From NCBI GenBank assembly GCA_019638285.1, contig JAHBUB010000008.1, positions 1 to 64,000 on the forward strand: a stretch of DNA of 64,000 nt, in the 5' to 3' direction. The DNA is from Cyclobacteriaceae bacterium. GTDB lineage: Bacteria; Bacteroidota; Bacteroidia; Cytophagales; Cyclobacteriaceae. This document shows positions 1 to 64,000 of this stretch, piece by piece. How positions within the stretch are numbered: the first letter of the stretch is position 1; every line of letters starts with the position of its first letter. The notes under the pieces are model-generated. The model made no database searches and was not told where the DNA came from. It saw nothing but the letters and a program-made list of their open reading frames with translations. A program made the translations under genes and the position numbers.

Positions 1-58
1 TCTGTCCAGTCAATTAGGGGGCTAGTACATTACCTGCTTAGCTTGAAAGCATATTTTA

Positions 59-491
59 AATGGAGATCGGTTTAAGAATATTGTTACTGAAAGGCTGACC
101 TATTTGGATAGAGCAAATCGGCTAAATGTTTATGTCTTTGTCATTATGTCCAACCATTTCCATCTGTTCTGGCAGATTATAGGAGAACACAAACGGGCAG
201 ATGTGCAACGGGATTTTTTGAAGTACATCGCCAACAGATATTGAAGGCGATGGAGATCGAAAAATCAGTACTGCTGAATGAATTGTTGGTCAATGCGAAG
301 GACAGAAGATACCAAGTGTGGGAATGAAATTCGCTGGAAGTTCCCCTGTGGACAACGAAAGTTTGAACAAAAGCTGAATTATATCCACCACCATCCTGTA
401 AAGACTGGGCTTTGCAAACTCATATTCCAGCGCACGGTTTTATGAGAGCAACCAAAAGGATTGGGTGTTTTTAACGCACCATGAAGGATGA
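59..491 (+). pseudogene. Decayed IS200/RAYT-type (Y1) transposase
   Basis: A remnant of a REP-associated/IS200-like tyrosine transposase. Frame 2 from about 59 reads through a segment containing VYVFVIMSNHFHLFWQ, which matches the HUH (His-x-His) motif region of the family, then stops at 242-244. Further on, in other frames, are pieces matching the family C-terminus: KDRRYQVWE, then EQKLNYIHHHPVKTGLC, then FYESNQKDWVFLTHHEG with a stop at 489-491. At least two frameshifts and an in-frame stop separate these pieces, so no functional protein is made. The 5' part may continue left of the window. The identification rests on recognised family motifs, not on an alignment. Confidence 0.8.
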
Positions 492-792
492 GCAGGAGGA
501 GGGCAGATGTTCTGTTTGTTCCATGGCCCTCCCGCTTTGCTTATACACAACACCAAAAGAGACAAGGGGGGAGAGGGCTATGTAATTGTGGAGAAAGCAT
601 GTACAAAAACAAGATTGGGGCACTGCATAGACAAAAATGTGAGTGGACATTGTGAAAAAAGGCAGTAACTCTGATGCCATACCTCAATACATGCACTCCA
701 TAATTCAATAAATATTATTTGATTAAAGACCTATATTTATTGTTTATCAATAAATAATTATCATATTTGTCCCATCGAACTTAATTCTATCA
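492..792. other. Intergenic region without a recognisable gene
   Basis: About 300 bases between the transposase remnant and the DUF2975 gene. I see no convincing ORF. Bases about 522-566 (containing CTTTGCTTATACACAAC) resemble bases about 1624-1664 on the far side of the DUF2975/HTH pair (containing CTTTGCTTGCACACAACC). The last 70 bases are very AT-rich and probably hold the promoter of the downstream pair, but I cannot place -7/-33 boxes with confidence. Confidence 0.4.
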
Positions 793-1332
793 ATGATGTT
801 AAAAACAAACAACTTCGTATTCAGGACATTACACGTTGTGGCTTGGATTATTTTTGTCGGCTTGTGCATTGAAGCAGGCGGCTTAATAATAAATTTCTTT
901 TTCAGTCTGTTTAAGCCAGAATTTGTCCAAAATCTTTATCAAAAGTTAGACTTAACTGAAATGTACAAAGACAATAGATTTTATTTTTTCGGTGTCTATA
1001 GTTTTGTGCTAACCATTTCAATTTTAAAAGCGTGCCTGTTTTATATAGTGATCACGCTCATGCATAAAATGGATTTATCAAAGCCGTTCAACACTTTTGT
1101 TGCGAAACAAATTTCACAGATTAGTTATTACACCCTTTCCATTGGACTATTAAGTTTCATTGCCAGAAAGTTTGCTGGAAATTTAATGCACCGCGGTTTT
1201 GTTACCGTAAACTTAAACCAATTTTGGGAAGATAGTCAGGCGTTTATTCTCATGGGCGCTGTCATTTATATTATTGCTATTATTTTCAAAAAGGGAATAG
1301 ATATTCAAAACGAAAACGAGTTAACCGTTTAA
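793..1332 (+). CDS. DUF2975 family membrane protein
   Basis: A 179-residue integral membrane protein with about four hydrophobic helices (roughly residues 10-36, 66-90, 106-126 and 150-168) and a short polar C-terminus. The overall pattern and the LSKPFNTFVAKQI-like loop fit the DUF2975 family, whose biochemical role is unknown. Two adjacent ATG codons (793 and 796) are possible starts, neither with a strong ribosome binding site. It ends 3 bases before a small Cro/C1-type regulator. DUF2975 genes are commonly paired with such YozG-like regulators, so the two are probably one transcription unit. The pair sits beside a transposase remnant, which suggests accessory DNA. Confidence 0.75.
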   Translation: MMLKTNNFVFRTLHVVAWIIFVGLCIEAGGLIINFFFSLFKPEFVQNLYQKLDLTEMYKDNRFYFFGVYSFVLTISILKACLFYIVITLMHKMDLSKPFNTFVAKQISQISYYTLSIGLLSFIARKFAGNLMHRGFVTVNLNQFWEDSQAFILMGAVIYIIAIIFKKGIDIQNENELTV

Positions 1333-1335
1333 GCG

Positions 1336-1554
1336 ATGGCAATTGTAGTAAACTTAGACGTTGTAATGGCTAAGCGTAAAATGTCGCTTAATGAACTATC
1401 GGACAAAGTTGGATTGACTTTATCGAACCTTTCCATATTAAAAACAGGTAAAGCAAAGGCCATTAGATTTAGCACACTGGAAACAATTTGCAATGTACTA
1501 GAATGTCAACCAGGTGACATCTTGGAATATATTAACGATAAGAAAAAACATTGA
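1336..1554 (+). CDS. Small Cro/C1-type HTH regulator (YozG-like)
   Basis: A 72-residue protein made almost entirely of one XRE-family helix-turn-helix domain. The segment MSLNELSDKVGLTLSNLSILKTG contains the HTH core, and it ends with the typical LECQPGDILEY motif of short YozG-like regulators. It starts 3 bases after the DUF2975 stop, so the two are probably co-transcribed and translated together. By analogy with other DUF2975/HTH pairs it likely represses its own operon. A second in-frame ATG (residue 11, MAKRKMS) is a possible alternative start. Confidence 0.85.
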   Translation: MAIVVNLDVVMAKRKMSLNELSDKVGLTLSNLSILKTGKAKAIRFSTLETICNVLECQPGDILEYINDKKKH

Positions 1555-1763
1555 AGCGCGAAAAAGGCCATTGTCATAGCTAGGAATAGGAAGATAAGAA
1601 GTGTCCACTTCGCTCTTATGGATGGGCAGTGCCACTTTGCTTGCACACAACCAACAAAGACAGGACACAAAATATATTTACTTGACAGCAACTCCGGATG
1701 TCGCTATTTTGTGTGCTGAACTTAATTGTGGAAGTTGCCCTTTAGTTGTTAAAGAAAATATTT
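1555..1763. other. Intergenic region with inverted repeats
   Basis: Between the HTH gene and the decarboxylase. It contains a perfect 10-base inverted repeat, ACACAAAATA (1665-1674) and TATTTTGTGT (1705-1714), and an overlapping pair GCACACAA (1643-1650) and TTGTGTGC (1709-1716). The right arms are shared, so two alternative hairpins are possible. The short ORF across this stretch has no recognisable content and is probably not a gene. Confidence 0.4.
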
Positions 1764-3212
1764 ATGAACACAGAAGATCTGATTTATAAATTAAGTGAAT
1801 TAGGCAAATCAAGCCAGCAGCTGGATCCGCAGGAACCCGAGCGCCTAGAAATGATTAATGACGTAACTGAATATGCCAATCAGTTTATCGCGGGGCTTAG
1901 TACTGTGAAAGCATTTAAAGAGAAAGAGGCTACTTCATTAGAAATCACCAATCAAAAAAGATCGCTCACTGATCTTCTTGATTTGTACCAAAAAGAAGTA
2001 GCGGAAACCGGAATTAATGCCGCTTCTGGAAAACACTTGGGTTATATTCCTGGAGGTGGTGTTTTTGCCGCTGCGCTTGCGGATTTTATAGCAGCAGTTA
2101 CCAATCCCTATGCCGGTGTGCATTATGCATCACCGGGAGCGACTACCATCGAAAAGGAAGTTATCAATTGGCTGAAATCATTATTATCATTCCCAGACAA
2201 CGCGGTAGGCTGTTTGTCTTCCGGTGGCTCCATCTCTACACTTATTGCATTTACTGCTGCAAGGGATAAGCACCAGGTTAAGAATGAGTTCATTAAGAAA
2301 AATGTTGTTTACTTAAGTGAGCAGGTACATCATTCTACCCAAAAAGCATTGCGGATAATTGGTTTGGAGGATGTAATCATCCGATATGTTCCCTTAGATG
2401 CGCACCATAAAATTCAAACGGGTGCTTTAGAAGAATGGATAAAAAAGGATATTTCAGCAGGACTTCAACCTTTCCTGGTAGTGGCAACAGCTGGCACTAC
2501 CGATACTGGTGCTGTAGACCCTTTGGATGAAATTGCGACCGTGGCAAAAAAACATAAAATGTGGTTTCATATAGACGCAGCCTACGGGGGCTTTTTTATT
2601 CTGACCTCAAAAAGAGAACTTTTTAAAGGAATCGAAAAGGCTGATTCTATTATTATTGACCCACATAAAGGGCTGTTTCTTCCTTATGGTGTTGGTGCTG
2701 TATTGATAAAAGACAGTTCCGCTGTCTTGCACTCAAATTATTACACGGCCAATTATATGCAAGACGGAGCAAGTGAAGAAATGCTAAAAAGTCCTGCCAA
2801 TGTTTCGCCCGAGTTAACCAAACATTTCAGGGGACTTCGAGTATGGCTACCTTTGCAAATGCATGGAATAGAACCCTTCATTGCATGTCTTGAAGAGAAA
2901 CTATTATTAGTCAAATATTTTAGAATTCGACTGGCTGAACTTGGTTTTTGTCTTGGCCCAGCGCCAGACTTGTCTGTCAGTTATTTTTGGTACCCTTTCA
3001 AGTCAGATGTTGAAAAAAAAAACAGACAGCTGATGGATGAAATACACGCGGATGGTTCTGTTTTTTTAAGCTCTTCAATTATCAGCGAACGTTTTGTGAT
3101 CAGGATTGCCATTTTATCTTTCAGAACAAAAAGAGAAATAATTGATGAAGCGATAGAAATGATTAAGCACTGTTTGAAAAAAGTGAAATCAAATGGGCGG
3201 ATCGAAAACTAA
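1764..3212 (+). CDS. Pyridoxal-phosphate-dependent amino acid decarboxylase (group II)
   Basis: Fold-type I PLP decarboxylase of the aromatic-amino-acid/glutamate/diaminobutyrate decarboxylase family, about 482 residues, close to the family norm. Visible landmarks are the TAGTTDTGAVDP segment, the HIDAAYGG motif with the PLP-nitrogen-binding Asp at about residue 271, and DPHKGLFLP with the Schiff-base Lys at about 302. The frame stays open upstream to a TTG at 1746, but ATG at 1764 is the more natural start and gives the family-like N-terminus. The substrate cannot be read from the sequence; aromatic L-amino acids are the likeliest. The gene stands alone, with no biosynthetic partner next to it. 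Confidence 0.9.
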   Translation: MNTEDLIYKLSELGKSSQQLDPQEPERLEMINDVTEYANQFIAGLSTVKAFKEKEATSLEITNQKRSLTDLLDLYQKEVAETGINAASGKHLGYIPGGGVFAAALADFIAAVTNPYAGVHYASPGATTIEKEVINWLKSLLSFPDNAVGCLSSGGSISTLIAFTAARDKHQVKNEFIKKNVVYLSEQVHHSTQKALRIIGLEDVIIRYVPLDAHHKIQTGALEEWIKKDISAGLQPFLVVATAGTTDTGAVDPLDEIATVAKKHKMWFHIDAAYGGFFILTSKRELFKGIEKADSIIIDPHKGLFLPYGVGAVLIKDSSAVLHSNYYTANYMQDGASEEMLKSPANVSPELTKHFRGLRVWLPLQMHGIEPFIACLEEKLLLVKYFRIRLAELGFCLGPAPDLSVSYFWYPFKSDVEKKNRQLMDEIHADGSVFLSSSIISERFVIRIAILSFRTKREIIDEAIEMIKHCLKKVKSNGRIEN

Positions 3213-3343
3213 ATGGGTGGAATGAATTGATTTGACATTGGAGGTGAAGAAGCACTAATTGCTATGGATACACGACATGACTGTGTTAAAAGATTCACTG
3301 TAAAAATTCTAAATTTGTTGTGGAAGATTAATGTTTAGCCCAG

Positions 3344-3361
3344 AAGTTATTTTAGTAACTT
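3344..3361. promoter_or_regulatory. Dyad upstream of the hemerythrin gene
   Basis: AAGTTA (3344-3349) and TAACTT (3356-3361) form a 6-base dyad with a 6-base spacer, 21 bases before the hemerythrin ATG. It could be an operator, but a dyad this short can arise by chance. Confidence 0.25.
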
Positions 3362-3382
3362 GAATTCAATATTTATACATCT

Positions 3383-3895
3383 ATGAACAAACCATTGCAT
3401 CAATTTTTCACTAATGATCATCACCGAATTGATGCGTTGTTGAATAAGGCGACTGAGCAACCGGGTGAAATTGATTTGAATTACTATCATCATTTTCGGA
3501 CCCAGTTATTGAGGCACATTAAAATGGAAGAGAACACGCTCTTTCCAGCTGCAAAAAAAGTGAATCCTGAAGTGGTGCAAGCACTCATTCCCAGGTTTCG
3601 ACTCGAACATGGTGCGCTGACTGCGTTAATGGTGCCTCCACCTACTTCGACTCTTATAAAAGTGATACGATATATTTTGGAAATACATGATATGGCTGAA
3701 GAGGAGCCGGGAGGATTGTACGATGTGTGTGAGGCATTGACCCATGGGCAAACGCAGGAACTTCTAGACCAACTTGCAAAGACAGAAGAAGTACCTGTTC
3801 ACCCTCCCAATCCGGCACCCATCGCAATGGCATCGGCCAGACGGGCCTTGAAGAGAGCAAATTATGATTTTGAAGAAATTGTTCGAGGTGCTTAA
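3383..3895 (+). CDS. Hemerythrin HHE-domain protein
   Basis: A 170-residue cytoplasmic protein with an N-terminal hemerythrin-like four-helix bundle (about residues 1-125). Candidate di-iron ligands are visible: H13/H14, H45 with E49 (an HxxxE motif), H76 and H102. The C-terminal 45 residues are Pro/Ala-rich and outside the domain. Such proteins bind O2 or NO, or take part in iron-sulphur repair. The next gene, on the opposite strand, is a tandem DUF2249 protein; DUF2249 and HHE domains commonly occur together in nitrosative/oxidative stress proteins, which supports a shared role. The function is inferred from family and context. Confidence 0.85.
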   Translation: MNKPLHQFFTNDHHRIDALLNKATEQPGEIDLNYYHHFRTQLLRHIKMEENTLFPAAKKVNPEVVQALIPRFRLEHGALTALMVPPPTSTLIKVIRYILEIHDMAEEEPGGLYDVCEALTHGQTQELLDQLAKTEEVPVHPPNPAPIAMASARRALKRANYDFEEIVRGA

Positions 3896-3931
3896 AGCTA
3901 AGTAAAATACAATATTGGTGAACAATAAAAG

Positions 3932-3950
3932 GGGAACCGTGACGGTTCCC
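3932..3950 (-). terminator. Intrinsic terminator between convergent genes
   Basis: GGGAACCG (3932-3939) pairs perfectly with CGGTTCCC (3943-3950) around a 3-base loop. Read on the minus strand, the stem is followed by CTTTTATTG, a short U-tract, so it best serves the DUF2249 gene. It may also stop hemerythrin transcription. Confidence 0.7.
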
Positions 3951-3960
3951 TAGTTCAAGA

Positions 3961-4713
3961 TTATTCTTTCGTTTTGATGACCCTCACTTTCCATTCTTCC
4001 GGGCCTTTTTCAATGTATTCCCATTTAAAAGGTTCTTTGCTTTCTGCTTCCATTTGATAATAAAGGGGCAGGGGGTCATGGTCATTAATAAATTCAAAAG
4101 CTTCCCCCGGCTTTATATCAGCAAAGGCTTCGTAAAACATTTCATGACGTTCTTTGGGTGGAAAAGATCGCAAGTCAAATTCATTCACTACTGAAAAGCC
4201 ATCATCTCCTAAACCGCTTTTAACTTCTTTAGTGATATGAACAACGTATTCATTGGGTTCCTGCTTTTTATATATCCAGGAATGTTGCCCTTCGAATTTC
4301 TGAATGAATATGCCATGAATTTCTTTTGGATCTTCCGCAGCAATAATTTCCATTACATTGCCTTGCTCCATCATACCGTAGCGGTGGAATACGATTTGTT
4401 TCCACTCTTTTTTATCTGCTTTACGAAGGTCGAGCAAGGTAGATATATCAGTAAACGCTCTACCCTGTGAAGCTTCGGTTCGGGTGACTTTTACCTTCCA
4501 CTCTCTTCCTCCACGATTGAGATATTCCCATCCTACTACATCTCCATAAATGGAACGAAATTCATAAAAGAGGGGGATAGGGTCATGATCATTGATAAAG
4601 ATGAAACTTTCATCTACGGGTAATTCTTTGAAGAGCTGTATTAATTTTTTATGTCTTTCAATAGGGATAAGCACGCGCATATCCAATTCCTCTGTATGTA
4701 TTTTATTATCCAT
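3961..4713 (-). CDS. Tandem DUF2249 domain protein
   Basis: A 250-residue soluble protein with two DUF2249 domains, roughly residues 11-78 and 176-248. Each copy has the signature phrase FINDHDP followed by LPLYY or PIPLFY, and ends in EWKVKV or EWKVRV. The middle (about 80-175) is a different segment with no family I recognise. DUF2249 is a small ferredoxin-like domain found with hemerythrin/RIC-type proteins and denitrification genes; the adjacent convergent hemerythrin gene fits that association. A long inverted repeat lies 17-42 bases upstream of the start. The exact activity is unknown. Confidence 0.8.
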   Translation of the reverse strand: MDNKIHTEELDMRVLIPIERHKKLIQLFKELPVDESFIFINDHDPIPLFYEFRSIYGDVVGWEYLNRGGREWKVKVTRTEASQGRAFTDISTLLDLRKADKKEWKQIVFHRYGMMEQGNVMEIIAAEDPKEIHGIFIQKFEGQHSWIYKKQEPNEYVVHITKEVKSGLGDDGFSVVNEFDLRSFPPKERHEMFYEAFADIKPGEAFEFINDHDPLPLYYQMEAESKEPFKWEYIEKGPEEWKVRVIKTKE

Positions 4714-4729
4714 GGCAATTTTATTTTAG

Positions 4730-4755
4730 ATATAAAGATACTTTTATCTTTATAT
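4730..4755. promoter_or_regulatory. Perfect 11-base palindrome upstream of DUF2249 gene
   Basis: ATATAAAGATA (4730-4740) and TATCTTTATAT (4745-4755) are perfect reverse complements separated by CTTT, 17 bases upstream of the DUF2249 start. The AAGATA/TATCTT core loosely resembles the AAGAT half-sites of NsrR-type nitric-oxide regulators. I therefore read it as a candidate operator for a nitrosative-stress regulator. That regulator is not in the window. Confidence 0.5.
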
Positions 4756-4978
4756 GTCAGTAATAACAATATTACGGGTTGAAATAAAAAGAGGTTTGCT
4801 GTGAGTGGAGATTTTCTGCGCTTGACAGGCTTACTTTTATTGACTCATCACTAGAAGGGTATGTTACTTTAGGCACATCAAAACATTAAGTAGCTGTGAT
4901 GGGAAACCCAGATTGCTTCGGTTGTTCCCTCCTCGTAAAGACGTGCTATTTTGGTTTTGCGTAATTCCCGATGTTCAC

Positions 4979-6202
4979 CTAATTGAACAGCAATTGATAG
5001 CCATCATTCTTCAATGAAGCCAATACTTTTTCCTGATGCGCGAATCCCATGGTTTCTATTTGTATGCTGATCTCTACTTCATCGATGAGTAATTCGGATG
5101 AGGTACGTACGTGTTCTACTTCCAATACGTTTGCAGATAAGTTGGCAAGATCATTTAAAATGCCGGCTAAAGAACCAGGTCTATCGGGCACACGAACGCG
5201 AAAGTGCATATACCGCCCCTCCGCGGCCATTCCATGACGAATGATGCGCATTAACAATACCGGATCAATGTTTCCGCCAGATAAAACTGCCACCAAAGGT
5301 CCTTGATAATGGCCCACAGGCATATCAAGCAAGTGCGCTACCGCAGCAGCACCGGCAGGTTCTACTACAAGCTTAGCGCGTTCCAATAAAAATAGCAGTG
5401 CGCCTGAGAGACTATTTTCGCTTACTGTTTTGATGGCATCTGTTAATTTCTGAATAATTTCAAAGGGAACTTCACCCGGGGAGCCCACAGCGATACCGTC
5501 AGCCATCGTGTTCATGTTTTTAAGGGCGACAGGTTTGCCTTTTTTAATGGAGAGTGGATAGGCAGCAGCCTGTTCAGCTTGTACGCCAATTACTTTTACA
5601 TCGGGTCGTAATGATTTTACCGCAGTAGTGATTCCTGCAAGCAATCCTCCTCCTCCAGTACTCACCAAAATTGTTTTTACATCAGGACATTGTTCAAGAA
5701 TTTCGAGACCACAGGTTCCTTGTCCCGCGATGATGTCTTTGTGGTTGAATGGATGAATTAAGACGGCACCGGTTTTATGTTCAATCTCCTTAGCACGTAT
5801 TAAACAATCATCAATCGTTTGCCCTGTCTGCTCCACATTGGCACCATAGCCGAGGGTAGCAAGCAGTTTAGGGGAAGATGCTCCATGAGGCATGACAATG
5901 GTCGCTTTAATTCCAATTAGCTTGGCGGCCAAAGCGACACCTTGTGCGTGATTGCCTGCGGAGGCTGCAACCACTCCACGAGATTTTTCTTCGTCTGTCA
6001 AACGAGCCATACGATTATAGGCACCACGAATTTTGAACGATCCTGTTCGGTTCAGGTTCTCACATTTCAGATAAACGTTAATTCCGGAACGATCCGATAA
6101 ATTCTGGCTAAAGTCTAAAAGTGTAGGATGTGTGATTTTCTTCAAAAGAGCCTGTGCCTTTTGAATATCATGAAAACTTACTGGAAGAGATACTTCTGAC
6201 AT
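4979..6202 (-). CDS. ilvA: Threonine ammonia-lyase (threonine dehydratase)
   Basis: PLP-dependent fold-type II enzyme that deaminates L-threonine to 2-oxobutanoate, the first step of isoleucine synthesis. The protein is 407 residues: a catalytic domain with the PLP lysine in RTGSFKIRGA (about K57), the AASAGNHAQG substrate loop, the phosphate-binding glycine loop STGGGG (about 182-186) and SGGNID, then one ACT-like domain from about 330 (RVRVPDRPGSLAGIL). A single C-terminal regulatory domain is typical of the about 400-residue class, shorter than the two-ACT E. coli IlvA, so isoleucine sensitivity cannot be assumed. The gene appears monocistronic. Confidence 0.95.
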   Translation of the reverse strand: MSEVSLPVSFHDIQKAQALLKKITHPTLLDFSQNLSDRSGINVYLKCENLNRTGSFKIRGAYNRMARLTDEEKSRGVVAASAGNHAQGVALAAKLIGIKATIVMPHGASSPKLLATLGYGANVEQTGQTIDDCLIRAKEIEHKTGAVLIHPFNHKDIIAGQGTCGLEILEQCPDVKTILVSTGGGGLLAGITTAVKSLRPDVKVIGVQAEQAAAYPLSIKKGKPVALKNMNTMADGIAVGSPGEVPFEIIQKLTDAIKTVSENSLSGALLFLLERAKLVVEPAGAAAVAHLLDMPVGHYQGPLVAVLSGGNIDPVLLMRIIRHGMAAEGRYMHFRVRVPDRPGSLAGILNDLANLSANVLEVEHVRTSSELLIDEVEISIQIETMGFAHQEKVLASLKNDGYQLLFN

Positions 6203-6550
6203 CGTATTACAATTTCAAGTGGTGTTATTACTCTTTTGGAAGTAGCTTGCTATCCAAATTTTCTCACTTTACTCTTAGTGTAAATCTACTGGTATATTCC
6301 TTTCCTTAAAAAGAATTGTAAACACTATCACAAATCATTTGATAAAGTAGGCTTCCGTTCTGCAAATAGTGTGGAAAAAACACTCACTGTCATTTCATTC
6401 ATAAAGGTGAGACTATGACTCACTAAAACATAGGCTTTGCAAGCTCTTCCGAATTTGAAAGCAGGCACAAAAGTGCTATTTTGGTAGTGATCTATGGGGG
6501 GTTACACATCCCACAAATTGTAAGGTCGCCTTTCATTTAGAAAGTAGTTT
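6203..6550. other. 348-base divergent intergenic region
   Basis: Separates ilvA (minus) from the FAD/ThDP operon (plus). No ORF or RNA gene is visible. Near ilvA there is a dyad TTTGGA (6235-6240) and TCCAAA (6253-6258) with a 12-base spacer, about 33 bases before the ilvA start; it could be an operator. The plus-strand promoter candidate is listed separately. Confidence 0.4.
6454..6484 (+). promoter_or_regulatory. Bacteroidota-type promoter for the FAD/ThDP operon
   Basis: TTTG (6454-6457), a 19-base spacer, then TATTTTGG (6477-6484). This fits the Bacteroidota consensus TTTG-N19-21-TAnnTTTG with one mismatch. It predicts transcription starting near 6491, about 60 bases before the first ATG. 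Confidence 0.45.
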
Positions 6551-8170
6551 ATGAATATTCTTGAATACGAAAACGTTATAGTGGGAGGTGGATTGGCCGG
6601 GATATCAGCAGCCATTGAACTACTGGATAATAATAAAGGAGTCCTTATTATTGAAAGGGATATAGCAGGGAATTTTGGTGGATTGGCAAAGAAGTCTTTT
6701 GGTGGTATTTTATTTTGTGGTACACCTCTGCAAAGGAGAGCAGGAATCAAAGATTCAGCCAAATTGCTATATGAGGACTGGATGCGGTATGGTGAATTCA
6801 CTGACAGAGATAGTTTAGGCGCGAAATGGGCTAAGTTTTATTCAGATCATTCCATTTCTATTATTTATAAATGGCTAATAGATAAAAAGGTTGAATTTCT
6901 TCCTGTTGTTAATTGGCCTGAACGCGGTATGTATGTAAAAGGAAATTCAGTTCCCCGATGGCATATCACCTGGGGAACTGGTTATGATTTATCTAATCAG
7001 GTTGTGAAATATTTGCTGAATCATAAAAATAAAAAGGACTTGGAAATAAAGTTTCAGCACAAGGTGGAGTCTATTGTTGTTGAAAATAAAAAAGCAGTAG
7101 GTGTTGAAGTTTTGGATGAATCAGCAAAACAAAGAGTGAGCATCACAGCACAAAATATAATCATTGCCTCTGGAGGAATTACAGGCGGCAATTTGGAATT
7201 GGTTAAAAAGAATTGGCATCCTAACCTCGGTAGTCCACCCGATACTTTATTAAATGGATCTCATCAATATGCGGATGGAACAATTCATTTAGATCTGGAA
7301 CAAAAGGGGATACCTTCTACCCACTTAAATAGACAATGGCACTATGCTGCTGGGATTCCAACTCCAAGCCCGGAAAAAGGAAAATTCAGAGATGGCTTAA
7401 GTTTGGTTCCGCCCAGGTCCGCCATTTGGGTAGATTCAACAGGCAAGCGATTTCAACCACCGTTAGTTGGGTATACGGATACCTTATTTTTTGTAGAAAA
7501 CATACTGAAGACAGAACATCAGTACTCATGGAGTGTAATGAACTGGAAAATTGCCATTAAAGAGTTAGCAGTTTCAGGTTCAGAATATATGAGTGCTTTC
7601 AGAAATAAGAATAAGTTAACGATGATAAAAGAAGTTTTGCTCGGTAACAAAGCATTAGTGAATAGATTGATTGATGAATCAGATCACTTTGTGGTCGCTG
7701 ACACTATTGAGGAGTTAGTAAAAAAAATGAATCAACAAGGGAGTAGTGATTTAGTGAATTTGGAAACACTTAGAAAGGGCTTGAAAGATTATGACGATGA
7801 AATTGATCGTGGGAAATCATACTTTAATGATGAGCAGTTAAGGCGATTAATTAATTTTAGATTGTATAGCGGAGATAAAATCAGAACTTCAAAATTTCAA
7901 AAGATACTTGATCCCAAAGCAGGGCCATTAATTGCTGTCAAACAATATATTTTGAGTAGAAAAAGTTTGGGTGGCATTCCTACTAATCTCAATTCACAAG
8001 TCATTAATAAGGAGGGTGATGTTATCTCAGGACTCTATGCTGTAGGTGAGTCTGCCGGATTTGGAGGAGGGGGCATTCATGGGGTCAGATCATTAGAAGG
8101 TACTTTTTTAGGGTCTTGTATTTTAACAGGGAGAGTAGCCGGAGCGCACATATCAGGAATAAAATTGTAA
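6551..8170 (+). CDS. FAD-binding dehydrogenase (KsdD/fumarate-reductase-like)
   Basis: A 539-residue flavoprotein. The N-terminus has the Rossmann dinucleotide-binding motif VGGGLAGISAAIEL followed by an ERD end-of-strand acid. A second FAD-binding segment lies near the C-terminus (GLYAVGESAGFGGGGIHG). This layout matches the large FAD-binding dehydrogenase family related to 3-ketosteroid dehydrogenases and fumarate reductases. There is no signal peptide, so it is probably cytoplasmic. The ThDP enzyme starts 12 bases downstream, so the two form an operon and probably act on the same compound. The substrate is unknown; nothing else nearby points to steroid metabolism. Confidence 0.8.
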   Translation: MNILEYENVIVGGGLAGISAAIELLDNNKGVLIIERDIAGNFGGLAKKSFGGILFCGTPLQRRAGIKDSAKLLYEDWMRYGEFTDRDSLGAKWAKFYSDHSISIIYKWLIDKKVEFLPVVNWPERGMYVKGNSVPRWHITWGTGYDLSNQVVKYLLNHKNKKDLEIKFQHKVESIVVENKKAVGVEVLDESAKQRVSITAQNIIIASGGITGGNLELVKKNWHPNLGSPPDTLLNGSHQYADGTIHLDLEQKGIPSTHLNRQWHYAAGIPTPSPEKGKFRDGLSLVPPRSAIWVDSTGKRFQPPLVGYTDTLFFVENILKTEHQYSWSVMNWKIAIKELAVSGSEYMSAFRNKNKLTMIKEVLLGNKALVNRLIDESDHFVVADTIEELVKKMNQQGSSDLVNLETLRKGLKDYDDEIDRGKSYFNDEQLRRLINFRLYSGDKIRTSKFQKILDPKAGPLIAVKQYILSRKSLGGIPTNLNSQVINKEGDVISGLYAVGESAGFGGGGIHGVRSLEGTFLGSCILTGRVAGAHISGIKL

Positions 8171-8182
8171 AAAAGATTTTCT

Positions 8183-9910
8183 ATGAATAAAACAGGGGCA
8201 TGGTTAGTTGTTAACGCCTTAGAGCAATTACCGATATCACATACGTTTGGTGTTCCTGGGGTACATAACACGGAGATTTATGATGAATTAAATAAGTCCG
8301 AAAAGATCACACCGATATTAGTAACCCACGAAGGTGGTGGTGCATTTATGGCCGATGCGGTAAGCCGTACATCAGATAATATTGGAACACTGGTTATTGT
8401 ACCGGCAGCCGGAGTCACCCATGCGTTAAGTGGTATTGGCGAAGCGTTCTTAGATGGTATTCCCATGCTTATCATCTCCGGTGGAATTCGTACGGATGTC
8501 AATAAAAGTTATCAGCTTCATGAATGGGACATGCATTCGGTGTTAAGTGGAATCACTAAAAAGACTTATAAGATAAAAAGCCATCAGGAAATAATGCCAA
8601 GTATTTTCGAGGCATATACTATCGCGATCTCTGGAAATCCCGGTCCGGTCTTTATTGAGATTCCGGCAAACATTCAATTGTTTAAGGGGGAGGTTTCAGA
8701 AATACCATCCTATAAAAAGCCAGAAAGTAAACCGGCCATACTCGGGCCTCAAATCGATGAAGCCATTCAAATAATTTCAGAATCTAAAAGAGTAGGATTG
8801 TTTTTAGGGTGGGGAGCCAGAGAGGCGACTGCTATAAGTGTACAAATTGCCGAAAGACTAAATGCACCTGTATCAACCACACTACAAGGCTATAGCGTCT
8901 TTCCTGGTGATCATCCGTTATTCACCGGAATGGGTTTTGGTCCCGCATCTGTACCCGCTTCTGAAAATGCCTTTAAAGATGTTGATTGTTTAATTGCAGT
9001 AGGAACAAGATTTGCGGAACTGCCTACAGGAAGCTTTAGCGCAGAAGTTCCTGAGAACCTTATTCATATCGATATCGATAAAAATGTTTTCGATAAAAAT
9101 TACAAGAGTAAACTGGCGATACAAGGTGATGCAAAACAGGTTTTAGAATCTTTATTAACCGAACTCACAAAAAAGAATATCCAAAAAAATGACCCACATT
9201 TAATTAGTTCTATTGCAAAAGATAAACAGGGTTATTATAAAGAATGGTCTGATTATAAATTCGATCGGGTCAATCCCTATCATTTCTTTAAGAGTTTAAG
9301 AAACAATCTTGAAAGGGATGCTATTGCTGTTGTGGATGATGGCAATCACACATTCCTTACTGTAGAGTTATTTCAGAATCTGGAAAGCAAACATTTCATT
9401 AGCCCTACGGATTTCAATTGCATGGGTTACTGCGTACCCGCAGCCATAGGCGCTAAATTTGCTCATCCGAACAAACAGGTTATTGGGATTGTGGGTGATG
9501 GAGCATTTCTTATGACGGGGCTGGAGTTGTTGACTGCAAAAAGAAATAATTTGGGAATTGTAATTTTTGTATTTCATGATGGAGAGCTTTCTCAGATATC
9601 TCAAGGGCAAGAGATTCCTTATAATAGAAAAACAGCTACACAATTAGGAGATTTTAAATTAGAAGGCATTGCTGACGCTGTGGGCGCCACTTACCTGGCT
9701 ATAGAAGATGACACTCAGATAGATCAAATTATTAGTGCTGCACTCAAGGAGGCCAAAGTCGATAGGATTGTCTTGGTGGATGTGTTTATAGATTATGATA
9801 AGCGAACTCGATTCACCAAAGGGGTTGTGAAGTCGGTTTTAGGAAATTTTCCTTTTAGTGATAAAATTCGGTTTATTGGCAGGGCCATAACGCGAAAGAT
9901 TTTAGGGTAA
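8183..9910 (+). CDS. Thiamine-diphosphate-dependent enzyme (acetolactate-synthase-like)
   Basis: A 575-residue three-domain ThDP enzyme of the acetolactate synthase/benzoylformate decarboxylase superfamily. The catalytic Glu that activates ThDP is about E50 in VTHEGGGAF. The ThDP/Mg motif starts with GDG at about 438-440. At the end of that motif most relatives have Asn-Asn; here it is His-Asp (FHDGE), so the usual Asn metal ligand is replaced by Asp (about D466). A C-terminal extension of about 30 residues is basic and amphipathic. It is co-transcribed with the FAD dehydrogenase. It is unlikely to be the biosynthetic IlvB, since no IlvN, IlvC or IlvD gene accompanies it. The reaction is unassigned. 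Confidence 0.85.
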   Translation: MNKTGAWLVVNALEQLPISHTFGVPGVHNTEIYDELNKSEKITPILVTHEGGGAFMADAVSRTSDNIGTLVIVPAAGVTHALSGIGEAFLDGIPMLIISGGIRTDVNKSYQLHEWDMHSVLSGITKKTYKIKSHQEIMPSIFEAYTIAISGNPGPVFIEIPANIQLFKGEVSEIPSYKKPESKPAILGPQIDEAIQIISESKRVGLFLGWGAREATAISVQIAERLNAPVSTTLQGYSVFPGDHPLFTGMGFGPASVPASENAFKDVDCLIAVGTRFAELPTGSFSAEVPENLIHIDIDKNVFDKNYKSKLAIQGDAKQVLESLLTELTKKNIQKNDPHLISSIAKDKQGYYKEWSDYKFDRVNPYHFFKSLRNNLERDAIAVVDDGNHTFLTVELFQNLESKHFISPTDFNCMGYCVPAAIGAKFAHPNKQVIGIVGDGAFLMTGLELLTAKRNNLGIVIFVFHDGELSQISQGQEIPYNRKTATQLGDFKLEGIADAVGATYLAIEDDTQIDQIISAALKEAKVDRIVLVDVFIDYDKRTRFTKGVVKSVLGNFPFSDKIRFIGRAITRKILG

Positions 9911-10050
9911 ACAAAGCCTTACCTAAGGTGATTCTTAGCGAATGTTTTGATAGGAGGATGGTTCGTGTCGTACGATGTTCACCCTACTGTATCAATGAAA
10001 AAAGGAGCGACATTTATTATTACAAGTGCTCATCAACCGCTTGTCTGGAG

Positions 10051-10083
10051 TTTGCTAAAATGAACTTATATTAACTAAATTGG
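10051..10083 (+). promoter_or_regulatory. Promoter candidate for the YceI gene
   Basis: TTTG (10051-10054), a 21-base spacer, then TAAATTGG (10076-10083), one mismatch from the Bacteroidota -7 consensus TAnnTTTG. The same TAAATTGGTG string recurs in front of mqo at 10740. Confidence 0.4.
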
Positions 10084-10109
10084 TGTTCTAGGAAGAAACC
10101 AAATTAATT

Positions 10110-10682
10110 ATGAAGAAAAATAGCCTACTCTCGCTGATTATTATAATGTTTATTGCTGTTGGTGCCGATGCCCAAGTCTGGAAAATTGATCCCAACCATG
10201 CCAGTATCATGTTCAATGCGAAGCATTCTGGAATTTCGATTGTCAATGGAAGATTCATGCAATTTGAGGCTTCCGTGACAGGGGGAACACCGCAAGATTT
10301 TACTGGTGCGAAAGTAAATTTCACGGCACAAGTTAGCAGTATCAGTACTGGAGCTGAAGGACGGGACAAGGACTTGAAGAGTGCTAATTTTTTTGATATG
10401 CAAAATAATCCAACCATCAGTTTTGTAAGTAAATCGTTCACCAAAACAGGTGATCATATGTACAAAGTGGTAGGCGATTTGACCATGAGAGGAAATACCA
10501 AAGAAGTGGAGCTATCCGCAAACCATATCGGATCTACTAAGACGGGGGATGGACTTAACAAAGTGGGGTTTCAATTGACCGGTAGCGTAGATAGAAACGA
10601 TTTCGGAATATCAGGTGCATCAGGTTCTGTGGCGCCAATCATAGAAATTCTCTGTAACGTAGAAATGAGTGAGCAGAAATAG
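10110..10682 (+). CDS. YceI-family periplasmic lipocalin-like protein
   Basis: A 190-residue exported protein with a signal peptide (about residues 1-21, cleaved after ADA) and a single YceI domain. YceI proteins form lipocalin-like barrels that bind polyisoprenoid or other amphiphilic molecules. Typical features are the opening WKIDPNHASIMFNAKHSG, the central DLKSANFFDMQNNPTISF, and the closing NDFGISG. No cytochrome b561 gene is adjacent, although one lies at 41944. The ligand is unknown. Confidence 0.92.
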   Translation: MKKNSLLSLIIIMFIAVGADAQVWKIDPNHASIMFNAKHSGISIVNGRFMQFEASVTGGTPQDFTGAKVNFTAQVSSISTGAEGRDKDLKSANFFDMQNNPTISFVSKSFTKTGDHMYKVVGDLTMRGNTKEVELSANHIGSTKTGDGLNKVGFQLTGSVDRNDFGISGASGSVAPIIEILCNVEMSEQK

Positions 10683-10715
10683 TATAAACTGGAGTAAAAT
10701 CCAACACGCTGAATA

Positions 10716-10747
10716 CTTGCAAGCGGCACTTCGATAACCTAAATTGG
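10716..10747 (+). promoter_or_regulatory. Promoter candidate for mqo
   Basis: CTTG (10716-10719), a 20-base spacer, then TAAATTGG (10740-10747), giving a transcription start near 10754, just before the ATG at 10770. The -7 box is identical to that of the YceI gene upstream. Confidence 0.4.
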
Positions 10748-10769
10748 TGGGCTTTAAGCCAAAACGGCT

Positions 10770-12272
10770 ATGACACAGACAATTAAGCCCCTCATCCAGG
10801 AGACCGATGTGGTTTTAATGGGTGCAGGTATCATGAGCGCAACACTGGGCATGTTGCTAAAGGAGCTCGACCCCACTATTACCATACAAATTTTTGAACG
10901 CCTGGATCAGGCTGGAACAGAAAGTTCGGATGCCTGGAACAACGCGGGTACGGGCCATTCGGCTTTTTGCGAGTTGAATTATACACCACAAAAGGAGGAC
11001 GGTTCAATCAATATTTCAAAAGCAGTTAAGATTGCTGAGTCTTTCGAGTTGTCGAAAGAGTTTTGGGCTTATCTGGTTCAAAAGAATTATATCAAACCCT
11101 CAGAATTTATTACTCAGGTTCCTCATATTAGTTTGGTGTGGGGAGAGGAGAATGTGGCATTTCTTAAAAAGAGGCACAGTCTAATGAGCGAAAACCCACT
11201 CTTTAAAGGCATGGCCTATACCGAAGACAGGGACTTAATGGCAACATGGGCGCCCCTGGTGATGCGGGGACGTAAGAGCACGCAGAAGGTGGCGGCTACT
11301 TGCATGGACATAGGCACAGATGTGAATTTTGGAAACCTTACGCGAAGTATGATTGCCCAACTGGAGAAAATGCCAGGGGTAACTGTTCATTATAATGTAG
11401 AAGCACTTGATCTCGATCCGGATGGTAAAGGAGGATGGGATGTGTTTGTTAGGAACTTGTTGAGTATGCAAAAGAGTCAGTGCAATGCGAAATTTGTATT
11501 TATTGGTGCTGGGGGAGCTACGTTGCATTTATTAAAACGTGCAGAGATTGAAGAGCGCAAAGGGTATGGAGGTTTTCCGGTGAGTGGGTTGTGGTTGAGA
11601 TGCCTTAATGAAGAATTGATTGCCAAACATCATGCGAAAGTATATGGTAAAGCTTCGGTAGGAGCGCCCCCCATGTCAGTACCACACATTGACACGCGCA
11701 TGATCAACGGGAGAAAACAATTATTGTTTGGTCCGTTTGCCGGATTCTCTACCAAGTTTTTAAAGAATGGATCGTTAATGGATTTACCCAAGTCCATCAG
11801 ACCCGATAACGCTATTCCTATGATTTTTGCGGGATTAAAGAATATGTCACTTACAAAATACTTGATTGAACAAGTACGACAGACACCGGAAGAGCGACAT
11901 GCGGCATTGCGCGAATACATTCCCTTCACCATGTTGACTGACTGGGAGCTGTTGGAGGCAGGTCAGCGTGTTCAGGTAATTAAAAAAGATAAGAAAAAAG
12001 GAGGAGTGCTTGAGTTTGGAACTGAGGTAGTATTATCAAAGGATGGCACGGTAGCTGCCTTATTGGGTGCTTCTCCGGGAGCATCTACCGCAGCGTCCAT
12101 TATGTTGAACTTGATTACGCAGTGTTATAAAAACGCAAGCAAGACAGAAAAGTGGCAGGCTAAATTGAAAGAGATGGTGCCAACCTTTGGTGTGTCTTTG
12201 TCAGAAGACGAGAAGCAATTAGAGGAAACCAGAAAGCGTACGACAGCGATTTTGGAATTGAAAAAGTCTTAG
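10770..12272 (+). CDS. mqo: Malate:quinone oxidoreductase
   Basis: A 500-residue FAD-dependent, membrane-associated enzyme that oxidises L-malate to oxaloacetate and passes electrons to quinone, bypassing NAD-malate dehydrogenase in the TCA cycle. The N-terminal FAD motif is VLMGAGIMSATLG (about residues 15-27), followed by the diagnostic Mqo stretch ESSDAWNNAGTGHSAFCELN. The length matches the family. The end of the protein keeps LLGASPGASTAASIML. The phospholipase D-like gene begins 13 bases after the stop, so the two may be co-transcribed, though no functional link is evident. Confidence 0.97.
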   Translation: MTQTIKPLIQETDVVLMGAGIMSATLGMLLKELDPTITIQIFERLDQAGTESSDAWNNAGTGHSAFCELNYTPQKEDGSINISKAVKIAESFELSKEFWAYLVQKNYIKPSEFITQVPHISLVWGEENVAFLKKRHSLMSENPLFKGMAYTEDRDLMATWAPLVMRGRKSTQKVAATCMDIGTDVNFGNLTRSMIAQLEKMPGVTVHYNVEALDLDPDGKGGWDVFVRNLLSMQKSQCNAKFVFIGAGGATLHLLKRAEIEERKGYGGFPVSGLWLRCLNEELIAKHHAKVYGKASVGAPPMSVPHIDTRMINGRKQLLFGPFAGFSTKFLKNGSLMDLPKSIRPDNAIPMIFAGLKNMSLTKYLIEQVRQTPEERHAALREYIPFTMLTDWELLEAGQRVQVIKKDKKKGGVLEFGTEVVLSKDGTVAALLGASPGASTAASIMLNLITQCYKNASKTEKWQAKLKEMVPTFGVSLSEDEKQLEETRKRTTAILELKKS

Positions 12273-12285
12273 TGCTTATCTAAAC

Positions 12286-13860
12286 ATGGGTTTCCTGTCT
12301 TTCCTAAAATTCATTTTAAAAATTGTTGATCCTGCTTTGAGTGGGTTGTCACTTTTAGTGATAATACTCATCTGTGGATGTTCCTCAGGGAAAGAAACGT
12401 ATCCCGTAATTGACGAAAACTTTTGCGCGCAAATACATTTGGACAGCGCACATGCACTTTCAGTACAGCTTGATCCATTTAAGGATTTAATGTTGAGCAA
12501 AACGGGTGTTTATACTTTAGAAGAAGGAGACAAGGCAATGGTCGCCAGGGCCTGGTTGACAGAATCGGCTGAGGAATCTATAGACATTCAGTACTTTATA
12601 TTTTCTGCCGATAACATTGGCTTGATTGCAATTGACTATTTATTGCGTGCGGCAGATCGTGGGGTAAAAGTGCGCATGCTGGTTGACGATATTATGGTAG
12701 AAGCGGATGCAGAAGACTTAATGGCGCTGGATGGACATCCCAATTTATCGATTAGGATTTATAATCCAACAGCCAATATCGGTAAGAATTTGCCAGAAAA
12801 ATTATACAGCCTTTCAAAAGATTTTCATGGCTTTAACCAACGGATGCACAATAAGACTTTTATAGTGGATCAAAAAGTAGTAATAACAGGAGGGAGAAAT
12901 ATTGCGGACGAATATTTTGACTACGACCATGAATACAATTTTCGTGATCGTGATGTTTTGTTGATTGGTGAGGTGACCAAGGATATCAACAAGTCTTTTG
13001 GGGAATTTTGGAACAGTGATCTGAGCGTCCCTTTGTCAGATCTATTCGATGCAAAGAATTTAGACTTGAATGCAGAAGCGAAATACGATTACATTCATCA
13101 ATATGCCTGCAATCCGGAAAATTTTTGGCCACAGGTGAGGGATAAAATACGATCTGTTCCCATTGCATTTAAAAACATTCAGGATTCAGGTGATTTGGTG
13201 TGGGTGGACAGTGTTTCGTTTGTATCCGATAAGCCTGGTAAGAATGGAGAAGATGGATTAAAGGGAGGAGGGTTGAGTACCGATCATCTTATTGATTTAA
13301 TAAAAAAGGCTAAGAAGTCGGTGTATATCCAATCGCCCTACCTGGTAACTACTGAATTAAGCCAGCGGCTTTTTGATGAAGCAGTGAAGAGGGGAGTAGC
13401 AGTGAAGATACTCACCAATAGTATGACGTCTACAGATAATCTGGAAGCATTCAGTGGCTATAAAAGAGATAGAAAAAAATTATTGGAAACAGGTATTGAT
13501 ATATATGAATTTAAATCTGATGCTGCTATTCGATTTAAAGTAATGACCGGAGCATTGCAGAAGGAGATGGACTACACACCCATTTTTGGTTTACATGCCA
13601 AGTCGATGGTAGTAGATGAAGCCATTGCAGTAATTGGCACTTTTAATTTAGATCCGAGAAGCGCTAATCTCAATACGGAATGTGTTGCAGTGGTTTATGA
13701 CAGTACAATAGCTAGAAATTTGTATACCGCCATGCAGGAGGATATGAAGCCGGAGAATGCCTGGCATACTACTTTGGAGTTTAATCCTGATGACGAGGCT
13801 GGATGGTGGAAGCAGTTTAGTATTTGGTTAAGGGGAGTAGTCCCCAAATCAATATTGTAG
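12286..13860 (+). CDS. Phospholipase D-family (cardiolipin-synthase-like) lipoprotein
   Basis: A 524-residue protein with two HKD catalytic motifs: HNKTFIVD (H188, K190, D195) and HAKSMVVD (H437, K439, D444), the second followed by GTFNLDPRSANLNTE. Both motifs are intact, so phosphatidyl transfer or phosphodiesterase activity is expected. The N-terminus is hydrophobic and ends in a lipobox-like LICGC (Cys about 31), so it is probably a lipoprotein exposed to the periplasm rather than a cytoplasmic ClsA/B. Relatives are often annotated as cardiolipin synthase-like or YmdC. The actual substrate is unproven. Confidence 0.88.
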   Translation: MGFLSFLKFILKIVDPALSGLSLLVIILICGCSSGKETYPVIDENFCAQIHLDSAHALSVQLDPFKDLMLSKTGVYTLEEGDKAMVARAWLTESAEESIDIQYFIFSADNIGLIAIDYLLRAADRGVKVRMLVDDIMVEADAEDLMALDGHPNLSIRIYNPTANIGKNLPEKLYSLSKDFHGFNQRMHNKTFIVDQKVVITGGRNIADEYFDYDHEYNFRDRDVLLIGEVTKDINKSFGEFWNSDLSVPLSDLFDAKNLDLNAEAKYDYIHQYACNPENFWPQVRDKIRSVPIAFKNIQDSGDLVWVDSVSFVSDKPGKNGEDGLKGGGLSTDHLIDLIKKAKKSVYIQSPYLVTTELSQRLFDEAVKRGVAVKILTNSMTSTDNLEAFSGYKRDRKKLLETGIDIYEFKSDAAIRFKVMTGALQKEMDYTPIFGLHAKSMVVDEAIAVIGTFNLDPRSANLNTECVAVVYDSTIARNLYTAMQEDMKPENAWHTTLEFNPDDEAGWWKQFSIWLRGVVPKSIL

Positions 13861-13985
13861 GATAAGAATTCTTAAAAATTATTTGATTGATATTGATTAT
13901 ATTGAATTAGCTAAGGTAGAAGATTGAATCGGAAGTCAAACTACAGCTGTCTACAACCCAATAAGTTTCACTTGAATTTACAACT

Positions 13986-14765
13986 ATGAAATTTTTAGTT
14001 TTATGTTGTGTTTTGTTGCCAACCTTTGCATTTTCTCAATCGGATAAAGGGATAATGCTGAGCGATCTTAGTTGGGTGGAGGCAGAGAAAGTACTTACCA
14101 AAGAAACCATTGTAGTGATTCCTTTAGGAGCGGCTTCCAAAGAACATGGCCCACATTTGTTGTTAAAGAATGATCTTATTCTGGCGGAATACTTAACTGC
14201 GCGAGTCCTTAGAGAGGCCGATGTGGTGATTGCGCCAACCATCAATTACCATTTCTATCCTTCATTTTTGGAATACCCGGGGTCTACTTCTTTAAGATTG
14301 GGTACAGCCCGCGATTTGGTGGTTGATATCTGTAGAAGCCTTGCTGCATATGGCCCCAAAAAATTTTACATCCTGAATACTGGAATTTCTACAGTGCGAG
14401 CGCTTAACCCAGCCCGTGACACACTTGCCAATGATGGAATCACCATGCGGTTCACTGACCTAAATGGTATTTCAGACGTAGAAGATAAAATCAAACAAGA
14501 AGAGGGAGGAACACATGCCGATGAAATTGAAACTTCTATGATCTTGTACATGCGGCCCAAAGCCGTAGACATGCAAAAGGCGGTTAAAGACTATGCACCC
14601 AATCAAGGAAAAGGGCTTACGCGCAATCCTAATAATACAGCCTCCACCTATTCGCCATCAGGTGTATGGGGCGATGCTACATTGGCTTCTTATGAGAAAG
14701 GAAGGATTGTGACGGAGGCGCTGGTTGAGATGATTCTGGATGACATTAGGAAAATGAAAGAGTAA
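13986..14765 (+). CDS. Creatininase-family secreted amidohydrolase
   Basis: A 259-residue protein with a signal peptide (about residues 1-18, ending FAFSQ) followed by a creatininase-fold domain. Visible family motifs are VVIPLGAASKEHGPHLLLKND, holding a conserved E, H and D of the metal site, and GGTHADEIETSMIL near residue 180. Creatininase relatives hydrolyse cyclic or linear amides. Most family members are cytoplasmic, so the signal peptide is a notable difference that is seen in some Bacteroidota members. The substrate is unknown. Confidence 0.85.
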   Translation: MKFLVLCCVLLPTFAFSQSDKGIMLSDLSWVEAEKVLTKETIVVIPLGAASKEHGPHLLLKNDLILAEYLTARVLREADVVIAPTINYHFYPSFLEYPGSTSLRLGTARDLVVDICRSLAAYGPKKFYILNTGISTVRALNPARDTLANDGITMRFTDLNGISDVEDKIKQEEGGTHADEIETSMILYMRPKAVDMQKAVKDYAPNQGKGLTRNPNNTASTYSPSGVWGDATLASYEKGRIVTEALVEMILDDIRKMKE

Positions 14766-14781
14766 GTTTAACCATGCTGAA

Positions 14782-15267
14782 ATGATGACTACCTGGTACC
14801 TTGAGATGTTGGATAGGAATGATTTCAAGCCAAAATACCTTGATGACAAAAACCTACAGGTGCTTGAAGTGAAAGTAAAAGATTTCAGGTACAATCGATT
14901 TCTTTACTCCATGGTGGGCGAACAATGGAGTTGGACCGACAAATTGAAATGGAGTGATGACGAGTGGCGGGCTTATGCGGAAGACGAAAATTTATATACC
15001 CACGTGAGTTATTATGATGGGGCACCTGCTGGTTACTTCGAATTGCAATGGGAGGAAAGTGAAAATGTAAAAATTGTTTATTTTGGCTTGTCACCGAAGT
15101 TTATAGGAAAAGGAATGGGTGGTCATTTATTGTCATGCGCGATTGCGTCAGCGTGGAAGATGAATCCTATTCGGGTTTGGGTTCACACTTGCAGCATGGA
15201 CCATCCATCGGCTCTCAACAACTACAAGGCGCGAGGGATGAAGGTGTATGAATCCAGAATTAACTAA
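14782..15267 (+). CDS. GNAT-family N-acetyltransferase
   Basis: A 161-residue single-domain GNAT protein. The acetyl-CoA-binding motif A is seen as FGLSPKFIGKGMGGHLLSCAI, where RGKG is replaced by IGKGMGG. This is followed by RVWVHTCSMDHPSALNNYKARGM, the usual motif B. The acceptor is unknown. Its ATG lies 14 bases after the creatininase-family stop, so it is probably co-transcribed with that gene. It converges on tex, ending 3 bases before it. Confidence 0.88.
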   Translation: MMTTWYLEMLDRNDFKPKYLDDKNLQVLEVKVKDFRYNRFLYSMVGEQWSWTDKLKWSDDEWRAYAEDENLYTHVSYYDGAPAGYFELQWEESENVKIVYFGLSPKFIGKGMGGHLLSCAIASAWKMNPIRVWVHTCSMDHPSALNNYKARGMKVYESRIN

Positions 15268-15270
15268 TGC

Positions 15271-17541
15271 CTATTTCTTAAACTTCTCCCTCAGCTGCGC
15301 TAATTTATCCTCCATACTTTCTTCTTTTCTTTTTGGAGGTTGTGCTTTAACATTTTTTTGAACCTTTTTCTGAGCTTCCTTTTTAACAGGAGCGGGATTT
15401 GCACCAAACGGGTCGCTTTTCATTGATAATGCAATCCGCTTCCTTGGAATATCAACCTCCACTACTGTTACTTTCACCTTTTGCTGTACAGCAATGATGG
15501 CACTGGGATCCTTTACAAACTGATCGCTTAAGTGGCTGATATGAACCAGCCCATCCTGATGTACACCAATGTCTACAAAGGCACCAAAGTTGGTTACGTT
15601 GGTTACAATTCCCGGAAGTACCATGCCTATCTTAAGATCTTTTATTTCATTCACACCCTCCTCAAAGGAAAATACTTCAAATTGATCACGAGGATCTCTT
15701 CCTGGTTTTTCTAATTCTGCGAGGATATCAGTAAGTGTAGGGAGTCCTACGGTTTCGGTGACATACTTTTTTAAATCTAACTTTCTCCGTAATTCTGCAC
15801 TGTTCATCAAATCTTTGATGGTGCAGTTCAGGTCTTTAGCAAATTGCTCCACCAACTCATATCGCTCAGGATGCACCGCGCTTGTATCTAGTGGATTTTT
15901 GGAATCACGGATGCGAAGGAAGCCTGCGCATTGTTCGAATGCTTTATCTCCAAGGCGTGGCACTTTGCTCAGTGATTTTCGATCTTTAAATGCGCCATTC
16001 TGGTTGCGGTATTCAACGATGCTTTTGGCAAGTTGTGGGCCAAGACCCGATACGTATGAAAGTAAGTCCCGGCTGGCTGTATTTACTTCAACGCCTACTG
16101 AGTTCACACAACTCATCACCACGTCATCCAGGCCTGCTTTTAATTTAGCTTGATCCACATCATGTTGATATTGCCCCACACCAATCGACTTAGCATCTAA
16201 TTTCACCAATTCTGCCAAGGGATCCATTAACCTTCTCCCGATGGATACTGCACCTCGCACGGTAATGTCTTTATCTGGAAATTCCTCCCTCGCCACTTCA
16301 GAAGCAGAATATACAGACGCTCCGCTTTCGTTTACCATTACAATAATAATTTCTTTTGGTAACCCAATGGCCTTTACGAACGATTCTGTTTCTCGGCTGG
16401 CAGTTCCGTTTCCTATAGCAATGGCTTCAATATTAAACCGATCGCACAGCCCCATTACGATTGTACTCGACTTTGCTGTTTCTCGTTGAGGTTCGTGAGG
16501 GTAGATGACGGTGTCAAATAATAATTCACCTTGTTCGCCCAGACACACCAACTTAGTTCCAGAGCGAAATCCAGGATCGAGCGCCAGTACTCTTTTTTGT
16601 CCTAACGGGGAAGCAAGCAATAGTTCTTTCAGATTGGAAGAGAATACCTTGATGGCTTCCTGATCCGCCTTCATTTTGGTTTCTACCCTTATCTCTGTTT
16701 CCAGTGATGGTTTTAGTAATCGTTTGTAGCTGTCTTTCACAGCCAATAATACCTGCTCACTGGCTGCAGATTTAGACTTTATAAATTGCCTTTCTAATAA
16801 TTGAATAGCTTGCGACTCATCGGGAGCGATGTCCAGGGTGATGAAACTTTCTTTTTCAGCCCTGCGCATGGCCAACAATCGATGTGAGGGGGTTTTGCTA
16901 ATGGATTCTTTCCAATCAAAATAATCTTTGAACTTTTGAGCTTCCTCGCTTTCTGCTTTTGACTTTACTACAGAAGCCTGAATCACTCCTTCTTTCCAGA
17001 ATAGTTCTCTAATGTTTTGTCGTGCTTCTTGATTTTCACTTACCCACTCCGCTATAATATCTCGTGCACCAGCCAATGCATCCTCTTCATTGGCTACACC
17101 TAATTCAGTGTTGATATAAGTAGCTAATGCTTTATCGAGATCAACATGACCTTGTTCGAAAAGGAGTGTCGCCAATGGTTCAAGCCCTTTTTCTTTGGCA
17201 GCCGTTGCACGGGTTTTGCGCTTTGGTTTGTAGGGCAAGTAAATGTCTTCTAATTCTGTGAGCGTTTCTGCCTTTTGAATCAGCTTTTCCAGTTCCGGGG
17301 TAAGGAATTGTTGCTTTTCAATGGATTTAAGGATGGCATCCCTTCGTTTATCTAATTCCACCAATTGTTCATGCTTATCACGAATGGCTGCCAGCGCTAC
17401 CTCATCCAGGGTGCCTGTCATTTCTTTTCGATATCGGGCAATAAAGGGGATGGTTGATCCAGCATCCAGTAATTCTACTACTACCTTCACCTGATTTGTG
17501 GTAAGACCAAGTGCTGAGGCGATGCGGGAAATATTATCCAT
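15271..17541 (-). CDS. tex: Tex-family S1 RNA-binding transcription accessory protein
   Basis: A 756-residue protein with the full Tex order: N-terminal Tex helical region, a YqgF/RNase H-like domain (about 325-430, opening RVLALDPGFRSGTKLVCL), helix-hairpin-helix segments (about 490-570) and a C-terminal S1 domain (about 640-705, GIVTNVTNFGAFVDIGVHQDG). A Lys-rich tail follows. Tex proteins bind nucleic acid and affect transcription and stress tolerance. The length is normal for the family and the sequence appears intact. The start ATG at 17541 is unambiguous. Confidence 0.96.
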   Translation of the reverse strand: MDNISRIASALGLTTNQVKVVVELLDAGSTIPFIARYRKEMTGTLDEVALAAIRDKHEQLVELDKRRDAILKSIEKQQFLTPELEKLIQKAETLTELEDIYLPYKPKRKTRATAAKEKGLEPLATLLFEQGHVDLDKALATYINTELGVANEEDALAGARDIIAEWVSENQEARQNIRELFWKEGVIQASVVKSKAESEEAQKFKDYFDWKESISKTPSHRLLAMRRAEKESFITLDIAPDESQAIQLLERQFIKSKSAASEQVLLAVKDSYKRLLKPSLETEIRVETKMKADQEAIKVFSSNLKELLLASPLGQKRVLALDPGFRSGTKLVCLGEQGELLFDTVIYPHEPQRETAKSSTIVMGLCDRFNIEAIAIGNGTASRETESFVKAIGLPKEIIIVMVNESGASVYSASEVAREEFPDKDITVRGAVSIGRRLMDPLAELVKLDAKSIGVGQYQHDVDQAKLKAGLDDVVMSCVNSVGVEVNTASRDLLSYVSGLGPQLAKSIVEYRNQNGAFKDRKSLSKVPRLGDKAFEQCAGFLRIRDSKNPLDTSAVHPERYELVEQFAKDLNCTIKDLMNSAELRRKLDLKKYVTETVGLPTLTDILAELEKPGRDPRDQFEVFSFEEGVNEIKDLKIGMVLPGIVTNVTNFGAFVDIGVHQDGLVHISHLSDQFVKDPSAIIAVQQKVKVTVVEVDIPRKRIALSMKSDPFGANPAPVKKEAQKKVQKNVKAQPPKRKEESMEDKLAQLREKFKK

Positions 17542-17764
17542 TGCTATTTAAATGTGTTTTAAGGAATGCAAAAATAAGGTGCTTATCAGATTGTAAAGAC
17601 GGAAAAGTGAATTATTTAATTATTTTTCTTTTTACCATTTGCTAATCGTTATTGATTAATTGAGAAAATATTTGAATACTAAAAGCTTTCTTGTATCTCG
17701 TACATTGCCCTATCATCTTTATGGAATTATTCAGAAAATCGATTTATATTGTTTTTGATTGAAT

Positions 17765-19477
17765 ATGTGTAAGTTATCGTATAAGGCCTTTTTTATTACT
17801 TCTATAATTGTATTGCAATGGGCATGTACAGGTGGGAGAAATGATTCACGCGTTGGCACACCTATTACGCCTTACAAAGCGCTAATTTCAGCTGCGGAGA
17901 GTCCAAAGGATTACATTGACCAACTGGGCTGTCTCAATTGTCACGGAGGCGCCACTTTACCCAGCGAACTAAAAGCCAAAGCCCCCGATTTATCTGGCGC
18001 TGGAAATCGCTATAAGCCAGAATATATTTTTAATTATCTCATGAATCCAACCAAAGTTCGAAACCACATTGGACTTTCTCGTATGCCCAATTTTGGATTT
18101 GATGAAAGGGAAGCACTGGCATTAACAAGCTATCTGTCTAGCAAGAGATATGCCCCGAATGTGCAATTCCCCGATTTTTCCAAAAATGGCAATGTTAAGC
18201 TTGGGGAAACGGAATTTATTGAACAGGCCTGCGCTACCTGTCATGTTGCCAATGGGCATGGAAATAATGTGATCTCTGATTTGTCAAATATGGGAAGTAA
18301 GCTGAATCTCGAATGGATGAAGCAATTCATTGCAGCACCTGCTGTTTTTCAAAATAGGAGTTTAATGCCAGGATTACTTTATCATTTCAGTACAGACAGC
18401 ACTGCACTAATTCCATCCGTTGAGAATGCTGAGGAAAGGATTGAAAATTTAAGCGCGTACTTGCTTAGCCTTGAATCGCCAGACCATGATGAGCAATTGG
18501 ACAGGTATGAAACAATTAAGAAATCGAATCCTGAGATTTTGGTGGGGCTGGGACAAAAAATATATCAGGCACAAAATTGTGCGGGTTGTCATCAGTCAAA
18601 TTCTGATGGAGAATGGAAGGAAACAGTGGCGCCTAATCTCATGACAATCAAATCCAGAATTAACAAGGCATGGCTGGTTGAATATATGAAAAAACCACAT
18701 GCTGTGAGGCCGTTTGGTTTTTATCCGGGATCAGGAAGTCGTATGCCTAATTTTAACCTAACCGAGACTGAGATAGATAACATTGTTCGTTTTATTTACA
18801 ACGAAGACAATAACGAAAAACAAACTCACATTGAAGCGCCATCAAGATTTGTATCTAATAAAATAAAAATTTTACTGGACGAAAAGCTTCCTTGCCTAGG
18901 TTGCCATTCTTTTGAAGGAAGAGGAGGCAAGGTGGCTCCTGATCTTTCTAATCTAAGTAAAAGGTTAAATAGCGATTACCTGGCTTCGGTTGTTACAAAT
19001 CCAGCTGTTGCTATGCCAGGCACTATTATGCCAAAGATTTCAATGCCTGAAAAAATGCGGAATCAACTGATAGCTTATTTATTGTATAATAAGGATAGTG
19101 TTGTTGAAAGTAAATACTTATCACTCGTTGACCATCCCATCACATTTCCCAGCGCTGGTTTAAATTCTGAAAGTATTTATATAAGCAAATGTGCTATTTG
19201 TCATGGTGAGAAGGGCAATGCCAATGGGTTTAATGCAGCGTACCTTGCTACCCTACCTACAAGACATGCGGATAGTAGTTACATGGCAAAAAGACCTGAC
19301 GACACATTGTTCGATGGTGTATTTGCAGGCGGAGAAATTCTTAATAAAAGTCATCTTATGCCCCCTTGGGGTAATGCTTTGAGCAATGATGAGATTAGGG
19401 GGTTGGTAACTTATATGAGATCGTTGTGCAATTGCAGACCTCCATCATGGTCGACCGATAATAAAACAATGAAGTAA
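17765..19477 (+). CDS. Five-haem c-type cytochrome lipoprotein
   Basis: An approximately 570-residue exported protein with five CxxCH haem-binding motifs: CLNCH, CATCH, CAGCH, CLGCH and CAICH, each in its own class I cytochrome c-like segment. The segments carry distal Met candidates in phrases such as SRMPNFGF, SRMPNFNL and IMPKISMP. The N-terminus is a lipoprotein signal (hydrophobic stretch ending LQWAC, Cys about 22), so it is anchored to a membrane. The frame is open from TTG at 17759, but ATG at 17765 is preferred. It overlaps the next cytochrome gene by one base, so the two are translationally coupled. I infer an electron-transfer chain; donor and acceptor are unknown. Confidence 0.85.
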   Translation: MCKLSYKAFFITSIIVLQWACTGGRNDSRVGTPITPYKALISAAESPKDYIDQLGCLNCHGGATLPSELKAKAPDLSGAGNRYKPEYIFNYLMNPTKVRNHIGLSRMPNFGFDEREALALTSYLSSKRYAPNVQFPDFSKNGNVKLGETEFIEQACATCHVANGHGNNVISDLSNMGSKLNLEWMKQFIAAPAVFQNRSLMPGLLYHFSTDSTALIPSVENAEERIENLSAYLLSLESPDHDEQLDRYETIKKSNPEILVGLGQKIYQAQNCAGCHQSNSDGEWKETVAPNLMTIKSRINKAWLVEYMKKPHAVRPFGFYPGSGSRMPNFNLTETEIDNIVRFIYNEDNNEKQTHIEAPSRFVSNKIKILLDEKLPCLGCHSFEGRGGKVAPDLSNLSKRLNSDYLASVVTNPAVAMPGTIMPKISMPEKMRNQLIAYLLYNKDSVVESKYLSLVDHPITFPSAGLNSESIYISKCAICHGEKGNANGFNAAYLATLPTRHADSSYMAKRPDDTLFDGVFAGGEILNKSHLMPPWGNALSNDEIRGLVTYMRSLCNCRPPSWSTDNKTMK

Positions 19478-21897
19478 TGGGCAAAAAGAAGGTACATAAA
19501 GCGAAGACAGGCGCATCACATAATAAAGAAAAGCATTTGCAGGATGATGCACCCTTGTCAAAAATTTCTACCAAATGGATGTTGATATTAACCGCCATTG
19601 CGCTCACTGGTATTTTTGGAGTTTTTTATTTTGTTGATTTTTCAAAATCGAATGAACAGGATAAAGTAACTTCTTCACGAAAGCCATTCCCCAGTGTGCC
19701 TATCAATCAAACAGTGCCTGTCGGCTTTGAAGACTTTGTGGGGGCGGAAGCTTGCTCGTCCTGTCACTCAGATATTTATAATAAGTGGAAAACATCTACC
19801 CACGGACAAGCCGGTGGATCACCTAAGGACGTTAAAGTGATCGGGTACTTTGATGGCATACCCAGAAAATTTAAAGATGCGACACTCACTCCGTACAGGG
19901 CCGAGAATGGCGACTACATGTTCAATTTAAAAACGGTTGACTTGCCTGAACAAACATATAGGGTGGATGAAGTAGTAGGCGGAGGTCATATGATTGGAGG
20001 AGGCACTCAGACCTACTTTAGTTATTTTCCCGATGGCACTTTGCGAATGTTGCCTTTTGATTTTATAAGGGATGAAAAAGTTTGGTTTGGAGAAACGAGT
20101 CAGGGACAAGGCTGGGTACCTATTACACCCGACCGAATTATTGATAAAGAAAGTGAGTGGTTTCCCTCACGTCTTTTAGGCACACACCTCGATAGGCAAA
20201 ACTGTCAGCAATGCCATGGTAGTCAAATTGAAGCAAAATTTGCTTTGGACAAAAAGAAGTTTGTCACAAACTTCAAGACATTAGCCATTAATTGTGAATC
20301 TTGTCATGGACCTGGTAAGGAGCATATTCAAATCGTTTCCGGTTCTGATTGGAAAGAAAAAACTTCATTGGGCCTTAAGCCATTGGTTACATTTGATAAA
20401 GATGGTTCATTGGATGTGTGCTTCAAATGTCATGCTCTAAAGAATGTATTGGATCCGGGTTTCCTTCCGGGTGATGACCTTGAAGAGTATTATGCACTTA
20501 AATTTCCAATATTGGGATTTAGAAATGAAAACCCTTATCATCCGGATGGGAGGGTTAATGGGTTTGCCTATCAGCTTAACCATTTAAGCAGTGATTGTTA
20601 CATTGATGGCTCCATGACCTGCGTAAGTTGTCATGATCCTCACGAACAATCTTACAGAGATATTAATGGGCAGGTTTTGGCCAGTCCGTTTGATGATGGG
20701 CAATGCACCTCATGTCACGCAAGCAAAGCGATTAATCTAACAGCTCACTCTTTTCATAAGATTGATTCTAAAGGCAGTCAATGCGTATCCTGTCACATGC
20801 CTTATCTTCAGCATCAGGCGATGGGCACCAATTTGCGATTTGCGAGATCAGATCACACCATACCTATTCCACGCCCTGCATTTGATGCCAGCATAGGAAT
20901 TGAAAGCGCATGCATTCAATGCCATAGTGACAAATCCGTTGAATTTTTACAAAACAAAGTGAACGAGTGGTATGGTGAAGTTAAACCTCACAATGACATG
21001 GTAGAGCGATTATTGAAATTTGACCCAAGTATGAGTCTCTATGAAGCGAGTGAAGTATTATTGCCCGATTCCGCGAATCATTTGATGGGACAAATGGCAG
21101 GTCTTAGCGAATTCGCTTTTGGTTATTTAAAACCAGAAATGAAAGATATCGATGCTGCGGCTGTAAATAGGATTAAAAAATATATTAATAATGCTGACGT
21201 TGATGTGCAATCGGTAGCTATGGCGAGCCTACATCTTATACAAGATAGTGATGATGAAATACACAATCTGTTGGTTGACAAATTGAGCCAAATGGAAGCG
21301 GATAGGAGAAGAAAAATAATGAAGAGATGGTCGAGTGTACTTCCAATAATGGCAAAGAAATATGAGGAGAGAGGAAATTACAATGATGCAATTGAAGCCT
21401 ACAGGAAAAGCCTGGAGATAGTGCCTGATAACATTGCTGTTATGATCAATATGGCTGTAGCCTATTCTGCCTTAAATCAGAATGCGGCTGCCAATCAGAT
21501 TCTTGACAGGGCCATTAAGATTAATGCCAATGACTATGATGTGTGGCTCAACAAGGGAAATATCTTATTAAAAACCAATCAAAATGTGAAAGCCCTGGAG
21601 GCCTATAAGCGAGCGAACAGCATTAACCCATGGGTTGGATCTGCTTATTTTAATATTGGAAACTATTACTATAAAACAAATAATGTGAATGAAGCGATTG
21701 TGTGGTATAAAAAAGCCGTGGAGATAGAGCCCAATATGGCATTGGGATATTTATTTCTTGCAAGATCGTACATAAAAGTACAGGATTTTAAGAATGCGTT
21801 CACGGCCGTTAAGTCTGGCCTAAGATTAGATCCTGCAGACAGGGCGGGCAATCAAATACTGGCTGATTTGCAATCTTATTTTGCGAAGAATAATTAG
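19477..21897 (+). CDS. Octahaem cytochrome c fused to TPR repeats
   Basis: An 806-residue protein. It has an N-terminal membrane anchor (about residues 34-55) after a Lys-rich cytoplasmic start. Eight CxxCH motifs lie between about residues 91 and 482: CSSCH, CQQCH, CESCH, CFKCH, CVSCH, CTSCH, CVSCH and CIQCH. A helical linker follows, then TPR repeats from about 628 to the end (for example RGNYNDAIEAYRKSLEIVPDN). The haem part resembles multihaem cytochromes of the c554/octahaem group, and the TPR part suggests a protein-docking platform. Its ATG overlaps the stop of the upstream five-haem gene (TAATG), implying stoichiometric expression. No catalytic partner is encoded nearby. Confidence 0.85.
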   Translation: MGKKKVHKAKTGASHNKEKHLQDDAPLSKISTKWMLILTAIALTGIFGVFYFVDFSKSNEQDKVTSSRKPFPSVPINQTVPVGFEDFVGAEACSSCHSDIYNKWKTSTHGQAGGSPKDVKVIGYFDGIPRKFKDATLTPYRAENGDYMFNLKTVDLPEQTYRVDEVVGGGHMIGGGTQTYFSYFPDGTLRMLPFDFIRDEKVWFGETSQGQGWVPITPDRIIDKESEWFPSRLLGTHLDRQNCQQCHGSQIEAKFALDKKKFVTNFKTLAINCESCHGPGKEHIQIVSGSDWKEKTSLGLKPLVTFDKDGSLDVCFKCHALKNVLDPGFLPGDDLEEYYALKFPILGFRNENPYHPDGRVNGFAYQLNHLSSDCYIDGSMTCVSCHDPHEQSYRDINGQVLASPFDDGQCTSCHASKAINLTAHSFHKIDSKGSQCVSCHMPYLQHQAMGTNLRFARSDHTIPIPRPAFDASIGIESACIQCHSDKSVEFLQNKVNEWYGEVKPHNDMVERLLKFDPSMSLYEASEVLLPDSANHLMGQMAGLSEFAFGYLKPEMKDIDAAAVNRIKKYINNADVDVQSVAMASLHLIQDSDDEIHNLLVDKLSQMEADRRRKIMKRWSSVLPIMAKKYEERGNYNDAIEAYRKSLEIVPDNIAVMINMAVAYSALNQNAAANQILDRAIKINANDYDVWLNKGNILLKTNQNVKALEAYKRANSINPWVGSAYFNIGNYYYKTNNVNEAIVWYKKAVEIEPNMALGYLFLARSYIKVQDFKNAFTAVKSGLRLDPADRAGNQILADLQSYFAKNN

Positions 21898-21931
21898 GAG
21901 AGTATATCAATAAATTGGAGGATTAATTCTA

Positions 21932-22937
21932 ATGATTTGTCAAAATCAGCATTCATATATTTAATTTTTTTTGGCTATGCACACCAGCGCTTAGCCAAAC
22001 AAGAAATATTGTTGGCCGGATATTGTCCAATGAGGATCAAAAACCTATTAAAAATGCAAACATTGTTATCGAGGGGAGTGAGAAAAGTGCCATCTCTAAT
22101 CATCTTGGTTTTTTTGAATTGGAGATTGTTGGGGAAGATGTGGGTTCTTTGATCATTTCGCATATTGGTTATGCGACCAGTAAGGTTGAGATTCCAGAAA
22201 TCGACAATTTTAAAATACTACTCAATAGAGAGTATATCCATATTGCGGAATTTGACCTGGCATATTATGAGGAGAGAGATCTCGAATTGGCTGATGATCC
22301 AACAGATTCATTGGCTACAGCCAGTGAAATAAGCGCCAGATACCCTGGAGGCTGGGAGCATTTTTTTAATGATCTGGGAAGAGCATTACTTAAAACCTCT
22401 TTTTGGAAAGAGTTGCCAGATGATAGTGTTTTAAAGGTGTCCTTTACAGTGGATCATTTAGGTATGATGTCTGAATTTACATTTGATCCTTATTTGAACA
22501 ATTTGGATTTTGTTGAAACTCAATTTAAATCTTTAAAAAATTGGAGTCCAGCGAAGCAAAACGGAAATCTGACAAGTCAATTCTTTGAACTATCACTTAA
22601 GTGGTCTCAGGTATATACAACAGTGGAAAAGTCAGCCATGCCGGAAGGTGGGATGACAGCCTTTTACAAATTTATAGGTGCTAATTTGAAGTACCCTAAA
22701 AGATCGAAAAATATGGGTATTGAGGGGCGGGTATTTGTAGAATTTATAGTTGAAAAGGATAGTTCATTAACTGAGCTCAAAATATCTCAAGGAGTTAGTT
22801 CTGATTTGGATGAAGAAGCTATGAGAGTTATTTCTTTATCCAAGTGGGTGCCAGGCACCCGGCAAGGGAAACCAGTTAGACAGCGAGTGGTGTTGCCTAT
22901 ATCTTTTAAGTTGAGCAAGTTTAAATGGGACGGATAG
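21932..22937 (+). CDS. TonB C-terminal domain protein with disrupted start
   Basis: The intact reading frame (frame of 22023) encodes a carboxypeptidase-regulatory-like beta-sandwich starting at NIVGRILSNEDQKPIKNANI. A variable middle follows, then a C-terminal TonB domain (about the last 90 residues, with YPKRSKNMGIEGRVFVEFIV). In-frame upstream sequence reads WLCTPALSQTRN, a clear signal-peptide end, but that frame has no ATG/GTG/TTG before its stop at 21933-21935. The ATG at 21932, behind GGAGG (21917-21921), is out of frame by one base. Removing one T at 21936-21938, or adding one T to the T8 run at 21965-21972 (TTG start at 21937), restores a complete signal peptide. It is therefore either a frameshifted gene or a sequence error. 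The interval is consequently not a multiple of three. It follows the cytochrome pair by 34 bases. Confidence 0.7.
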
Positions 22938-23019
22938 AAAAATATATACCTCTTATATACTTATATTAAGTATTTAGGATTAATTTATTAATTATTTTAG
23001 GTACGCTAAAATTATACCT

Positions 23020-24552
23020 ATGAAAGTCATTTGCCTACTTCTACTATTACCCCTCTTTTCATTCGCGCAACCTTCTGTTAAAGCCAGTAGGGAATGGATA
23101 AAAAAGGATGGGGCAAATATTCTGACAGAGTTAAAAGAATTAATCAGCATTCCCAATCACGCTTCAGACTTGCCCAATATTCAGCGCAATGCGGAGAAGA
23201 TCAAAAAACTATTTGGTGATCGGGGATTTGAAATGCAATTGTTACAAGAACCTGGCGCACCGCCCATCGTATATGGCGAACATAAAGTAAAAGGGGCTAC
23301 CCGTACACTTTGTTTTTATGCTCACTATGATGGTCAACCTGTTGATCCATCTTTATGGAAATTGGATGCTTTCAATGCAGAATTGTATGATCAGGCCATG
23401 TACAAAGGTGGCAAGGCTATACCTATGCCCAAGGCGGGCGAACCTATCAATGAAGAGTGGAGACTTTACGGTCGCTCTGCCAGTGATGACAAAGCACCAA
23501 TTGTAGCTATGATGGCAGCAATAGATGCCCTGAAGGCTTCGAAAATTGGTTTGACTTCTAATATTAAATTATTCTTTGATGGAGAAGAAGAATCCAGCTC
23601 TCCGCACATCGAAACTTATATGACCAAGTATGGCGATTTATTCAAGGACATTTCCGTTTGGCTGTTGTGTGATGGAGCGGTGTATCAAACGGGTGACCCT
23701 TCTTTTAAATTTGGTGGCCGAGGTATCACCGGGGTACAACTTACCGTGTATGGCCCATCACGCCCGCTACACAGTGGTCACTATGGTAATTGGGCTCCTG
23801 TGCCGGGTCAAATGTTGGCGCGACTTCTTACTTCTATGAAAGCTGAAGACGGTACGGTTCTTATAGATGGCTATTACGATTCGGTGGAACCTATCTCAGA
23901 TTTTGAAAAAAGACAATTGGCCAATGCCCCCAATATTGATGAGCAAATGAAAGAAGAGTTAGGTTTAGGATTTACAGAAGGCAATGGACAGTCATTAAAT
24001 GAAAGGTTGCTACTTCCAAGTTTAACAATTCGAGGCATGGCCAGTGGATCAGTCGGGGACAAAGCACGGAATGTTATTCCTACGATAGCTATTGCTGAAT
24101 TAGGTATGCGGCTTGTAAAAGGAAATGACCCGGAGAAAATGATGGATTTGGTAGAGGCGCACATACGAAAGGAGGGATGGCATATTGTATACGATGAGCC
24201 CGATCATGAAACGCGGATGAAATACCCAAAGATTGTAAAAGTAGTTAGGGACAAGGATGGATTTCCAGCCATAAAAGTGAATATGGATCAGCCTGAAATC
24301 ATGAGTGTGATCAATGGAGTAAAATCGTTTACCGGTGACAAGGCGGTTTTTCTGCCGAGTTCCGGAGGCAGCAATCGTGTAAACAATGCTATTTATGATG
24401 TATTGAAAACGCCAGCCATTTCAGTGAATATGGTGAACCATGATAATAACCAACATGCAGAAAATGAAAATGTGCGCATCGGTAACTTGTGGTATGGTAT
24501 TGACTTGATGTCGGTGCTGATGACGCTACCCAATGATATTTCTAAAAAATAA
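23020..24552 (+). CDS. M20-family metallopeptidase (exported dipeptidase)
   Basis: A 510-residue zinc peptidase with a signal peptide (about residues 1-17, ending FSFAQ). M20 landmarks are all present: the zinc His in FYAHYDGQP, the bridging Asp in GRSASDDKAP, the catalytic Glu pair in DGEEESSSP, and a late His in HDNNQHAENE. The dimerisation lid domain lies in the middle. It is probably periplasmic and cleaves dipeptides or related amides. It stands as a single gene, convergent with the truncated haemoglobin. Confidence 0.92.
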   Translation: MKVICLLLLLPLFSFAQPSVKASREWIKKDGANILTELKELISIPNHASDLPNIQRNAEKIKKLFGDRGFEMQLLQEPGAPPIVYGEHKVKGATRTLCFYAHYDGQPVDPSLWKLDAFNAELYDQAMYKGGKAIPMPKAGEPINEEWRLYGRSASDDKAPIVAMMAAIDALKASKIGLTSNIKLFFDGEEESSSPHIETYMTKYGDLFKDISVWLLCDGAVYQTGDPSFKFGGRGITGVQLTVYGPSRPLHSGHYGNWAPVPGQMLARLLTSMKAEDGTVLIDGYYDSVEPISDFEKRQLANAPNIDEQMKEELGLGFTEGNGQSLNERLLLPSLTIRGMASGSVGDKARNVIPTIAIAELGMRLVKGNDPEKMMDLVEAHIRKEGWHIVYDEPDHETRMKYPKIVKVVRDKDGFPAIKVNMDQPEIMSVINGVKSFTGDKAVFLPSSGGSNRVNNAIYDVLKTPAISVNMVNHDNNQHAENENVRIGNLWYGIDLMSVLMTLPNDISKK

Positions 24553-24563
24553 CTTTAAGTAAA

Positions 24564-24584
24564 TACAATAGTAGAACTATTGTA
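24564..24584. terminator. Possible bidirectional terminator
   Basis: TACAATAG (24564-24571) and CTATTGTA (24577-24584) form an 8-base stem with a 5-base loop between the convergent peptidase and truncated haemoglobin genes. The right arm overlaps the haemoglobin stop codon. There is no long U-tract on either strand. Confidence 0.4.
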
Positions 24585-24957
24585 CACTTTTCTGTACGCG
24601 ATATAGCATTAGGCTGGCGATATTGGTTGCTCTTAATTTTGCTTCCTCGGCTTTGTCTCCTTCAAAGTGTTCATCAATGGTTTCATAAAACAGCTCTTTC
24701 CACCGATCGAAATGAGTAGATTCTAAACTAATTTTCTTATTCAATTGAATATGCTTTGTCATCGGATCTCCTTTGTAGGGTCCTTTGCCAAATAATACCA
24801 TCTCCCAAAAATCATACATAATGGGTAAGTGATGAGGCCAGTCTACCTTGGCGATATCGTTGAATATATATCCAATGGTATTATCCTTTTTCACTTTATC
24901 ATAAAATGAATTGACTAGTTTTTCAATATCACCCCTCGCTACAATATCCTGTTTCAT
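24577..24957 (-). CDS. Group III truncated haemoglobin
   Basis: A 126-residue haem protein of the 2-on-2 truncated globin family. The phrase VDWPHHLPIMYDFWEMVLFG is characteristic of group III globins, and the candidate proximal His lies in the THFDRWKELFYETIDEHF region. Group III members are linked to O2/NO handling or ferryl chemistry. The gene lies behind smc on the same strand, separated from it by a strong hairpin, so it is likely transcribed on its own. Confidence 0.9.
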   Translation of the reverse strand: MKQDIVARGDIEKLVNSFYDKVKKDNTIGYIFNDIAKVDWPHHLPIMYDFWEMVLFGKGPYKGDPMTKHIQLNKKISLESTHFDRWKELFYETIDEHFEGDKAEEAKLRATNIASLMLYRVQKSVQ

Positions 24958-25021
24958 AATCTTTATTTAGGTTAAATCAACCTATCCGTCTTAGAATACG
25001 ACATTGGATTTTAGATATTCG

Positions 25022-25052
25022 TTCCCTTGATCGATAAGATCGATCAAGGGAA
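25022..25052. terminator. Perfect 14-base hairpin between smc and truncated haemoglobin
   Basis: TTCCCTTGATCGAT (25022-25035) pairs perfectly with ATCGATCAAGGGAA (25039-25052) around the loop AAG. It lies 19 bases after the smc stop and is probably its terminator. It lacks a U-tract on the minus strand and has TAAAAAAT on the plus side, so an operator or mRNA-stabilising role remains possible. Confidence 0.6.
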
Positions 25053-25070
25053 TAAAAAATACAATATGGA

Positions 25071-28000
25071 CTAGGCCAATTCTCTTAGATCTACCGGCAC
25101 TACTCTTGAAACCCCTTTCTCTACCATGGTGATGCCATAAATTACATCCGTGCTGGTCATGGTGCGTTTGTTGTGCGTCACGATTACAAACTGACTGTCT
25201 TTGCTGAAGTTTCGGATAATGTTATTGAATTTGTCAATATTAGCATCATCGAGTGGTGCATCTACCTCATCAAAAATACAAAACGGTGCTGGCTTTAAAA
25301 GGTACATAGAAAAGAGCAGGGCAGTAGCTGTAAGTGTTTTTTCTCCACCTGACAATTGATTGATACCTAGCGGTCGTTTTCCTTTTGGTTTAGCAATGAT
25401 TTCGATATCAGAATCCAATGGTTTGGTCGGGTCGACTAACCTTAAATCGCAATCATCACCTTCAGAAAATAATGATCGGAATACCTCCACAAAGTGCTCC
25501 TTAATCTTATTAAAAGCTTCCATGAATGTTTCACTGGCTACACCTTCAATTTCTGCAATGGTGCTAAGTAATGAATCCTTCGCCTTTCTCAAATCCTCTT
25601 TTTGCGCTATAATGAAATCATTTCTTTCTTTTATTTCATTATAGGCTTCCATGGCCATCGGATTGATGGGCCCCATATTTTCTAATCGATCCCGAATTTT
25701 AGTTACTGAATTGCGTAGTTTTTCTTCATCGGGAAGTTCCTCATCTTCCGCACCCGCCTCAACACCCAAAATTGAATCTAACTCAACCTTAAACTCCACT
25801 GATAACCGCTCTTTTACTGAATTGAGTTCCAGTTTGCTTTCACTCAATTCGTTTTGAAGTTCCATAAGGATGGTATCGATATTTTGTCTTTGATGTTGTA
25901 CTTCTTTTAAGGTTTTTTCCAACTGATCAATCTCTCCCCTGGAGGAATAATAGAGTTTCTCTGCCTCACCCAGGCCTTTCTCCATTTCTTCCTTTTGTGC
26001 ATACATGGAGATGAGCTCCTCATCATTGCTTTGAGTGGTTTCTATGATGACTTTTATTTCCTCTTCATTTATTTTCAGTTCTTCCTGGTTAGTCTCGATG
26101 CGTTTGCCACTTTGCTCCATCGATTCCTGTTTGAAGCGCACCTCTTGTTCCAGGCTCTTCACCCTATTTCCCTGCTCATGAAAGAGTATATTTTGCTCGT
26201 TAAATGCAGCTGACTTTTGACTTAATATTTCATTTTGTGCATTATAATCATCTGTTATTAACTTTAATTTTTCTTCGTATTGATGCACTTCAACAAGTGC
26301 CTGTTCAGCTTTTGGCTTTAAGCCTTCAAGTTCTTGTGACAGATTTTGGATTTTCTCCTGGATGTCTTCCCTGCGCAGGTCTGCCGTATTGAGCATATTG
26401 GCAAACTGCTCTTTTTTGGTGCTTACAGAGATAAATTCGTCATTCACCATTTTGATGGCATTTCGTGCCTCCTCAATCTGTTGCTGCAGCGTATTGTTTC
26501 GTAATTTTTCTAGTTCACGCTGCTTGTCCAATAACCCTTGCCTGATAACTTCTACTTTTCTAGTAAGGTCTTTGATTTCCTTGTCTAGTTTTTCAAGGTT
26601 TTTTGCGCGTCCAATTTTTTTGCCTTCAAAGAGACCAACCGAACCGCCTGATAAACTAAACCGCCTTTTCGTGATCTTACCACTCTTAGTAATGAAAGTA
26701 TTTCCATCTTCAGCAGGAATGATTTTCACATCTCCATCATGTACATACACTTTGTCCAATATGTAGGCCATCAGCTTACCATATTTTGGATCAAACTCCA
26801 TTATATGTGTGGCAGGGAAAGCATCTGAATACATTTGTATGTCCGAAGGAACAAATTTGTGGAAGGCGTCCAGGATGAAGAAATTAGCTTTTCCTTTGCT
26901 GGCATCACTCAGTATGTTGATGGCTTCGTAAGCCTCCGCTTCATGCTCTACGATGTAGTAGTTGAGATAGGGCTCCAGATAATTCTCAATAGCTACTCTG
27001 TATTCTTCGCTGGTGGAGATAATATCTGAAAGGAGAGGGGCATTTTTTGTCCACCCTACATTTTTCTTTAAAAATTTAATGGCTTCGGGAAATCCCTCTA
27101 AGTTTTCAACAAGCGACTTGGTGAGCTGATACTCATTTTGGCGAGCGTCAAGTCTTCTGCCTACTTCCGTCATCTCCTCTCGGATCATCTCAATGGTTTT
27201 CTCCAGTGAAGATCCGCGTTGAATTACCTCACTTTCGTCATTCTTTAATTTGGAGAGATATCCATTCTTCTCAGTGATTTCTTCTTGCAGTACGACCAGC
27301 TTTTTTTCAAAATTGGCAAGACTTGCACTTTGTTCATTGGAGTCAGTAGCAGTTCGTTCAATCTCTTGTTTAAAAGAGGAGATTTGAATTTCTCGAATCT
27401 CCTGTGCTTTGTTAAGTTGATAAGACTCATCCTGGCGAGTACGGTGAGCTTTGCGCAAGGTGTCCACTTCCCCTTGTAAAGTAAAGGTTGCTGCCTTTTG
27501 GATGTCATATTCGGCCTTTAAGGCCTCTACTTTTTCTGAAATCTCATTGAATAGTACTTGCGCTGACTCCTTTTCAGTTTCAAGACTCTGGATACTAAAC
27601 CGCGCCCGTTCATTGCTTTGTTTGTCCTGATCGATCTGCTCTTTAAGGCTGGTGATGCGGTCATTGAGGAAACGCAGGCGTTCGTTTTTTATTTGTTTCT
27701 CACTTTCATACTGCCTTATCTTCCCCACATATTCATTTATGGCCTTTTGTCTACTGGACAGGGTATTCTCTTTTTCAATCAACTCAACTTTTGATTTTTC
27801 GATAAGAGCTTCTTTTTCAGCAATGGAAGAAGTAAGAGATGTTTTACGATCGTTTTCTGCTGCTACTTGTTTATTGACTGTATCAAACTTTTCCCTTTGT
27901 TTCTTTACTACCAGTTTAGCCAGTTGAATGCTTTTCTCCTTGTATTCCTCTTTTATTTTAAAATACGTCTCGGATTGTTTAGCCTGCTTTTCCAGGCTTT

Positions 28001-28607
28001 TCATATTTTTCTCTATCTCAAACAGCAAATCTTCCACGCGCTCAAGGTCTGCATCGGTATCTTCAAGTTTGCGCAGGGTTTCTTTTTTGCGTTTTTTAAA
28101 CTTTGAAATCCCGGCTGCCTCTTCAAACAACATTCTTCTAGAGTTGTCTCGGTCATTGAGTAGGTCATCCACCATTCCTAATTCGATGATGGCGTAACTG
28201 TTAGAAGCTACCCCTGTATCCAGAAATAGATTTGTAATGTCTTTTAGTCGACAAGTGACATTATTCAACAAATACTCACTTTCACCTGAACGATATAACC
28301 TACGAGTGATGGTTACCTGTGAATACTCAGTAGGAAGGATGTTTTTAGTATTGTTAATGGTCAGTGAAACCTCAGCCAATTGAAGAGGAGGGCGGTTATT
28401 GGTGCCGTTAAAGATGATGTTTTCCATCTTTTCAGACCTTAATGCACTGGTTTTTTGCTCGCCTAATACCCAGCGGATAGAGTCAACCACATTTGATTTC
28501 CCGCAGCCGTTGGGCCCCACAATCCCCGTAATGCCCTCGTCAAAGTTGATAATGACCTTATCGGCAAAACTTTTAAATCCCTTAATCTCCAGCTTCGATA
28601 ACTGCAT
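25071..28607 (-). CDS. smc: Chromosome segregation ATPase SMC
   Basis: The SMC subunit of bacterial condensin, 1178 residues from the MQLSKLEIKGFKSF start at 28607. The Walker A motif is GPNGCGKSN (about 32-40). Two long coiled coils flank a hinge domain (about 510-640). The C-terminal head has the ABC signature LSGGE and the Walker B/D-loop segment CIFDEVDAPLDDAN. The frame is open 32 codons further upstream (to 28703), but that extension is not SMC-like. ScpA and ScpB genes are not in the window. Confidence 0.97.
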   Translation of the reverse strand: MQLSKLEIKGFKSFADKVIINFDEGITGIVGPNGCGKSNVVDSIRWVLGEQKTSALRSEKMENIIFNGTNNRPPLQLAEVSLTINNTKNILPTEYSQVTITRRLYRSGESEYLLNNVTCRLKDITNLFLDTGVASNSYAIIELGMVDDLLNDRDNSRRMLFEEAAGISKFKKRKKETLRKLEDTDADLERVEDLLFEIEKNMKSLEKQAKQSETYFKIKEEYKEKSIQLAKLVVKKQREKFDTVNKQVAAENDRKTSLTSSIAEKEALIEKSKVELIEKENTLSSRQKAINEYVGKIRQYESEKQIKNERLRFLNDRITSLKEQIDQDKQSNERARFSIQSLETEKESAQVLFNEISEKVEALKAEYDIQKAATFTLQGEVDTLRKAHRTRQDESYQLNKAQEIREIQISSFKQEIERTATDSNEQSASLANFEKKLVVLQEEITEKNGYLSKLKNDESEVIQRGSSLEKTIEMIREEMTEVGRRLDARQNEYQLTKSLVENLEGFPEAIKFLKKNVGWTKNAPLLSDIISTSEEYRVAIENYLEPYLNYYIVEHEAEAYEAINILSDASKGKANFFILDAFHKFVPSDIQMYSDAFPATHIMEFDPKYGKLMAYILDKVYVHDGDVKIIPAEDGNTFITKSGKITKRRFSLSGGSVGLFEGKKIGRAKNLEKLDKEIKDLTRKVEVIRQGLLDKQRELEKLRNNTLQQQIEEARNAIKMVNDEFISVSTKKEQFANMLNTADLRREDIQEKIQNLSQELEGLKPKAEQALVEVHQYEEKLKLITDDYNAQNEILSQKSAAFNEQNILFHEQGNRVKSLEQEVRFKQESMEQSGKRIETNQEELKINEEEIKVIIETTQSNDEELISMYAQKEEMEKGLGEAEKLYYSSRGEIDQLEKTLKEVQHQRQNIDTILMELQNELSESKLELNSVKERLSVEFKVELDSILGVEAGAEDEELPDEEKLRNSVTKIRDRLENMGPINPMAMEAYNEIKERNDFIIAQKEDLRKAKDSLLSTIAEIEGVASETFMEAFNKIKEHFVEVFRSLFSEGDDCDLRLVDPTKPLDSDIEIIAKPKGKRPLGINQLSGGEKTLTATALLFSMYLLKPAPFCIFDEVDAPLDDANIDKFNNIIRNFSKDSQFVIVTHNKRTMTSTDVIYGITMVEKGVSRVVPVDLRELA

Positions 28608-28769
28608 GAATACGTTCGTTGAAAGTGGTTGTTGTATTTTAGAAGACCGCAAAGATAACCCTGATTTACCATTTGAGAAATGCACATCTTTAAATTCATC
28701 CACATTTTATCCATACCATAAAATCTCAAAAAAAATAGGAATTAGGTATATTTAGGTATCTTTGATCCA

Positions 28770-29303
28770 ATGGATTTTCAATTTTGGATATGGCTCATTG
28801 TGATTGTAATCACGCTTATTGCACGTGCCAATAAGAAGAAGCCTGGCCAAGCTCCACCGTCCCAAGACATTCCGAATGGACCGAGAACTGCTCGCCCATC
28901 CCCACAACCGAAATCGATTACATTTGAAGACCTTTTAAGAGAGATTCAAGGGGAAAAAGCGCTGTCGAGGCCAATGGCCAACAAGCCTAAAGAGCCCGAA
29001 CCCGATTTTGTTGACTATGACGATGACATTCCTGATGAAATTGAAAGTTCAGAAGTAGTTGATTATGATTCTGGTAGGGATGAGAAGGCGCTTGAGACGT
29101 ATAGGGCTGCACAAAGGCTGGCTGCTTCAAGCCCAGTCTTGACGGAATCACCTAAAATGGATACCCTCATGAGGTCAGAGCATTTTAGAGGATATGCTCC
29201 AAAGAAGAAGAAGGTGTCATTTAGTTTCTTGAATGAATTGAAGGATCCAAAAGGGTTTAAGAAGGCCTTTATAATGAGTGAAATCCTTAACAAAAAGTAC
29301 TAA
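28770..29303 (+). CDS. Small membrane-anchored hypothetical protein
   Basis: A 177-residue protein. It has an N-terminal transmembrane helix (about residues 5-20), a Pro-rich basic stretch, an acidic middle (DYDDDIPDEIESSE) and a basic C-terminus ending in LKDPKGFKKAFIMSEILNKKY. I recall this terminal motif as common to short membrane proteins of Bacteroidota with unknown function. A TATCTTTG box at 28757-28764 matches the -7 consensus and would place the transcript start almost at the ATG. It is divergent from smc. Confidence 0.7.
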   Translation: MDFQFWIWLIVIVITLIARANKKKPGQAPPSQDIPNGPRTARPSPQPKSITFEDLLREIQGEKALSRPMANKPKEPEPDFVDYDDDIPDEIESSEVVDYDSGRDEKALETYRAAQRLAASSPVLTESPKMDTLMRSEHFRGYAPKKKKVSFSFLNELKDPKGFKKAFIMSEILNKKY

Positions 29304-29504
29304 AAAGGTACGTGAAAGGCATTTTTTGAGCTAAATATTACTTGGATTGGGTAATATTGATTTTTTAAACTGGATGATAAACTCATTTCCACACCTTTAC
29401 ATCTTTCATTAATATTAAATTAATAGTAGATATTGATTGATATGGTTACAATACTTTTTTGAAGGATATTTAATATTGCGTACTTTTTTGAATTATTTCT
29501 TGAG

Positions 29505-29843
29505 ATGCCTACTTCTAATACCCTTTTAATAAGCGCGTTACTTATGCTTTTTTTTAAGCATTGGGGATTTGACAGCATCCTCAAAAGAAGCCTGTGTGCC
29601 GATTATTGAAGTTCATCAGAAATCATCTGATAGGGGTTGGGTACTAATATTGAAATTGATTTAAAAAATAAGGACATATCAAGATTTAATATAAACCTGA
29701 TGATGCCCAAGGGAGGACATATTTTAGATGCCAAAACCCTTGTATTCAGCAACTTGGAAAGCGGCAAATACATTGTAGTAGTTACGAGCAGGGATGAAAA
29801 TGATAATTATTGCCCAACCTATGTAAATGTGTCTATAGAGTAA
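29505..29843 (+). pseudogene. Frameshifted small secreted protein gene
   Basis: ATG at 29505 opens with a good signal peptide (MPTSNTLLISALLMLF) and then loses frame at a run of eight T (29548-29555). Seven T would continue as LSIGDLTASSKEACVPIIEV in frame 1. A second shift falls in the G run at 29633-29636, where one more G would join it to GTNIEIDLKNKDISRFN and the C-terminus ending YVNVSIE (stop at 29841-29843). The reconstructed product is about 112 residues, secreted, of unknown family. It ends 9 bases before the large surface protein gene, suggesting a former operon. The lesions are opposite in sign and both in homopolymers, so sequence error is possible. Confidence 0.6.
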
Positions 29844-29852
29844 ATTGTTCTA

Positions 29853-32800
29853 ATGCGAAGGCAGTATTTTTTAATCTTTTATTTTGTTTTAGGATTTGCA
29901 TTGTTATCCTCCTGGAGCAGTATTGCCCAACCTACAGTTAGCATTCAAAATGTAAAAAATGCCTGTGATGGCCTTGCCAACGGTTCGTTTGAAATCCTGG
30001 TAACAGCAGCCAACAATCCTCCTTTAGAGGTTAATGTTTTTGGCCCTCCCAACCAAGGCCCTTTTGCACTTACAGTAGGTGTGCCTTTTATGGTATCAAA
30101 CTTACTAGGATCTCCTGGGGGAAGAAGTTATGTAATAATAGTGCAGGATGCCGATGGAAGCACTGTATTGAATGAGACTATTTTTACTACTCCGGTAAAT
30201 TTGGCTGCATCTGTGGGGTCCTCGGCTGTGAACACCAACTGTGTTACCCCAGATGGATCTATTAATATTAGTGTTTCCGGAGGTTCAGGAGCTTACTCTT
30301 TTCAGTGGTCGGGGCCAGCAGGGTTTGTAGATCCTGGAACTGAAGATCTATCGGGTCTTTCAGCAGGCTCTTATTCTCTGATAGTATCCGATTTAAATAC
30401 AAATTGTACGAGATCAGTGGGCCCTGTCAATATTACCGATCCCTCACCAACTCCATTCACGGTGTCTACGGTAACCCCTTCTGTTTGTCTTGGGGATGGT
30501 GGAACTGTTAACCTTGACGGATCAGAAGGTGCTGCGGTGATGTATCAAATATATAAAGACGGTATTCCTACAGGAATAACTCAAGCAGGCACGGGTGGGC
30601 CTTTGTCTTTTGCAATCCCTTCTGGGTTATTAACTCCAACTGACGCATATACCTTTACCATAGAGGCCATCAATGGATCGTGCGCCCCCTTGTTTATGAA
30701 TGGAAACGGCATCATTACAGTTAATCCACTGCCTACAATTTCCCTGAGTGCCAACCCCAGTGTTTGTGAAGGAACAACAAGTGGAAGTTTGGCGTATACT
30801 TCGACCACAAATGTGCCTGATCAATACCGGATAGACTGGGATGCAGCAGCAGAAACAGCCGGCATGGTAGACGTAGCTTTAAATGCACTACCGGCTTCAC
30901 CTATTCCTATCACTGGCATTCCTTTGGCGACAGGAACTTACAATGCTACTTTGTATGTAAAAATAAGTGGTACTAACTGCGAAAGTGCAGGCGATCCAAT
31001 TAGTGTCACCGTAGATGCTTTACCGACCATTACAATAGGAGCCAATCCAGAGGTATGCACCGGCACTACAGTTAGTAGTTTGACATACTCATCTACCACG
31101 GGAGCGCCTGATCAATATCGGATAGATTGGGATGCAGTAGCAGAAACAGCAGGCATGGTGGATGTAGCTTTAGGCGCGCTACCAGTATCGCCAATTCCCA
31201 TTACGAGTATCCCAGTAGCGGCAGGTACCTACAATGGTATTTTATATGTGACCACAAGCGGAACCACCTGTGAAAGTGTGGGTGTTGCAATCAGTATAAC
31301 CGTAAATGATTTGCCCACGATTACATTAGGAGCTAACCATAATGTGTGTTCAGGAGTTACTAATAGCAGTTTAGCCTATTCTGCCACAACTGGAGCAGAT
31401 CAATATCGAATAGATTGGGATGCAGCAGCAGAGGCAGCGGGTATGGTAGATGTAACTTTAAGCGCACTACCTGTTTCACCCATTTCCATTATAGGTATTC
31501 CTATGGCACCTGGCACCTACAATGGTACTTTGTATGTAAAGACAATTGGCACTACCTGTGAAAGTACAGGGAATGCTATTAGTATAAACGTAGAAGATTT
31601 GCCTACTATTACATTAGGTGCCAATCCTGAAGTGTGTACAGGAACTACTAATAGCACTTTAACTTATTCAGCCACTACAGGAGCGCCAGATCAATATCGA
31701 ATAGATTGGGACGCAGCAGCAGAGACAGCAGGCATGGTGGATGTGGCTTTAAGCGTGCTACCTGTTTCACCCATTTCCATCACGGGTATTCCGGTAGCGG
31801 CAGGTACTTACAATGGTACTTTGTATGTGACCACAAGTGGAACCACCTGTGAAAGTGTGGGTGATGCTATCAGTGTGACTGTAACAGGATTACCAACAAT
31901 AACCCTAGGAGCAATCCCGGCAGTATGTCTTGGAATAACTAGTGCAGATTTAGCCTATTCCGCAACGACCAATTCCCCTGACCAATTTAGAATAGATTGG
32001 GATGTTGCCGCAGAAACTGCCGGTCTGGTTGATGTAGTAGCAACGGCACTCCCGGCTACACCAATTGTGATTAACAATGTGCCCAACGCGATAGGTACAT
32101 ATAACGGAATATTGTATGTAATGAATGATGGACTCACATGTGAAAGTTCAGGGAATCCTATTAGTGTTACTGTCATTGCTTTGCCCACAATTACTTTGGG
32201 GGCTGGTCCTGTAGTGTGTGCAGGTGTAACATCCAGTAGTATATCTTATTCGGCAATCACCGGTGGCCCCAATCGGTTTAGAATAGATTGGGATGCAGCG
32301 GCAGAAGGAGCAGGATTAACCGATGTTGCGGCAACAGCATTGCCGGGCACTCCCATACCAATTAATAATATCCCGTTAGCAGGAGGCACCTATTCCGGAG
32401 ATTTGTTTGTAATAAATAGTGGAACAGGTTGCGAAAGCTCAGCCAATCCAATTTCAGTAACTGTTCAGGCGGTAACGGCAACCTTAAGTGGAGACGCTAC
32501 CAAGTGCGGGGGCTCAGCTACTACATTAATAGTAAATTTTACAGGCCCCGGACCGACATGGAACTTTACCTACAGTGATGGGTTTTCTAATACCAATCTA
32601 TTGGCAAACAGTAATCCATTCACTTTTTCGGTGAACCCAATAATTTCAACTACTTATTCTTTAGTGGATGTGACCGGAGTCACTTGTGGTGCGGGAACGG
32701 TAAGTGGTTCGGCCACAATTACCGTTAGGCCAATTGCAGGTAACCCATCCACCTTTGGATCTGAAACCTGGCTGGCGTATGTGTATGACGACAGTGGAAA

Positions 32801-35384
32801 CCCTGCGCCTCCTGTAACTAATGTTAATTTTAACAACACTAAATACAGAGGATTTTTAGATGCCACTGAAATTGCTTCCATCAGTGGATTCTCAAGTTAC
32901 GATGTGACTACCGATGCCTTTAACCTTAATCTAACGAATACAATACCTGTGGCAGGTGCCAATGTTTGCGGATCATACCTCAACGATTACAGTATCCGAT
33001 TCCGAATGACAAAAACTTTTGCAGCGGGTATATACACTTTCACATTGGGTGCTGACGATGGGGTGCGTTTATGGGTGGATGGTGTGAGTATATTGCCAGC
33101 GGGCTCTTTTAGTACACACTCTTTTGTTACATACAATTCAACACCAGTTTGCCTGACAGCAGGAACCCATAATTTGGTCATTGAATATTTTGACAGAGGA
33201 GGGTTTTCAAAAATCACTTTTGATTATAGCGAATCTCCTGCACCCACTGTGAGCACACCCGTATCGCTTTGTGTAAATTCCATGGCACCTACTTTGAATG
33301 CCTCGAGTGCAGGGGCCATTGGTTACAATTGGTATACAGATGCCACACTTACCAATCCACCCATCTTCACCGGTGCGAACTACACTCCTGCGCCAACTCA
33401 ATTGGATATGACAACCGTAGGAACTGCTGACTTTTATGTAACGGCTGTGTATGCTTGTGGTGAAACTCCTGCTGCGCATGTAACAGTAGATGTTACCAGT
33501 GGAGCTAATATTGTATTGCCGCCCACTCCTGTTCAGGTGTGTGATGTAGGAGGTATAATTGATCTTAATACGCTAGTTAGTGCTGCGCCTGCTGGTGGTA
33601 CTTTTACTTTCTCCGGCCCCCCCAGTGTTACTGATCCCAACTTTGATCCATCCGGATTGGGAAATACCACGGTTACCATTAATGTGGATTATACATCAGG
33701 CACTTGTATGGCGTCTGCTTCTTTTGATATTGATGTGGTCACCAATGCTACCATTACTGTGCCTGCGACCACTTCTGTTTGCGAGTCAGGTGGAATTATA
33801 GATTTAACTGCTTTAGTAGGTGGAAACCCTGGTGGAGGAACATTTACTTTTTCCGGACCAGGAGTAGGGGGTGCAGGTTTCGATTTTGATCCCAGCGGTC
33901 TTTCAGGCTCCACCACCATCACGGTTGATTATATAATAGGAGGTTGCAACGCACCTACACAAACATTTGATGTTGATGTGACTCCCAATGTTGCATTGTT
34001 AGTTGATAATTCAACCACTGTGTGTCCTTCTTCTGGTCCAGTGGATTTATCCACACTGATATCACCATCACCAGCAGGAGGTGCTTTTACTTTTACAGGA
34101 ACAGGAGTGACTGGAACTCAATTTGATCCCACGGGATCTGCGGGTTCAACTGTTTTAATAAATGTGAGCTATGACATTGGAGGATGTCATGCTGCATCTA
34201 CTGTTCAGATTGTGGTAAGATCAGCTACAGATCCTCTTTGTGGAGGCCCTACAGGCAATTGCGCCACTGTATCCATTACACCGATGCCTACTGCAGCAAT
34301 ATGCTCCCCAACAGACGGATCAATTCTGTTTAATATTAACCCAGCCGTGCCAACAATAAATAATACAGGAGTGAGAATAGACATTGTGGGCACCTCCACA
34401 ACTAATCTCGGTGTATCTCAAACTAATTTCAATGATCCCTTATTTACAGGTTTGTCTGTAGGAACATATAATTACACAATAGAGTATGGTGATCCCGGTT
34501 GTATTAAAACTGGTCAGGTTACTGTGCTTCTTGGACCAGATGTAGTTGATTTTACAGTAGCACCTAACAGTGTGAATTGTTTTGGTAGCTCAGGTGGCGT
34601 TGTTCTTTCTGGAATTAATGGATCTGATTTAGCAGACTATAGCTATGAAATCACGCAGCTTGGATCGATAGTTACTACAGGATCAATCACTCAATTACAA
34701 TCTGTGGGTGAGGTGACATTAACTGGTTTTGGAAGTGGTGATTTTGAGATCAAATTATCCCAAGATCAATCAGCAACAACTACCTGCTCAAGCCCTGTAC
34801 AGTCTGCTCGTAAACCATTTACAATCACCAGCCCTGCTGCCAACCTCGATACATTATATGTCAATAAGAAAATTTCAGTTCCTGACTTACCTACCGGTTC
34901 TATGACTGTTGGGATAAGCGAAAGTTTACAAGAACCTTATGAAGTAAGATTAGAACTCACACAGCCTTTGTTTCCTGGACAGGTTTTTGCCCAAGATTTT
35001 ACGGAGGCAACAAGAAATTCCCTTAATCTTAAGGTAGAGTTTGAAGCTCTGAATCTGTTTGCCGGTGGATATTTGCTGTCGATAAGGGATTCACTGGGTT
35101 GTCAGAAAAATTATCCCATTACCATAGGCGTTGATAATAATCTTTTAGTGCCCAATATCTTTACACCTAATGGAGATGGGGTGAATGAAGTATTTTACAT
35201 TCGAAATATGCCTGATGCTACTGAAGTAATAATTAGCAACCGTTGGGGTAAGCAGGTTTACTCCTCTAAAAATTATCAAAATGATTGGGATGGGGGAGAT
35301 GCGGTAGACGGGGTGTATTATTATCGAATTAATGCTGCGGGCAAGAGTTATTCTGGCTGGGTTGAGGTGCTGCGGGGCAACTAA
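29853..35384 (+). CDS. Giant repeat surface protein with T9SS type B sorting domain
   Basis: An 1843-residue secreted protein. It has a signal peptide (about 1-25, ending SSIAQ), Ig-like/SprB-like segments (to about 290) and six tandem repeats of about 97 residues (about 293-873), each with LPTI at the start, a QYRIDWD-like core and CES near the end. A PA14-like domain follows at about 968-1128 (DDGVRLWVDGVSI). Three shorter Cys-containing repeats span about 1228-1452 (GGIIDL...GGTFTFSG). The C-terminus is a gliding-motility-associated type B domain (about 1760-1843, VPNIFTPNGDGVNEVFYI). It should be exported through T9SS and attached to or released from the surface. An adhesin or carbohydrate-binding role is inferred. 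Confidence 0.9.
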   Translation: MRRQYFLIFYFVLGFALLSSWSSIAQPTVSIQNVKNACDGLANGSFEILVTAANNPPLEVNVFGPPNQGPFALTVGVPFMVSNLLGSPGGRSYVIIVQDADGSTVLNETIFTTPVNLAASVGSSAVNTNCVTPDGSINISVSGGSGAYSFQWSGPAGFVDPGTEDLSGLSAGSYSLIVSDLNTNCTRSVGPVNITDPSPTPFTVSTVTPSVCLGDGGTVNLDGSEGAAVMYQIYKDGIPTGITQAGTGGPLSFAIPSGLLTPTDAYTFTIEAINGSCAPLFMNGNGIITVNPLPTISLSANPSVCEGTTSGSLAYTSTTNVPDQYRIDWDAAAETAGMVDVALNALPASPIPITGIPLATGTYNATLYVKISGTNCESAGDPISVTVDALPTITIGANPEVCTGTTVSSLTYSSTTGAPDQYRIDWDAVAETAGMVDVALGALPVSPIPITSIPVAAGTYNGILYVTTSGTTCESVGVAISITVNDLPTITLGANHNVCSGVTNSSLAYSATTGADQYRIDWDAAAEAAGMVDVTLSALPVSPISIIGIPMAPGTYNGTLYVKTIGTTCESTGNAISINVEDLPTITLGANPEVCTGTTNSTLTYSATTGAPDQYRIDWDAAAETAGMVDVALSVLPVSPISITGIPVAAGTYNGTLYVTTSGTTCESVGDAISVTVTGLPTITLGAIPAVCLGITSADLAYSATTNSPDQFRIDWDVAAETAGLVDVVATALPATPIVINNVPNAIGTYNGILYVMNDGLTCESSGNPISVTVIALPTITLGAGPVVCAGVTSSSISYSAITGGPNRFRIDWDAAAEGAGLTDVAATALPGTPIPINNIPLAGGTYSGDLFVINSGTGCESSANPISVTVQAVTATLSGDATKCGGSATTLIVNFTGPGPTWNFTYSDGFSNTNLLANSNPFTFSVNPIISTTYSLVDVTGVTCGAGTVSGSATITVRPIAGNPSTFGSETWLAYVYDDSGNPAPPVTNVNFNNTKYRGFLDATEIASISGFSSYDVTTDAFNLNLTNTIPVAGANVCGSYLNDYSIRFRMTKTFAAGIYTFTLGADDGVRLWVDGVSILPAGSFSTHSFVTYNSTPVCLTAGTHNLVIEYFDRGGFSKITFDYSESPAPTVSTPVSLCVNSMAPTLNASSAGAIGYNWYTDATLTNPPIFTGANYTPAPTQLDMTTVGTADFYVTAVYACGETPAAHVTVDVTSGANIVLPPTPVQVCDVGGIIDLNTLVSAAPAGGTFTFSGPPSVTDPNFDPSGLGNTTVTINVDYTSGTCMASASFDIDVVTNATITVPATTSVCESGGIIDLTALVGGNPGGGTFTFSGPGVGGAGFDFDPSGLSGSTTITVDYIIGGCNAPTQTFDVDVTPNVALLVDNSTTVCPSSGPVDLSTLISPSPAGGAFTFTGTGVTGTQFDPTGSAGSTVLINVSYDIGGCHAASTVQIVVRSATDPLCGGPTGNCATVSITPMPTAAICSPTDGSILFNINPAVPTINNTGVRIDIVGTSTTNLGVSQTNFNDPLFTGLSVGTYNYTIEYGDPGCIKTGQVTVLLGPDVVDFTVAPNSVNCFGSSGGVVLSGINGSDLADYSYEITQLGSIVTTGSITQLQSVGEVTLTGFGSGDFEIKLSQDQSATTTCSSPVQSARKPFTITSPAANLDTLYVNKKISVPDLPTGSMTVGISESLQEPYEVRLELTQPLFPGQVFAQDFTEATRNSLNLKVEFEALNLFAGGYLLSIRDSLGCQKNYPITIGVDNNLLVPNIFTPNGDGVNEVFYIRNMPDATEVIISNRWGKQVYSSKNYQNDWDGGDAVDGVYYYRINAAGKSYSGWVEVLRGN
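30729..32472 (+). repeat. Six tandem ~291-base in-gene repeats
   Basis: Six consecutive coding repeats of about 97 codons within the giant surface gene. Copies 2 and 4 are the most alike, sharing many identical runs at DNA level such as ATTACATTAGG and GCAGGCATGGTGGATGT. Copies 5 and 6 are the most diverged. This pattern fits duplication and gene conversion within the array, and the region is prone to length change by recombination. Confidence 0.85.
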
Positions 35385-35387
35385 TTA

Positions 35388-36398
35388 TTATAGCGCTGAA
35401 AGGAACTTCATAGTATCCACGTTGTCTGCATAGTCTTCCAGTTCTGGCTTTTGGGCTTTTCCAAATTCAATACTTCCCTTGAACCATCCTTTGGCTGAAA
35501 GTATACATTGCAGTTTCTCCTTGCTGTGCTCAACCCTGTTTCTTAAATCTTCCTGATCTGAATACCGTTCGTAAAACACCACGGAAATGGGTGATACAAG
35601 TTTGTCACTTTCAATCAATAGAATGACGCCATTGTCATAGAAGTTTTTCAGATTCGTAAGATGGATAGAACGCTGGTAGTTATAGTTGTTGGCGTATTTG
35701 TTATGATGAACAATAGGGGTGAATTTTTCCCATTCTCTCAATAGAGGAATGAGGTCGTATTCTTCCGGGATGTATAATTTGGAAACGTTCCTGCATCCCA
35801 GTCCGAAATAGTGAAATACATCGTTTCCAAGTTCATCCAACTCAGTATTTGTTTCACCACCCAAAAGAATTGCACATGAAGATCTGTTTTTCCGAATGAT
35901 GTGCGGGACATTTTTGAAATAGTACGAAAAGTACCTGCCGGTGTTGTCACTTCCCGTTGCTATTGCCGCATCATAATGATGGAGGCGTTCTTCAAAAGAA
36001 ACTAATTCCGCAAAACGAGGTTCTATCTTTGTTAGCAATGCGTGTACAAAAGGCAGGAGTTCTGCATCCTGGGTACTTAATTTAATTTGAGCGCGATGCC
36101 CTCCTATGAGGATGCACAAATAATCATGAAACCCAACGAGCGGGATATTGCCTGCCATTGCCACCCCAACGGTTTTAGTATTTCCTTTCTTAATCGGATA
36201 TTTTGTAGTCCAGTTTTTAAATTTCTCTTCTTCTAAAAAAATACTTACGCCATCAAAGGCCAGTTGTAGATTCTCATCAGTAAACCACGGATTTTTTTCT
36301 CTGGCTTTTTTGAATACCGCTTTTCGTTCATTCATTGATAATCCCCTCAGATGATTTCCAAGTTCACTAAACGCTGCGATTCTTTCTTCTAAACTCAT
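35388..36398 (-). CDS. LuxC-like acyl-CoA reductase
   Basis: A 336-residue protein of the acyl-CoA reductase (LuxC-type) family within the aldehyde dehydrogenase superfamily. VGVAMAGNIPLVGFHDYL matches the family's nucleotide-binding region, and the catalytic Cys is in YFGLGCRNVSKLYIP (about residue 207). It would reduce an acyl-CoA to an aldehyde with NADPH. It is shorter than classical LuxC (about 480) but this length is usual for the Bacteroidota version. It is transcribed divergently from the ferredoxin gene, an arrangement suggesting a redox connection, and lies only 3 bases from the convergent surface-protein gene. Confidence 0.85.
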   Translation of the reverse strand: MSLEERIAAFSELGNHLRGLSMNERKAVFKKAREKNPWFTDENLQLAFDGVSIFLEEEKFKNWTTKYPIKKGNTKTVGVAMAGNIPLVGFHDYLCILIGGHRAQIKLSTQDAELLPFVHALLTKIEPRFAELVSFEERLHHYDAAIATGSDNTGRYFSYYFKNVPHIIRKNRSSCAILLGGETNTELDELGNDVFHYFGLGCRNVSKLYIPEEYDLIPLLREWEKFTPIVHHNKYANNYNYQRSIHLTNLKNFYDNGVILLIESDKLVSPISVVFYERYSDQEDLRNRVEHSKEKLQCILSAKGWFKGSIEFGKAQKPELEDYADNVDTMKFLSAL

Positions 36399-36496
36399 TA
36401 GTGGCTAAACTTTTGAAATAACTTTCTTGTTTGAAGGATTGGATTAGAATTGTACTTTTGAGCGAAAGTACTTGGAATAGATAGATTTTTAAAATC

Positions 36497-36847
36497 ATGG
36501 CAATAAAGATAACAGACGAGTGTATTAATTGTGGAGCATGCGAACCAGAATGCCCCAATACAGCAATATATGAAGGAGGGATAGAGTGGACATGGGCAGG
36601 AGGTACTGCGCTTGAAGGTGAAATAGTGTTGGAAGATGGTTCAAAAGTGGACGCAAAAGCGGAGCAGGCCCCTGTATCAGACGAGTTTTATTATATCGTT
36701 TCTGGCAAGTGTACAGAGTGCACTGGCTTCCATGAAGAGCCTCAATGTGCCGCAGTTTGTCCTGTGGATTGTTGCGTTCCAGACCCCGATATGGTGGAAA
36801 CCAAAGAAGTACTTATGGCAAAGAAGACCTGGTTGCATAAAGAATAG
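36497..36847 (+). CDS. 4Fe-4S dicluster ferredoxin
   Basis: A 116-residue ferredoxin with two cluster-binding sets. The first is [12 protein letters not shown] (about residues 10-21). The second is [18 protein letters not shown], with an insertion between cysteines as in Allochromatium-type 2[4Fe-4S] ferredoxins. Between them is an approximately 50-residue acidic spacer. It is a cytoplasmic one-electron carrier. It is divergent from the acyl-CoA reductase, with 98 bases between starts. Confidence 0.93.
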
Positions 36848-36906
36848 CTTCAGGTATAAGATGACTTCGATAGTGGATGACTGATTGTCAATTTGCTAAT
36901 ACCGAT

Positions 36907-37815
36907 TTACCGCATATTTGATCTTTTGATCAAATATGCTTGAAGCACCTCAAAGTAGTTACCCTGTGCATCAGCCGAAATAAAATCAATTTTAAGTTGA
37001 TTGCATTTAAGCTTTAAGTCTTTATGAAAGGAAGAGAGCTGTTTGGTGAATTGCGTCCTTATTTCTGCTGGATTTAACCTTATTTTTTCACCACTCTCTA
37101 AGTCAACAAACTCGTAAGGTCTTTCGGCAAATTCAAATTTAAGCTCTGTCTGGTGATCAGTAACATGAAATAATAATACTTCATGCTTATTGTGTTTAAG
37201 ATGTTGCAAGGCTTTGAAAATTTCATTGGGATCTTCATCACCATCAAACATATCGGTGAATAGTATAACCAAGGACCTCCGGTGTGTTTTCTCGGCTATC
37301 TCATGAAGCACATTGGCTACTTTAGTGGACTTTGGTTCTTTTGCCCCTTGGTCTATTGCCCTTTCCAGCAATTGAAAAATTTTGTCCAAATGGGAACGCG
37401 TTGACTTTATAGGGGTGAATTCATCAATTTTATCGGAAAAAAGGCAGAGACCCACCGCATCGCGCTGTTTGTGAAGCAGGTAGCTAATAGCAGAAGCTGC
37501 ATAAACGCTGAATTTGAATTTGGCCAGTGTAGCGGAGGGATAAAACATGGAAGATGAGCAGTCAATGGCAATAAGACATCGAAGATTGGTCTCTTCTTCA
37601 TACTGTTTTGTATACAATCTATCTGTTCTGGCAAATACTTTCCAGTCGATATGGCGGGTACTTTGTCCTTCATTATAGAGCCTATGCTCTGCAAATTCTA
37701 CGGAGAAACCATGGTAAGGAGACTTGTGTAAACCCGTGATAAAGCCCTCTACAAGCTGTCTTGCCAATAACTCAAGGCTGGCGGATTGCTTTATGTTGTC
37801 GAAATTAATTTTCAC
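36907..37815 (-). CDS. DUF58 (VWA-like) protein
   Basis: A protein of about 302 residues of the DUF58 family with a von Willebrand A-like fold. The DUF58 core GHSP-type motif appears as SPYHGFSVEFAEHRLYNEGQSTRHIDWKVFART, followed by the MIDAS-like DCSSSM. Such genes usually sit next to a MoxR ATPase and BatA-D genes; here they are missing from the neighbourhood. The frame is open to a TTG at 37863, but GTG at 37815 (VKINFDNIKQ) gives the usual family N-terminus and is preferred. The role is probably in envelope stress or assembly of a metalloprotein, by analogy only. Confidence 0.85.
   Translation of the reverse strand: MKINFDNIKQSASLELLARQLVEGFITGLHKSPYHGFSVEFAEHRLYNEGQSTRHIDWKVFARTDRLYTKQYEEETNLRCLIAIDCSSSMFYPSATLAKFKFSVYAASAISYLLHKQRDAVGLCLFSDKIDEFTPIKSTRSHLDKIFQLLERAIDQGAKEPKSTKVANVLHEIAEKTHRRSLVILFTDMFDGDEDPNEIFKALQHLKHNKHEVLLFHVTDHQTELKFEFAERPYEFVDLESGEKIRLNPAEIRTQFTKQLSSFHKDLKLKCNQLKIDFISADAQGNYFEVLQAYLIKRSNMR
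36912..36939. terminator. Hairpin overlapping the DUF58 stop region
   Basis: GCATATTTGATC (36912-36923) and GATCAAATATGC (36928-36939) are perfect reverse complements around TTTT. The stem lies inside the last codons of the DUF58 gene, between it and the convergent ferredoxin gene, so it may terminate both. There is no U-tract on either side. Confidence 0.4.
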
Positions 37816-37877
37816 GAATTTTGGAAATAAGAGATATACCTGATTAATTAGGGGTCTGAACAAACTTTATACAACGT

Positions 37878-37904
37878 ACTTAAGGCATTTATGGTGCCTT
37901 AAGT
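37878..37904. promoter_or_regulatory. Perfect 10-base inverted repeat touching the PUR promoter
   Basis: ACTTAAGGCA (37878-37887) and TGCCTTAAGT (37895-37904) are perfect reverse complements with a 7-base spacer. The right arm ends on the first base of the TTTG -33 element of the PUR gene. It lies between two divergent genes, so it is a good operator candidate; alternatively it is a transcriptional insulator. Confidence 0.5.
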
Positions 37905-37934
37905 TTGCAATAAATTTTTAAAATACTATCTTCG
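37904..37934 (+). promoter_or_regulatory. Bacteroidota-type promoter for the PUR gene
   Basis: TTTG (37904-37907), a 19-base spacer, then TATCTTCG (37927-37934), one mismatch from TAnnTTTG. The predicted transcript start is near 37941, about 37 bases before the GTG start. Confidence 0.55.
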
Positions 37935-37977
37935 ATCAGACCAATTTACCTCAAAATTCATAACTAAACCCAGATTC

Positions 37978-38331
37978 GTGGAAGAGAATAAGAATAACGG
38001 AAGGGACGAAATATTTTCGGAGAAAGTGAAAGCTGGAAAGCGGACATACTTCTTTGATGTAAAGGCAACCCGATCAAATGATTACTACCTGACCATTACA
38101 GAAAGTAAGAAGAGGTATAACAAAGATGATGAAGGATTTACGTATGAGAAACACAAAATTTTTCTGTACAAAGAAGACTTTAACAAATTTGTCGAAGCAT
38201 TAAATAACACCGTGAACCATGTGAAGTCCGAGTTGATGCCAGATGTGGATTTTGACCAATTTGATCAACCTAGAGAAGCTTCCGAAGAGGCCAAGACCTC
38301 AACGATCGACACAGAACTAAAATGGGACTAG
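37978..38331 (+). CDS. PUR-family (DUF3276) nucleic-acid-binding protein
   Basis: A 117-residue protein with one PUR domain (about residues 10-85; AGKRTYFFDVKATRSNDYYLTITESKK and YEKHKIFLYKEDFNKF). It resembles the Borrelia and Bacteroidota PUR proteins that bind single-stranded DNA or RNA and can regulate transcription. The C-terminal 35 residues are acidic. The start is a GTG at 37978. It is monocistronic, with its own promoter and a strong terminator. Confidence 0.9.
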   Translation: MEENKNNGRDEIFSEKVKAGKRTYFFDVKATRSNDYYLTITESKKRYNKDDEGFTYEKHKIFLYKEDFNKFVEALNNTVNHVKSELMPDVDFDQFDQPREASEEAKTSTIDTELKWD

Positions 38332-38355
38332 TTCCTAACCTATAACCTAAATTGA

Positions 38356-38393
38356 GAAAAGCCCTTCGATTGCTATCGGGGGCTTTTCTTTTG
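38356..38393 (+). terminator. Intrinsic terminator of the PUR gene
   Basis: GAAAAGCCC (38356-38364) pairs with GGGCTTTTC (38380-38388), followed by TTTTG. It is a classic rho-independent terminator, 25 bases after the PUR stop codon. Confidence 0.85.
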
Positions 38394-38458
38394 TAGTACC
38401 CTGCATTCATTAGTTGTGATTATATTTGCCACTTTTTACAACGGTAATTATAATAATT

Positions 38459-39556
38459 ATGGCACTCAGATGTGGAATTGTTGGGCTCCCCAACGTAGGT
38501 AAATCAACCCTCTTTAATGCATTATCGAACAATAAAGCAGAGGCAGCAAATTTCCCTTTCTGTACAATTGAACCCAATGTGGGTGTAATAGCTGTTCCGG
38601 ATGAGCGGCTTGATATATTAAAAGGTCTTGTTAACCCACAAAGGGTGCTGCCAACGACTTTTGAATTTGTAGATATTGCCGGCCTGGTAAAGGGAGCAAG
38701 CAAAGGGGAAGGACTTGGCAATCAGTTTCTTGCTAATATTCGAGAAGTGGATGCCATTGCCCACGTAGTAAGATGCTTTGAAGACGATAACATCATTCAT
38801 GTGGATGGCAGGATAAAGCCCATTGCTGATAAGGAGATTATAGATACAGAATTACAACTCAAGGACCTCGATTCGGTAGAGAAAAAATTGGCGAAGACAG
38901 AGCGCTCTGCTAAAGGAAGTGACGCTAAAGCAAAGAAAGAATTAGTTAGCCTTAAAATGTACAGAGATGCCTTGTTGGCAGGTAAGAATATTCGGGTGGT
39001 AGAAGCAAGTGAAGAGGACAGAGCTTCTATTGAGGATCTACAATTGCTTACTGCGAAACCTGTGGTATATGTAGCTAACGTAGAGGAAGCATCGGTGCAT
39101 ACCGGTAACGCCTTTTCGAAGGAGTTGGAAGCAAAGGCAAAAGAGGAGGGAGCGGAAACTATTGTGGTTTGTGCGGCCATCGAAGCCCAAATTGCTGAGT
39201 TGGATACAGTAGAGGATCGGGAACTGTTTTTAGAAGAATATGGATTAAAAGAATCAGGCTTGGGTAAGTTAGTAAGAGCCACTTATAGCTTACTCGATTT
39301 AATTACCTATTTCACGGCTGGGGTTCAGGAAGTGAGAGCCTGGACCATAAAAAAAGGATGGAAAGCACCTCAGGCGGCTGGTGTTATCCATTCTGATTTT
39401 GAAAAAGGCTTTATTAAAGCAGAGGTGATTAAATTAGCTGATTATCAGCAATATAAGACTGAAGCAGGTTGCCGGGAGGCTGGGAAATTGGCCATTGAGG
39501 GAAAGGATTATGTGGTGAAAGACGGTGATATCATGCATTTTAGGTTTAATGTTTAA
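38459..39556 (+). CDS. ychF: Redox-responsive ATPase YchF
   Basis: An Obg-family P-loop NTPase of about 365 residues, the usual YchF length. G1 is GLPNVGKST, G3 is DIAGLVKGAS, an alpha-helical coiled-coil insertion lies at about 130-200, and a C-terminal TGS domain runs from about 280. YchF prefers ATP and associates with ribosomes. The frame is open to ATG at 38426, but the extra residues (MPLFTTVIIII) are not family-like, so ATG at 38459 is the start. Confidence 0.96.
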   Translation: MALRCGIVGLPNVGKSTLFNALSNNKAEAANFPFCTIEPNVGVIAVPDERLDILKGLVNPQRVLPTTFEFVDIAGLVKGASKGEGLGNQFLANIREVDAIAHVVRCFEDDNIIHVDGRIKPIADKEIIDTELQLKDLDSVEKKLAKTERSAKGSDAKAKKELVSLKMYRDALLAGKNIRVVEASEEDRASIEDLQLLTAKPVVYVANVEEASVHTGNAFSKELEAKAKEEGAETIVVCAAIEAQIAELDTVEDRELFLEEYGLKESGLGKLVRATYSLLDLITYFTAGVQEVRAWTIKKGWKAPQAAGVIHSDFEKGFIKAEVIKLADYQQYKTEAGCREAGKLAIEGKDYVVKDGDIMHFRFNV

Positions 39557-39670
39557 AGAATCCTTACATCAAACGGCTCGATTCAACTGATTTTTAGTAT
39601 TTTAGCTATCCGTAGTTAATTTTTTAGCGGCACTCATAAGGTTATTTTTTTAATGACATAATCCGCAGAC

Positions 39671-40471
39671 GTGAGAATCCGGATCGTTTTTTCGCTTAAA
39701 AATAGAGGAGCTTATGTTCCTTTTCACCACCAATTCTTATTGGCCCAAACCATTAAAGGGCTCATTATGATCGGTGGCAGTAAGGATTTTGCTGACTATA
39801 AGCAATTCAATTTTTCTGGCCTTAAGGGACAAATCAAAATTAGCCGCAAAGGCCTTCATTTCTTTTCCTCTAAGGTTACGCTGGTGTTTTCTGCGGCTGA
39901 TAAACCCTTCCTCGATTATTTCCTGGGGGTTCTTTTTGCACAAAAGGATTTGATGATTGGAAATCTGCAATTGCAACCGGAGTCTTTCGAAAATGAAGAC
40001 CCGGTGATCATTACGGATTCAGTGAAGTTCTTGTGCATTTCACCCATTGTATTGTTGCCTGGTTCATTCAATGACGATAATGCCAAGCGTTTTATTACCC
40101 CGCAAGAGGATGAATTTTCAGATCTGCTGTATGACTCTACTCTTGCGCGGATGGAGGCCAGTGGGAAATATACTCCAGAACAGTTGGTCAATTTTTATAA
40201 ATTTCAGGTGGTGGCAGACCGCGAGTATCTCAACCGAATTCAGTCATCTCACAAGAAGTTTGCCCGCATTTATCCGGTGTACGATTCAGATATAAAATTC
40301 GAAGTAAGGGGCTATACCTTTCCGTTTACCATGTATGCACCCCAGCCGGTTCAACAATTTGTTTACGAACACGGTCTGGGTCATTTTTCTCACAAAGGGT
40401 TCGGGATGCTGGATGTGGCCAATGCAGATTCCAAGGCTTCAGAATCCAAAGAAGAATTTAACTACGCCTAA
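39671..40471 (+). CDS. cas6: Orphan Cas6-like RAMP endoribonuclease
   Basis: A 266-residue protein with Cas6 hallmarks. The N-terminal ferredoxin-like strand MRIRIVFSLKN is followed by YVPFHHQFLLAQTIKGLI, the Cas6 first helix with candidate catalytic His19/His20. The mid-protein segment CISPIVLLPG is typical, and the glycine-rich G-loop near the C-terminus is GLGHFSHKGFGMLDV. Cas6 enzymes cut CRISPR precursor RNA, but no CRISPR array or other cas gene is visible here. The gene starts with GTG at 39671 and ends overlapping the convergent T9SS plug gene by 4 bases. It lies among housekeeping genes, so it may process a distant array or have taken on another RNA. The family call is firm; the function is open. 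Confidence 0.8.
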   Translation: MRIRIVFSLKNRGAYVPFHHQFLLAQTIKGLIMIGGSKDFADYKQFNFSGLKGQIKISRKGLHFFSSKVTLVFSAADKPFLDYFLGVLFAQKDLMIGNLQLQPESFENEDPVIITDSVKFLCISPIVLLPGSFNDDNAKRFITPQEDEFSDLLYDSTLARMEASGKYTPEQLVNFYKFQVVADREYLNRIQSSHKKFARIYPVYDSDIKFEVRGYTFPFTMYAPQPVQQFVYEHGLGHFSHKGFGMLDVANADSKASESKEEFNYA

Positions 40472-41721
40472 CGAGGATTAATCGCTATAGGAAAGTATCC
40501 AACAAGTAAATCTGCATTGGGCTGAAAAGGGCGATAGTAAAAGAAAACTTCATAGAAATTTTCAGTTTCAAAATGACTCCCTTCAAAATGTGTGGGTAAA
40601 AGTTGACTGCCCTGCGCAAGGTATTGATAATTATACCACCCTTGCTTTAGCAGTTGTGTGTTTTGATAAGTGCTGGTGATAGGGTCAAAATTCATCTCGC
40701 TCTCCTGATTTTTGATCCATTGATTAAATGCGCCCACTACAAAAACCTTTGTCTTTTCTAATTCTGAAGACTTTAGTGTGAATGTGACATCAACATAATT
40801 AGAGGCGGTTTCATCATTTCCGTTGTCTCTATTTTCAACATAAAACTGTCCGTTGATGTCAGGGTATTGAGAATAGACTTCATTGGCTCTTGATGCATCG
40901 GGTTGAACCCATAGGTGGTAGGGCCTGCTGGTCTTATCAATACGGTCTGTATTTTGCCCTGGAAAGTTGATGGATCTGAAATCCACGAAACGAAATTCGT
41001 TGCCTGCTGTAAAGAACTTGTCATTATCAAATAGCCGATATTCAAGTTGGCGAATGTCTTCACGTACAAAACTTGGCTTTACATCAAATTTGGCATTGTC
41101 CCATCGCTGGTTTTGCCGGATGACCACATGGACCGATTCGAATGGATTTATAATTTCAAGACCTTTATAATCCACCGTAAAATTCAATTGTTGATTGGTA
41201 GAACGGAGCGTTAAAGCCCCTGAGGTCTGACTGTCTCGTTTTAGACTTGTGCGGCTTTCGAAGACCATAAAACGGTGAGAAAGAATGATGTCTGACTTGT
41301 TACCATTTCTATATACTACCAGCAGGTAATTTCCAGAGAGCTTTACCCTGGGAAGATTAAACCGGTAATGGACATAAGGAGTTTGTGTGTTGCTAGAGAA
41401 TTCATAATCATTTACGTTGAACTCGTTATAATCGACCATAAAATCAAGATCTCTTAACGAGGAAGCTGTCCAATCGTATTGGCAATGGATAATACGGGCG
41501 TAGTAACTGTTGACATCATTGCGGAGATCGTCAAACTCTAAAACAAGATCATTTTGATTTAACTGGGTAACGGCAGGTAATAAGTGGCTTCTTACTTCGC
41601 TTTTTTCACTGTACAGCTGGATGGATTTAATCTCAGGCTCATAGGCCCTGTTTTCAAAGACAAGCTCCTTTTTAACAGGGTATGCGAATAGTGTCAGAAT
41701 TAGAGGAATGATCCAGCTCAT
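40468..41721 (-). CDS. Type IX secretion system plug protein (DUF5103)
   Basis: A 417-residue exported protein with an N-terminal signal (about 1-17) and the DUF5103 pattern: NRAYEPEIKSIQLYSEKSE, then CQYDWTASSLRDLDFMVDYNEFNVNDYEFS, and a PYVHYRF strand. DUF5103 proteins are T9SS plug proteins that close the periplasmic side of the SprA translocon. Its presence fits the T9SS-sorted proteins at 29853 and 52022. The C-terminal third looks like a carbohydrate-binding/E-set beta fold (KVFVVGAFNQWI). Confidence 0.85.
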   Translation of the reverse strand: MSWIIPLILTLFAYPVKKELVFENRAYEPEIKSIQLYSEKSEVRSHLLPAVTQLNQNDLVLEFDDLRNDVNSYYARIIHCQYDWTASSLRDLDFMVDYNEFNVNDYEFSSNTQTPYVHYRFNLPRVKLSGNYLLVVYRNGNKSDIILSHRFMVFESRTSLKRDSQTSGALTLRSTNQQLNFTVDYKGLEIINPFESVHVVIRQNQRWDNAKFDVKPSFVREDIRQLEYRLFDNDKFFTAGNEFRFVDFRSINFPGQNTDRIDKTSRPYHLWVQPDASRANEVYSQYPDINGQFYVENRDNGNDETASNYVDVTFTLKSSELEKTKVFVVGAFNQWIKNQESEMNFDPITSTYQNTQLLKQGWYNYQYLAQGSQLLPTHFEGSHFETENFYEVFFYYRPFQPNADLLVGYFPIAINPR

Positions 41722-41943
41722 GGGGTAAAGCTACTTTAAAATATTCGATTCAATTATCGCACCAGAATGACAATAAGTGGGATATGCCATTACGTGGTGC
41801 TTTGGACAAGAGGCTGATAGTAGGGAAAGCAGAAAAGTATCTGATTTTTTTGATTTCCATTCATCCCTGATAAATATCATAGCGTTTTTCATAGGTGTAC
41901 TGTAATTTTAATAATAGAAGAAAGACCGTTAAATCTAATTATC

Positions 41944-42516
41944 ATGGAAACAATAAAATATTCCAAAATCTATAGGATTATTCATTGGACAATAGCTGTT
42001 TCTTTTCTGTTGTTACTGATAACCATCTTTTTGAGATTAACATGGATGAATAAAAATAACATGGCAGGTATTATACAAGATTATCTTAATAGTATCAATC
42101 AGTCTCTATCTCAAGATCAGGTAATTGCTTTGGCGAAACAAATAAGACAGCCTATGTGGAATTGGCATATTTATTTGGGTTATGTATTGGTTGGATTATT
42201 CACTGTACGCTTCTCGCTTTCTTTTTTCGGGAAAATGAAGATTCAAAGCCCATTCGATAAAAATCTATCCGCAAAAATGAAGTTTCAAAAATGGGCATAT
42301 ATTGTTTTTTATGTATGCGTCATTGTTTCTTTGGCCACCGGACTTACAATGGAACTGGGGCCTAAAGAATTTGAAAAGCCAATGGAGAATATTCATGTGC
42401 TTGGAATTTACTACCTAATTACCTTTATAGTAATCCATTTGGGAGGTGTATTGATAGCTGAATTTACAGACCAAAAAGGTATTATTTCAAGGATAATTGG
42501 CGGCTCGAAAGAGTAA
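41944..42516 (+). CDS. Cytochrome b561-like membrane protein
   Basis: A 190-residue integral membrane protein with four transmembrane helices. The haem-ligand His pattern is visible: RIIHWTIAVSF (helix 1), WHIYLGYVLVG (helix 2), a late ENIHVLGIYYLITFIVIH (helix 4). It belongs to the bacterial cytochrome b561/NiFe-hydrogenase b-subunit type and should pass electrons between quinol and a periplasmic partner. No partner gene is adjacent. The multihaem cytochromes at 17765-21897 are possible partners by inference only. Confidence 0.85.
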   Translation: METIKYSKIYRIIHWTIAVSFLLLLITIFLRLTWMNKNNMAGIIQDYLNSINQSLSQDQVIALAKQIRQPMWNWHIYLGYVLVGLFTVRFSLSFFGKMKIQSPFDKNLSAKMKFQKWAYIVFYVCVIVSLATGLTMELGPKEFEKPMENIHVLGIYYLITFIVIHLGGVLIAEFTDQKGIISRIIGGSKE

Positions 42517-42558
42517 GAAGAGCGAGAGCACTATTAAGGCCATGGAAAAAAAGTCTGC

Positions 42559-43539
42559 CTAGAACAACGAACTCATCAAATCGTCCACAGTCATTTTATG
42601 AAAATAGGAATTGACATCAATTCCTTCCAGCAGCTTTCGGATCTCGTCTTGGTCGTGCTTGCAACCAATAAGCATTTTTTCAACTTCGCTACTATCTTTT
42701 TGTCCGAAGTAGTCTCCGTAAATAACAGCATGTTCGATGATCCCTTTGTTAATGTCCAGGTTCACTTCTAGGGTGCCTCCATTGGTGCGGACACCTTGCT
42801 TAAAGTTGTATTCTGGTGAGCGGCCGAAATTCCACTCCCACTTTACGTATTTTTCGTCTCTCAACTTTTGAATGGCTGACAAATCCTCTGCTGTAAATTC
42901 ATAACGCTGTGCAGCGGGGTTGCTATCAATGATATGCTGCATGACCATCTCTGTAAAATCTTCCAGGCTCAACGCTGCTTTCAGATGATCTTTTACATTG
43001 GTCACTCTTTTGGGGATAGATTTTACAGCGCGGTCTTTGTATTTCAATGGGTTTATTTTTAGGGCGCCACTTACATCTTTCATATCCGATGAATACAAGA
43101 TGGTTCCATGATGCAACACCTTATTTTTATAAATGTGTTCTGCATTTCCTGAGAATTTCTTCCCATCTATGGTGATGTCATTTCTTCCTGAAAACTCAGC
43201 GTTTACCCCCAGCCTCTGAAGCACCTCAATAATGGGTTTTGTAAAATGCTGGAAATCGACCATTTCATCATTTTTTCCTGTGCGAGTAAATGAAAAATTG
43301 AGATTGCCTAAATCGTGGTACACAGCCCCACCACCTGAAAGCCTCCTAACTACTTTAATGTCTTTTTCTTTTACATAATCTACGTTAATCTCAGCCATCG
43401 TGTTCTGGTTCTTCCCCACAATAATGGCGTTATCATTTCTCCAGAGCATAAAACAATCTTCCTTGAGGTGCTTGAAGATGTATTCATCAGTGGCAATATT
43501 AAAATAGGGGTCTGTTGAGTGGTGATGAATGCAAAGCAT
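42559..43539 (-). CDS. lplA: Lipoate-protein ligase
   Basis: A 326-residue enzyme that activates lipoate with ATP and transfers it to lipoyl domains of 2-oxoacid dehydrogenases and GcvH. The signature VVRRLSGGGAVYHDLGNLNFSF (RRxxGGGAVYHD) is complete at about residues 64-85, and the lipoate-attack Lys is in SGNAEHIYKNKVLHHG. A C-terminal accessory domain follows. It may be co-transcribed with the upstream ABC-F gene, which ends 78 bases before its start. Confidence 0.95.
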   Translation of the reverse strand: MLCIHHHSTDPYFNIATDEYIFKHLKEDCFMLWRNDNAIIVGKNQNTMAEINVDYVKEKDIKVVRRLSGGGAVYHDLGNLNFSFTRTGKNDEMVDFQHFTKPIIEVLQRLGVNAEFSGRNDITIDGKKFSGNAEHIYKNKVLHHGTILYSSDMKDVSGALKINPLKYKDRAVKSIPKRVTNVKDHLKAALSLEDFTEMVMQHIIDSNPAAQRYEFTAEDLSAIQKLRDEKYVKWEWNFGRSPEYNFKQGVRTNGGTLEVNLDINKGIIEHAVIYGDYFGQKDSSEVEKMLIGCKHDQDEIRKLLEGIDVNSYFHKMTVDDLMSSLF

Positions 43540-43617
43540 GTTTTTTTGATAAAGATAATAGCTGTTTAGTTCTGAAATAATAGCCTTCTAATAATTGATG
43601 CTTTGCGCGAGGAGAAA

Positions 43618-45525
43618 TTACCCAATGACATCAATTTCTTCTGCTAACTGTTCCCACTTTACATTGCTCTCATTAAGCTCTTTGGTTATTCCATTAAATT
43701 CCTGTTGTATTTCATTTAGCTTTTCACAGTTTCCAAACACTTCTGGTTTAGACATTTCAGTTTCCAAGGATTTCTTCTTCTGTTCCAGGGATTCAATTTT
43801 ATCTTCTACTTCTTTGAGTTTTTGATTTAATACTTTTTTCTTTTTGACGCTTTCGTCAATTGGTTTGGCTTCTTGTTTGGGCTTTGGCTCCTCCTTCTTT
43901 TTTACAGACGCTGTTTCCTTAGGGGGCTCCACTATGTTTTTTCTCCAATAGTTATACTCTTCATAAGTGCCTGGGTATTCCTTTATTTGTTTGTCCTCTA
44001 TATACCAAATCTTGTTGGCTACCTGTGAGATGAAATGCCGATTGTGAGAAACGACCACAAAGCTGCCCTGGTATTGTTGCAGGGCCTGAATAAGTATATT
44101 CTCAGAGATAAAGTCCAGGTGGTTGGTAGGCTCATCTAATAATAGAAAATTAGCTTCTGAGATAAGGGTTTTCGCCAAGGCTACTCTTGATTTTTCGCCT
44201 CCTGACAATACCTTTATTTTTTTAAATACATCCTCATCAGAAAAGAGAAAGCAGCCGAGCACACCTCTGAGTTCCTGTTCTGTCTTTCCGCTTCCGGCTT
44301 GTTTGAGTTCTTCCAGGATTTCACTTTCAACGTGAAGGGATTCCAATTGATGCTGGGCAAAAAAACCGGTGATCACATTGTAACCTATTGTGCTTTCACC
44401 TTCTATCTTTTCAGTTCCTGCAATGATGCGGAGTAGTGTTGATTTACCTTTTCCGTTGGCACCAATTAAAGCAATCTTGTCACCTCGTTCTATGAATGCT
44501 GTGGTATTCTTGAGAATCTCAAGCGAGCCATAAGACTTGGATACGTCTTTCATCGTGATGACATGGCGTCCGGAGGGCTGGTTGAAAGAAAATTTAAAAT
44601 TGATCGCGGCATTGTCATTTACAACCTCACTGATCATATCCATTCTATCGAGGGCCTTCACACGCGATTGCACTTGTTTGGCTTTGGATGATTTGGCCCT
44701 GAAACGTTCAATAAATCGTTCTGTCTGCCTGATCTTTTGTTGCTGGTTCTCAAATGCGCCTTGCTGAATTTCTTCACGCATTTCTTTTTCTTTTAAATAG
44801 AAGCTATAATTTCCTTCATAACTAATGAGTTGTTGATTGGTAACTTCTACAGTTTTCAAAATTACGTTGTCCAGAAATTGTCTGTCATGCGAAACTACGA
44901 TAACGGCACCTGGATAATTTCTCAGGTAGTTCTCTACCCATTCAATGGAGGGCAGATCAAGGTGGTTAGTAGGCTCATCCATCATCAATAGAGAAGGCCT
45001 TTCTAATAGTAACTTTGCCAGCATCACACGCATGCGCCACCCTCCGGAAAACTCTTGTAGGGGACGATGTAGGTCTTCAGTTGTGAAACCTATCCCTTCC
45101 AAAACCTCTTCTGCCTTGGCTTGCATTGTATAGCCATCGAGATGCTCGAATTTCTCCTGAAGTTGGGTGAGTTTATCCACCAGTTTATCGGAATAATTGC
45201 TCTCTAATTCATGGATGGTCTTTTCAATTTCTCGTTGTGTTTCTACGGCATCTTTGAATGCCTCCATGGCCACTGTGAGAATAGCATCGTCCGTTTGATA
45301 AGAAAGTAAGTCCTGGTTAAGAAATCCGATAGTGCAATCCTTGGCCATGCTGATCGACCCTTTATCGAGTCGGAATTCACTATTTATAATTTTTAAAAGC
45401 GTTGATTTTCCAGTTCCATTAAGCCCTATCAACCCAATTTTGTCATTGGGTTTTATGAACATGGATGCGTCCTCATATAGCGGTCGCCCTCCAATGAAGT
45501 ATGTGATATTTGATATGGAAATCAT
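43618..45525 (-). CDS. ABC-F family ATP-binding cassette protein
   Basis: A 635-residue soluble protein with two ABC domains and no transmembrane part. Walker A motifs are GLNGTGKSTLLK and GANGKGKSTLLR; signatures are SGGWRMR and LSGGEKSR; Walker B segments are LLMMDEPTNHLD and LLLDEPTNHLD. A charged linker lies between the cassettes, and the C-terminal 100 residues form a Lys/Glu coiled coil. It fits the Uup/EttA-type ABC-F translation factors that act on the ribosome. Confidence 0.95.
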   Translation of the reverse strand: MISISNITYFIGGRPLYEDASMFIKPNDKIGLIGLNGTGKSTLLKIINSEFRLDKGSISMAKDCTIGFLNQDLLSYQTDDAILTVAMEAFKDAVETQREIEKTIHELESNYSDKLVDKLTQLQEKFEHLDGYTMQAKAEEVLEGIGFTTEDLHRPLQEFSGGWRMRVMLAKLLLERPSLLMMDEPTNHLDLPSIEWVENYLRNYPGAVIVVSHDRQFLDNVILKTVEVTNQQLISYEGNYSFYLKEKEMREEIQQGAFENQQQKIRQTERFIERFRAKSSKAKQVQSRVKALDRMDMISEVVNDNAAINFKFSFNQPSGRHVITMKDVSKSYGSLEILKNTTAFIERGDKIALIGANGKGKSTLLRIIAGTEKIEGESTIGYNVITGFFAQHQLESLHVESEILEELKQAGSGKTEQELRGVLGCFLFSDEDVFKKIKVLSGGEKSRVALAKTLISEANFLLLDEPTNHLDFISENILIQALQQYQGSFVVVSHNRHFISQVANKIWYIEDKQIKEYPGTYEEYNYWRKNIVEPPKETASVKKKEEPKPKQEAKPIDESVKKKKVLNQKLKEVEDKIESLEQKKKSLETEMSKPEVFGNCEKLNEIQQEFNGITKELNESNVKWEQLAEEIDVIG

Positions 45526-45647
45526 TTTGGGGGCTGATTGGTATTTTTAGAAAGTGGTGCAAAAATAGGAAGGTTTTGTATCGTAAAAAACTCTTTAACC
45601 TTATGCATACCGGTCAAAGTGGGGTAAATTGAGTGCTTAAACTTTAA

Positions 45648-46829
45648 ATGATCATGAAGCATATTTTTTACGTGTTATCCCTATTGTTCCTGTTCTCAAC
45701 TACCGGATGCAATAGCACCTCAAAGGATTCGGTGAAAGACACAAACTCAGACGATAAATCTAGTCCGGCACTTTCAGAAACGAGTGCTCAGTTACCACTC
45801 AATACCATTAAACTTCCTCCGGGCTTTTCGATAAGCGTATACGCTGAAGTGGATAATGCACGTTCCATGGTGCTTTCCCCTTCAGGAACCCTGTATGTTG
45901 GCAACAGAAGTGGGGACAAAGTATATGCCGTGAGGGATACCGATGGCGATTATAAAGCTGACAAGCGTTGGGTAATTGCTTCTGGCCTGAATATGCCCAA
46001 CGGGGTGGCATTCAAAGATGGGGATTTGTATGTGGCAGAGGTGAGCCGCATCTTAAAGTTTAAAGATATTGAGAATCATCTTTCCAACCCGGGCACTCCA
46101 GAAGTAGTGTATGATAAGTATCCTACCGAAACCCATCATGGGTGGAAGTATATCGCATTTGGCCCCGATGGTAAGTTGTATATACCTGTTGGCGCCCCCT
46201 GCAACATTTGCGCGCCTGAGAAACCCATCTATGCCAGCATTACGCGCATGAATGCAGATGGAACGGATATGGAGATATATGCCAGCGGTATACGCAATAC
46301 AGTTGGGTTCACCTGGCACCCCGAAACTAAAAACTTGTGGTTTACTGATAATGGTCGTGATATGATGGGAGATGATGTGCCTCCGTGTGAACTGAACTCT
46401 GCTCCACAGGCTGGAATGAATTTCGGGTATCCCTATTGCCATGGGGGTACCATAAAAGACCCAGAATTTGGTGATAAAAAACCATGCTCTGATTTCACTC
46501 CGCCCATCCAAAACCTAAATGCACATGTGGCGCCCTTAGGTGTGAAATTTTATACAGGCAATATGTTCCCTGCGGAATATAAAAATCAAATTTTTATTGC
46601 TGAACATGGATCTTGGAACCGTACTCTTAAGAGTGGATACTTGGTGAGTAGGGTAAAGATTGAGAACGGTAAGTCTGTGGGCTATGAAACTTTTGCTGAA
46701 GGGTGGTTGAATCACGACACACAGGAGGCATGGGGTAGGCCTGTAGATATTCTTGTAATGCCCGATGGCTCCATGCTGGTCTCGGATGATCAAGGAGGAA
46801 TGATCTATAGGATTGCCTATAGCGGTTAG
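45648..46829 (+). CDS. PQQ-dependent sugar dehydrogenase-like lipoprotein
   Basis: A 393-residue exported protein. A lipobox-type signal (FSTTGC, Cys about 21) precedes a six-bladed beta-propeller of the glucose/sorbosone dehydrogenase family. Visible family motifs are LPPGFSISVYAEVDNARSM, GNRSGDKVYAV, and HHGWKYIAFGPDGKLYIPVG. It would oxidise sugars or aldehydes in the periplasm if it binds PQQ; PQQ synthesis genes are not in the window. The second ATG (45654) is an alternative start. Confidence 0.85.
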   Translation: MIMKHIFYVLSLLFLFSTTGCNSTSKDSVKDTNSDDKSSPALSETSAQLPLNTIKLPPGFSISVYAEVDNARSMVLSPSGTLYVGNRSGDKVYAVRDTDGDYKADKRWVIASGLNMPNGVAFKDGDLYVAEVSRILKFKDIENHLSNPGTPEVVYDKYPTETHHGWKYIAFGPDGKLYIPVGAPCNICAPEKPIYASITRMNADGTDMEIYASGIRNTVGFTWHPETKNLWFTDNGRDMMGDDVPPCELNSAPQAGMNFGYPYCHGGTIKDPEFGDKKPCSDFTPPIQNLNAHVAPLGVKFYTGNMFPAEYKNQIFIAEHGSWNRTLKSGYLVSRVKIENGKSVGYETFAEGWLNHDTQEAWGRPVDILVMPDGSMLVSDDQGGMIYRIAYSG

Positions 46830-46838
46830 TTGTTTGTT

Positions 46839-46881
46839 CTAAGTCCTAATGCATAGGTTCTTTTGTGTCATTGGGACTTAG
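46839..46881. terminator. Bidirectional terminator hairpin
   Basis: CTAAGTCCTAATG (46839-46851) and CATTGGGACTTAG (46869-46881) pair over 13 positions with one G-T wobble. The hairpin lies between the convergent sugar dehydrogenase and the small secreted protein gene. Confidence 0.55.
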
Positions 46882-46890
46882 GAGTTAGGA

Positions 46891-47406
46891 CTAAAAATCG
46901 TCCGCGATATCATCAATTTTCTTGCCTTTATCTATTCTCATCATTTTTAGAACAGGGTAGGAGCGATAGGTGAGTCTAATTTCCTTTTTGGAATGGTTCC
47001 TAAATGTTAGGCTCAGACTGTCCGCAGTCCAATTGTACGAGTCTGTTGGCAAAATATACTTTGGCTTTCCATACAATTTTTCCATCCCTTTCATAAGACG
47101 CGTGTCCTTGTGCGTGATCACGTCAATTTGATACACCAGTCCTTTGTAGGTCTTCAACTCTAGTTTCCTCACCTTCACTTCTCCAATATTTTTATACTCT
47201 GGGTTGTCGACCTCGTACAAGGAAACCGGAAATTCATTCTTTTCCAGAATATCCTTTTTAAATTTAATGCCCACCACACTGTCTACCGGCATTCCTAAAA
47301 TTATATTCTTAAAACCGTTTCTTTTGGCTAGCTCTGAATCGTCCTGCGCCAGGCAGGCAAACTGAAAAGACAGGAATAGAAGCGTATATAGCGTCTTATT
47401 GAACAT
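46891..47406 (-). CDS. Secreted hypothetical protein
   Basis: A 171-residue protein with a signal peptide (about 1-21, ending CLAQ) and a mature part rich in charged beta-strands. Lines such as NGFKNIILGMPVDSVVG and GLVYQIDVITHKDTRLMKG resemble the small SmpA/BamE-like or YjfA-like tethered fold seen in secreted Bacteroidota proteins, but I do not recognise a named family. It starts 15 bases after the DUF2911 gene and is probably co-transcribed with it. Confidence 0.75.
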   Translation of the reverse strand: MFNKTLYTLLFLSFQFACLAQDDSELAKRNGFKNIILGMPVDSVVGIKFKKDILEKNEFPVSLYEVDNPEYKNIGEVKVRKLELKTYKGLVYQIDVITHKDTRLMKGMEKLYGKPKYILPTDSYNWTADSLSLTFRNHSKKEIRLTYRSYPVLKMMRIDKGKKIDDIADDF

Positions 47407-47421
47407 TTCTAAAAACGAATT

Positions 47422-47955
47422 TTATGGTTTAGTGTTTGGTTCCTTGTAATCAACAGGGATGATAACCTTTGTTTTATCCCACTGAAAATATAAATCTGCT
47501 TTATTATTTCTCGCATCGATTCCAATCGTAAAAGCTTCGGCTACTTCTTTGATGCTGGTGGTTGGTAATTCTATTCGCAATACATCTTTTTTAGGATTGT
47601 AATTGTAGGCACCCCAAAGACCAAGATCGGAATTGAAAATGATCGTCCAGGTAGTTTCATAAGGAATGGTAAAAATGGAATAGGTACCTGCTTTCAATTC
47701 TTTTCCACTCAGTATGATATCTCGCGTGATGGTGATTTCTGTTGCCTCGTTGGCTCCCGTACGCCAGACCTCACCAAAGGGCACCAATTTCCCAAAAACA
47801 TCGCGTCCGTTTTTGTGTGGTTGACTGTAGACTATTTTCATATATGTATCCTTATAGCGGGACGTAGTCATACTAAGTGGGCTTATCCGCTGTTCTTGGG
47901 CAAACGAGGGAATGCAACCCATCAAGAACATGATATAAATTAACCTGCTTCTCAT
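47422..47955 (-). CDS. DUF2911 secreted protein
   Basis: A 177-residue exported protein from ATG at 47955 with a signal peptide (MRSRLIYIMFLMGCIPSFAQ) and one DUF2911 domain. Visible motifs are KIVYSQPHKNGRDVFG, VPFGEVWRTGANEATEI and LKAGTYSIFTIP. The domain is common in Bacteroidota and has no known activity. The frame is open to a TTG at 47991, but the extra residues would bury the signal peptide. Confidence 0.88.
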   Translation of the reverse strand: MRSRLIYIMFLMGCIPSFAQEQRISPLSMTTSRYKDTYMKIVYSQPHKNGRDVFGKLVPFGEVWRTGANEATEITITRDIILSGKELKAGTYSIFTIPYETTWTIIFNSDLGLWGAYNYNPKKDVLRIELPTTSIKEVAEAFTIGIDARNNKADLYFQWDKTKVIIPVDYKEPNTKP

Positions 47956-48042
47956 AGTCGTTGGTGGCGAATATAACAATTTTGGTTCCAATCCTTAATT
48001 TTACACCTTACACAATGAATCTCAGTGTCTAACACAAAAATA

Positions 48043-48525
48043 ATGGAAAGACCCGCCTTTGACGATATTTATATGGAGCTCGCTGTAAACCTGGCCAAGC
48101 GGTCGCATTGTATCAAACGGCATGTGGGTGCAGTACTTACAAAAGACACTCGCATCATTTCCATCGGATACAATGGCCCACCACCGGGCACGCATAATTG
48201 CGATGAAGAATGGCCCCAAGAGGGTTGTCCACGTGATTCCAAAGGTGGTTGCTCTCTGGCCATCCATGCCGAGCAAAACGCAATACTCTATGCGGTAAAG
48301 AATAAGACTGCGGTAGATGGCGCTACATTATATGTCACCCTTTCACCATGCCTTTCATGCGCCAGGATCATTTTTAGTATGGGTATATTAAAGGTGATCT
48401 ACCTGAATTCCTATGCCGAACATAAAGGGCTGGAAAATGACGAAGGGGTTGATTTTCTAAGGAAGTTTGGGGTGATCTGTGAAAAATATTCGGGTAAGTT
48501 AGAGAATGTAACCTCCCTGATTTAG
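48043..48525 (+). CDS. Deoxycytidylate (dCMP) deaminase family protein
   Basis: A 160-residue zinc deaminase. The catalytic HAEQNAI motif (His ligand and Glu proton shuttle) is about residue 75, and the two Cys ligands are in SPCLSCARII. The PPPGTHNCDE insertion, present in dCMP deaminases and ComEB, indicates dCMP rather than cytidine as substrate. It would supply dUMP for thymidylate synthesis. Two starts are possible, GTG at 48025 and ATG at 48043; the second gives the usual N-terminus RPAFDDIYMELA. Confidence 0.92.
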   Translation: MERPAFDDIYMELAVNLAKRSHCIKRHVGAVLTKDTRIISIGYNGPPPGTHNCDEEWPQEGCPRDSKGGCSLAIHAEQNAILYAVKNKTAVDGATLYVTLSPCLSCARIIFSMGILKVIYLNSYAEHKGLENDEGVDFLRKFGVICEKYSGKLENVTSLI

Positions 48526-48576
48526 CCAGGGGATTGAATATATAGACTCCCACGCCTTGATCTGCCCCTAAATGTA

Positions 48577-48608
48577 AAAGGGAAGTGATATAGAAATCAC
48601 TTCCCTTT
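48577..48608. terminator. Perfect 13-base terminator stem
   Basis: AAAGGGAAGTGAT (48577-48589) pairs perfectly with ATCACTTCCCTTT (48596-48608) around a 6-base loop. It sits between the convergent deaminase and the small Lys/Ala-rich gene and probably terminates both. Confidence 0.85.
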
Positions 48609-48640
48609 GTAAAGTCGGAAGAGTATTAGGTCTTACCTAA

Positions 48641-48727
48641 TTACTTCTTCTTCTTTGCAGTTGTTTTCTTAGCTGCCTTCTTGGTAGCTTTTTTCTTAAC
48701 TGCTTTTTTTGCTGCTTTCTTTGCCAT
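48641..48727 (-). CDS. 28-residue Lys/Ala-rich histone-tail-like protein
   Basis: A very short ORF with ATG at 48727 and stop at 48641. Apart from the start Met, one Val and three Thr, all residues are Lys or Ala, in the pattern KKAAKK, KKAV and KKAT seen in H1-type histone tails and bacterial Hc1/AlgP-like proteins. It would be a strongly basic DNA- or RNA-binding peptide. Support for a real gene comes from the conserved-looking repeat pattern, isolation between two intergenic stretches, and a terminator (48577-48608) at its 3' side. Its promoter region is extremely AT-rich. Similar tiny proteins are annotated in some Bacteroidota as histone H1-like. Confidence 0.7.
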   Translation of the reverse strand: MAKKAAKKAVKKKATKKAAKKTTAKKKK

Positions 48728-48882
48728 AGCGTTTAATAATTTATGTTTTTTGGTTTAAACGTTGATGAAAGGTATAATAAAAATTTATTCCACAAAAATT
48801 TTTTCAAAAAAATTTTTAGTACTCAAAAATTTCACAAGGAAAAATGCTTTGTGTTTTGTGTCTTAGGTCTACATAAAAATGA

Positions 48883-49905
48883 TCACAAAATATTGACTTC
48901 GGGTGTCAGTTTGATTTGAAATTCTTCCATCACTGATACTTGAATTTTTTCAGATAAATTTAAGATTTCAGCACCACTTCCATTTCCATAGTTGACGAGC
49001 ACCAATGCTTGTTGAGGATGTACACCCACATTATTAATCCTTTTTCCTTTCCATCCGCATTGCTCAATGAGCCATCCGGCTGGCACTTTAATATTTTGAT
49101 TATCAATTGAATAGCCGGGTATCGTTGAATGTAAATTTTGTAAGGATTCGAACTGCTTTACATCTATGGTAGGATTTTTAAAGAAGCTTCCTGCGTTACC
49201 AATCACTACAGGATCAGGCAACTTACTCTTTCTGATATGGATCACTGCATCGCTTATAGATTGGATGGTTGTATGAGTGACATTCATCTCCTTGAGTGTC
49301 TCTTGCAGCGCGCCATAAGTGGTGTTGAATTGGTGGTCTTTTTTACTTAATCTTAAAGTAACACTTGAGATAAAATATTTTTTGGCTAACTCCCTTTTGA
49401 ACACACTTTCTCGGTAACCGAAGGCACATTCTTCATTGGAGAACGTTTTTAAACGTCCGGTGGAAAGCTCAATGGCCTCTACCCTTTCAATAAGATTTTT
49501 GATCTCCACACCATAGGCTCCAATGTTTTGCATCGGTGCAGCACCAACAGTACCCGGGATCAGAGATAGATTTTCTATTCCTCCCCAATCATTTGCTACT
49601 GCGTGCAGGACGAACTGGTGCCAATTTTCTCCTGCAGATACCCTCACCACGATATGGGTATCGGTTTCACTTACTGTTTCTATCCCTTTTATCTCGTCTT
49701 TAATGATTAGGCCATCAAAATCCTTTGTAAACAACACGTTACTGCCTCCTCCTAGGATATAGTGCCTTTCTTTTTTGAAAATAGGCGAGTGCAGTAAATC
49801 TACTAATTGATCTACCGTGGTAACGTGACACAAGTACTTGGCCTTGGCATTAATACCAAAGGTGTTGTAGGCCTTTAGGCTGACGTTCTCTTCTAACTTA
49901 ACCAT
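48883..49905 (-). CDS. murB: UDP-N-acetylenolpyruvoylglucosamine reductase
   Basis: A 340-residue FAD enzyme reducing UDP-GlcNAc-enolpyruvate to UDP-MurNAc in peptidoglycan synthesis. The FAD-binding segment has ILGGGSNVLFTKDFDGLII (about residues 51-69) and LSLIPGTVGAAPMQNIGAYGVEI. The later part keeps GNAGSFFKNP (the catalytic Ser region), WLIEQCGWKG and HPQQALVLVNY. The length fits the type I MurB of E. coli. It is 49 bases downstream of the lipoprotein gene at 49955 and could be read from that operon. Confidence 0.96.
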   Translation of the reverse strand: MVKLEENVSLKAYNTFGINAKAKYLCHVTTVDQLVDLLHSPIFKKERHYILGGGSNVLFTKDFDGLIIKDEIKGIETVSETDTHIVVRVSAGENWHQFVLHAVANDWGGIENLSLIPGTVGAAPMQNIGAYGVEIKNLIERVEAIELSTGRLKTFSNEECAFGYRESVFKRELAKKYFISSVTLRLSKKDHQFNTTYGALQETLKEMNVTHTTIQSISDAVIHIRKSKLPDPVVIGNAGSFFKNPTIDVKQFESLQNLHSTIPGYSIDNQNIKVPAGWLIEQCGWKGKRINNVGVHPQQALVLVNYGNGSGAEILNLSEKIQVSVMEEFQIKLTPEVNIL

Positions 49906-49954
49906 GATCTGGACTCCAAGGAAGAAAAAAGCATTGGAAAAATAAAATGTAAGG

Positions 49955-51133
49955 TCAGAAGATGGTAGATAATTCGTCAGATGAAAGTTTAAAAAGAGTG
50001 ATTCGTGGAAAACGCCCTGTTACATAAGTGGTGGCGCCTATGGCAATGCCTTCATCAGCTGTATTAATGATGCTTGTCACCTCAAAAGGGTTGGAGAATC
50101 CCAGGTATTTACTACCGAGAAAGTCACCGGTCGATTGTTCATACACATATATGCCGATCTGGCCACTTTTTGTATTACTCGCATAAAGGATGACATCCTT
50201 TTCATTGATTTTGGACACAAGAATTTTAACAGGCGCATTTTTTACCAACTCTGGTAATGGAAAGCCTCCCAGATCTGTACTTGACGAGATGCCAGAGCTA
50301 TTCAAAGAAGCTTTAGGGAGAAAGTAATTGTCACCAAAGTTAAAACGAGCTGTAGCATAGGTGTCCCCGCTGAGTTGCACCACACGACTGATACCCCCAT
50401 CATCTTGCTGACCTTGCACCACACCCAATCCACCGGTCCCTAGGTCAGTAAATACCAGCGAGAATGTATAGTTGTAGAAACCGTTAAAGAAGTACCGGCC
50501 TCCAGAGGTCTTGCCCACCTGAAAAGGAAATTGCCTGCCTGTTCTCAAAAAATGATTGATGATGGGTTCTTGTACGGCATCACCAGCGCCAACGCTATAC
50601 CCGGCTGTCTGTAATATGCCTCCTGTTTCATTTATGATGGAGACTTCACTCTCCTTGCTTGTATTATCATAACTCAATAAAATAAAATTTGAACCATCCA
50701 CAGCTGCTGCGGTAGGATAGGAGCCTCCTACATTGTACACTTCAATAATTGCTCCCTCTGTGTCTACTTCAACCAATTGAGTTTGAAATGATACGGCTTT
50801 CATGCAAAAGAAATAATACTTGCCATTTAGGAACAGAAGGTCCCCCACAGGGTTTAAATATTCTTCGTCCACCAATTGTTCGGAGACAAAGGCCCCCAAT
50901 TCATCTACTTTCATGAGGTAAGCACCGGAAAAATTAGACTCTTTCAATCTTCTTGAACCAAGAAAAAGATATCCCCCATCAGGGGTCTGTTGCATATCAA
51001 TCGGATTGAATGATGCATTGTAGAGATCGCTATCGTAAATGCGCACGAAGTTGGACTTATCGGCTGCTGGATCGCTTTCGTTGGCGCAGGACAACATGAA
51101 AAAGCAAAAGAATATAAATAGGTATTTATTCAT
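49955..51133 (-). CDS. Lipoprotein of unknown function
   Basis: A 392-residue protein with a lipobox signal (FFMLSCAN, Cys about 16). The mature part is beta-rich with repeated phrases like TPDGGYLFLGSRRL and ADEGIAIGATTYV, suggesting a WD/Kelch-like propeller, though I cannot name a family. It is the last gene of a four-gene operon with DUF1800, DUF1501 and a beta-barrel protein, with 5 bases to the gene upstream. Its likely place is at the outer membrane. Confidence 0.75.
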   Translation of the reverse strand: MNKYLFIFFCFFMLSCANESDPAADKSNFVRIYDSDLYNASFNPIDMQQTPDGGYLFLGSRRLKESNFSGAYLMKVDELGAFVSEQLVDEEYLNPVGDLLFLNGKYYFFCMKAVSFQTQLVEVDTEGAIIEVYNVGGSYPTAAAVDGSNFILLSYDNTSKESEVSIINETGGILQTAGYSVGAGDAVQEPIINHFLRTGRQFPFQVGKTSGGRYFFNGFYNYTFSLVFTDLGTGGLGVVQGQQDDGGISRVVQLSGDTYATARFNFGDNYFLPKASLNSSGISSSTDLGGFPLPELVKNAPVKILVSKINEKDVILYASNTKSGQIGIYVYEQSTGDFLGSKYLGFSNPFEVTSIINTADEGIAIGATTYVTGRFPRITLFKLSSDELSTIF

Positions 51134-51138
51134 AAGGA

Positions 51139-52020
51139 TTAGCGGTCAATGGATTTGAAACTTGTACTGAGGAAACGCATTGGAAAGAGACAGCCAATGG
51201 AAAGGACGATATTGTCTGTTTTCATATCATCAAGAGCATCTCCAATACCGGATAATCGATCATTGGTAAATCTATTTTTAGTGTCGGTCACATTGCTCAT
51301 ACCAATTCTGTAGGAGGCGTCAAATACCAGTCTTACATTACCTAGACTATAATGCAATCCGGCTCCTGCCATTAATCCCCAATAGCTTTTATGAAGAAGA
51401 TCTTTTGCACCCACAATGATAGGCTCACTTTGTAGTTCGTTGGTACCCCCAGATGCATAATCAGTCCCACTGATTTCCACTGTTTTACTCGCGTTTACGA
51501 GCAGGGAATAAAAGACTCCAGCTTGTATATAAGGTCTTAGTGTATTTCCAGTGATATCATACTTTATAATGAATGGAAAATCCGCATAATCAACCTTCAA
51601 TTCATGGTTATATTTTAATTGCAACACTTCCACTGCATTCTCAGGATTGTCCCACATGAACTCGTTGGTGTAGGTATACCTTGAAAGCCTGTAAGTGGGC
51701 TGAAAACTAAATCCAATGCCCTTGTAGTCAAACGTAATCTCGAGGGTAGCCTGACTCCCTAACTTTTTAAAACCATCATACTTTTTGTCTGTGAGTGGCA
51801 GCTCGTAATTGGTAGGGGTTAGCACAGAATAGCGTGTTTCAGGAGTTGCTTTGGTGAGGTTGGGGCCCACCTTAAGTCCAATCCACCATTGCTTATCTAA
51901 AAAACTACTTTGCTGCTGTTTTGCTTTATTTTTAAAACCGGCAGGAGGCTTTCTTAATGACTGTGCATAGAGGGTGTTGCAAAGGATAAGAAAAGCGAGC
52001 AATAGTAAAGGTCTTCTCAT
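51139..52020 (-). CDS. PorT-like outer-membrane beta-barrel protein
   Basis: A 293-residue exported protein with a signal peptide (about 1-19, ending LYAQ). Its mature part has alternating beta-strands such as LEITFDYKGIGFSFQPTYRL and GLMAGAGLHYSLGNVRL, typical of the eight-stranded outer-membrane beta-barrel (PorT/OmpA-like) family. It begins 1 base after the end of the DUF1501 gene, so the two are tightly coupled. It may handle or anchor the secreted products of the operon. Confidence 0.8.
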   Translation of the reverse strand: MRRPLLLLAFLILCNTLYAQSLRKPPAGFKNKAKQQQSSFLDKQWWIGLKVGPNLTKATPETRYSVLTPTNYELPLTDKKYDGFKKLGSQATLEITFDYKGIGFSFQPTYRLSRYTYTNEFMWDNPENAVEVLQLKYNHELKVDYADFPFIIKYDITGNTLRPYIQAGVFYSLLVNASKTVEISGTDYASGGTNELQSEPIIVGAKDLLHKSYWGLMAGAGLHYSLGNVRLVFDASYRIGMSNVTDTKNRFTNDRLSGIGDALDDMKTDNIVLSIGCLFPMRFLSTSFKSIDR

Positions 52021-52021
52021 G

Positions 52022-53740
52022 CTATCTGGAAATTATAAATGTTTTAGTGTCCTTAAGAAATCCTGACTTCAGTTTATATAAATACATACCTGGCTTAAAC
52101 CCCTGAAGATCTGCCCTAACTGAATGCTCGCCCGCATCAAGGGTGGCGTCAAGTAGCACTTTTAAAACCCTTCCTTGTGAGTCTATCAATTGAAGATTTA
52201 CCTGACTGGTGGTATTGATTATAAATTCGATGGTGGTATGATCATTTGCCGGATTTGGGTAACAACCCTTCAATGCAAACCTGGATTTAATAAAATCGGA
52301 GTTGGTGGCTGAAATAACCTGACTGGCTACGTCAAGTGGCTCATAGTTACCTGCTCCTTCTTCTTTCGGCCCGTTGATAAAGTCTCTAAAGAAGATATCG
52401 TTGTGTATGGTACCTTCATCTACTAACATCCAGTCCTTAAGTATATTGGCATACACCTGACGATAATCAAATTGCATTTCTACATTGTTCTTGGTCAGGT
52501 CAGGAACCTTACCTACTATACCCGGCTTTACCCCTTTGCCAAAAATAAACATAGGGCCTCCTGTTCCGTGATCAGTACCATAACTACCGTTAGAGTGAAC
52601 TCTACGACCAAATTCTGAAGTAGTAACCGTTAGCACCCTATCTTCAATACCTCGTGCCCGCAAATCTTCCTGAAAGGCCTTCATGGCTGAAGAGATATTA
52701 TACATCAACGCGGCATGGCCTCCCATTGTCGGATCGTAGCTTTCTACCTGCTCCGCATGGGTATCAAAACCTCCAACTTTTACCAAAAAAACTTTTGTTT
52801 TTACGCCTTGTCCGGCACCGCCTCCATCCAAAAGGCGAGCTATTAATTTAAGTTGAGGCGTAAGTCGATTTGTTACACTGCCAGAAGGGGCATTGAATGG
52901 ATATCTTTCCGGATAGGTTACTGTTGCCTCTGGTGAACTGCTGAAAACATCAAACAAACGTTTCGCATAATCTTCAGATTTTTCTTCCAAACCCAGTATC
53001 CAATTTAATTCTCTTCCATAAGGAGAATTGTCCAGAAATGTAGGAGGTTTGCCTCTTGGGTCTATACCTTTATCTACAAATCCCTCCAATTCGTTCACGA
53101 GGTTAAAAAATGAAACGGGATTGCTCAATGAAATTGATGTAGGGATGTTTCCCTCCTGGTGAAATATAAGCGACACATCACTGCCCATCTCAATGGCCAA
53201 CGGATCTTTCATTTCTTCATTGGGAAACTCGTCCGGATACACTTTGGGTGCAAATTCCTGTTGCAGGAATCGCCCCACCCAACCTGAAGAGTAATAATCA
53301 TCGAAGCTTCCGCCCATAAAAGAGATATCTCTGCCTCTAAAATGAGATCCGTTGTTGTTTTTATAAGACACCCCCTGAACAAAACTCATTCGCCCTTGGT
53401 CGTAGAGCTCCTTCATTCCCATCATATCCGGGTGCAGCCCAATCTGAGCATCTGATGCGACAGTACTGTCAACGTGTATCATTTTGCGCAAACTGTTTTT
53501 GGCAGGAATTGCAATATTGGCACGTCTGCTATAGTATTGATCGTAGGCTTCTACTGGGATCAGACAATTGAGACCATCGTTGCCACCATGCATTTGCAAG
53601 ATCACCAACACCCTGTCATTATTGCTTTGCTGAGCCATGCGGGTCAGTGAATTTTCTGCCATAAGCTTTAGCGGAATACCTCCTATGGTGAAAGGCACAC
53701 TTGCCCACGATAGTCTTTTTATGAAATCTCTTCGCTTCAT
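52022..53740 (-). CDS. DUF1501 protein with Tat signal and T9SS type A sorting domain
   Basis: A 572-residue protein. It begins with a twin-arginine signal (MKRRDFIKRLSWASVPFTIG), followed by a DUF1501 alkaline-phosphatase-like domain with LVILQMHGGNDGLNCLIP-type opening, GSHFRGRDI and TSEFGRRV, TDHGTGGP motifs. The last 80 residues form a T9SS type A sorting domain (CYPNPANDHTTIEF and KPGMYLYKL). It should be folded in the cytoplasm, exported by Tat, and then moved across the outer membrane by T9SS. DUF1501 genes are nearly always next to DUF1800 genes, as here, but the reaction is unknown. Confidence 0.9.
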   Translation of the reverse strand: MKRRDFIKRLSWASVPFTIGGIPLKLMAENSLTRMAQQSNNDRVLVILQMHGGNDGLNCLIPVEAYDQYYSRRANIAIPAKNSLRKMIHVDSTVASDAQIGLHPDMMGMKELYDQGRMSFVQGVSYKNNNGSHFRGRDISFMGGSFDDYYSSGWVGRFLQQEFAPKVYPDEFPNEEMKDPLAIEMGSDVSLIFHQEGNIPTSISLSNPVSFFNLVNELEGFVDKGIDPRGKPPTFLDNSPYGRELNWILGLEEKSEDYAKRLFDVFSSSPEATVTYPERYPFNAPSGSVTNRLTPQLKLIARLLDGGGAGQGVKTKVFLVKVGGFDTHAEQVESYDPTMGGHAALMYNISSAMKAFQEDLRARGIEDRVLTVTTSEFGRRVHSNGSYGTDHGTGGPMFIFGKGVKPGIVGKVPDLTKNNVEMQFDYRQVYANILKDWMLVDEGTIHNDIFFRDFINGPKEEGAGNYEPLDVASQVISATNSDFIKSRFALKGCYPNPANDHTTIEFIINTTSQVNLQLIDSQGRVLKVLLDATLDAGEHSVRADLQGFKPGMYLYKLKSGFLKDTKTFIISR

Positions 53741-53749
53741 TTTCTTATT

Positions 53750-55495
53750 TTAAAATAACTGGTATTCCGGTGACTGCATCATTGTATTTAATAAACTTTC
53801 CAATTGATTTATTACCACTTCCATATCGACAGGGTTATTCCATCTAAATGTCCATGATCCTTCAGGATCAGGATCAATTTGGGGTGATTTCAGAAAGGCA
53901 GTAAGAAAATAATTCATTCGCTCTGCAGTTAGCCCTGAACTGTCGTCTGCCGCAGTGTCAAAAGTTAGGTTATCATTAACGGGAAGTAAGTACTTGGCCA
54001 GTTCAATGATGAGAAGCCTTGCATCGGAAGCCGTGGCATTGCTAAAATTGTTTTGAACAAAGCCGACCACGTCAATACCCGCTACTGGCATTGCTTGTCC
54101 CATGAGATTCCTGATAAATTGATATCGTTCTGTCAGGAAGTTAGTGGATATCCAACTGCGATGATAGATGGGAAATTGATGATAAGCATCATAACCGGCT
54201 ACATCGAATGGTTCGTAGAAGTTCATTCCCATTTTGGAGATGGTTCTTATCATGTCGTTGGTCTTTTCATAGAAATCAGCAGCGGCAGCAGTGGGATCTG
54301 GCAACTGAAGATTATAAAATCGATAAGTGCCTATCATTAAGTCTAGTGGAGATTTTATTATTCCTCCAAAACTATCATCATCTACCCCTGCAGCGGCCTC
54401 ATAGAAATGAGTGCTTTTAAAAAGCTCTTCTAATACAGGTTGTAGTTTAAACCCATTGTTGGTGAAAGTGGTGGCCATATCCTGGATCACAGAGTTGTCC
54501 AGTGCGGTGTCGATACTGTGGTATACAAAATGACGATATATCCTTCTGCATATATTTCTAGCCGTTTCGGGCTTGGAGTAAATGGACTCAATGAGTTGAC
54601 TGATTTCATCAAGTGCACTTGCCTCTGTGGCATCGGTTCCGTTTAATAATATTGGATCGGGTTGAATAATAATATTATTGAAGCGCTCACTGAATTGTTT
54701 TATAGTATTGTCATGCGCGGAGGCGTTGGTGGGGGAGCCCCTTACTTTTCCGCGAGGAAGTTGGGTGTCAGGGTCGATGTTGGAAAAGGTAATATCTACC
54801 TCCCAACCAGATAATACTTTTGCAGCTTGCTGTACGTCCAACTCTTTATAAAGAAAATAATCACCAGGATCGGTAACGGGTGGAAGGGTACCTTCTAACC
54901 CTCTGCCAATAGTATATAATTCATGAAGTTCGCGGCCGTAGTTTTCATTAGGGCTGCCCTTCACATTGAGATTGCCATCTAAAAGCCGGAGCATGGCGTT
55001 ATCTACACAAATCTTTTTAGTAAGCTCTTTAAAATTGACAGTAGCCGCCAGGGTTTTGTCTAATGCAAACTGACGGAACAATTGGTTTTGAAAATACAAC
55101 GATCGGCTGTTGTCAACTTTAGTTTGAATAGTGGTGAGCACAGAGTGCATGAAGAAAACAATTTTTTCCCTGGCAGAATAAGCCAGTGACTTACCAGGAG
55201 TAATACCTGTACTTAGCATCTGGCCAAGAGCCCAACCTTTGAAAAACTCCTGCAAGTCGCTATCTCCGCTGTTGGCATCAGTAGTTCCTGTCAAAACCCA
55301 TTCAGTGCCGGTTTCGGGATCGATAGGTAAAATCGGATCAGGAAGCGCTTGCCCAAATAATTGAGTAACCGCCTGAGCGGGTGTGTAGGTTGCAAAAACG
55401 TCTATTTGATCTTTAGTGGGTCCAAAAGTAGCCCGGTGAAGTAGATGGGCCGCTCTTTTTAAGCCTAAGGGTGCAGTCAACTCAGTTAAGGGCAT
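53750..55495 (-). CDS. DUF1800 family protein
   Basis: A 581-residue protein of the DUF1800 family. The opening LKRAAHLLHRATFGPTKDQI and the later NENYGRELHELYTIGRG are the family's signature phrases; CRRIYRHFVYH is the conserved late motif. No signal peptide is obvious at the start used here, so either it lacks one or it is exported with the DUF1501 partner, whose gene starts 9 bases after this stop. The function of the pair is unknown. It is first in the operon. Confidence 0.88.
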   Translation of the reverse strand: MPLTELTAPLGLKRAAHLLHRATFGPTKDQIDVFATYTPAQAVTQLFGQALPDPILPIDPETGTEWVLTGTTDANSGDSDLQEFFKGWALGQMLSTGITPGKSLAYSAREKIVFFMHSVLTTIQTKVDNSRSLYFQNQLFRQFALDKTLAATVNFKELTKKICVDNAMLRLLDGNLNVKGSPNENYGRELHELYTIGRGLEGTLPPVTDPGDYFLYKELDVQQAAKVLSGWEVDITFSNIDPDTQLPRGKVRGSPTNASAHDNTIKQFSERFNNIIIQPDPILLNGTDATEASALDEISQLIESIYSKPETARNICRRIYRHFVYHSIDTALDNSVIQDMATTFTNNGFKLQPVLEELFKSTHFYEAAAGVDDDSFGGIIKSPLDLMIGTYRFYNLQLPDPTAAAADFYEKTNDMIRTISKMGMNFYEPFDVAGYDAYHQFPIYHRSWISTNFLTERYQFIRNLMGQAMPVAGIDVVGFVQNNFSNATASDARLLIIELAKYLLPVNDNLTFDTAADDSSGLTAERMNYFLTAFLKSPQIDPDPEGSWTFRWNNPVDMEVVINQLESLLNTMMQSPEYQLF

Positions 55496-55675
55496 CTGGA
55501 ATTTTATTTAAACCTCAATTAATCTCACTTATTAGTATGAATCATCCAATTTCCGGATAAGATGCCAAAATTTCCGACCATTGCATGTAATTTTCTTTGA
55601 TTCATACTTACCAAAATTTTGTTATAGTATTATTGCTGTGAAACGATTGATCAAAAAAATTAAATTAAATTAAGA
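55496..55675. other. Divergent intergenic region with long-spaced dyad
   Basis: Between the DUF1800 operon and HMG-CoA lyase. AGTATGAATCA (55534-55544) and TGATTCATACT (55598-55608) are perfect 11-base reverse complements 53 bases apart. They could mark a regulator binding two sites with DNA looping, or be chance. No small ORF is convincing. Confidence 0.35.
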
Positions 55676-56527
55676 ATGAAAATTATCGAATGCCCCAGGG
55701 ATGCCATGCAGGGAATAGAAAAATTTATCCCCACGGATGTTAAGGCAAAATATATCAATCTGCTGTTGCAGGTAGGGTTTGATACCATAGATTTTGGAAG
55801 CTTTGTTTCCTCAAAGGCGATTCCTCAGTTGCGCGATACAGCAAAGGTGTACGATCAACTGGATCTGGATAATACGAAATCTAAATTGCTTGCCATTGTA
55901 GCGAATACAAGAGGAGCGGAGGAGGCAGTCCAGTTTGAAGGCATTCATTATCTTGGGTTTCCGTTTTCTATCTCAGAGACATTTCAGCAGCGCAACACCA
56001 ACAAATCAATTGTGGAAGCACTTAACACCCTTGGAGAGATACAGGAGTTGTGTAAAAAGCATAACAAGGTTTTGGTTACTTATATTAGTATGGGCTTTGG
56101 CAATCCTTATAACGATCCCTATGACGTAAGTATAGTGGCGCAGTTTACAGATATATTGGCTACGTTGGAGATTGAAGTGATTTCGTTGGCCGATACCATA
56201 GGTGTATCCAGGCCAGAGCAGATTACTTATTTATTCAAACTACTTAAAAAGCAGTTTCCAAAAGTAGAATTTGGAGCCCACCTTCACTCTAATCCTGCTA
56301 CCGCAAAAGAAAAAATAGAAGCCGCCTATCATGCAGGATGCAATCGTTTTGATGGTGCACTAAAAGGATGGGGAGGATGCCCAATGGCTGAAGACGAGCT
56401 GGTAGGTAATTTGGCTACGGAAACAATATTGGATTACCTTACTTCACAAAATGCGCAACCTGAGATTAACAAAGAAGCCTTTGCGAAATCGTTGACAATG
56501 GCCGATTCCATTTTTTCGATACACTAG
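55676..56527 (+). CDS. Hydroxymethylglutaryl-CoA lyase
   Basis: A 283-residue TIM-barrel enzyme cleaving HMG-CoA to acetoacetate and acetyl-CoA in leucine breakdown. The catalytic residues of HMG-CoA lyases are visible: ECPRDAMQG (Arg, Asp) at the start, GAHLHSNP (metal His pair), and KGWGGCPMAEDELVGN (the reactive Cys loop). Length fits the family. Other leucine-degradation genes are not nearby. It overlaps the dprA 3' end by 4 bases. Confidence 0.93.
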   Translation: MKIIECPRDAMQGIEKFIPTDVKAKYINLLLQVGFDTIDFGSFVSSKAIPQLRDTAKVYDQLDLDNTKSKLLAIVANTRGAEEAVQFEGIHYLGFPFSISETFQQRNTNKSIVEALNTLGEIQELCKKHNKVLVTYISMGFGNPYNDPYDVSIVAQFTDILATLEIEVISLADTIGVSRPEQITYLFKLLKKQFPKVEFGAHLHSNPATAKEKIEAAYHAGCNRFDGALKGWGGCPMAEDELVGNLATETILDYLTSQNAQPEINKEAFAKSLTMADSIFSIH

Positions 56528-57636
56528 ATCTTGTTGAGTCGATACATCTTTCCGGGTAAAGATCTAACTACATTTTTAAACTCAAGGGTTAAAAGGAGGG
56601 AGGCGAGCGTACTTGGTGGCAAAGAAGTTTTACGACTTAATTCGTCTATCATCACAGGGCTTTTCTTTTCCTTTAAGATTGATACTACAATCTGTTCATC
56701 AGGATCAAATAGATTAAGATCAAGTTGCAGAGCTTCTGATTCTATTGAATTGCTGGATACAGTCCAGTTCATAATGTATTCAATGTCCTTTGCATTCGTA
56801 AGCAGATGGGCCTTATTGATTTTGATCAACTTGTTGCATCCTGCAGAGTATGTTTGTCCTATTGCACCAGGGATTGCGAATACATCTTTGTTGTAATTAT
56901 TGGCTATTTCGGCCGTAATGAGGGCTCCTCCTTTCTCCGCAGCCTCTACTACAATTAGGGCATCGGACAGTCCTGCGATGATCCTGTTGCGTGCAGGGAA
57001 ATTGTGCGCATCAGGTTTAGTGCCGAAAGCATTTTCAGTAGCAAGACCTCCATTATCTAACATTTTATTAGCAGTATCCTTATGCAGTGATGGATAAATT
57101 ACATCCATTCCACTACCCATTACTCCAAGTGTTGGTAATCCTTGAATTATGGCCTGCTTGTGCGCATGAATATCAATCCCATAAGCTAAACCACTGATGA
57201 TTAAAGGTTGATAGGGCTTGAGGTCTTCAATCAATTTTTCCACCATCTCTTTGCCGTAGGTGGTGGCTTGCCGCGTACCCACAATACCCACAGTTTTGGT
57301 AGTATTCAAATCTGCATTGCCTTTTAGATACAAGAGGGTGGGGCTATCTTCAAATTGTTTTAAGCGCTGAGGATAATTACTATCCAAATAAAATATGATT
57401 TGTGTATCCTGTCTTTGTGCTCTTTTTATTTCTTCTTCCGCTTGGCGAAATGGGTCACCGGATTTTATAGCCCTGTATGTTGATTCCCCTACATTCGGTA
57501 TTTTCAGCAGTTTACCTTTTGGTAATTTGAACACATCTTCAGCAGTGCCGCAATAGCTTACCAGTTGGCGTACTAGAAAATCACCGATTCCAGGCACAAA
57601 ATGTAAAGCAAGTAGCGCAAGTCTGTTCTGATCCAT
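56524..57636 (-). CDS. dprA: DNA-processing protein DprA
   Basis: A 370-residue protein that loads RecA on incoming single-stranded DNA during natural transformation. The Rossmann-like DprA core is at about 105-290, with VGIVGTRQATTYG, ISGLAYGIDIHAH, LGVMGSGMDVIYP and FPARNRIIAGLSDALIVVEA. An N-terminal SAM/HhH-like region (about 1-70) and a C-terminal winged-helix region (about 310-370) frame it. The gene follows the MerR regulator with 75 bases between them. Confidence 0.96.
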   Translation of the reverse strand: MDQNRLALLALHFVPGIGDFLVRQLVSYCGTAEDVFKLPKGKLLKIPNVGESTYRAIKSGDPFRQAEEEIKRAQRQDTQIIFYLDSNYPQRLKQFEDSPTLLYLKGNADLNTTKTVGIVGTRQATTYGKEMVEKLIEDLKPYQPLIISGLAYGIDIHAHKQAIIQGLPTLGVMGSGMDVIYPSLHKDTANKMLDNGGLATENAFGTKPDAHNFPARNRIIAGLSDALIVVEAAEKGGALITAEIANNYNKDVFAIPGAIGQTYSAGCNKLIKINKAHLLTNAKDIEYIMNWTVSSNSIESEALQLDLNLFDPDEQIVVSILKEKKSPVMIDELSRKTSLPPSTLASLLLTLEFKNVVRSLPGKMYRLNKI

Positions 57637-57711
57637 TGAAGCAATAAAATGCTATAATAGGAAAATGAAATAAAAGGCAGAAATAGGGCTTTTTTAACCT
57701 GCTTTTGAGGC

Positions 57712-58050
57712 TTAATGAAGCTTATCCTTCACTTCAGAGAGGAATTGCCTGATCCGTTTAAGGGAATCGATCATTTCCATTTTGTCTTTTACAGACTGCG
57801 TATCATTCTTAAGCAGATCTTTGGCTCCTTGCAGCGTGAATCCTCGTTCTTTCACCAAATGATAGATGGTTCTGACATTGTTAATGTCTTCCACAGTGAA
57901 TTGCCTGTTTCCTTTACGATTCTTTTTAGGTTGGATTAGGTCAAATTCAGATTCCCAAAAACGAATTAGGGAGGGGGCTACGTTAAATATCTCTGCTACT
58001 TCTCCGATGGAGTAGTATAGTTTTTCAATTTCTTTTTCTTTGTAAGCCAT
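57712..58050 (-). CDS. MerR-family transcriptional regulator
   Basis: A 112-residue protein with a MerR winged helix (YYSIGEVAEIFNVAPSLIRFWE) and a short coiled coil after LVKERGFTLQGAKDLLK. There is no effector-binding domain, so it acts as a short MerR-like DNA-binding protein. It lies downstream of the M23 peptidases and CapA on the same strand. I recall such MerR/M23/alaS clusters in other Bacteroidota, but the targets are unknown. Confidence 0.9.
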   Translation of the reverse strand: MAYKEKEIEKLYYSIGEVAEIFNVAPSLIRFWESEFDLIQPKKNRKGNRQFTVEDINNVRTIYHLVKERGFTLQGAKDLLKNDTQSVKDKMEMIDSLKRIRQFLSEVKDKLH

Positions 58051-58167
58051 GCGTAGCCAGTGCGACAGACAATTGAGTTTTTCTCTTTATTCAATCCATG
58101 CAAATTAGTGATTCTTTATTCGTGGAGCAACGAACGGTAACTAATTTTAATCGACATTGTATCAACA

Positions 58168-59358
58168 TTATTTTGTGGAATAGCGCACCCAACCCTCATC
58201 ATCAATGGTAATGGGGGCCTCAGGAAAGTCTTCAAGGGTTAATTGCCTTATCCGTTTGATCACTCTGCCTTGTAGGTCAATTCTCACCGGTGACATTGGA
58301 GTCTGATAAATGGGCGTAATCTTAGCTTTATAAAATTCTCCCTCCGGATTTGTATATACTTTAACAATTGGAGCCAAGCCATTTACCCCACTGAGATTAA
58401 ACCCTCCATAGGTAGAAAAATTACCTAAGCTGTAGGCAATAAATCTTCCTTTATACACTTCTATCGCCCTGGTTACATGGGGTCCATGGCCAAATATTAT
58501 ATCAGCTCCTGCATCAATCATTGAGTGGGCAAACCGATACACGTCACCACGGTCTTCGCCTACAAATATTTCATGCTTACGCGGTACATGCTCGTACTTA
58601 CTTCCCTCAGCACCACCATGAAACGAAACAATTACAACATCTGCTAGCGAATCCAAGTGTGCAATCGTAGCTTTTGCTGCGCCTATATCGTTGATGCTTG
58701 CACACCCGGAATTGGGAGCGAATGCGGCAAATCCATACTTCACATTATCCTTCTCAAACAGTATATAAGGTTGAGTGATCAGGCCTGCATGCCTGATACC
58801 CAATGAGTCAAGTGTTTTCATGCTGCTTTTGCGTCCTGCATCACCAAAATCTCCCGCGTGATTATTGGCTAGGCTCATGATATCGAAACCGGCTTCAACC
58901 AAATTTGCAGCGAAAGAAGTAGGGCTTCTGAATACATAACAAACCTCCGGATTTCTACAGCCTTTAGGGGTGCCTCCTTCATTTAACAATACACCTTCGA
59001 GGTTGCCCATGGTGATGTCAGCATCATGTAAAAGATGTTTTACATCGGCCATTAGTCCCTTTGCATTGTTGGGTGGTAATCGGTCTTCGTTGGGATAGTT
59101 AGTCCCCATCATGATGTCCCCCACACCAATGAAGGTCAGTGTATCTTTTCGTGCAATTTGCACCACAGTATCAATAAGAATAGGGCCGATGACGATCTTC
59201 ACAGTATCTATTTCATGCTGTGGCGTATCCAGGGCTACAATAGCTGTGTCCCTTATTATTCCCTGTGAAGCTTTATCGTCTTTAGCAGCCTGACGAGCAA
59301 GACGAGACGTGGCACACGAAGACAGTGTAAGAATAACAAACAATAGAATATACCGCAT
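58168..59358 (-). CDS. CapA-like metallophosphatase lipoprotein
   Basis: A 396-residue protein with a lipoprotein signal (ILTLSSCAT, Cys about 15) and a CapA/PgsA metallophosphatase-like domain. Motifs are FIGVGDIMMGTNYP, ADITMGNLEGVL, DIMSLANNHAGDFG, VIVSFHGGAEGS and GADIIFGHGPHV. Family members act in poly-gamma-glutamate or capsule synthesis, but no capB/C genes are here, so the role in this organism is open. It lies 22 bases after the first M23 gene in an apparent operon. Confidence 0.88.
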   Translation of the reverse strand: MRYILLFVILTLSSCATSRLARQAAKDDKASQGIIRDTAIVALDTPQHEIDTVKIVIGPILIDTVVQIARKDTLTFIGVGDIMMGTNYPNEDRLPPNNAKGLMADVKHLLHDADITMGNLEGVLLNEGGTPKGCRNPEVCYVFRSPTSFAANLVEAGFDIMSLANNHAGDFGDAGRKSSMKTLDSLGIRHAGLITQPYILFEKDNVKYGFAAFAPNSGCASINDIGAAKATIAHLDSLADVVIVSFHGGAEGSKYEHVPRKHEIFVGEDRGDVYRFAHSMIDAGADIIFGHGPHVTRAIEVYKGRFIAYSLGNFSTYGGFNLSGVNGLAPIVKVYTNPEGEFYKAKITPIYQTPMSPVRIDLQGRVIKRIRQLTLEDFPEAPITIDDEGWVRYSTK

Positions 59359-59380
59359 TCAGAAAAATTAGAAGAAGGAA

Positions 59381-60340
59381 TTAATCAAGAGAGGTGGTGG
59401 CAATACCCCCTAACTCAACCAGTTTTTCATACTCTTTATTGTTCAAGTCACGCTGGAAGAAATTGATAGGATTGATTTGCTGGCCCTTGAAAAGAATCTC
59501 GTAATGTAAGTGTGTGGCTACAGAAAGACCGGTATTACCTACGTAACCTATAATTTGCCCGCGTTTTACGTGTTCACCTTTTTTGACGATGTACTCCGTC
59601 ATATGCGCATACCGAGTTTCAAAACCGAAATTGTGATCTATATAAACAACATTACCATAGCTAATGGAGTGATGGGCTTCCTCAATTATGCCATCCCCTG
59701 TAGCGTAAATTGGTGATCCTTTTGGTGCTGTAAAATCCAATCCTTTGTGCGGCCTCCAATAGCCCAGAATAGGATGTTGTCTCATGCCATAGCTGGTGTG
59801 CAGGTAAGTGAGGTCAGCATTACTTATGGGTTGAATGGCTGGCCGCGATGCCCACATCCGTTCTTTATACGCCAATTCTTTATGCAATTGTTCGAAGGAT
59901 TGAATTTCAATATCAAGTCTGTTCTTAATCTTTTCTGCCTTCTCGTATCCTTTTTTAATAATTGGAGATTTTATGCCAGCATTCTCTTTTTCCCGGCCAC
60001 CAACACCTGCTTCACGTACTGATTGAGCCAATGGTTCTAAATCCAAAATTACGCGATAGTTGTTATCATCTGTTTGCTCCAGGGCAGCAAGTTCCTTTGC
60101 CGCTTTATCCAACTTTTTATCCAATACCATCCATTCACTTTTCAGTGATTGATTTTTTCCAATAAGTAACGTTTCCTCTACAGAAGGGTAGTTGGCATTG
60201 AATACCAATAAAGCCAATACACCAATCATGAAAGAAATTCCCATAAATCGACTCAATCGCCTCAATACTATCTGACTGTTTATAACTACTGGCTCGTAGC
60301 GACAGGTTTTAGAATTATATACGTAGTCTACTTTTGCCAT
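59381..60340 (-). CDS. M23 metallopeptidase (first paralogue)
   Basis: A 319-residue membrane-anchored protein. After a cytoplasmic start (DYVYNSKTCRYEP) there is one transmembrane helix (about 32-50), a coiled coil, and a C-terminal M23 domain. The zinc site is visible: H and D in YWRPHKGLDFTAP and the HLHYE motif (THLHYEILF). It should cut peptidoglycan cross-bridges, or regulate such cutting. An ATG at 60343 directly precedes the start used here (ATGATG). It overlaps the upstream paralogue by the stop/start bases. Confidence 0.9.
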   Translation of the reverse strand: MAKVDYVYNSKTCRYEPVVINSQIVLRRLSRFMGISFMIGVLALLVFNANYPSVEETLLIGKNQSLKSEWMVLDKKLDKAAKELAALEQTDDNNYRVILDLEPLAQSVREAGVGGREKENAGIKSPIIKKGYEKAEKIKNRLDIEIQSFEQLHKELAYKERMWASRPAIQPISNADLTYLHTSYGMRQHPILGYWRPHKGLDFTAPKGSPIYATGDGIIEEAHHSISYGNVVYIDHNFGFETRYAHMTEYIVKKGEHVKRGQIIGYVGNTGLSVATHLHYEILFKGQQINPINFFQRDLNNKEYEKLVELGGIATTSLD

Positions 60341-61308
60341 CAATCGAGGGATTGGTTAATTTTTTTACTTGCAATAAACAGTCTCGAATAACTATCGCTA
60401 TCCAATCCTTGCACCAGGTACTGTAATGGATCTACATTGACTCCATTGAGTGAGACCTCATAATGAACATGAGGTGCAATAGAACCACCGCTTGAGCCTA
60501 CAGCTCCAATTTTAAAACCTTTCAATACCTTTTCGCCCACACGAACATTGATTTCATCCAGATGGGCGTAGCGGGTCAGGTAGCCATAGCCATGGTCTAT
60601 CTCTACATAGTTACCAAATCCTGCCAAAAGATCACTTTTCTTTACCGCCACCACTTTGCCCGGACCAGCAGCAATTACATTCGCACCGCGCGGAGCCGCA
60701 ATATCTACCCCATCATGGTGATATTTGCCTTTATGGAACGGGTTGATGCGAATGCCGTACCCTGATACAAGATGGTCAACCTCAAAGTTTTCAACGGGCT
60801 GTAACACCGGAATAGACTGAAGCTTATTCCAGTCTGATCTGCTCACACTGGAGGTGAGTCTGAAGAATTTATCACTGCGTTCTGCCTTACTCGCCACTGT
60901 ACTATACTGATTGGAAAGTTTTTTTGTCCAATCCATAAAGACGGGAGAAGAAGCTGCCAGTATTTCCTCTCTACTATCCAAGTTGGCACCCTCTTCAGCT
61001 TTCGGAATCTCAAATATTTTTTTGTAAAGTGCACCGTCCTGTGATTTCAAATCAGCCAATTGGGCACTGGCGGTTTGAATCCTTTCGTTAATAATCGCTT
61101 TATGTTTTTCCAGGGATTCATTCTCTAATCGGTATTGACTTTCCACAGGAGTTTCTACTATGTAGTTTTGTAGTATTAGCAATCCTATGAAGAAGACCAA
61201 ACCAAACGACAGGTAACCAAAGGCATTTCCAATGATTTTTGTGGGCGAAATTCTCTTTCGCTCAAAGCTAAGTGTCTTTGGATTGTAGTAATATTTCTTG
61301 TTCGGCAT
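60340..61308 (-). CDS. M23 metallopeptidase (second paralogue)
   Basis: A 322-residue protein with the same architecture as the gene that follows it: tyrosine-rich start (KKYYYNPKTLSFE), a transmembrane helix (about 28-50), a coiled coil and a C-terminal M23 domain. The zinc site is in YHHDGVDIAAPRG and HVHYE. The two genes arose by tandem duplication. Both keep full metal-site motifs. It is divergent from alaS, with 90 bases between starts. Confidence 0.9.
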   Translation of the reverse strand: MPNKKYYYNPKTLSFERKRISPTKIIGNAFGYLSFGLVFFIGLLILQNYIVETPVESQYRLENESLEKHKAIINERIQTASAQLADLKSQDGALYKKIFEIPKAEEGANLDSREEILAASSPVFMDWTKKLSNQYSTVASKAERSDKFFRLTSSVSRSDWNKLQSIPVLQPVENFEVDHLVSGYGIRINPFHKGKYHHDGVDIAAPRGANVIAAGPGKVVAVKKSDLLAGFGNYVEIDHGYGYLTRYAHLDEINVRVGEKVLKGFKIGAVGSSGGSIAPHVHYEVSLNGVNVDPLQYLVQGLDSDSYSRLFIASKKINQSLD

Positions 61309-61398
61309 ATAAATCCTCTGATTCCTGCTAAATTTGCCGGTTTAGGGCGCTAAATATAAATAAATTTTACGCTACTAAAAGACTTAAAGCTACACGAA

Positions 61399-64000
61399 GT
61401 GATTGATTCAGGCACTATAAGGCAAAAATTCCTCGATTTTTTCGAAAAAAAGGCACATTTGATAGTTCCTTCGGCACCGTTGGTACTTAAAAATGACCCC
61501 TCTTTATTGTTTACCAACTCAGGAATGGTCCAGTTTAAGGATTATTTCCTGGGAAATGCTATTCCCAAAAGTAAAAGAATTGCTGACACACAGAAGTGTT
61601 TGAGGGTGAGTGGAAAGCACAACGACCTCGAAGACGTTGGGTTTGACACCTATCACCACACCATGTTTGAGATGTTGGGCAATTGGTCCTTTGGAGATTA
61701 CTTTAAGAAGGAGGCCATTGCTTGGGCGTGGGAGTTACTAACTGAAGTGTACAAGCTTCCCAAAGATCGCCTCTATGTGAGTGTGTTCGGTGGTGATAAA
61801 GAAGACAACCTTCCGGTAGATACGGAAGCGCTGGGATACTGGAAACCAATAGTTGGAGAAGAGAGAATTATTTATGGAGCTAGGAAGGACAACTTTTGGG
61901 AAATGGGCGACACGGGTCCATGTGGACCTTGTTCAGAAATACATATCGATCTAAGACCTCAAGAGGAGGTAGACAAAATTCCGGGTAAAGACCTTGTTAA
62001 TAAAGATCACCCTCAAGTGGTAGAGATATGGAACCTGGTTTTTATGCAGTTCAATAGATTGTCTTCAGGACAATTGGAAGACCTGCCCGATAAACACGTG
62101 GACACAGGTATGGGCTTTGAGCGATTGTGCATGGCCATTCAGGGAAAGAAATCGAATTATGATACGGATGTATTTACTCCACTTATCGATTTTATTGCCA
62201 AAGAAGCCAACACCGAGTATGGCAAGGAGGAAAAGAAAGACATTGCGATAAGGGTAATGGCGGACCATGTCCGTGCTGTTTCATTTGCAATTGCAGATGG
62301 ACAGTTGCCTTCAAATACCGGTGCGGGCTATGTGATCAGAAGAATATTGAGAAGAGCAGTTCGTTACGGGTTTTCCTATCTGGGTTTTAAAGAACCTTTC
62401 CTGAATAAATTGGTACCGATATTGGCTGATCAACTCAAAGGGATATTTCCTGACCTTTATAATCAGAGAGAATTTGTAATTCGTGTAATTATTGAGGAGG
62501 AGCAAGCTTTTTTGAGGACATTGGAGAAGGGATTGAAGAGAATTGAGAACATTGAAGCACAGTTGAAGAGCAGAAATATTGAGGGCGAGCTGGCTTTTGA
62601 ATTGTATGACACATTTGGATTTCCTTTTGACCTCACGTCCTTAATTGCACGCGAAAAAGGGTTGATTGTGGATGAAAGCGGTTTTTTGACTGAGATGAAG
62701 AAACAAAAAGCCCGCTCTAAAGCAGATGCTGTAAAAGAAACGGGAGACTGGATGACGGTGAATGAAGGAGACAAACCGGAATTTATCGGTTATGAGAACC
62801 TTTCCGCCTCAACTAGACTTTTGCGCTATCGCAAAGTGAAACAAAAGAACAAAGACCTGTATCAGCTTGTGTTTGAGCGCACGCCTTTTTATGCAGAGAG
62901 TGGTGGCCAGGTAGGTGACACCGGACTGATTGAATCGGATAAGGAAAAGATAAAAGTAGTTGATACGAAAAAAGAAAATGAACTTATCGTACACTACACT
63001 GAAAAGCTTCCAGAAAAGCTGGATGGTATTTTTAACTTGAAAGTGGATGCTCACAAGCGACAACTTACTATGGACAACCACTCGGCTACTCATCTGATGC
63101 ATGCTGCCCTCAGGGAAGTGCTTGGTACTCACGTGGAGCAGCGGGGATCTTTGGTTAACGAGAAAATATTGCGTTTTGACTTTTCGCATTTTGCGCCAAT
63201 GTCTGAAGAAGAGATTGATAAAGTAGAGGGCATAGTAAATAGAAAAATTCGCGAAAACATTCCTTTGAGTGAGCAGCGCAATGTGCCTATTAAAGAAGCA
63301 AAAGATATGGGGGCCATGGCCTTGTTTGGTGAAAAGTATGGAGACTTTGTGCGGGTGATTACATTTGATCCTAAGTATTCAGTGGAGTTGTGCGGAGGGA
63401 CACATGTATCTGCTACTGGGCAAATTGGTCTTTTTAAAATTATTTCAGAGAGCTCTGTGGCAGCAGGGGTAAGAAGGATTGAGGCGATGACTGCTGAGGG
63501 TGCAGAGCGCTATCTCAACAATGAGGTTAAATTATTACAGGAAGTAAGGGCATTATTGAAGAACCCCAAAGACATTGCTGTTGCAACAAAAAACCTGGTA
63601 GATGAAAAACACAACCTTGAAAAAAAATTGGAGGAAGTGTTTCAGCAACAGGCCAATCAGCTTAAGGAAGGTCTAGCCCAGCGTAGCGAGAAGAGCAATG
63701 GCCTCACGTTGATTATAGAAAAAATTGATCTGCCCAATGCGGATGCCCTGAAGAATATAGCGTATGCTTTGCGCAATCAATTTGATGATTTATTAATGAT
63801 TTTGGCTGCGAATGTGAATGGCAAACCACAAGTGGCCGTGATGCTTGGAGCAAATGCAGAGGCAAACAAAAAATATCATGCTGGTGAAATGATTAAAATC
63901 CTTGCCAAAGAAATTGGTGGAGGGGGCGGAGGTCAGTCTTTTTATGCTACTGCTGGCGGAAAGAACCTTAACGGTTTAGATGCTGTTGTAAGAAAAGGCA
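61399..64000 (+). CDS. alaS: Alanine--tRNA ligase, 3' end cut by window
   Basis: Charges tRNA-Ala. The frame is open from a GTG at 61399 (the only acceptable start in the frame after the stop at 61357-61359) to the window edge, giving 867 residues. The last visible residues (GGGGGGQSFYATAGGKNLNG) match the AlaS C-terminus, so only about 10-15 residues are missing. The class II catalytic core (TNSGMVQFKDYFLG, DTGPCGPCSEIH, TGMGFERL), the editing-domain HSATHLMHAALR and CGGTHV motifs, and the C-Ala domain are all present. Confidence 0.95.
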   Translation, partial: MIDSGTIRQKFLDFFEKKAHLIVPSAPLVLKNDPSLLFTNSGMVQFKDYFLGNAIPKSKRIADTQKCLRVSGKHNDLEDVGFDTYHHTMFEMLGNWSFGDYFKKEAIAWAWELLTEVYKLPKDRLYVSVFGGDKEDNLPVDTEALGYWKPIVGEERIIYGARKDNFWEMGDTGPCGPCSEIHIDLRPQEEVDKIPGKDLVNKDHPQVVEIWNLVFMQFNRLSSGQLEDLPDKHVDTGMGFERLCMAIQGKKSNYDTDVFTPLIDFIAKEANTEYGKEEKKDIAIRVMADHVRAVSFAIADGQLPSNTGAGYVIRRILRRAVRYGFSYLGFKEPFLNKLVPILADQLKGIFPDLYNQREFVIRVIIEEEQAFLRTLEKGLKRIENIEAQLKSRNIEGELAFELYDTFGFPFDLTSLIAREKGLIVDESGFLTEMKKQKARSKADAVKETGDWMTVNEGDKPEFIGYENLSASTRLLRYRKVKQKNKDLYQLVFERTPFYAESGGQVGDTGLIESDKEKIKVVDTKKENELIVHYTEKLPEKLDGIFNLKVDAHKRQLTMDNHSATHLMHAALREVLGTHVEQRGSLVNEKILRFDFSHFAPMSEEEIDKVEGIVNRKIRENIPLSEQRNVPIKEAKDMGAMALFGEKYGDFVRVITFDPKYSVELCGGTHVSATGQIGLFKIISESSVAAGVRRIEAMTAEGAERYLNNEVKLLQEVRALLKNPKDIAVATKNLVDEKHNLEKKLEEVFQQQANQLKEGLAQRSEKSNGLTLIIEKIDLPNADALKNIAYALRNQFDDLLMILAANVNGKPQVAVMLGANAEANKKYHAGEMIKILAKEIGGGGGGQSFYATAGGKNLNGLDAVVRKG

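Follow-up and report, generated by a model that had tools for sequence, protein, structure and literature searches.

The Tyr/His/Lys triad of the Pfu Cas6 consists of Tyr31, His46 and Lys52, a catalytic histidine is found in helix alpha1 of TtCas6e and PaCas6f, and PfuCas6nc (PDB entry 3ufc) is termed non-catalytic (PMC3652601). Catalytic residues vary among the Cas6 groups and other active sites exist (PMC3652601, PMC3727216). Type II systems rely on RNase III with tracrRNA for processing (PMC6452270), and the available portions of PMC8730458 and PMC6452270 describe the reuse of CRISPR parts as multi-gene modules. Here we report on a single gene of the Cas6 family, for which the name cas6L is coined, located in a 64-kb window (the whole stretch of DNA analysed) of a host genome of 3.98 Mb, which is assembled in 85 contigs and 99.4% complete. 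The gene lies between ychF and a T9SS plug gene, a position pointed out in an earlier note on this DNA and borne out by profile matches of both neighbors:

38459..39556, + strand: ychF, the conserved upstream neighbor (TIGR00092, 494 bits), found upstream on the same strand in 116/116 distinct host-family loci
39671..40471, + strand: cas6L, an orphan Cas6-family protein of 266 aa with matches to PF01881, TIGR01877 and PADLOC Cas6b, a predicted Cas6 fold and one ortholog per genome in 102/118 host-family genomes
40468..41721, - strand: T9SS plug gene, the convergent downstream neighbor (NF052315, 377 bits), convergent in 107/107 loci where it was seen

As read from the open reading frame and its translation, positions 39671-40471 (+) encode 266 aa from a GTG start codon, and the 3' ends of the cas6L and plug ORFs share 4 nt. 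The window protein is a true Cas6 homologue, as the earlier note had proposed: it passes both curated cut-offs, matching PF01881 (Cas_Cas6_C) at 1.9e-19 with 71.1 bits against a cut-off of 23 and TIGR01877 (cas_cas6, NCBIfam) with 61.5 bits against 58.65, which places it in the Cas6 superfamily by homology, and PADLOC assigns it to Cas6b (2.4e-29). An AlphaFold model built from 30 orthologs (pLDDT 76.6, pTM 0.75) displays the tandem RAMP fold expected of such a protein, and its top Foldseek matches are 5yi6, 3qjj and 3ufc, with E values from 1.0e-15 to 4.1e-15 and TM scores (query) of 0.72-0.75. The identity to the best Cas6 chains in the structural match is only 16-21%. Likewise, the closest PDB sequences by profile are 3ufc, on top, the PH0350 chains 3qjj, 3qjl and 3qjp, and 5yi6. 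The C-terminal glycine-rich loop noticed earlier is present as GLGHFSHKGFGM and conserved, with Gly243 and Gly245 in 104/104 orthologs, and the PFHHQ motif of the window protein is also conserved among orthologs.

We hypothesize, with about an even chance of being right, that cas6L is a domesticated, CRISPR-independent Cas6 with a cellular RNA target, acting mainly as a binder and regulating its own expression. Within the host family, whose named relatives include Cyclobacteriaceae, Flammeovirgaceae, Fulvivirgaceae and other Cytophagales records, cas6L behaves as a core gene. A profile built from cas6L orthologs (A1) finds a single ortholog, at 302-495 bits, in each of the 102 carriers, which represent 75 of 84 genera, and no CRISPR Cas6 of these genomes exceeds 41 bits. 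The comparison of the locus across relatives that had been proposed revealed a fixed neighborhood, with the same-strand ychF not more than 305 nt away in 112 of the 116 distinct loci and the convergent plug gene wherever it was seen. Because the place of cas6L is fixed, vertical descent within the host family is supported. The gene is not universally essential, since 16/118 family genomes lack it; 13 of these have a ychF match, and in six (L199, L201, L202, L203, L205 and L208) ychF directly abuts the plug gene, so that natural empty sites are at hand for a comparison of RNA phenotypes. Purifying selection on cas6L is as strict as on ychF, with dN/dS of 0.007-0.049 in the 14 of 22 pairs giving a ratio (the rest being saturated) and of 0.006-0.045 for ychF, and the ratio of cas6L lies below that of the plug gene in six of the seven pairs with both ratios and equals it in the remaining one. 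Many residues are invariant across 86 distinct family sequences, a set obtained from 103 extracted orthologs after leaving out 11 that were partial, N-containing or frameshifted (L046, L053, L077, L083, L086, L088, L091, L092, L093, L096 and L100) and merging six identical rows; the counts over 104 orthologs given here include all 18 from other families. At the locus itself, no Rfam match at E <= 1 was obtained in the window between 36 and 46 kb, and a known RNA was consequently rejected as an explanation. Elsewhere in the window, positions 30806-32037 hold a tandem repeat of coding-like sequence with a 291-nt period and about four copies.

Beyond the host family the distribution is patchy. 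Two other families carry cas6L throughout, f62 in 11/11 and f24 in 24/24 genomes, and class-wide 29/395 genomes match profile A1 with at most six candidates scored per genome: nine from the host family, 18 at 147-212 bits from f24, f41, f62, f71 and f77, and two at 39-45 bits. Seven genomes of the same order belonging to other families gave no match in this class survey, again with at most six candidates scored in each. In the phylum survey of 395 genomes, the matches from outside the class are weaker, at 62-99 bits, and nine of the 11 outside-class loci, those that yielded an ORF, display canonical CRISPR Cas6 motifs. Given this patchiness and the same-order genomes without a match, one has to suppose that cas6L was lost repeatedly or passed from family to family. 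ychF adjoins cas6L in six of the 18 loci of other families (L132, L136, L140, L144, L145 and L146), and the remaining neighbors vary among the 18. The orphans form one clade, with support of 100/98 in a 61-row tree that carries a long-branch warning and of 100/99 in a 37-row tree of 15 CRISPR Cas6s and 22 orphans, 10 of the latter being out-of-family orthologs. From 16 CRISPR Cas6s read, the nine of long type entered the 37-row tree and the active-site comparison, as did six of the outside-class loci; the seven of short type (L004-L007, L013, L014 and L022) are found in the 61-row tree only, and L147-L149 are labelled as CRISPR in the 61-row tree by us, based on their motifs.

The active site sets cas6L apart from its CRISPR homologues. 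A triad signature of I/V-Y, L-H and K/R-x-F-x-F is found in 15/15 long-type CRISPR Cas6s and in 0/22 orphans. The stretch that bears the histidine, of about 14 residues or more, is absent in 20 of the 22, and the two orphans that retain its length, both from f41, have no histidine there. The tyrosine place is occupied by lysine in 81/86 family orthologs and varies elsewhere; the lysine place, third in the Pfu-type triad, is mostly Thr, Asn or Ser in the orphans, and only the window protein retains a lysine there, Lys44. Other residues are shared by the orphans. They read P-F/L-H-H-Q (P-F-N-H-L in f41) where the compared CRISPR Cas6s have P-I/V/L followed by N/G and mostly Y/N, and Lys52 stands within F-S-x-L/I-K in 104/104 orthologs and is lacking in the compared CRISPR Cas6s. 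His20, Ser49, Lys195 and Arg199 are likewise found in 104/104 orthologs. Near the glycine-rich loop, the out-of-family orthologs L129-L143 (f24, f62, f71 and f77) contain LHAHP in place of the YAPQP or similar motif of the host family, and with it an extra conserved pair of histidines.

These residues lead to the strongest alternative, an active endoribonuclease whose site has been relocated to His19/His20 near the start of helix 1, Lys52 and the glycine-rich loop, and which would mature a specific cellular RNA; we consider it possible, if somewhat doubtful. The conservation of His20 and Lys52 in all orthologs and of His19 in 101/104 speaks for it, as does the variation of catalytic residues among Cas6 groups (PMC3652601, PMC3727216), and a new catalytic site at His19/His20 is possible because the catalytic histidine of TtCas6e and PaCas6f resides in helix alpha1 (PMC3652601). 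However, the usual triad is lost, His20 aligns with a histidine of the Pfu and Mja Cas6s that lies outside the Pfu triad and, being shared with them, may be structural, His19 is replaced by Asn in 3/3 members of f41, and the closest PDB profile match is the non-catalytic paralogue 3ufc (PMC3652601). For the two histidines named as candidates in the earlier note, a catalytic role is only a possibility. Since the Tyr/His/Lys triad is gone, the cas6L protein may instead bind RNA without cutting it, as the domesticated-binder reading has it. The earlier suggestion of a domesticated RNA enzyme with a cellular target is supported in part, by the Cas6 fold, the orphan position and the conservation of the locus in carriers in which no CRISPR was detected.

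The next alternative is that cas6L helps CRISPR immunity, either by processing an array in trans or by supporting Class 1 systems, and it appears quite unlikely. Its Cas6 homology is in favor, and effector modules are known to be shuffled in situ around fixed cas6 genes (PMC6452270). In the host, profile search of the contigs found a single Cas6 match, the window protein itself, and a single Cas1 match, located on another contig in a type II locus (L101, host contig C10:24000-43000) in which positions 4230-14297 encode a 1431-aa Cas9-like protein, Cas1_II and Cas2_II beside a long array with a period of about 66 nt. Near this locus, positions 15131-15784 (-) of L101 match PADLOC mads_2 at 5.9e-12. 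No CRISPR-like array was found in the 64-kb window by a script that does detect the array of L101, in agreement with the earlier report of neither an array nor another cas gene there, and instead of being located with cas genes and an array, the family loci are flanked by ychF and the T9SS plug gene. A search for cas operons elsewhere in the genome, also suggested at the time, did uncover a CRISPR locus, but of type II and not of type I or III. No Cas10 palm domain was found in the host genome, and no Cas3 core above the cut-off, the best match reaching 47.3 bits against 102.45; judged on Cas10 and Cas3, the host displays no Class 1 effector genes. The idea that cas6L serves an array elsewhere is consequently without support in the host.

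As to INDEPENDENCE from CRISPR, 59/102 carriers have no Cas1 match, and by profile matches 57/102 have none of Cas1, Cas10, Cas3 above the cut-off or a further Cas6, so that these carriers, too, lend no support to an array elsewhere. The earlier note would take a locus conserved in relatives lacking CRISPR as the sign of an undescribed use of the fold, and the 57 carriers, in which none was detected, provide it. In 14 more carriers, the host included, only a Cas1 of type II grade is found, a grade assigned by us from scores and backed by a confirmed Cas9 for the host locus only. As neither the host nor the majority of carriers showed Class 1 cas genes, processing of an array in trans was set aside as unsupported, the arrays themselves having been sought in the window and in the fetched loci. 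Among 238 fetched loci the array script marked short repeat clusters with CRISPR-like spacing in two, L167 near 11623 and L041 near 935; in L167 the class survey had also given a weak match with the Cas6 profile. A weak tie of cas6L to Class 1 CRISPR is still conceivable, because cas6L is present in 31/32 genomes having Class 1 signals, compared with 71/86 without such signals (Fisher p = 0.066). Nevertheless, Class 1 genomes often own another Cas6, and in 20 genomes a further Cas6 match is found beside the ortholog.

Two weaker alternatives concern a role in defence and no role at all. A defence function using the RAMP fold without CRISPR is very unlikely: array-less exapted CRISPR derivatives have been predicted to act in defence (PMC8730458), but the house-keeping location of cas6L is fixed, its evolution is slow and nearly all family members carry it, unlike what is seen for defence genes. 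That cas6L is a functionless relic is hardly credible, since a gene that stands alone, is missing from 16 family genomes and leaves ychF abutting the plug gene in six of the 13 cas6L-less genomes with a ychF match is nonetheless held at a dN/dS of 0.007-0.049 with many invariant residues over the 86 distinct sequences, and this purifying selection contradicts the relic.

Another feature of the host-family gene, and one that bears on the self-regulation proposed for a domesticated cas6L, is found at its 5' end, where the following elements are recognized:

39598..39605, + strand: promoter-like box TATTTTAG, directly before the leader
39606..39682, + strand: structured U-rich leader, matching covariance model R1 (leader plus 12 coding bases) with 31.6 bits and supported by covariation counts
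39610..39630, + strand: leader hairpin 1, CCGT...GCGG, with a U-run in its loop, supported by the swap test and covariation counts
39640..39655, + strand: second U-run, where the window itself gives little support to a weak hairpin; in the R1 set 80.8% of cells are paired in helix 2 and 68.8% in helix 3
39671..39673, + strand: GTG start codon of cas6L; GTG or TTG in 115/116 distinct family loci

The TATTTTAG box appears to resemble the TAnnTTTG element of Bacteroidota. When the start is placed by homology with the window protein, the 116 distinct host-family loci begin with GTG in 63 cases, TTG in 52 and ATG in one, and codon 2 is AGA or AGG in 115 of them, compared with the use of CGN for Arg4 in 45/116. 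Control genes start with ATG, namely ychF in 136/141 loci, an ABC-F gene in 53/55 and a ferredoxin gene in 63/63; a DUF3276 gene next to ychF (window 37978-38331) has a GTG start that is likewise conserved (66/67 loci). Orthologs of other families start with ATG, in 17/18 at the homologous place and in L134 two codons further on, and the U-rich leader was not seen in these 18 loci. A T-run of at least five within 60 nt upstream is present in 114/116 cas6L leaders, which contain 1.85 T-runs each, against 0.21-1.06 for four neighbor genes.

In the clade of the host the leader has a common layout, in which the promoter-like box is followed by hairpin 1 with its U-run loop and then by the second, weaker hairpin, and a helix of at least four pairs is formed by hairpin 1 in 47/49 leaders. 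In the swap test the pairing of each strand with its own partner beats all swaps, with 0/500 reaching the observed mean, and the 44 distinct R1 matches reveal two-sided changes at 7/7 pairs, both results being inflated by relatedness and the counts also by the model-fitted alignment. In the R1 set 89.3% of cells pair, compared with 72.7% in shuffles, and six slid controls are all lower. When hairpins around the U-runs were tested sequence by sequence, no signal emerged (6.4% at p <= 0.05), so that the support for the hairpins consists of the swap test and the covariation counts only. The MAFFT alignment A2 (44/49 leaders) failed to line up the stems and was excluded from the counts, and A5 and A6 were also set aside. 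We also considered whether the leader represents a family of trans targets, and rejected this: all 42 matches at E < 0.02 from an R1 search of 58 sources (1.05 Mb) are cas6L leaders, and the host genome gives 31.6 bits for the leader against 18.8 for the runner-up, among the 150 of 3913 first-look candidates that were scored with a model including 12 coding bases, conditions under which trans copies may be missed. The weak start codon together with the structured leader suggests that cas6L is under tight and probably self-imposed control.

Putting these observations together, a CRISPR Cas6 ancestor would have lost its CRISPR partners and the Tyr/His/Lys triad, and the resulting triad-less protein would have become a single-copy chromosomal gene next to ychF under strong selection. 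In the present-day protein the Cas6 cleft would accommodate a structured RNA of the cell, with binding prevailing over cutting, and the level of the protein may be held low by the weak start and by its attachment to the U-rich hairpins in the cas6L leader. As the main target we expect a house-keeping RNA, perhaps one tied to translation through YchF; the lasting ychF neighborhood suggests such a link of cas6L with translation, the adjacency being the one observation from which the tie is drawn. Counting for domestication are the single ortholog per genome, the complete coverage of f62 and f24, the place behind ychF, the strict selection, the 57 carriers without Class 1 signals, the single clade, the loss of the triad, Lys52, the profile match to 3ufc, the start codon and the leader, and counting against it are the patchy distribution in the class, the 16/118 genomes lacking the gene, a leader and non-ATG start that other families do not show and the co-occurrence with Class 1 systems at p = 0.066. 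A broader formulation, which we advance tentatively and somewhat short of an even chance, sees in cas6L a Cas6 that became a core gene in several families. Its active site would have been rebuilt (His-His, Lys52) or given up, and the protein would process or chaperone one specific RNA of the cell, connected with translation beside YchF, the U-rich hairpin leader being a small private self-regulatory substrate. If the domesticated reading is true, a lone Cas6 under strong selection without CRISPR is a case of a Cas RNA-binding protein recruited to everyday RNA metabolism. For annotation, a Cas6 label in these Bacteroidota is often no sign of a Class 1 CRISPR system. Searches of the open-licence papers of PubMed Central gave no description of a conserved CRISPR-free Cas6 in Bacteroidota.

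Three described groups resemble cas6L. The exapted CRISPR derivatives, such as type IV, HRAMP and the array-less I-E modules, are also Cas proteins outside ordinary adaptive immunity, but in the available portions of PMC8730458 and PMC6452270 they are multi-gene modules, whereas cas6L is one Cas6-family protein with no adjoining cas gene. With the long Cas6s of I-B/III CRISPR systems (TIGR01877, PF01881; Pfu 3i4h/3pkm and Mja Cas6-1 5yi6) it shares homology, the tandem RAMP fold and the glycine-rich loop; in contrast to these, no Class 1 cas genes accompany it at the locus or were found elsewhere in the host, the Tyr/His/Lys triad is lost, and cas6L is a single-copy chromosomal gene beside ychF. 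The Cas6 paralogues of Pyrococcus, 3ufc (PfuCas6nc) and PH0350 (3qjj/3qjl/3qjp), the latter presumably a non-catalytic paralogue too, are together with 5yi6 its closest PDB profile matches, even though the structural match holds so little sequence identity. The non-catalytic Cas6 paralogues of Pyrococcus occur in archaea that possess CRISPR.
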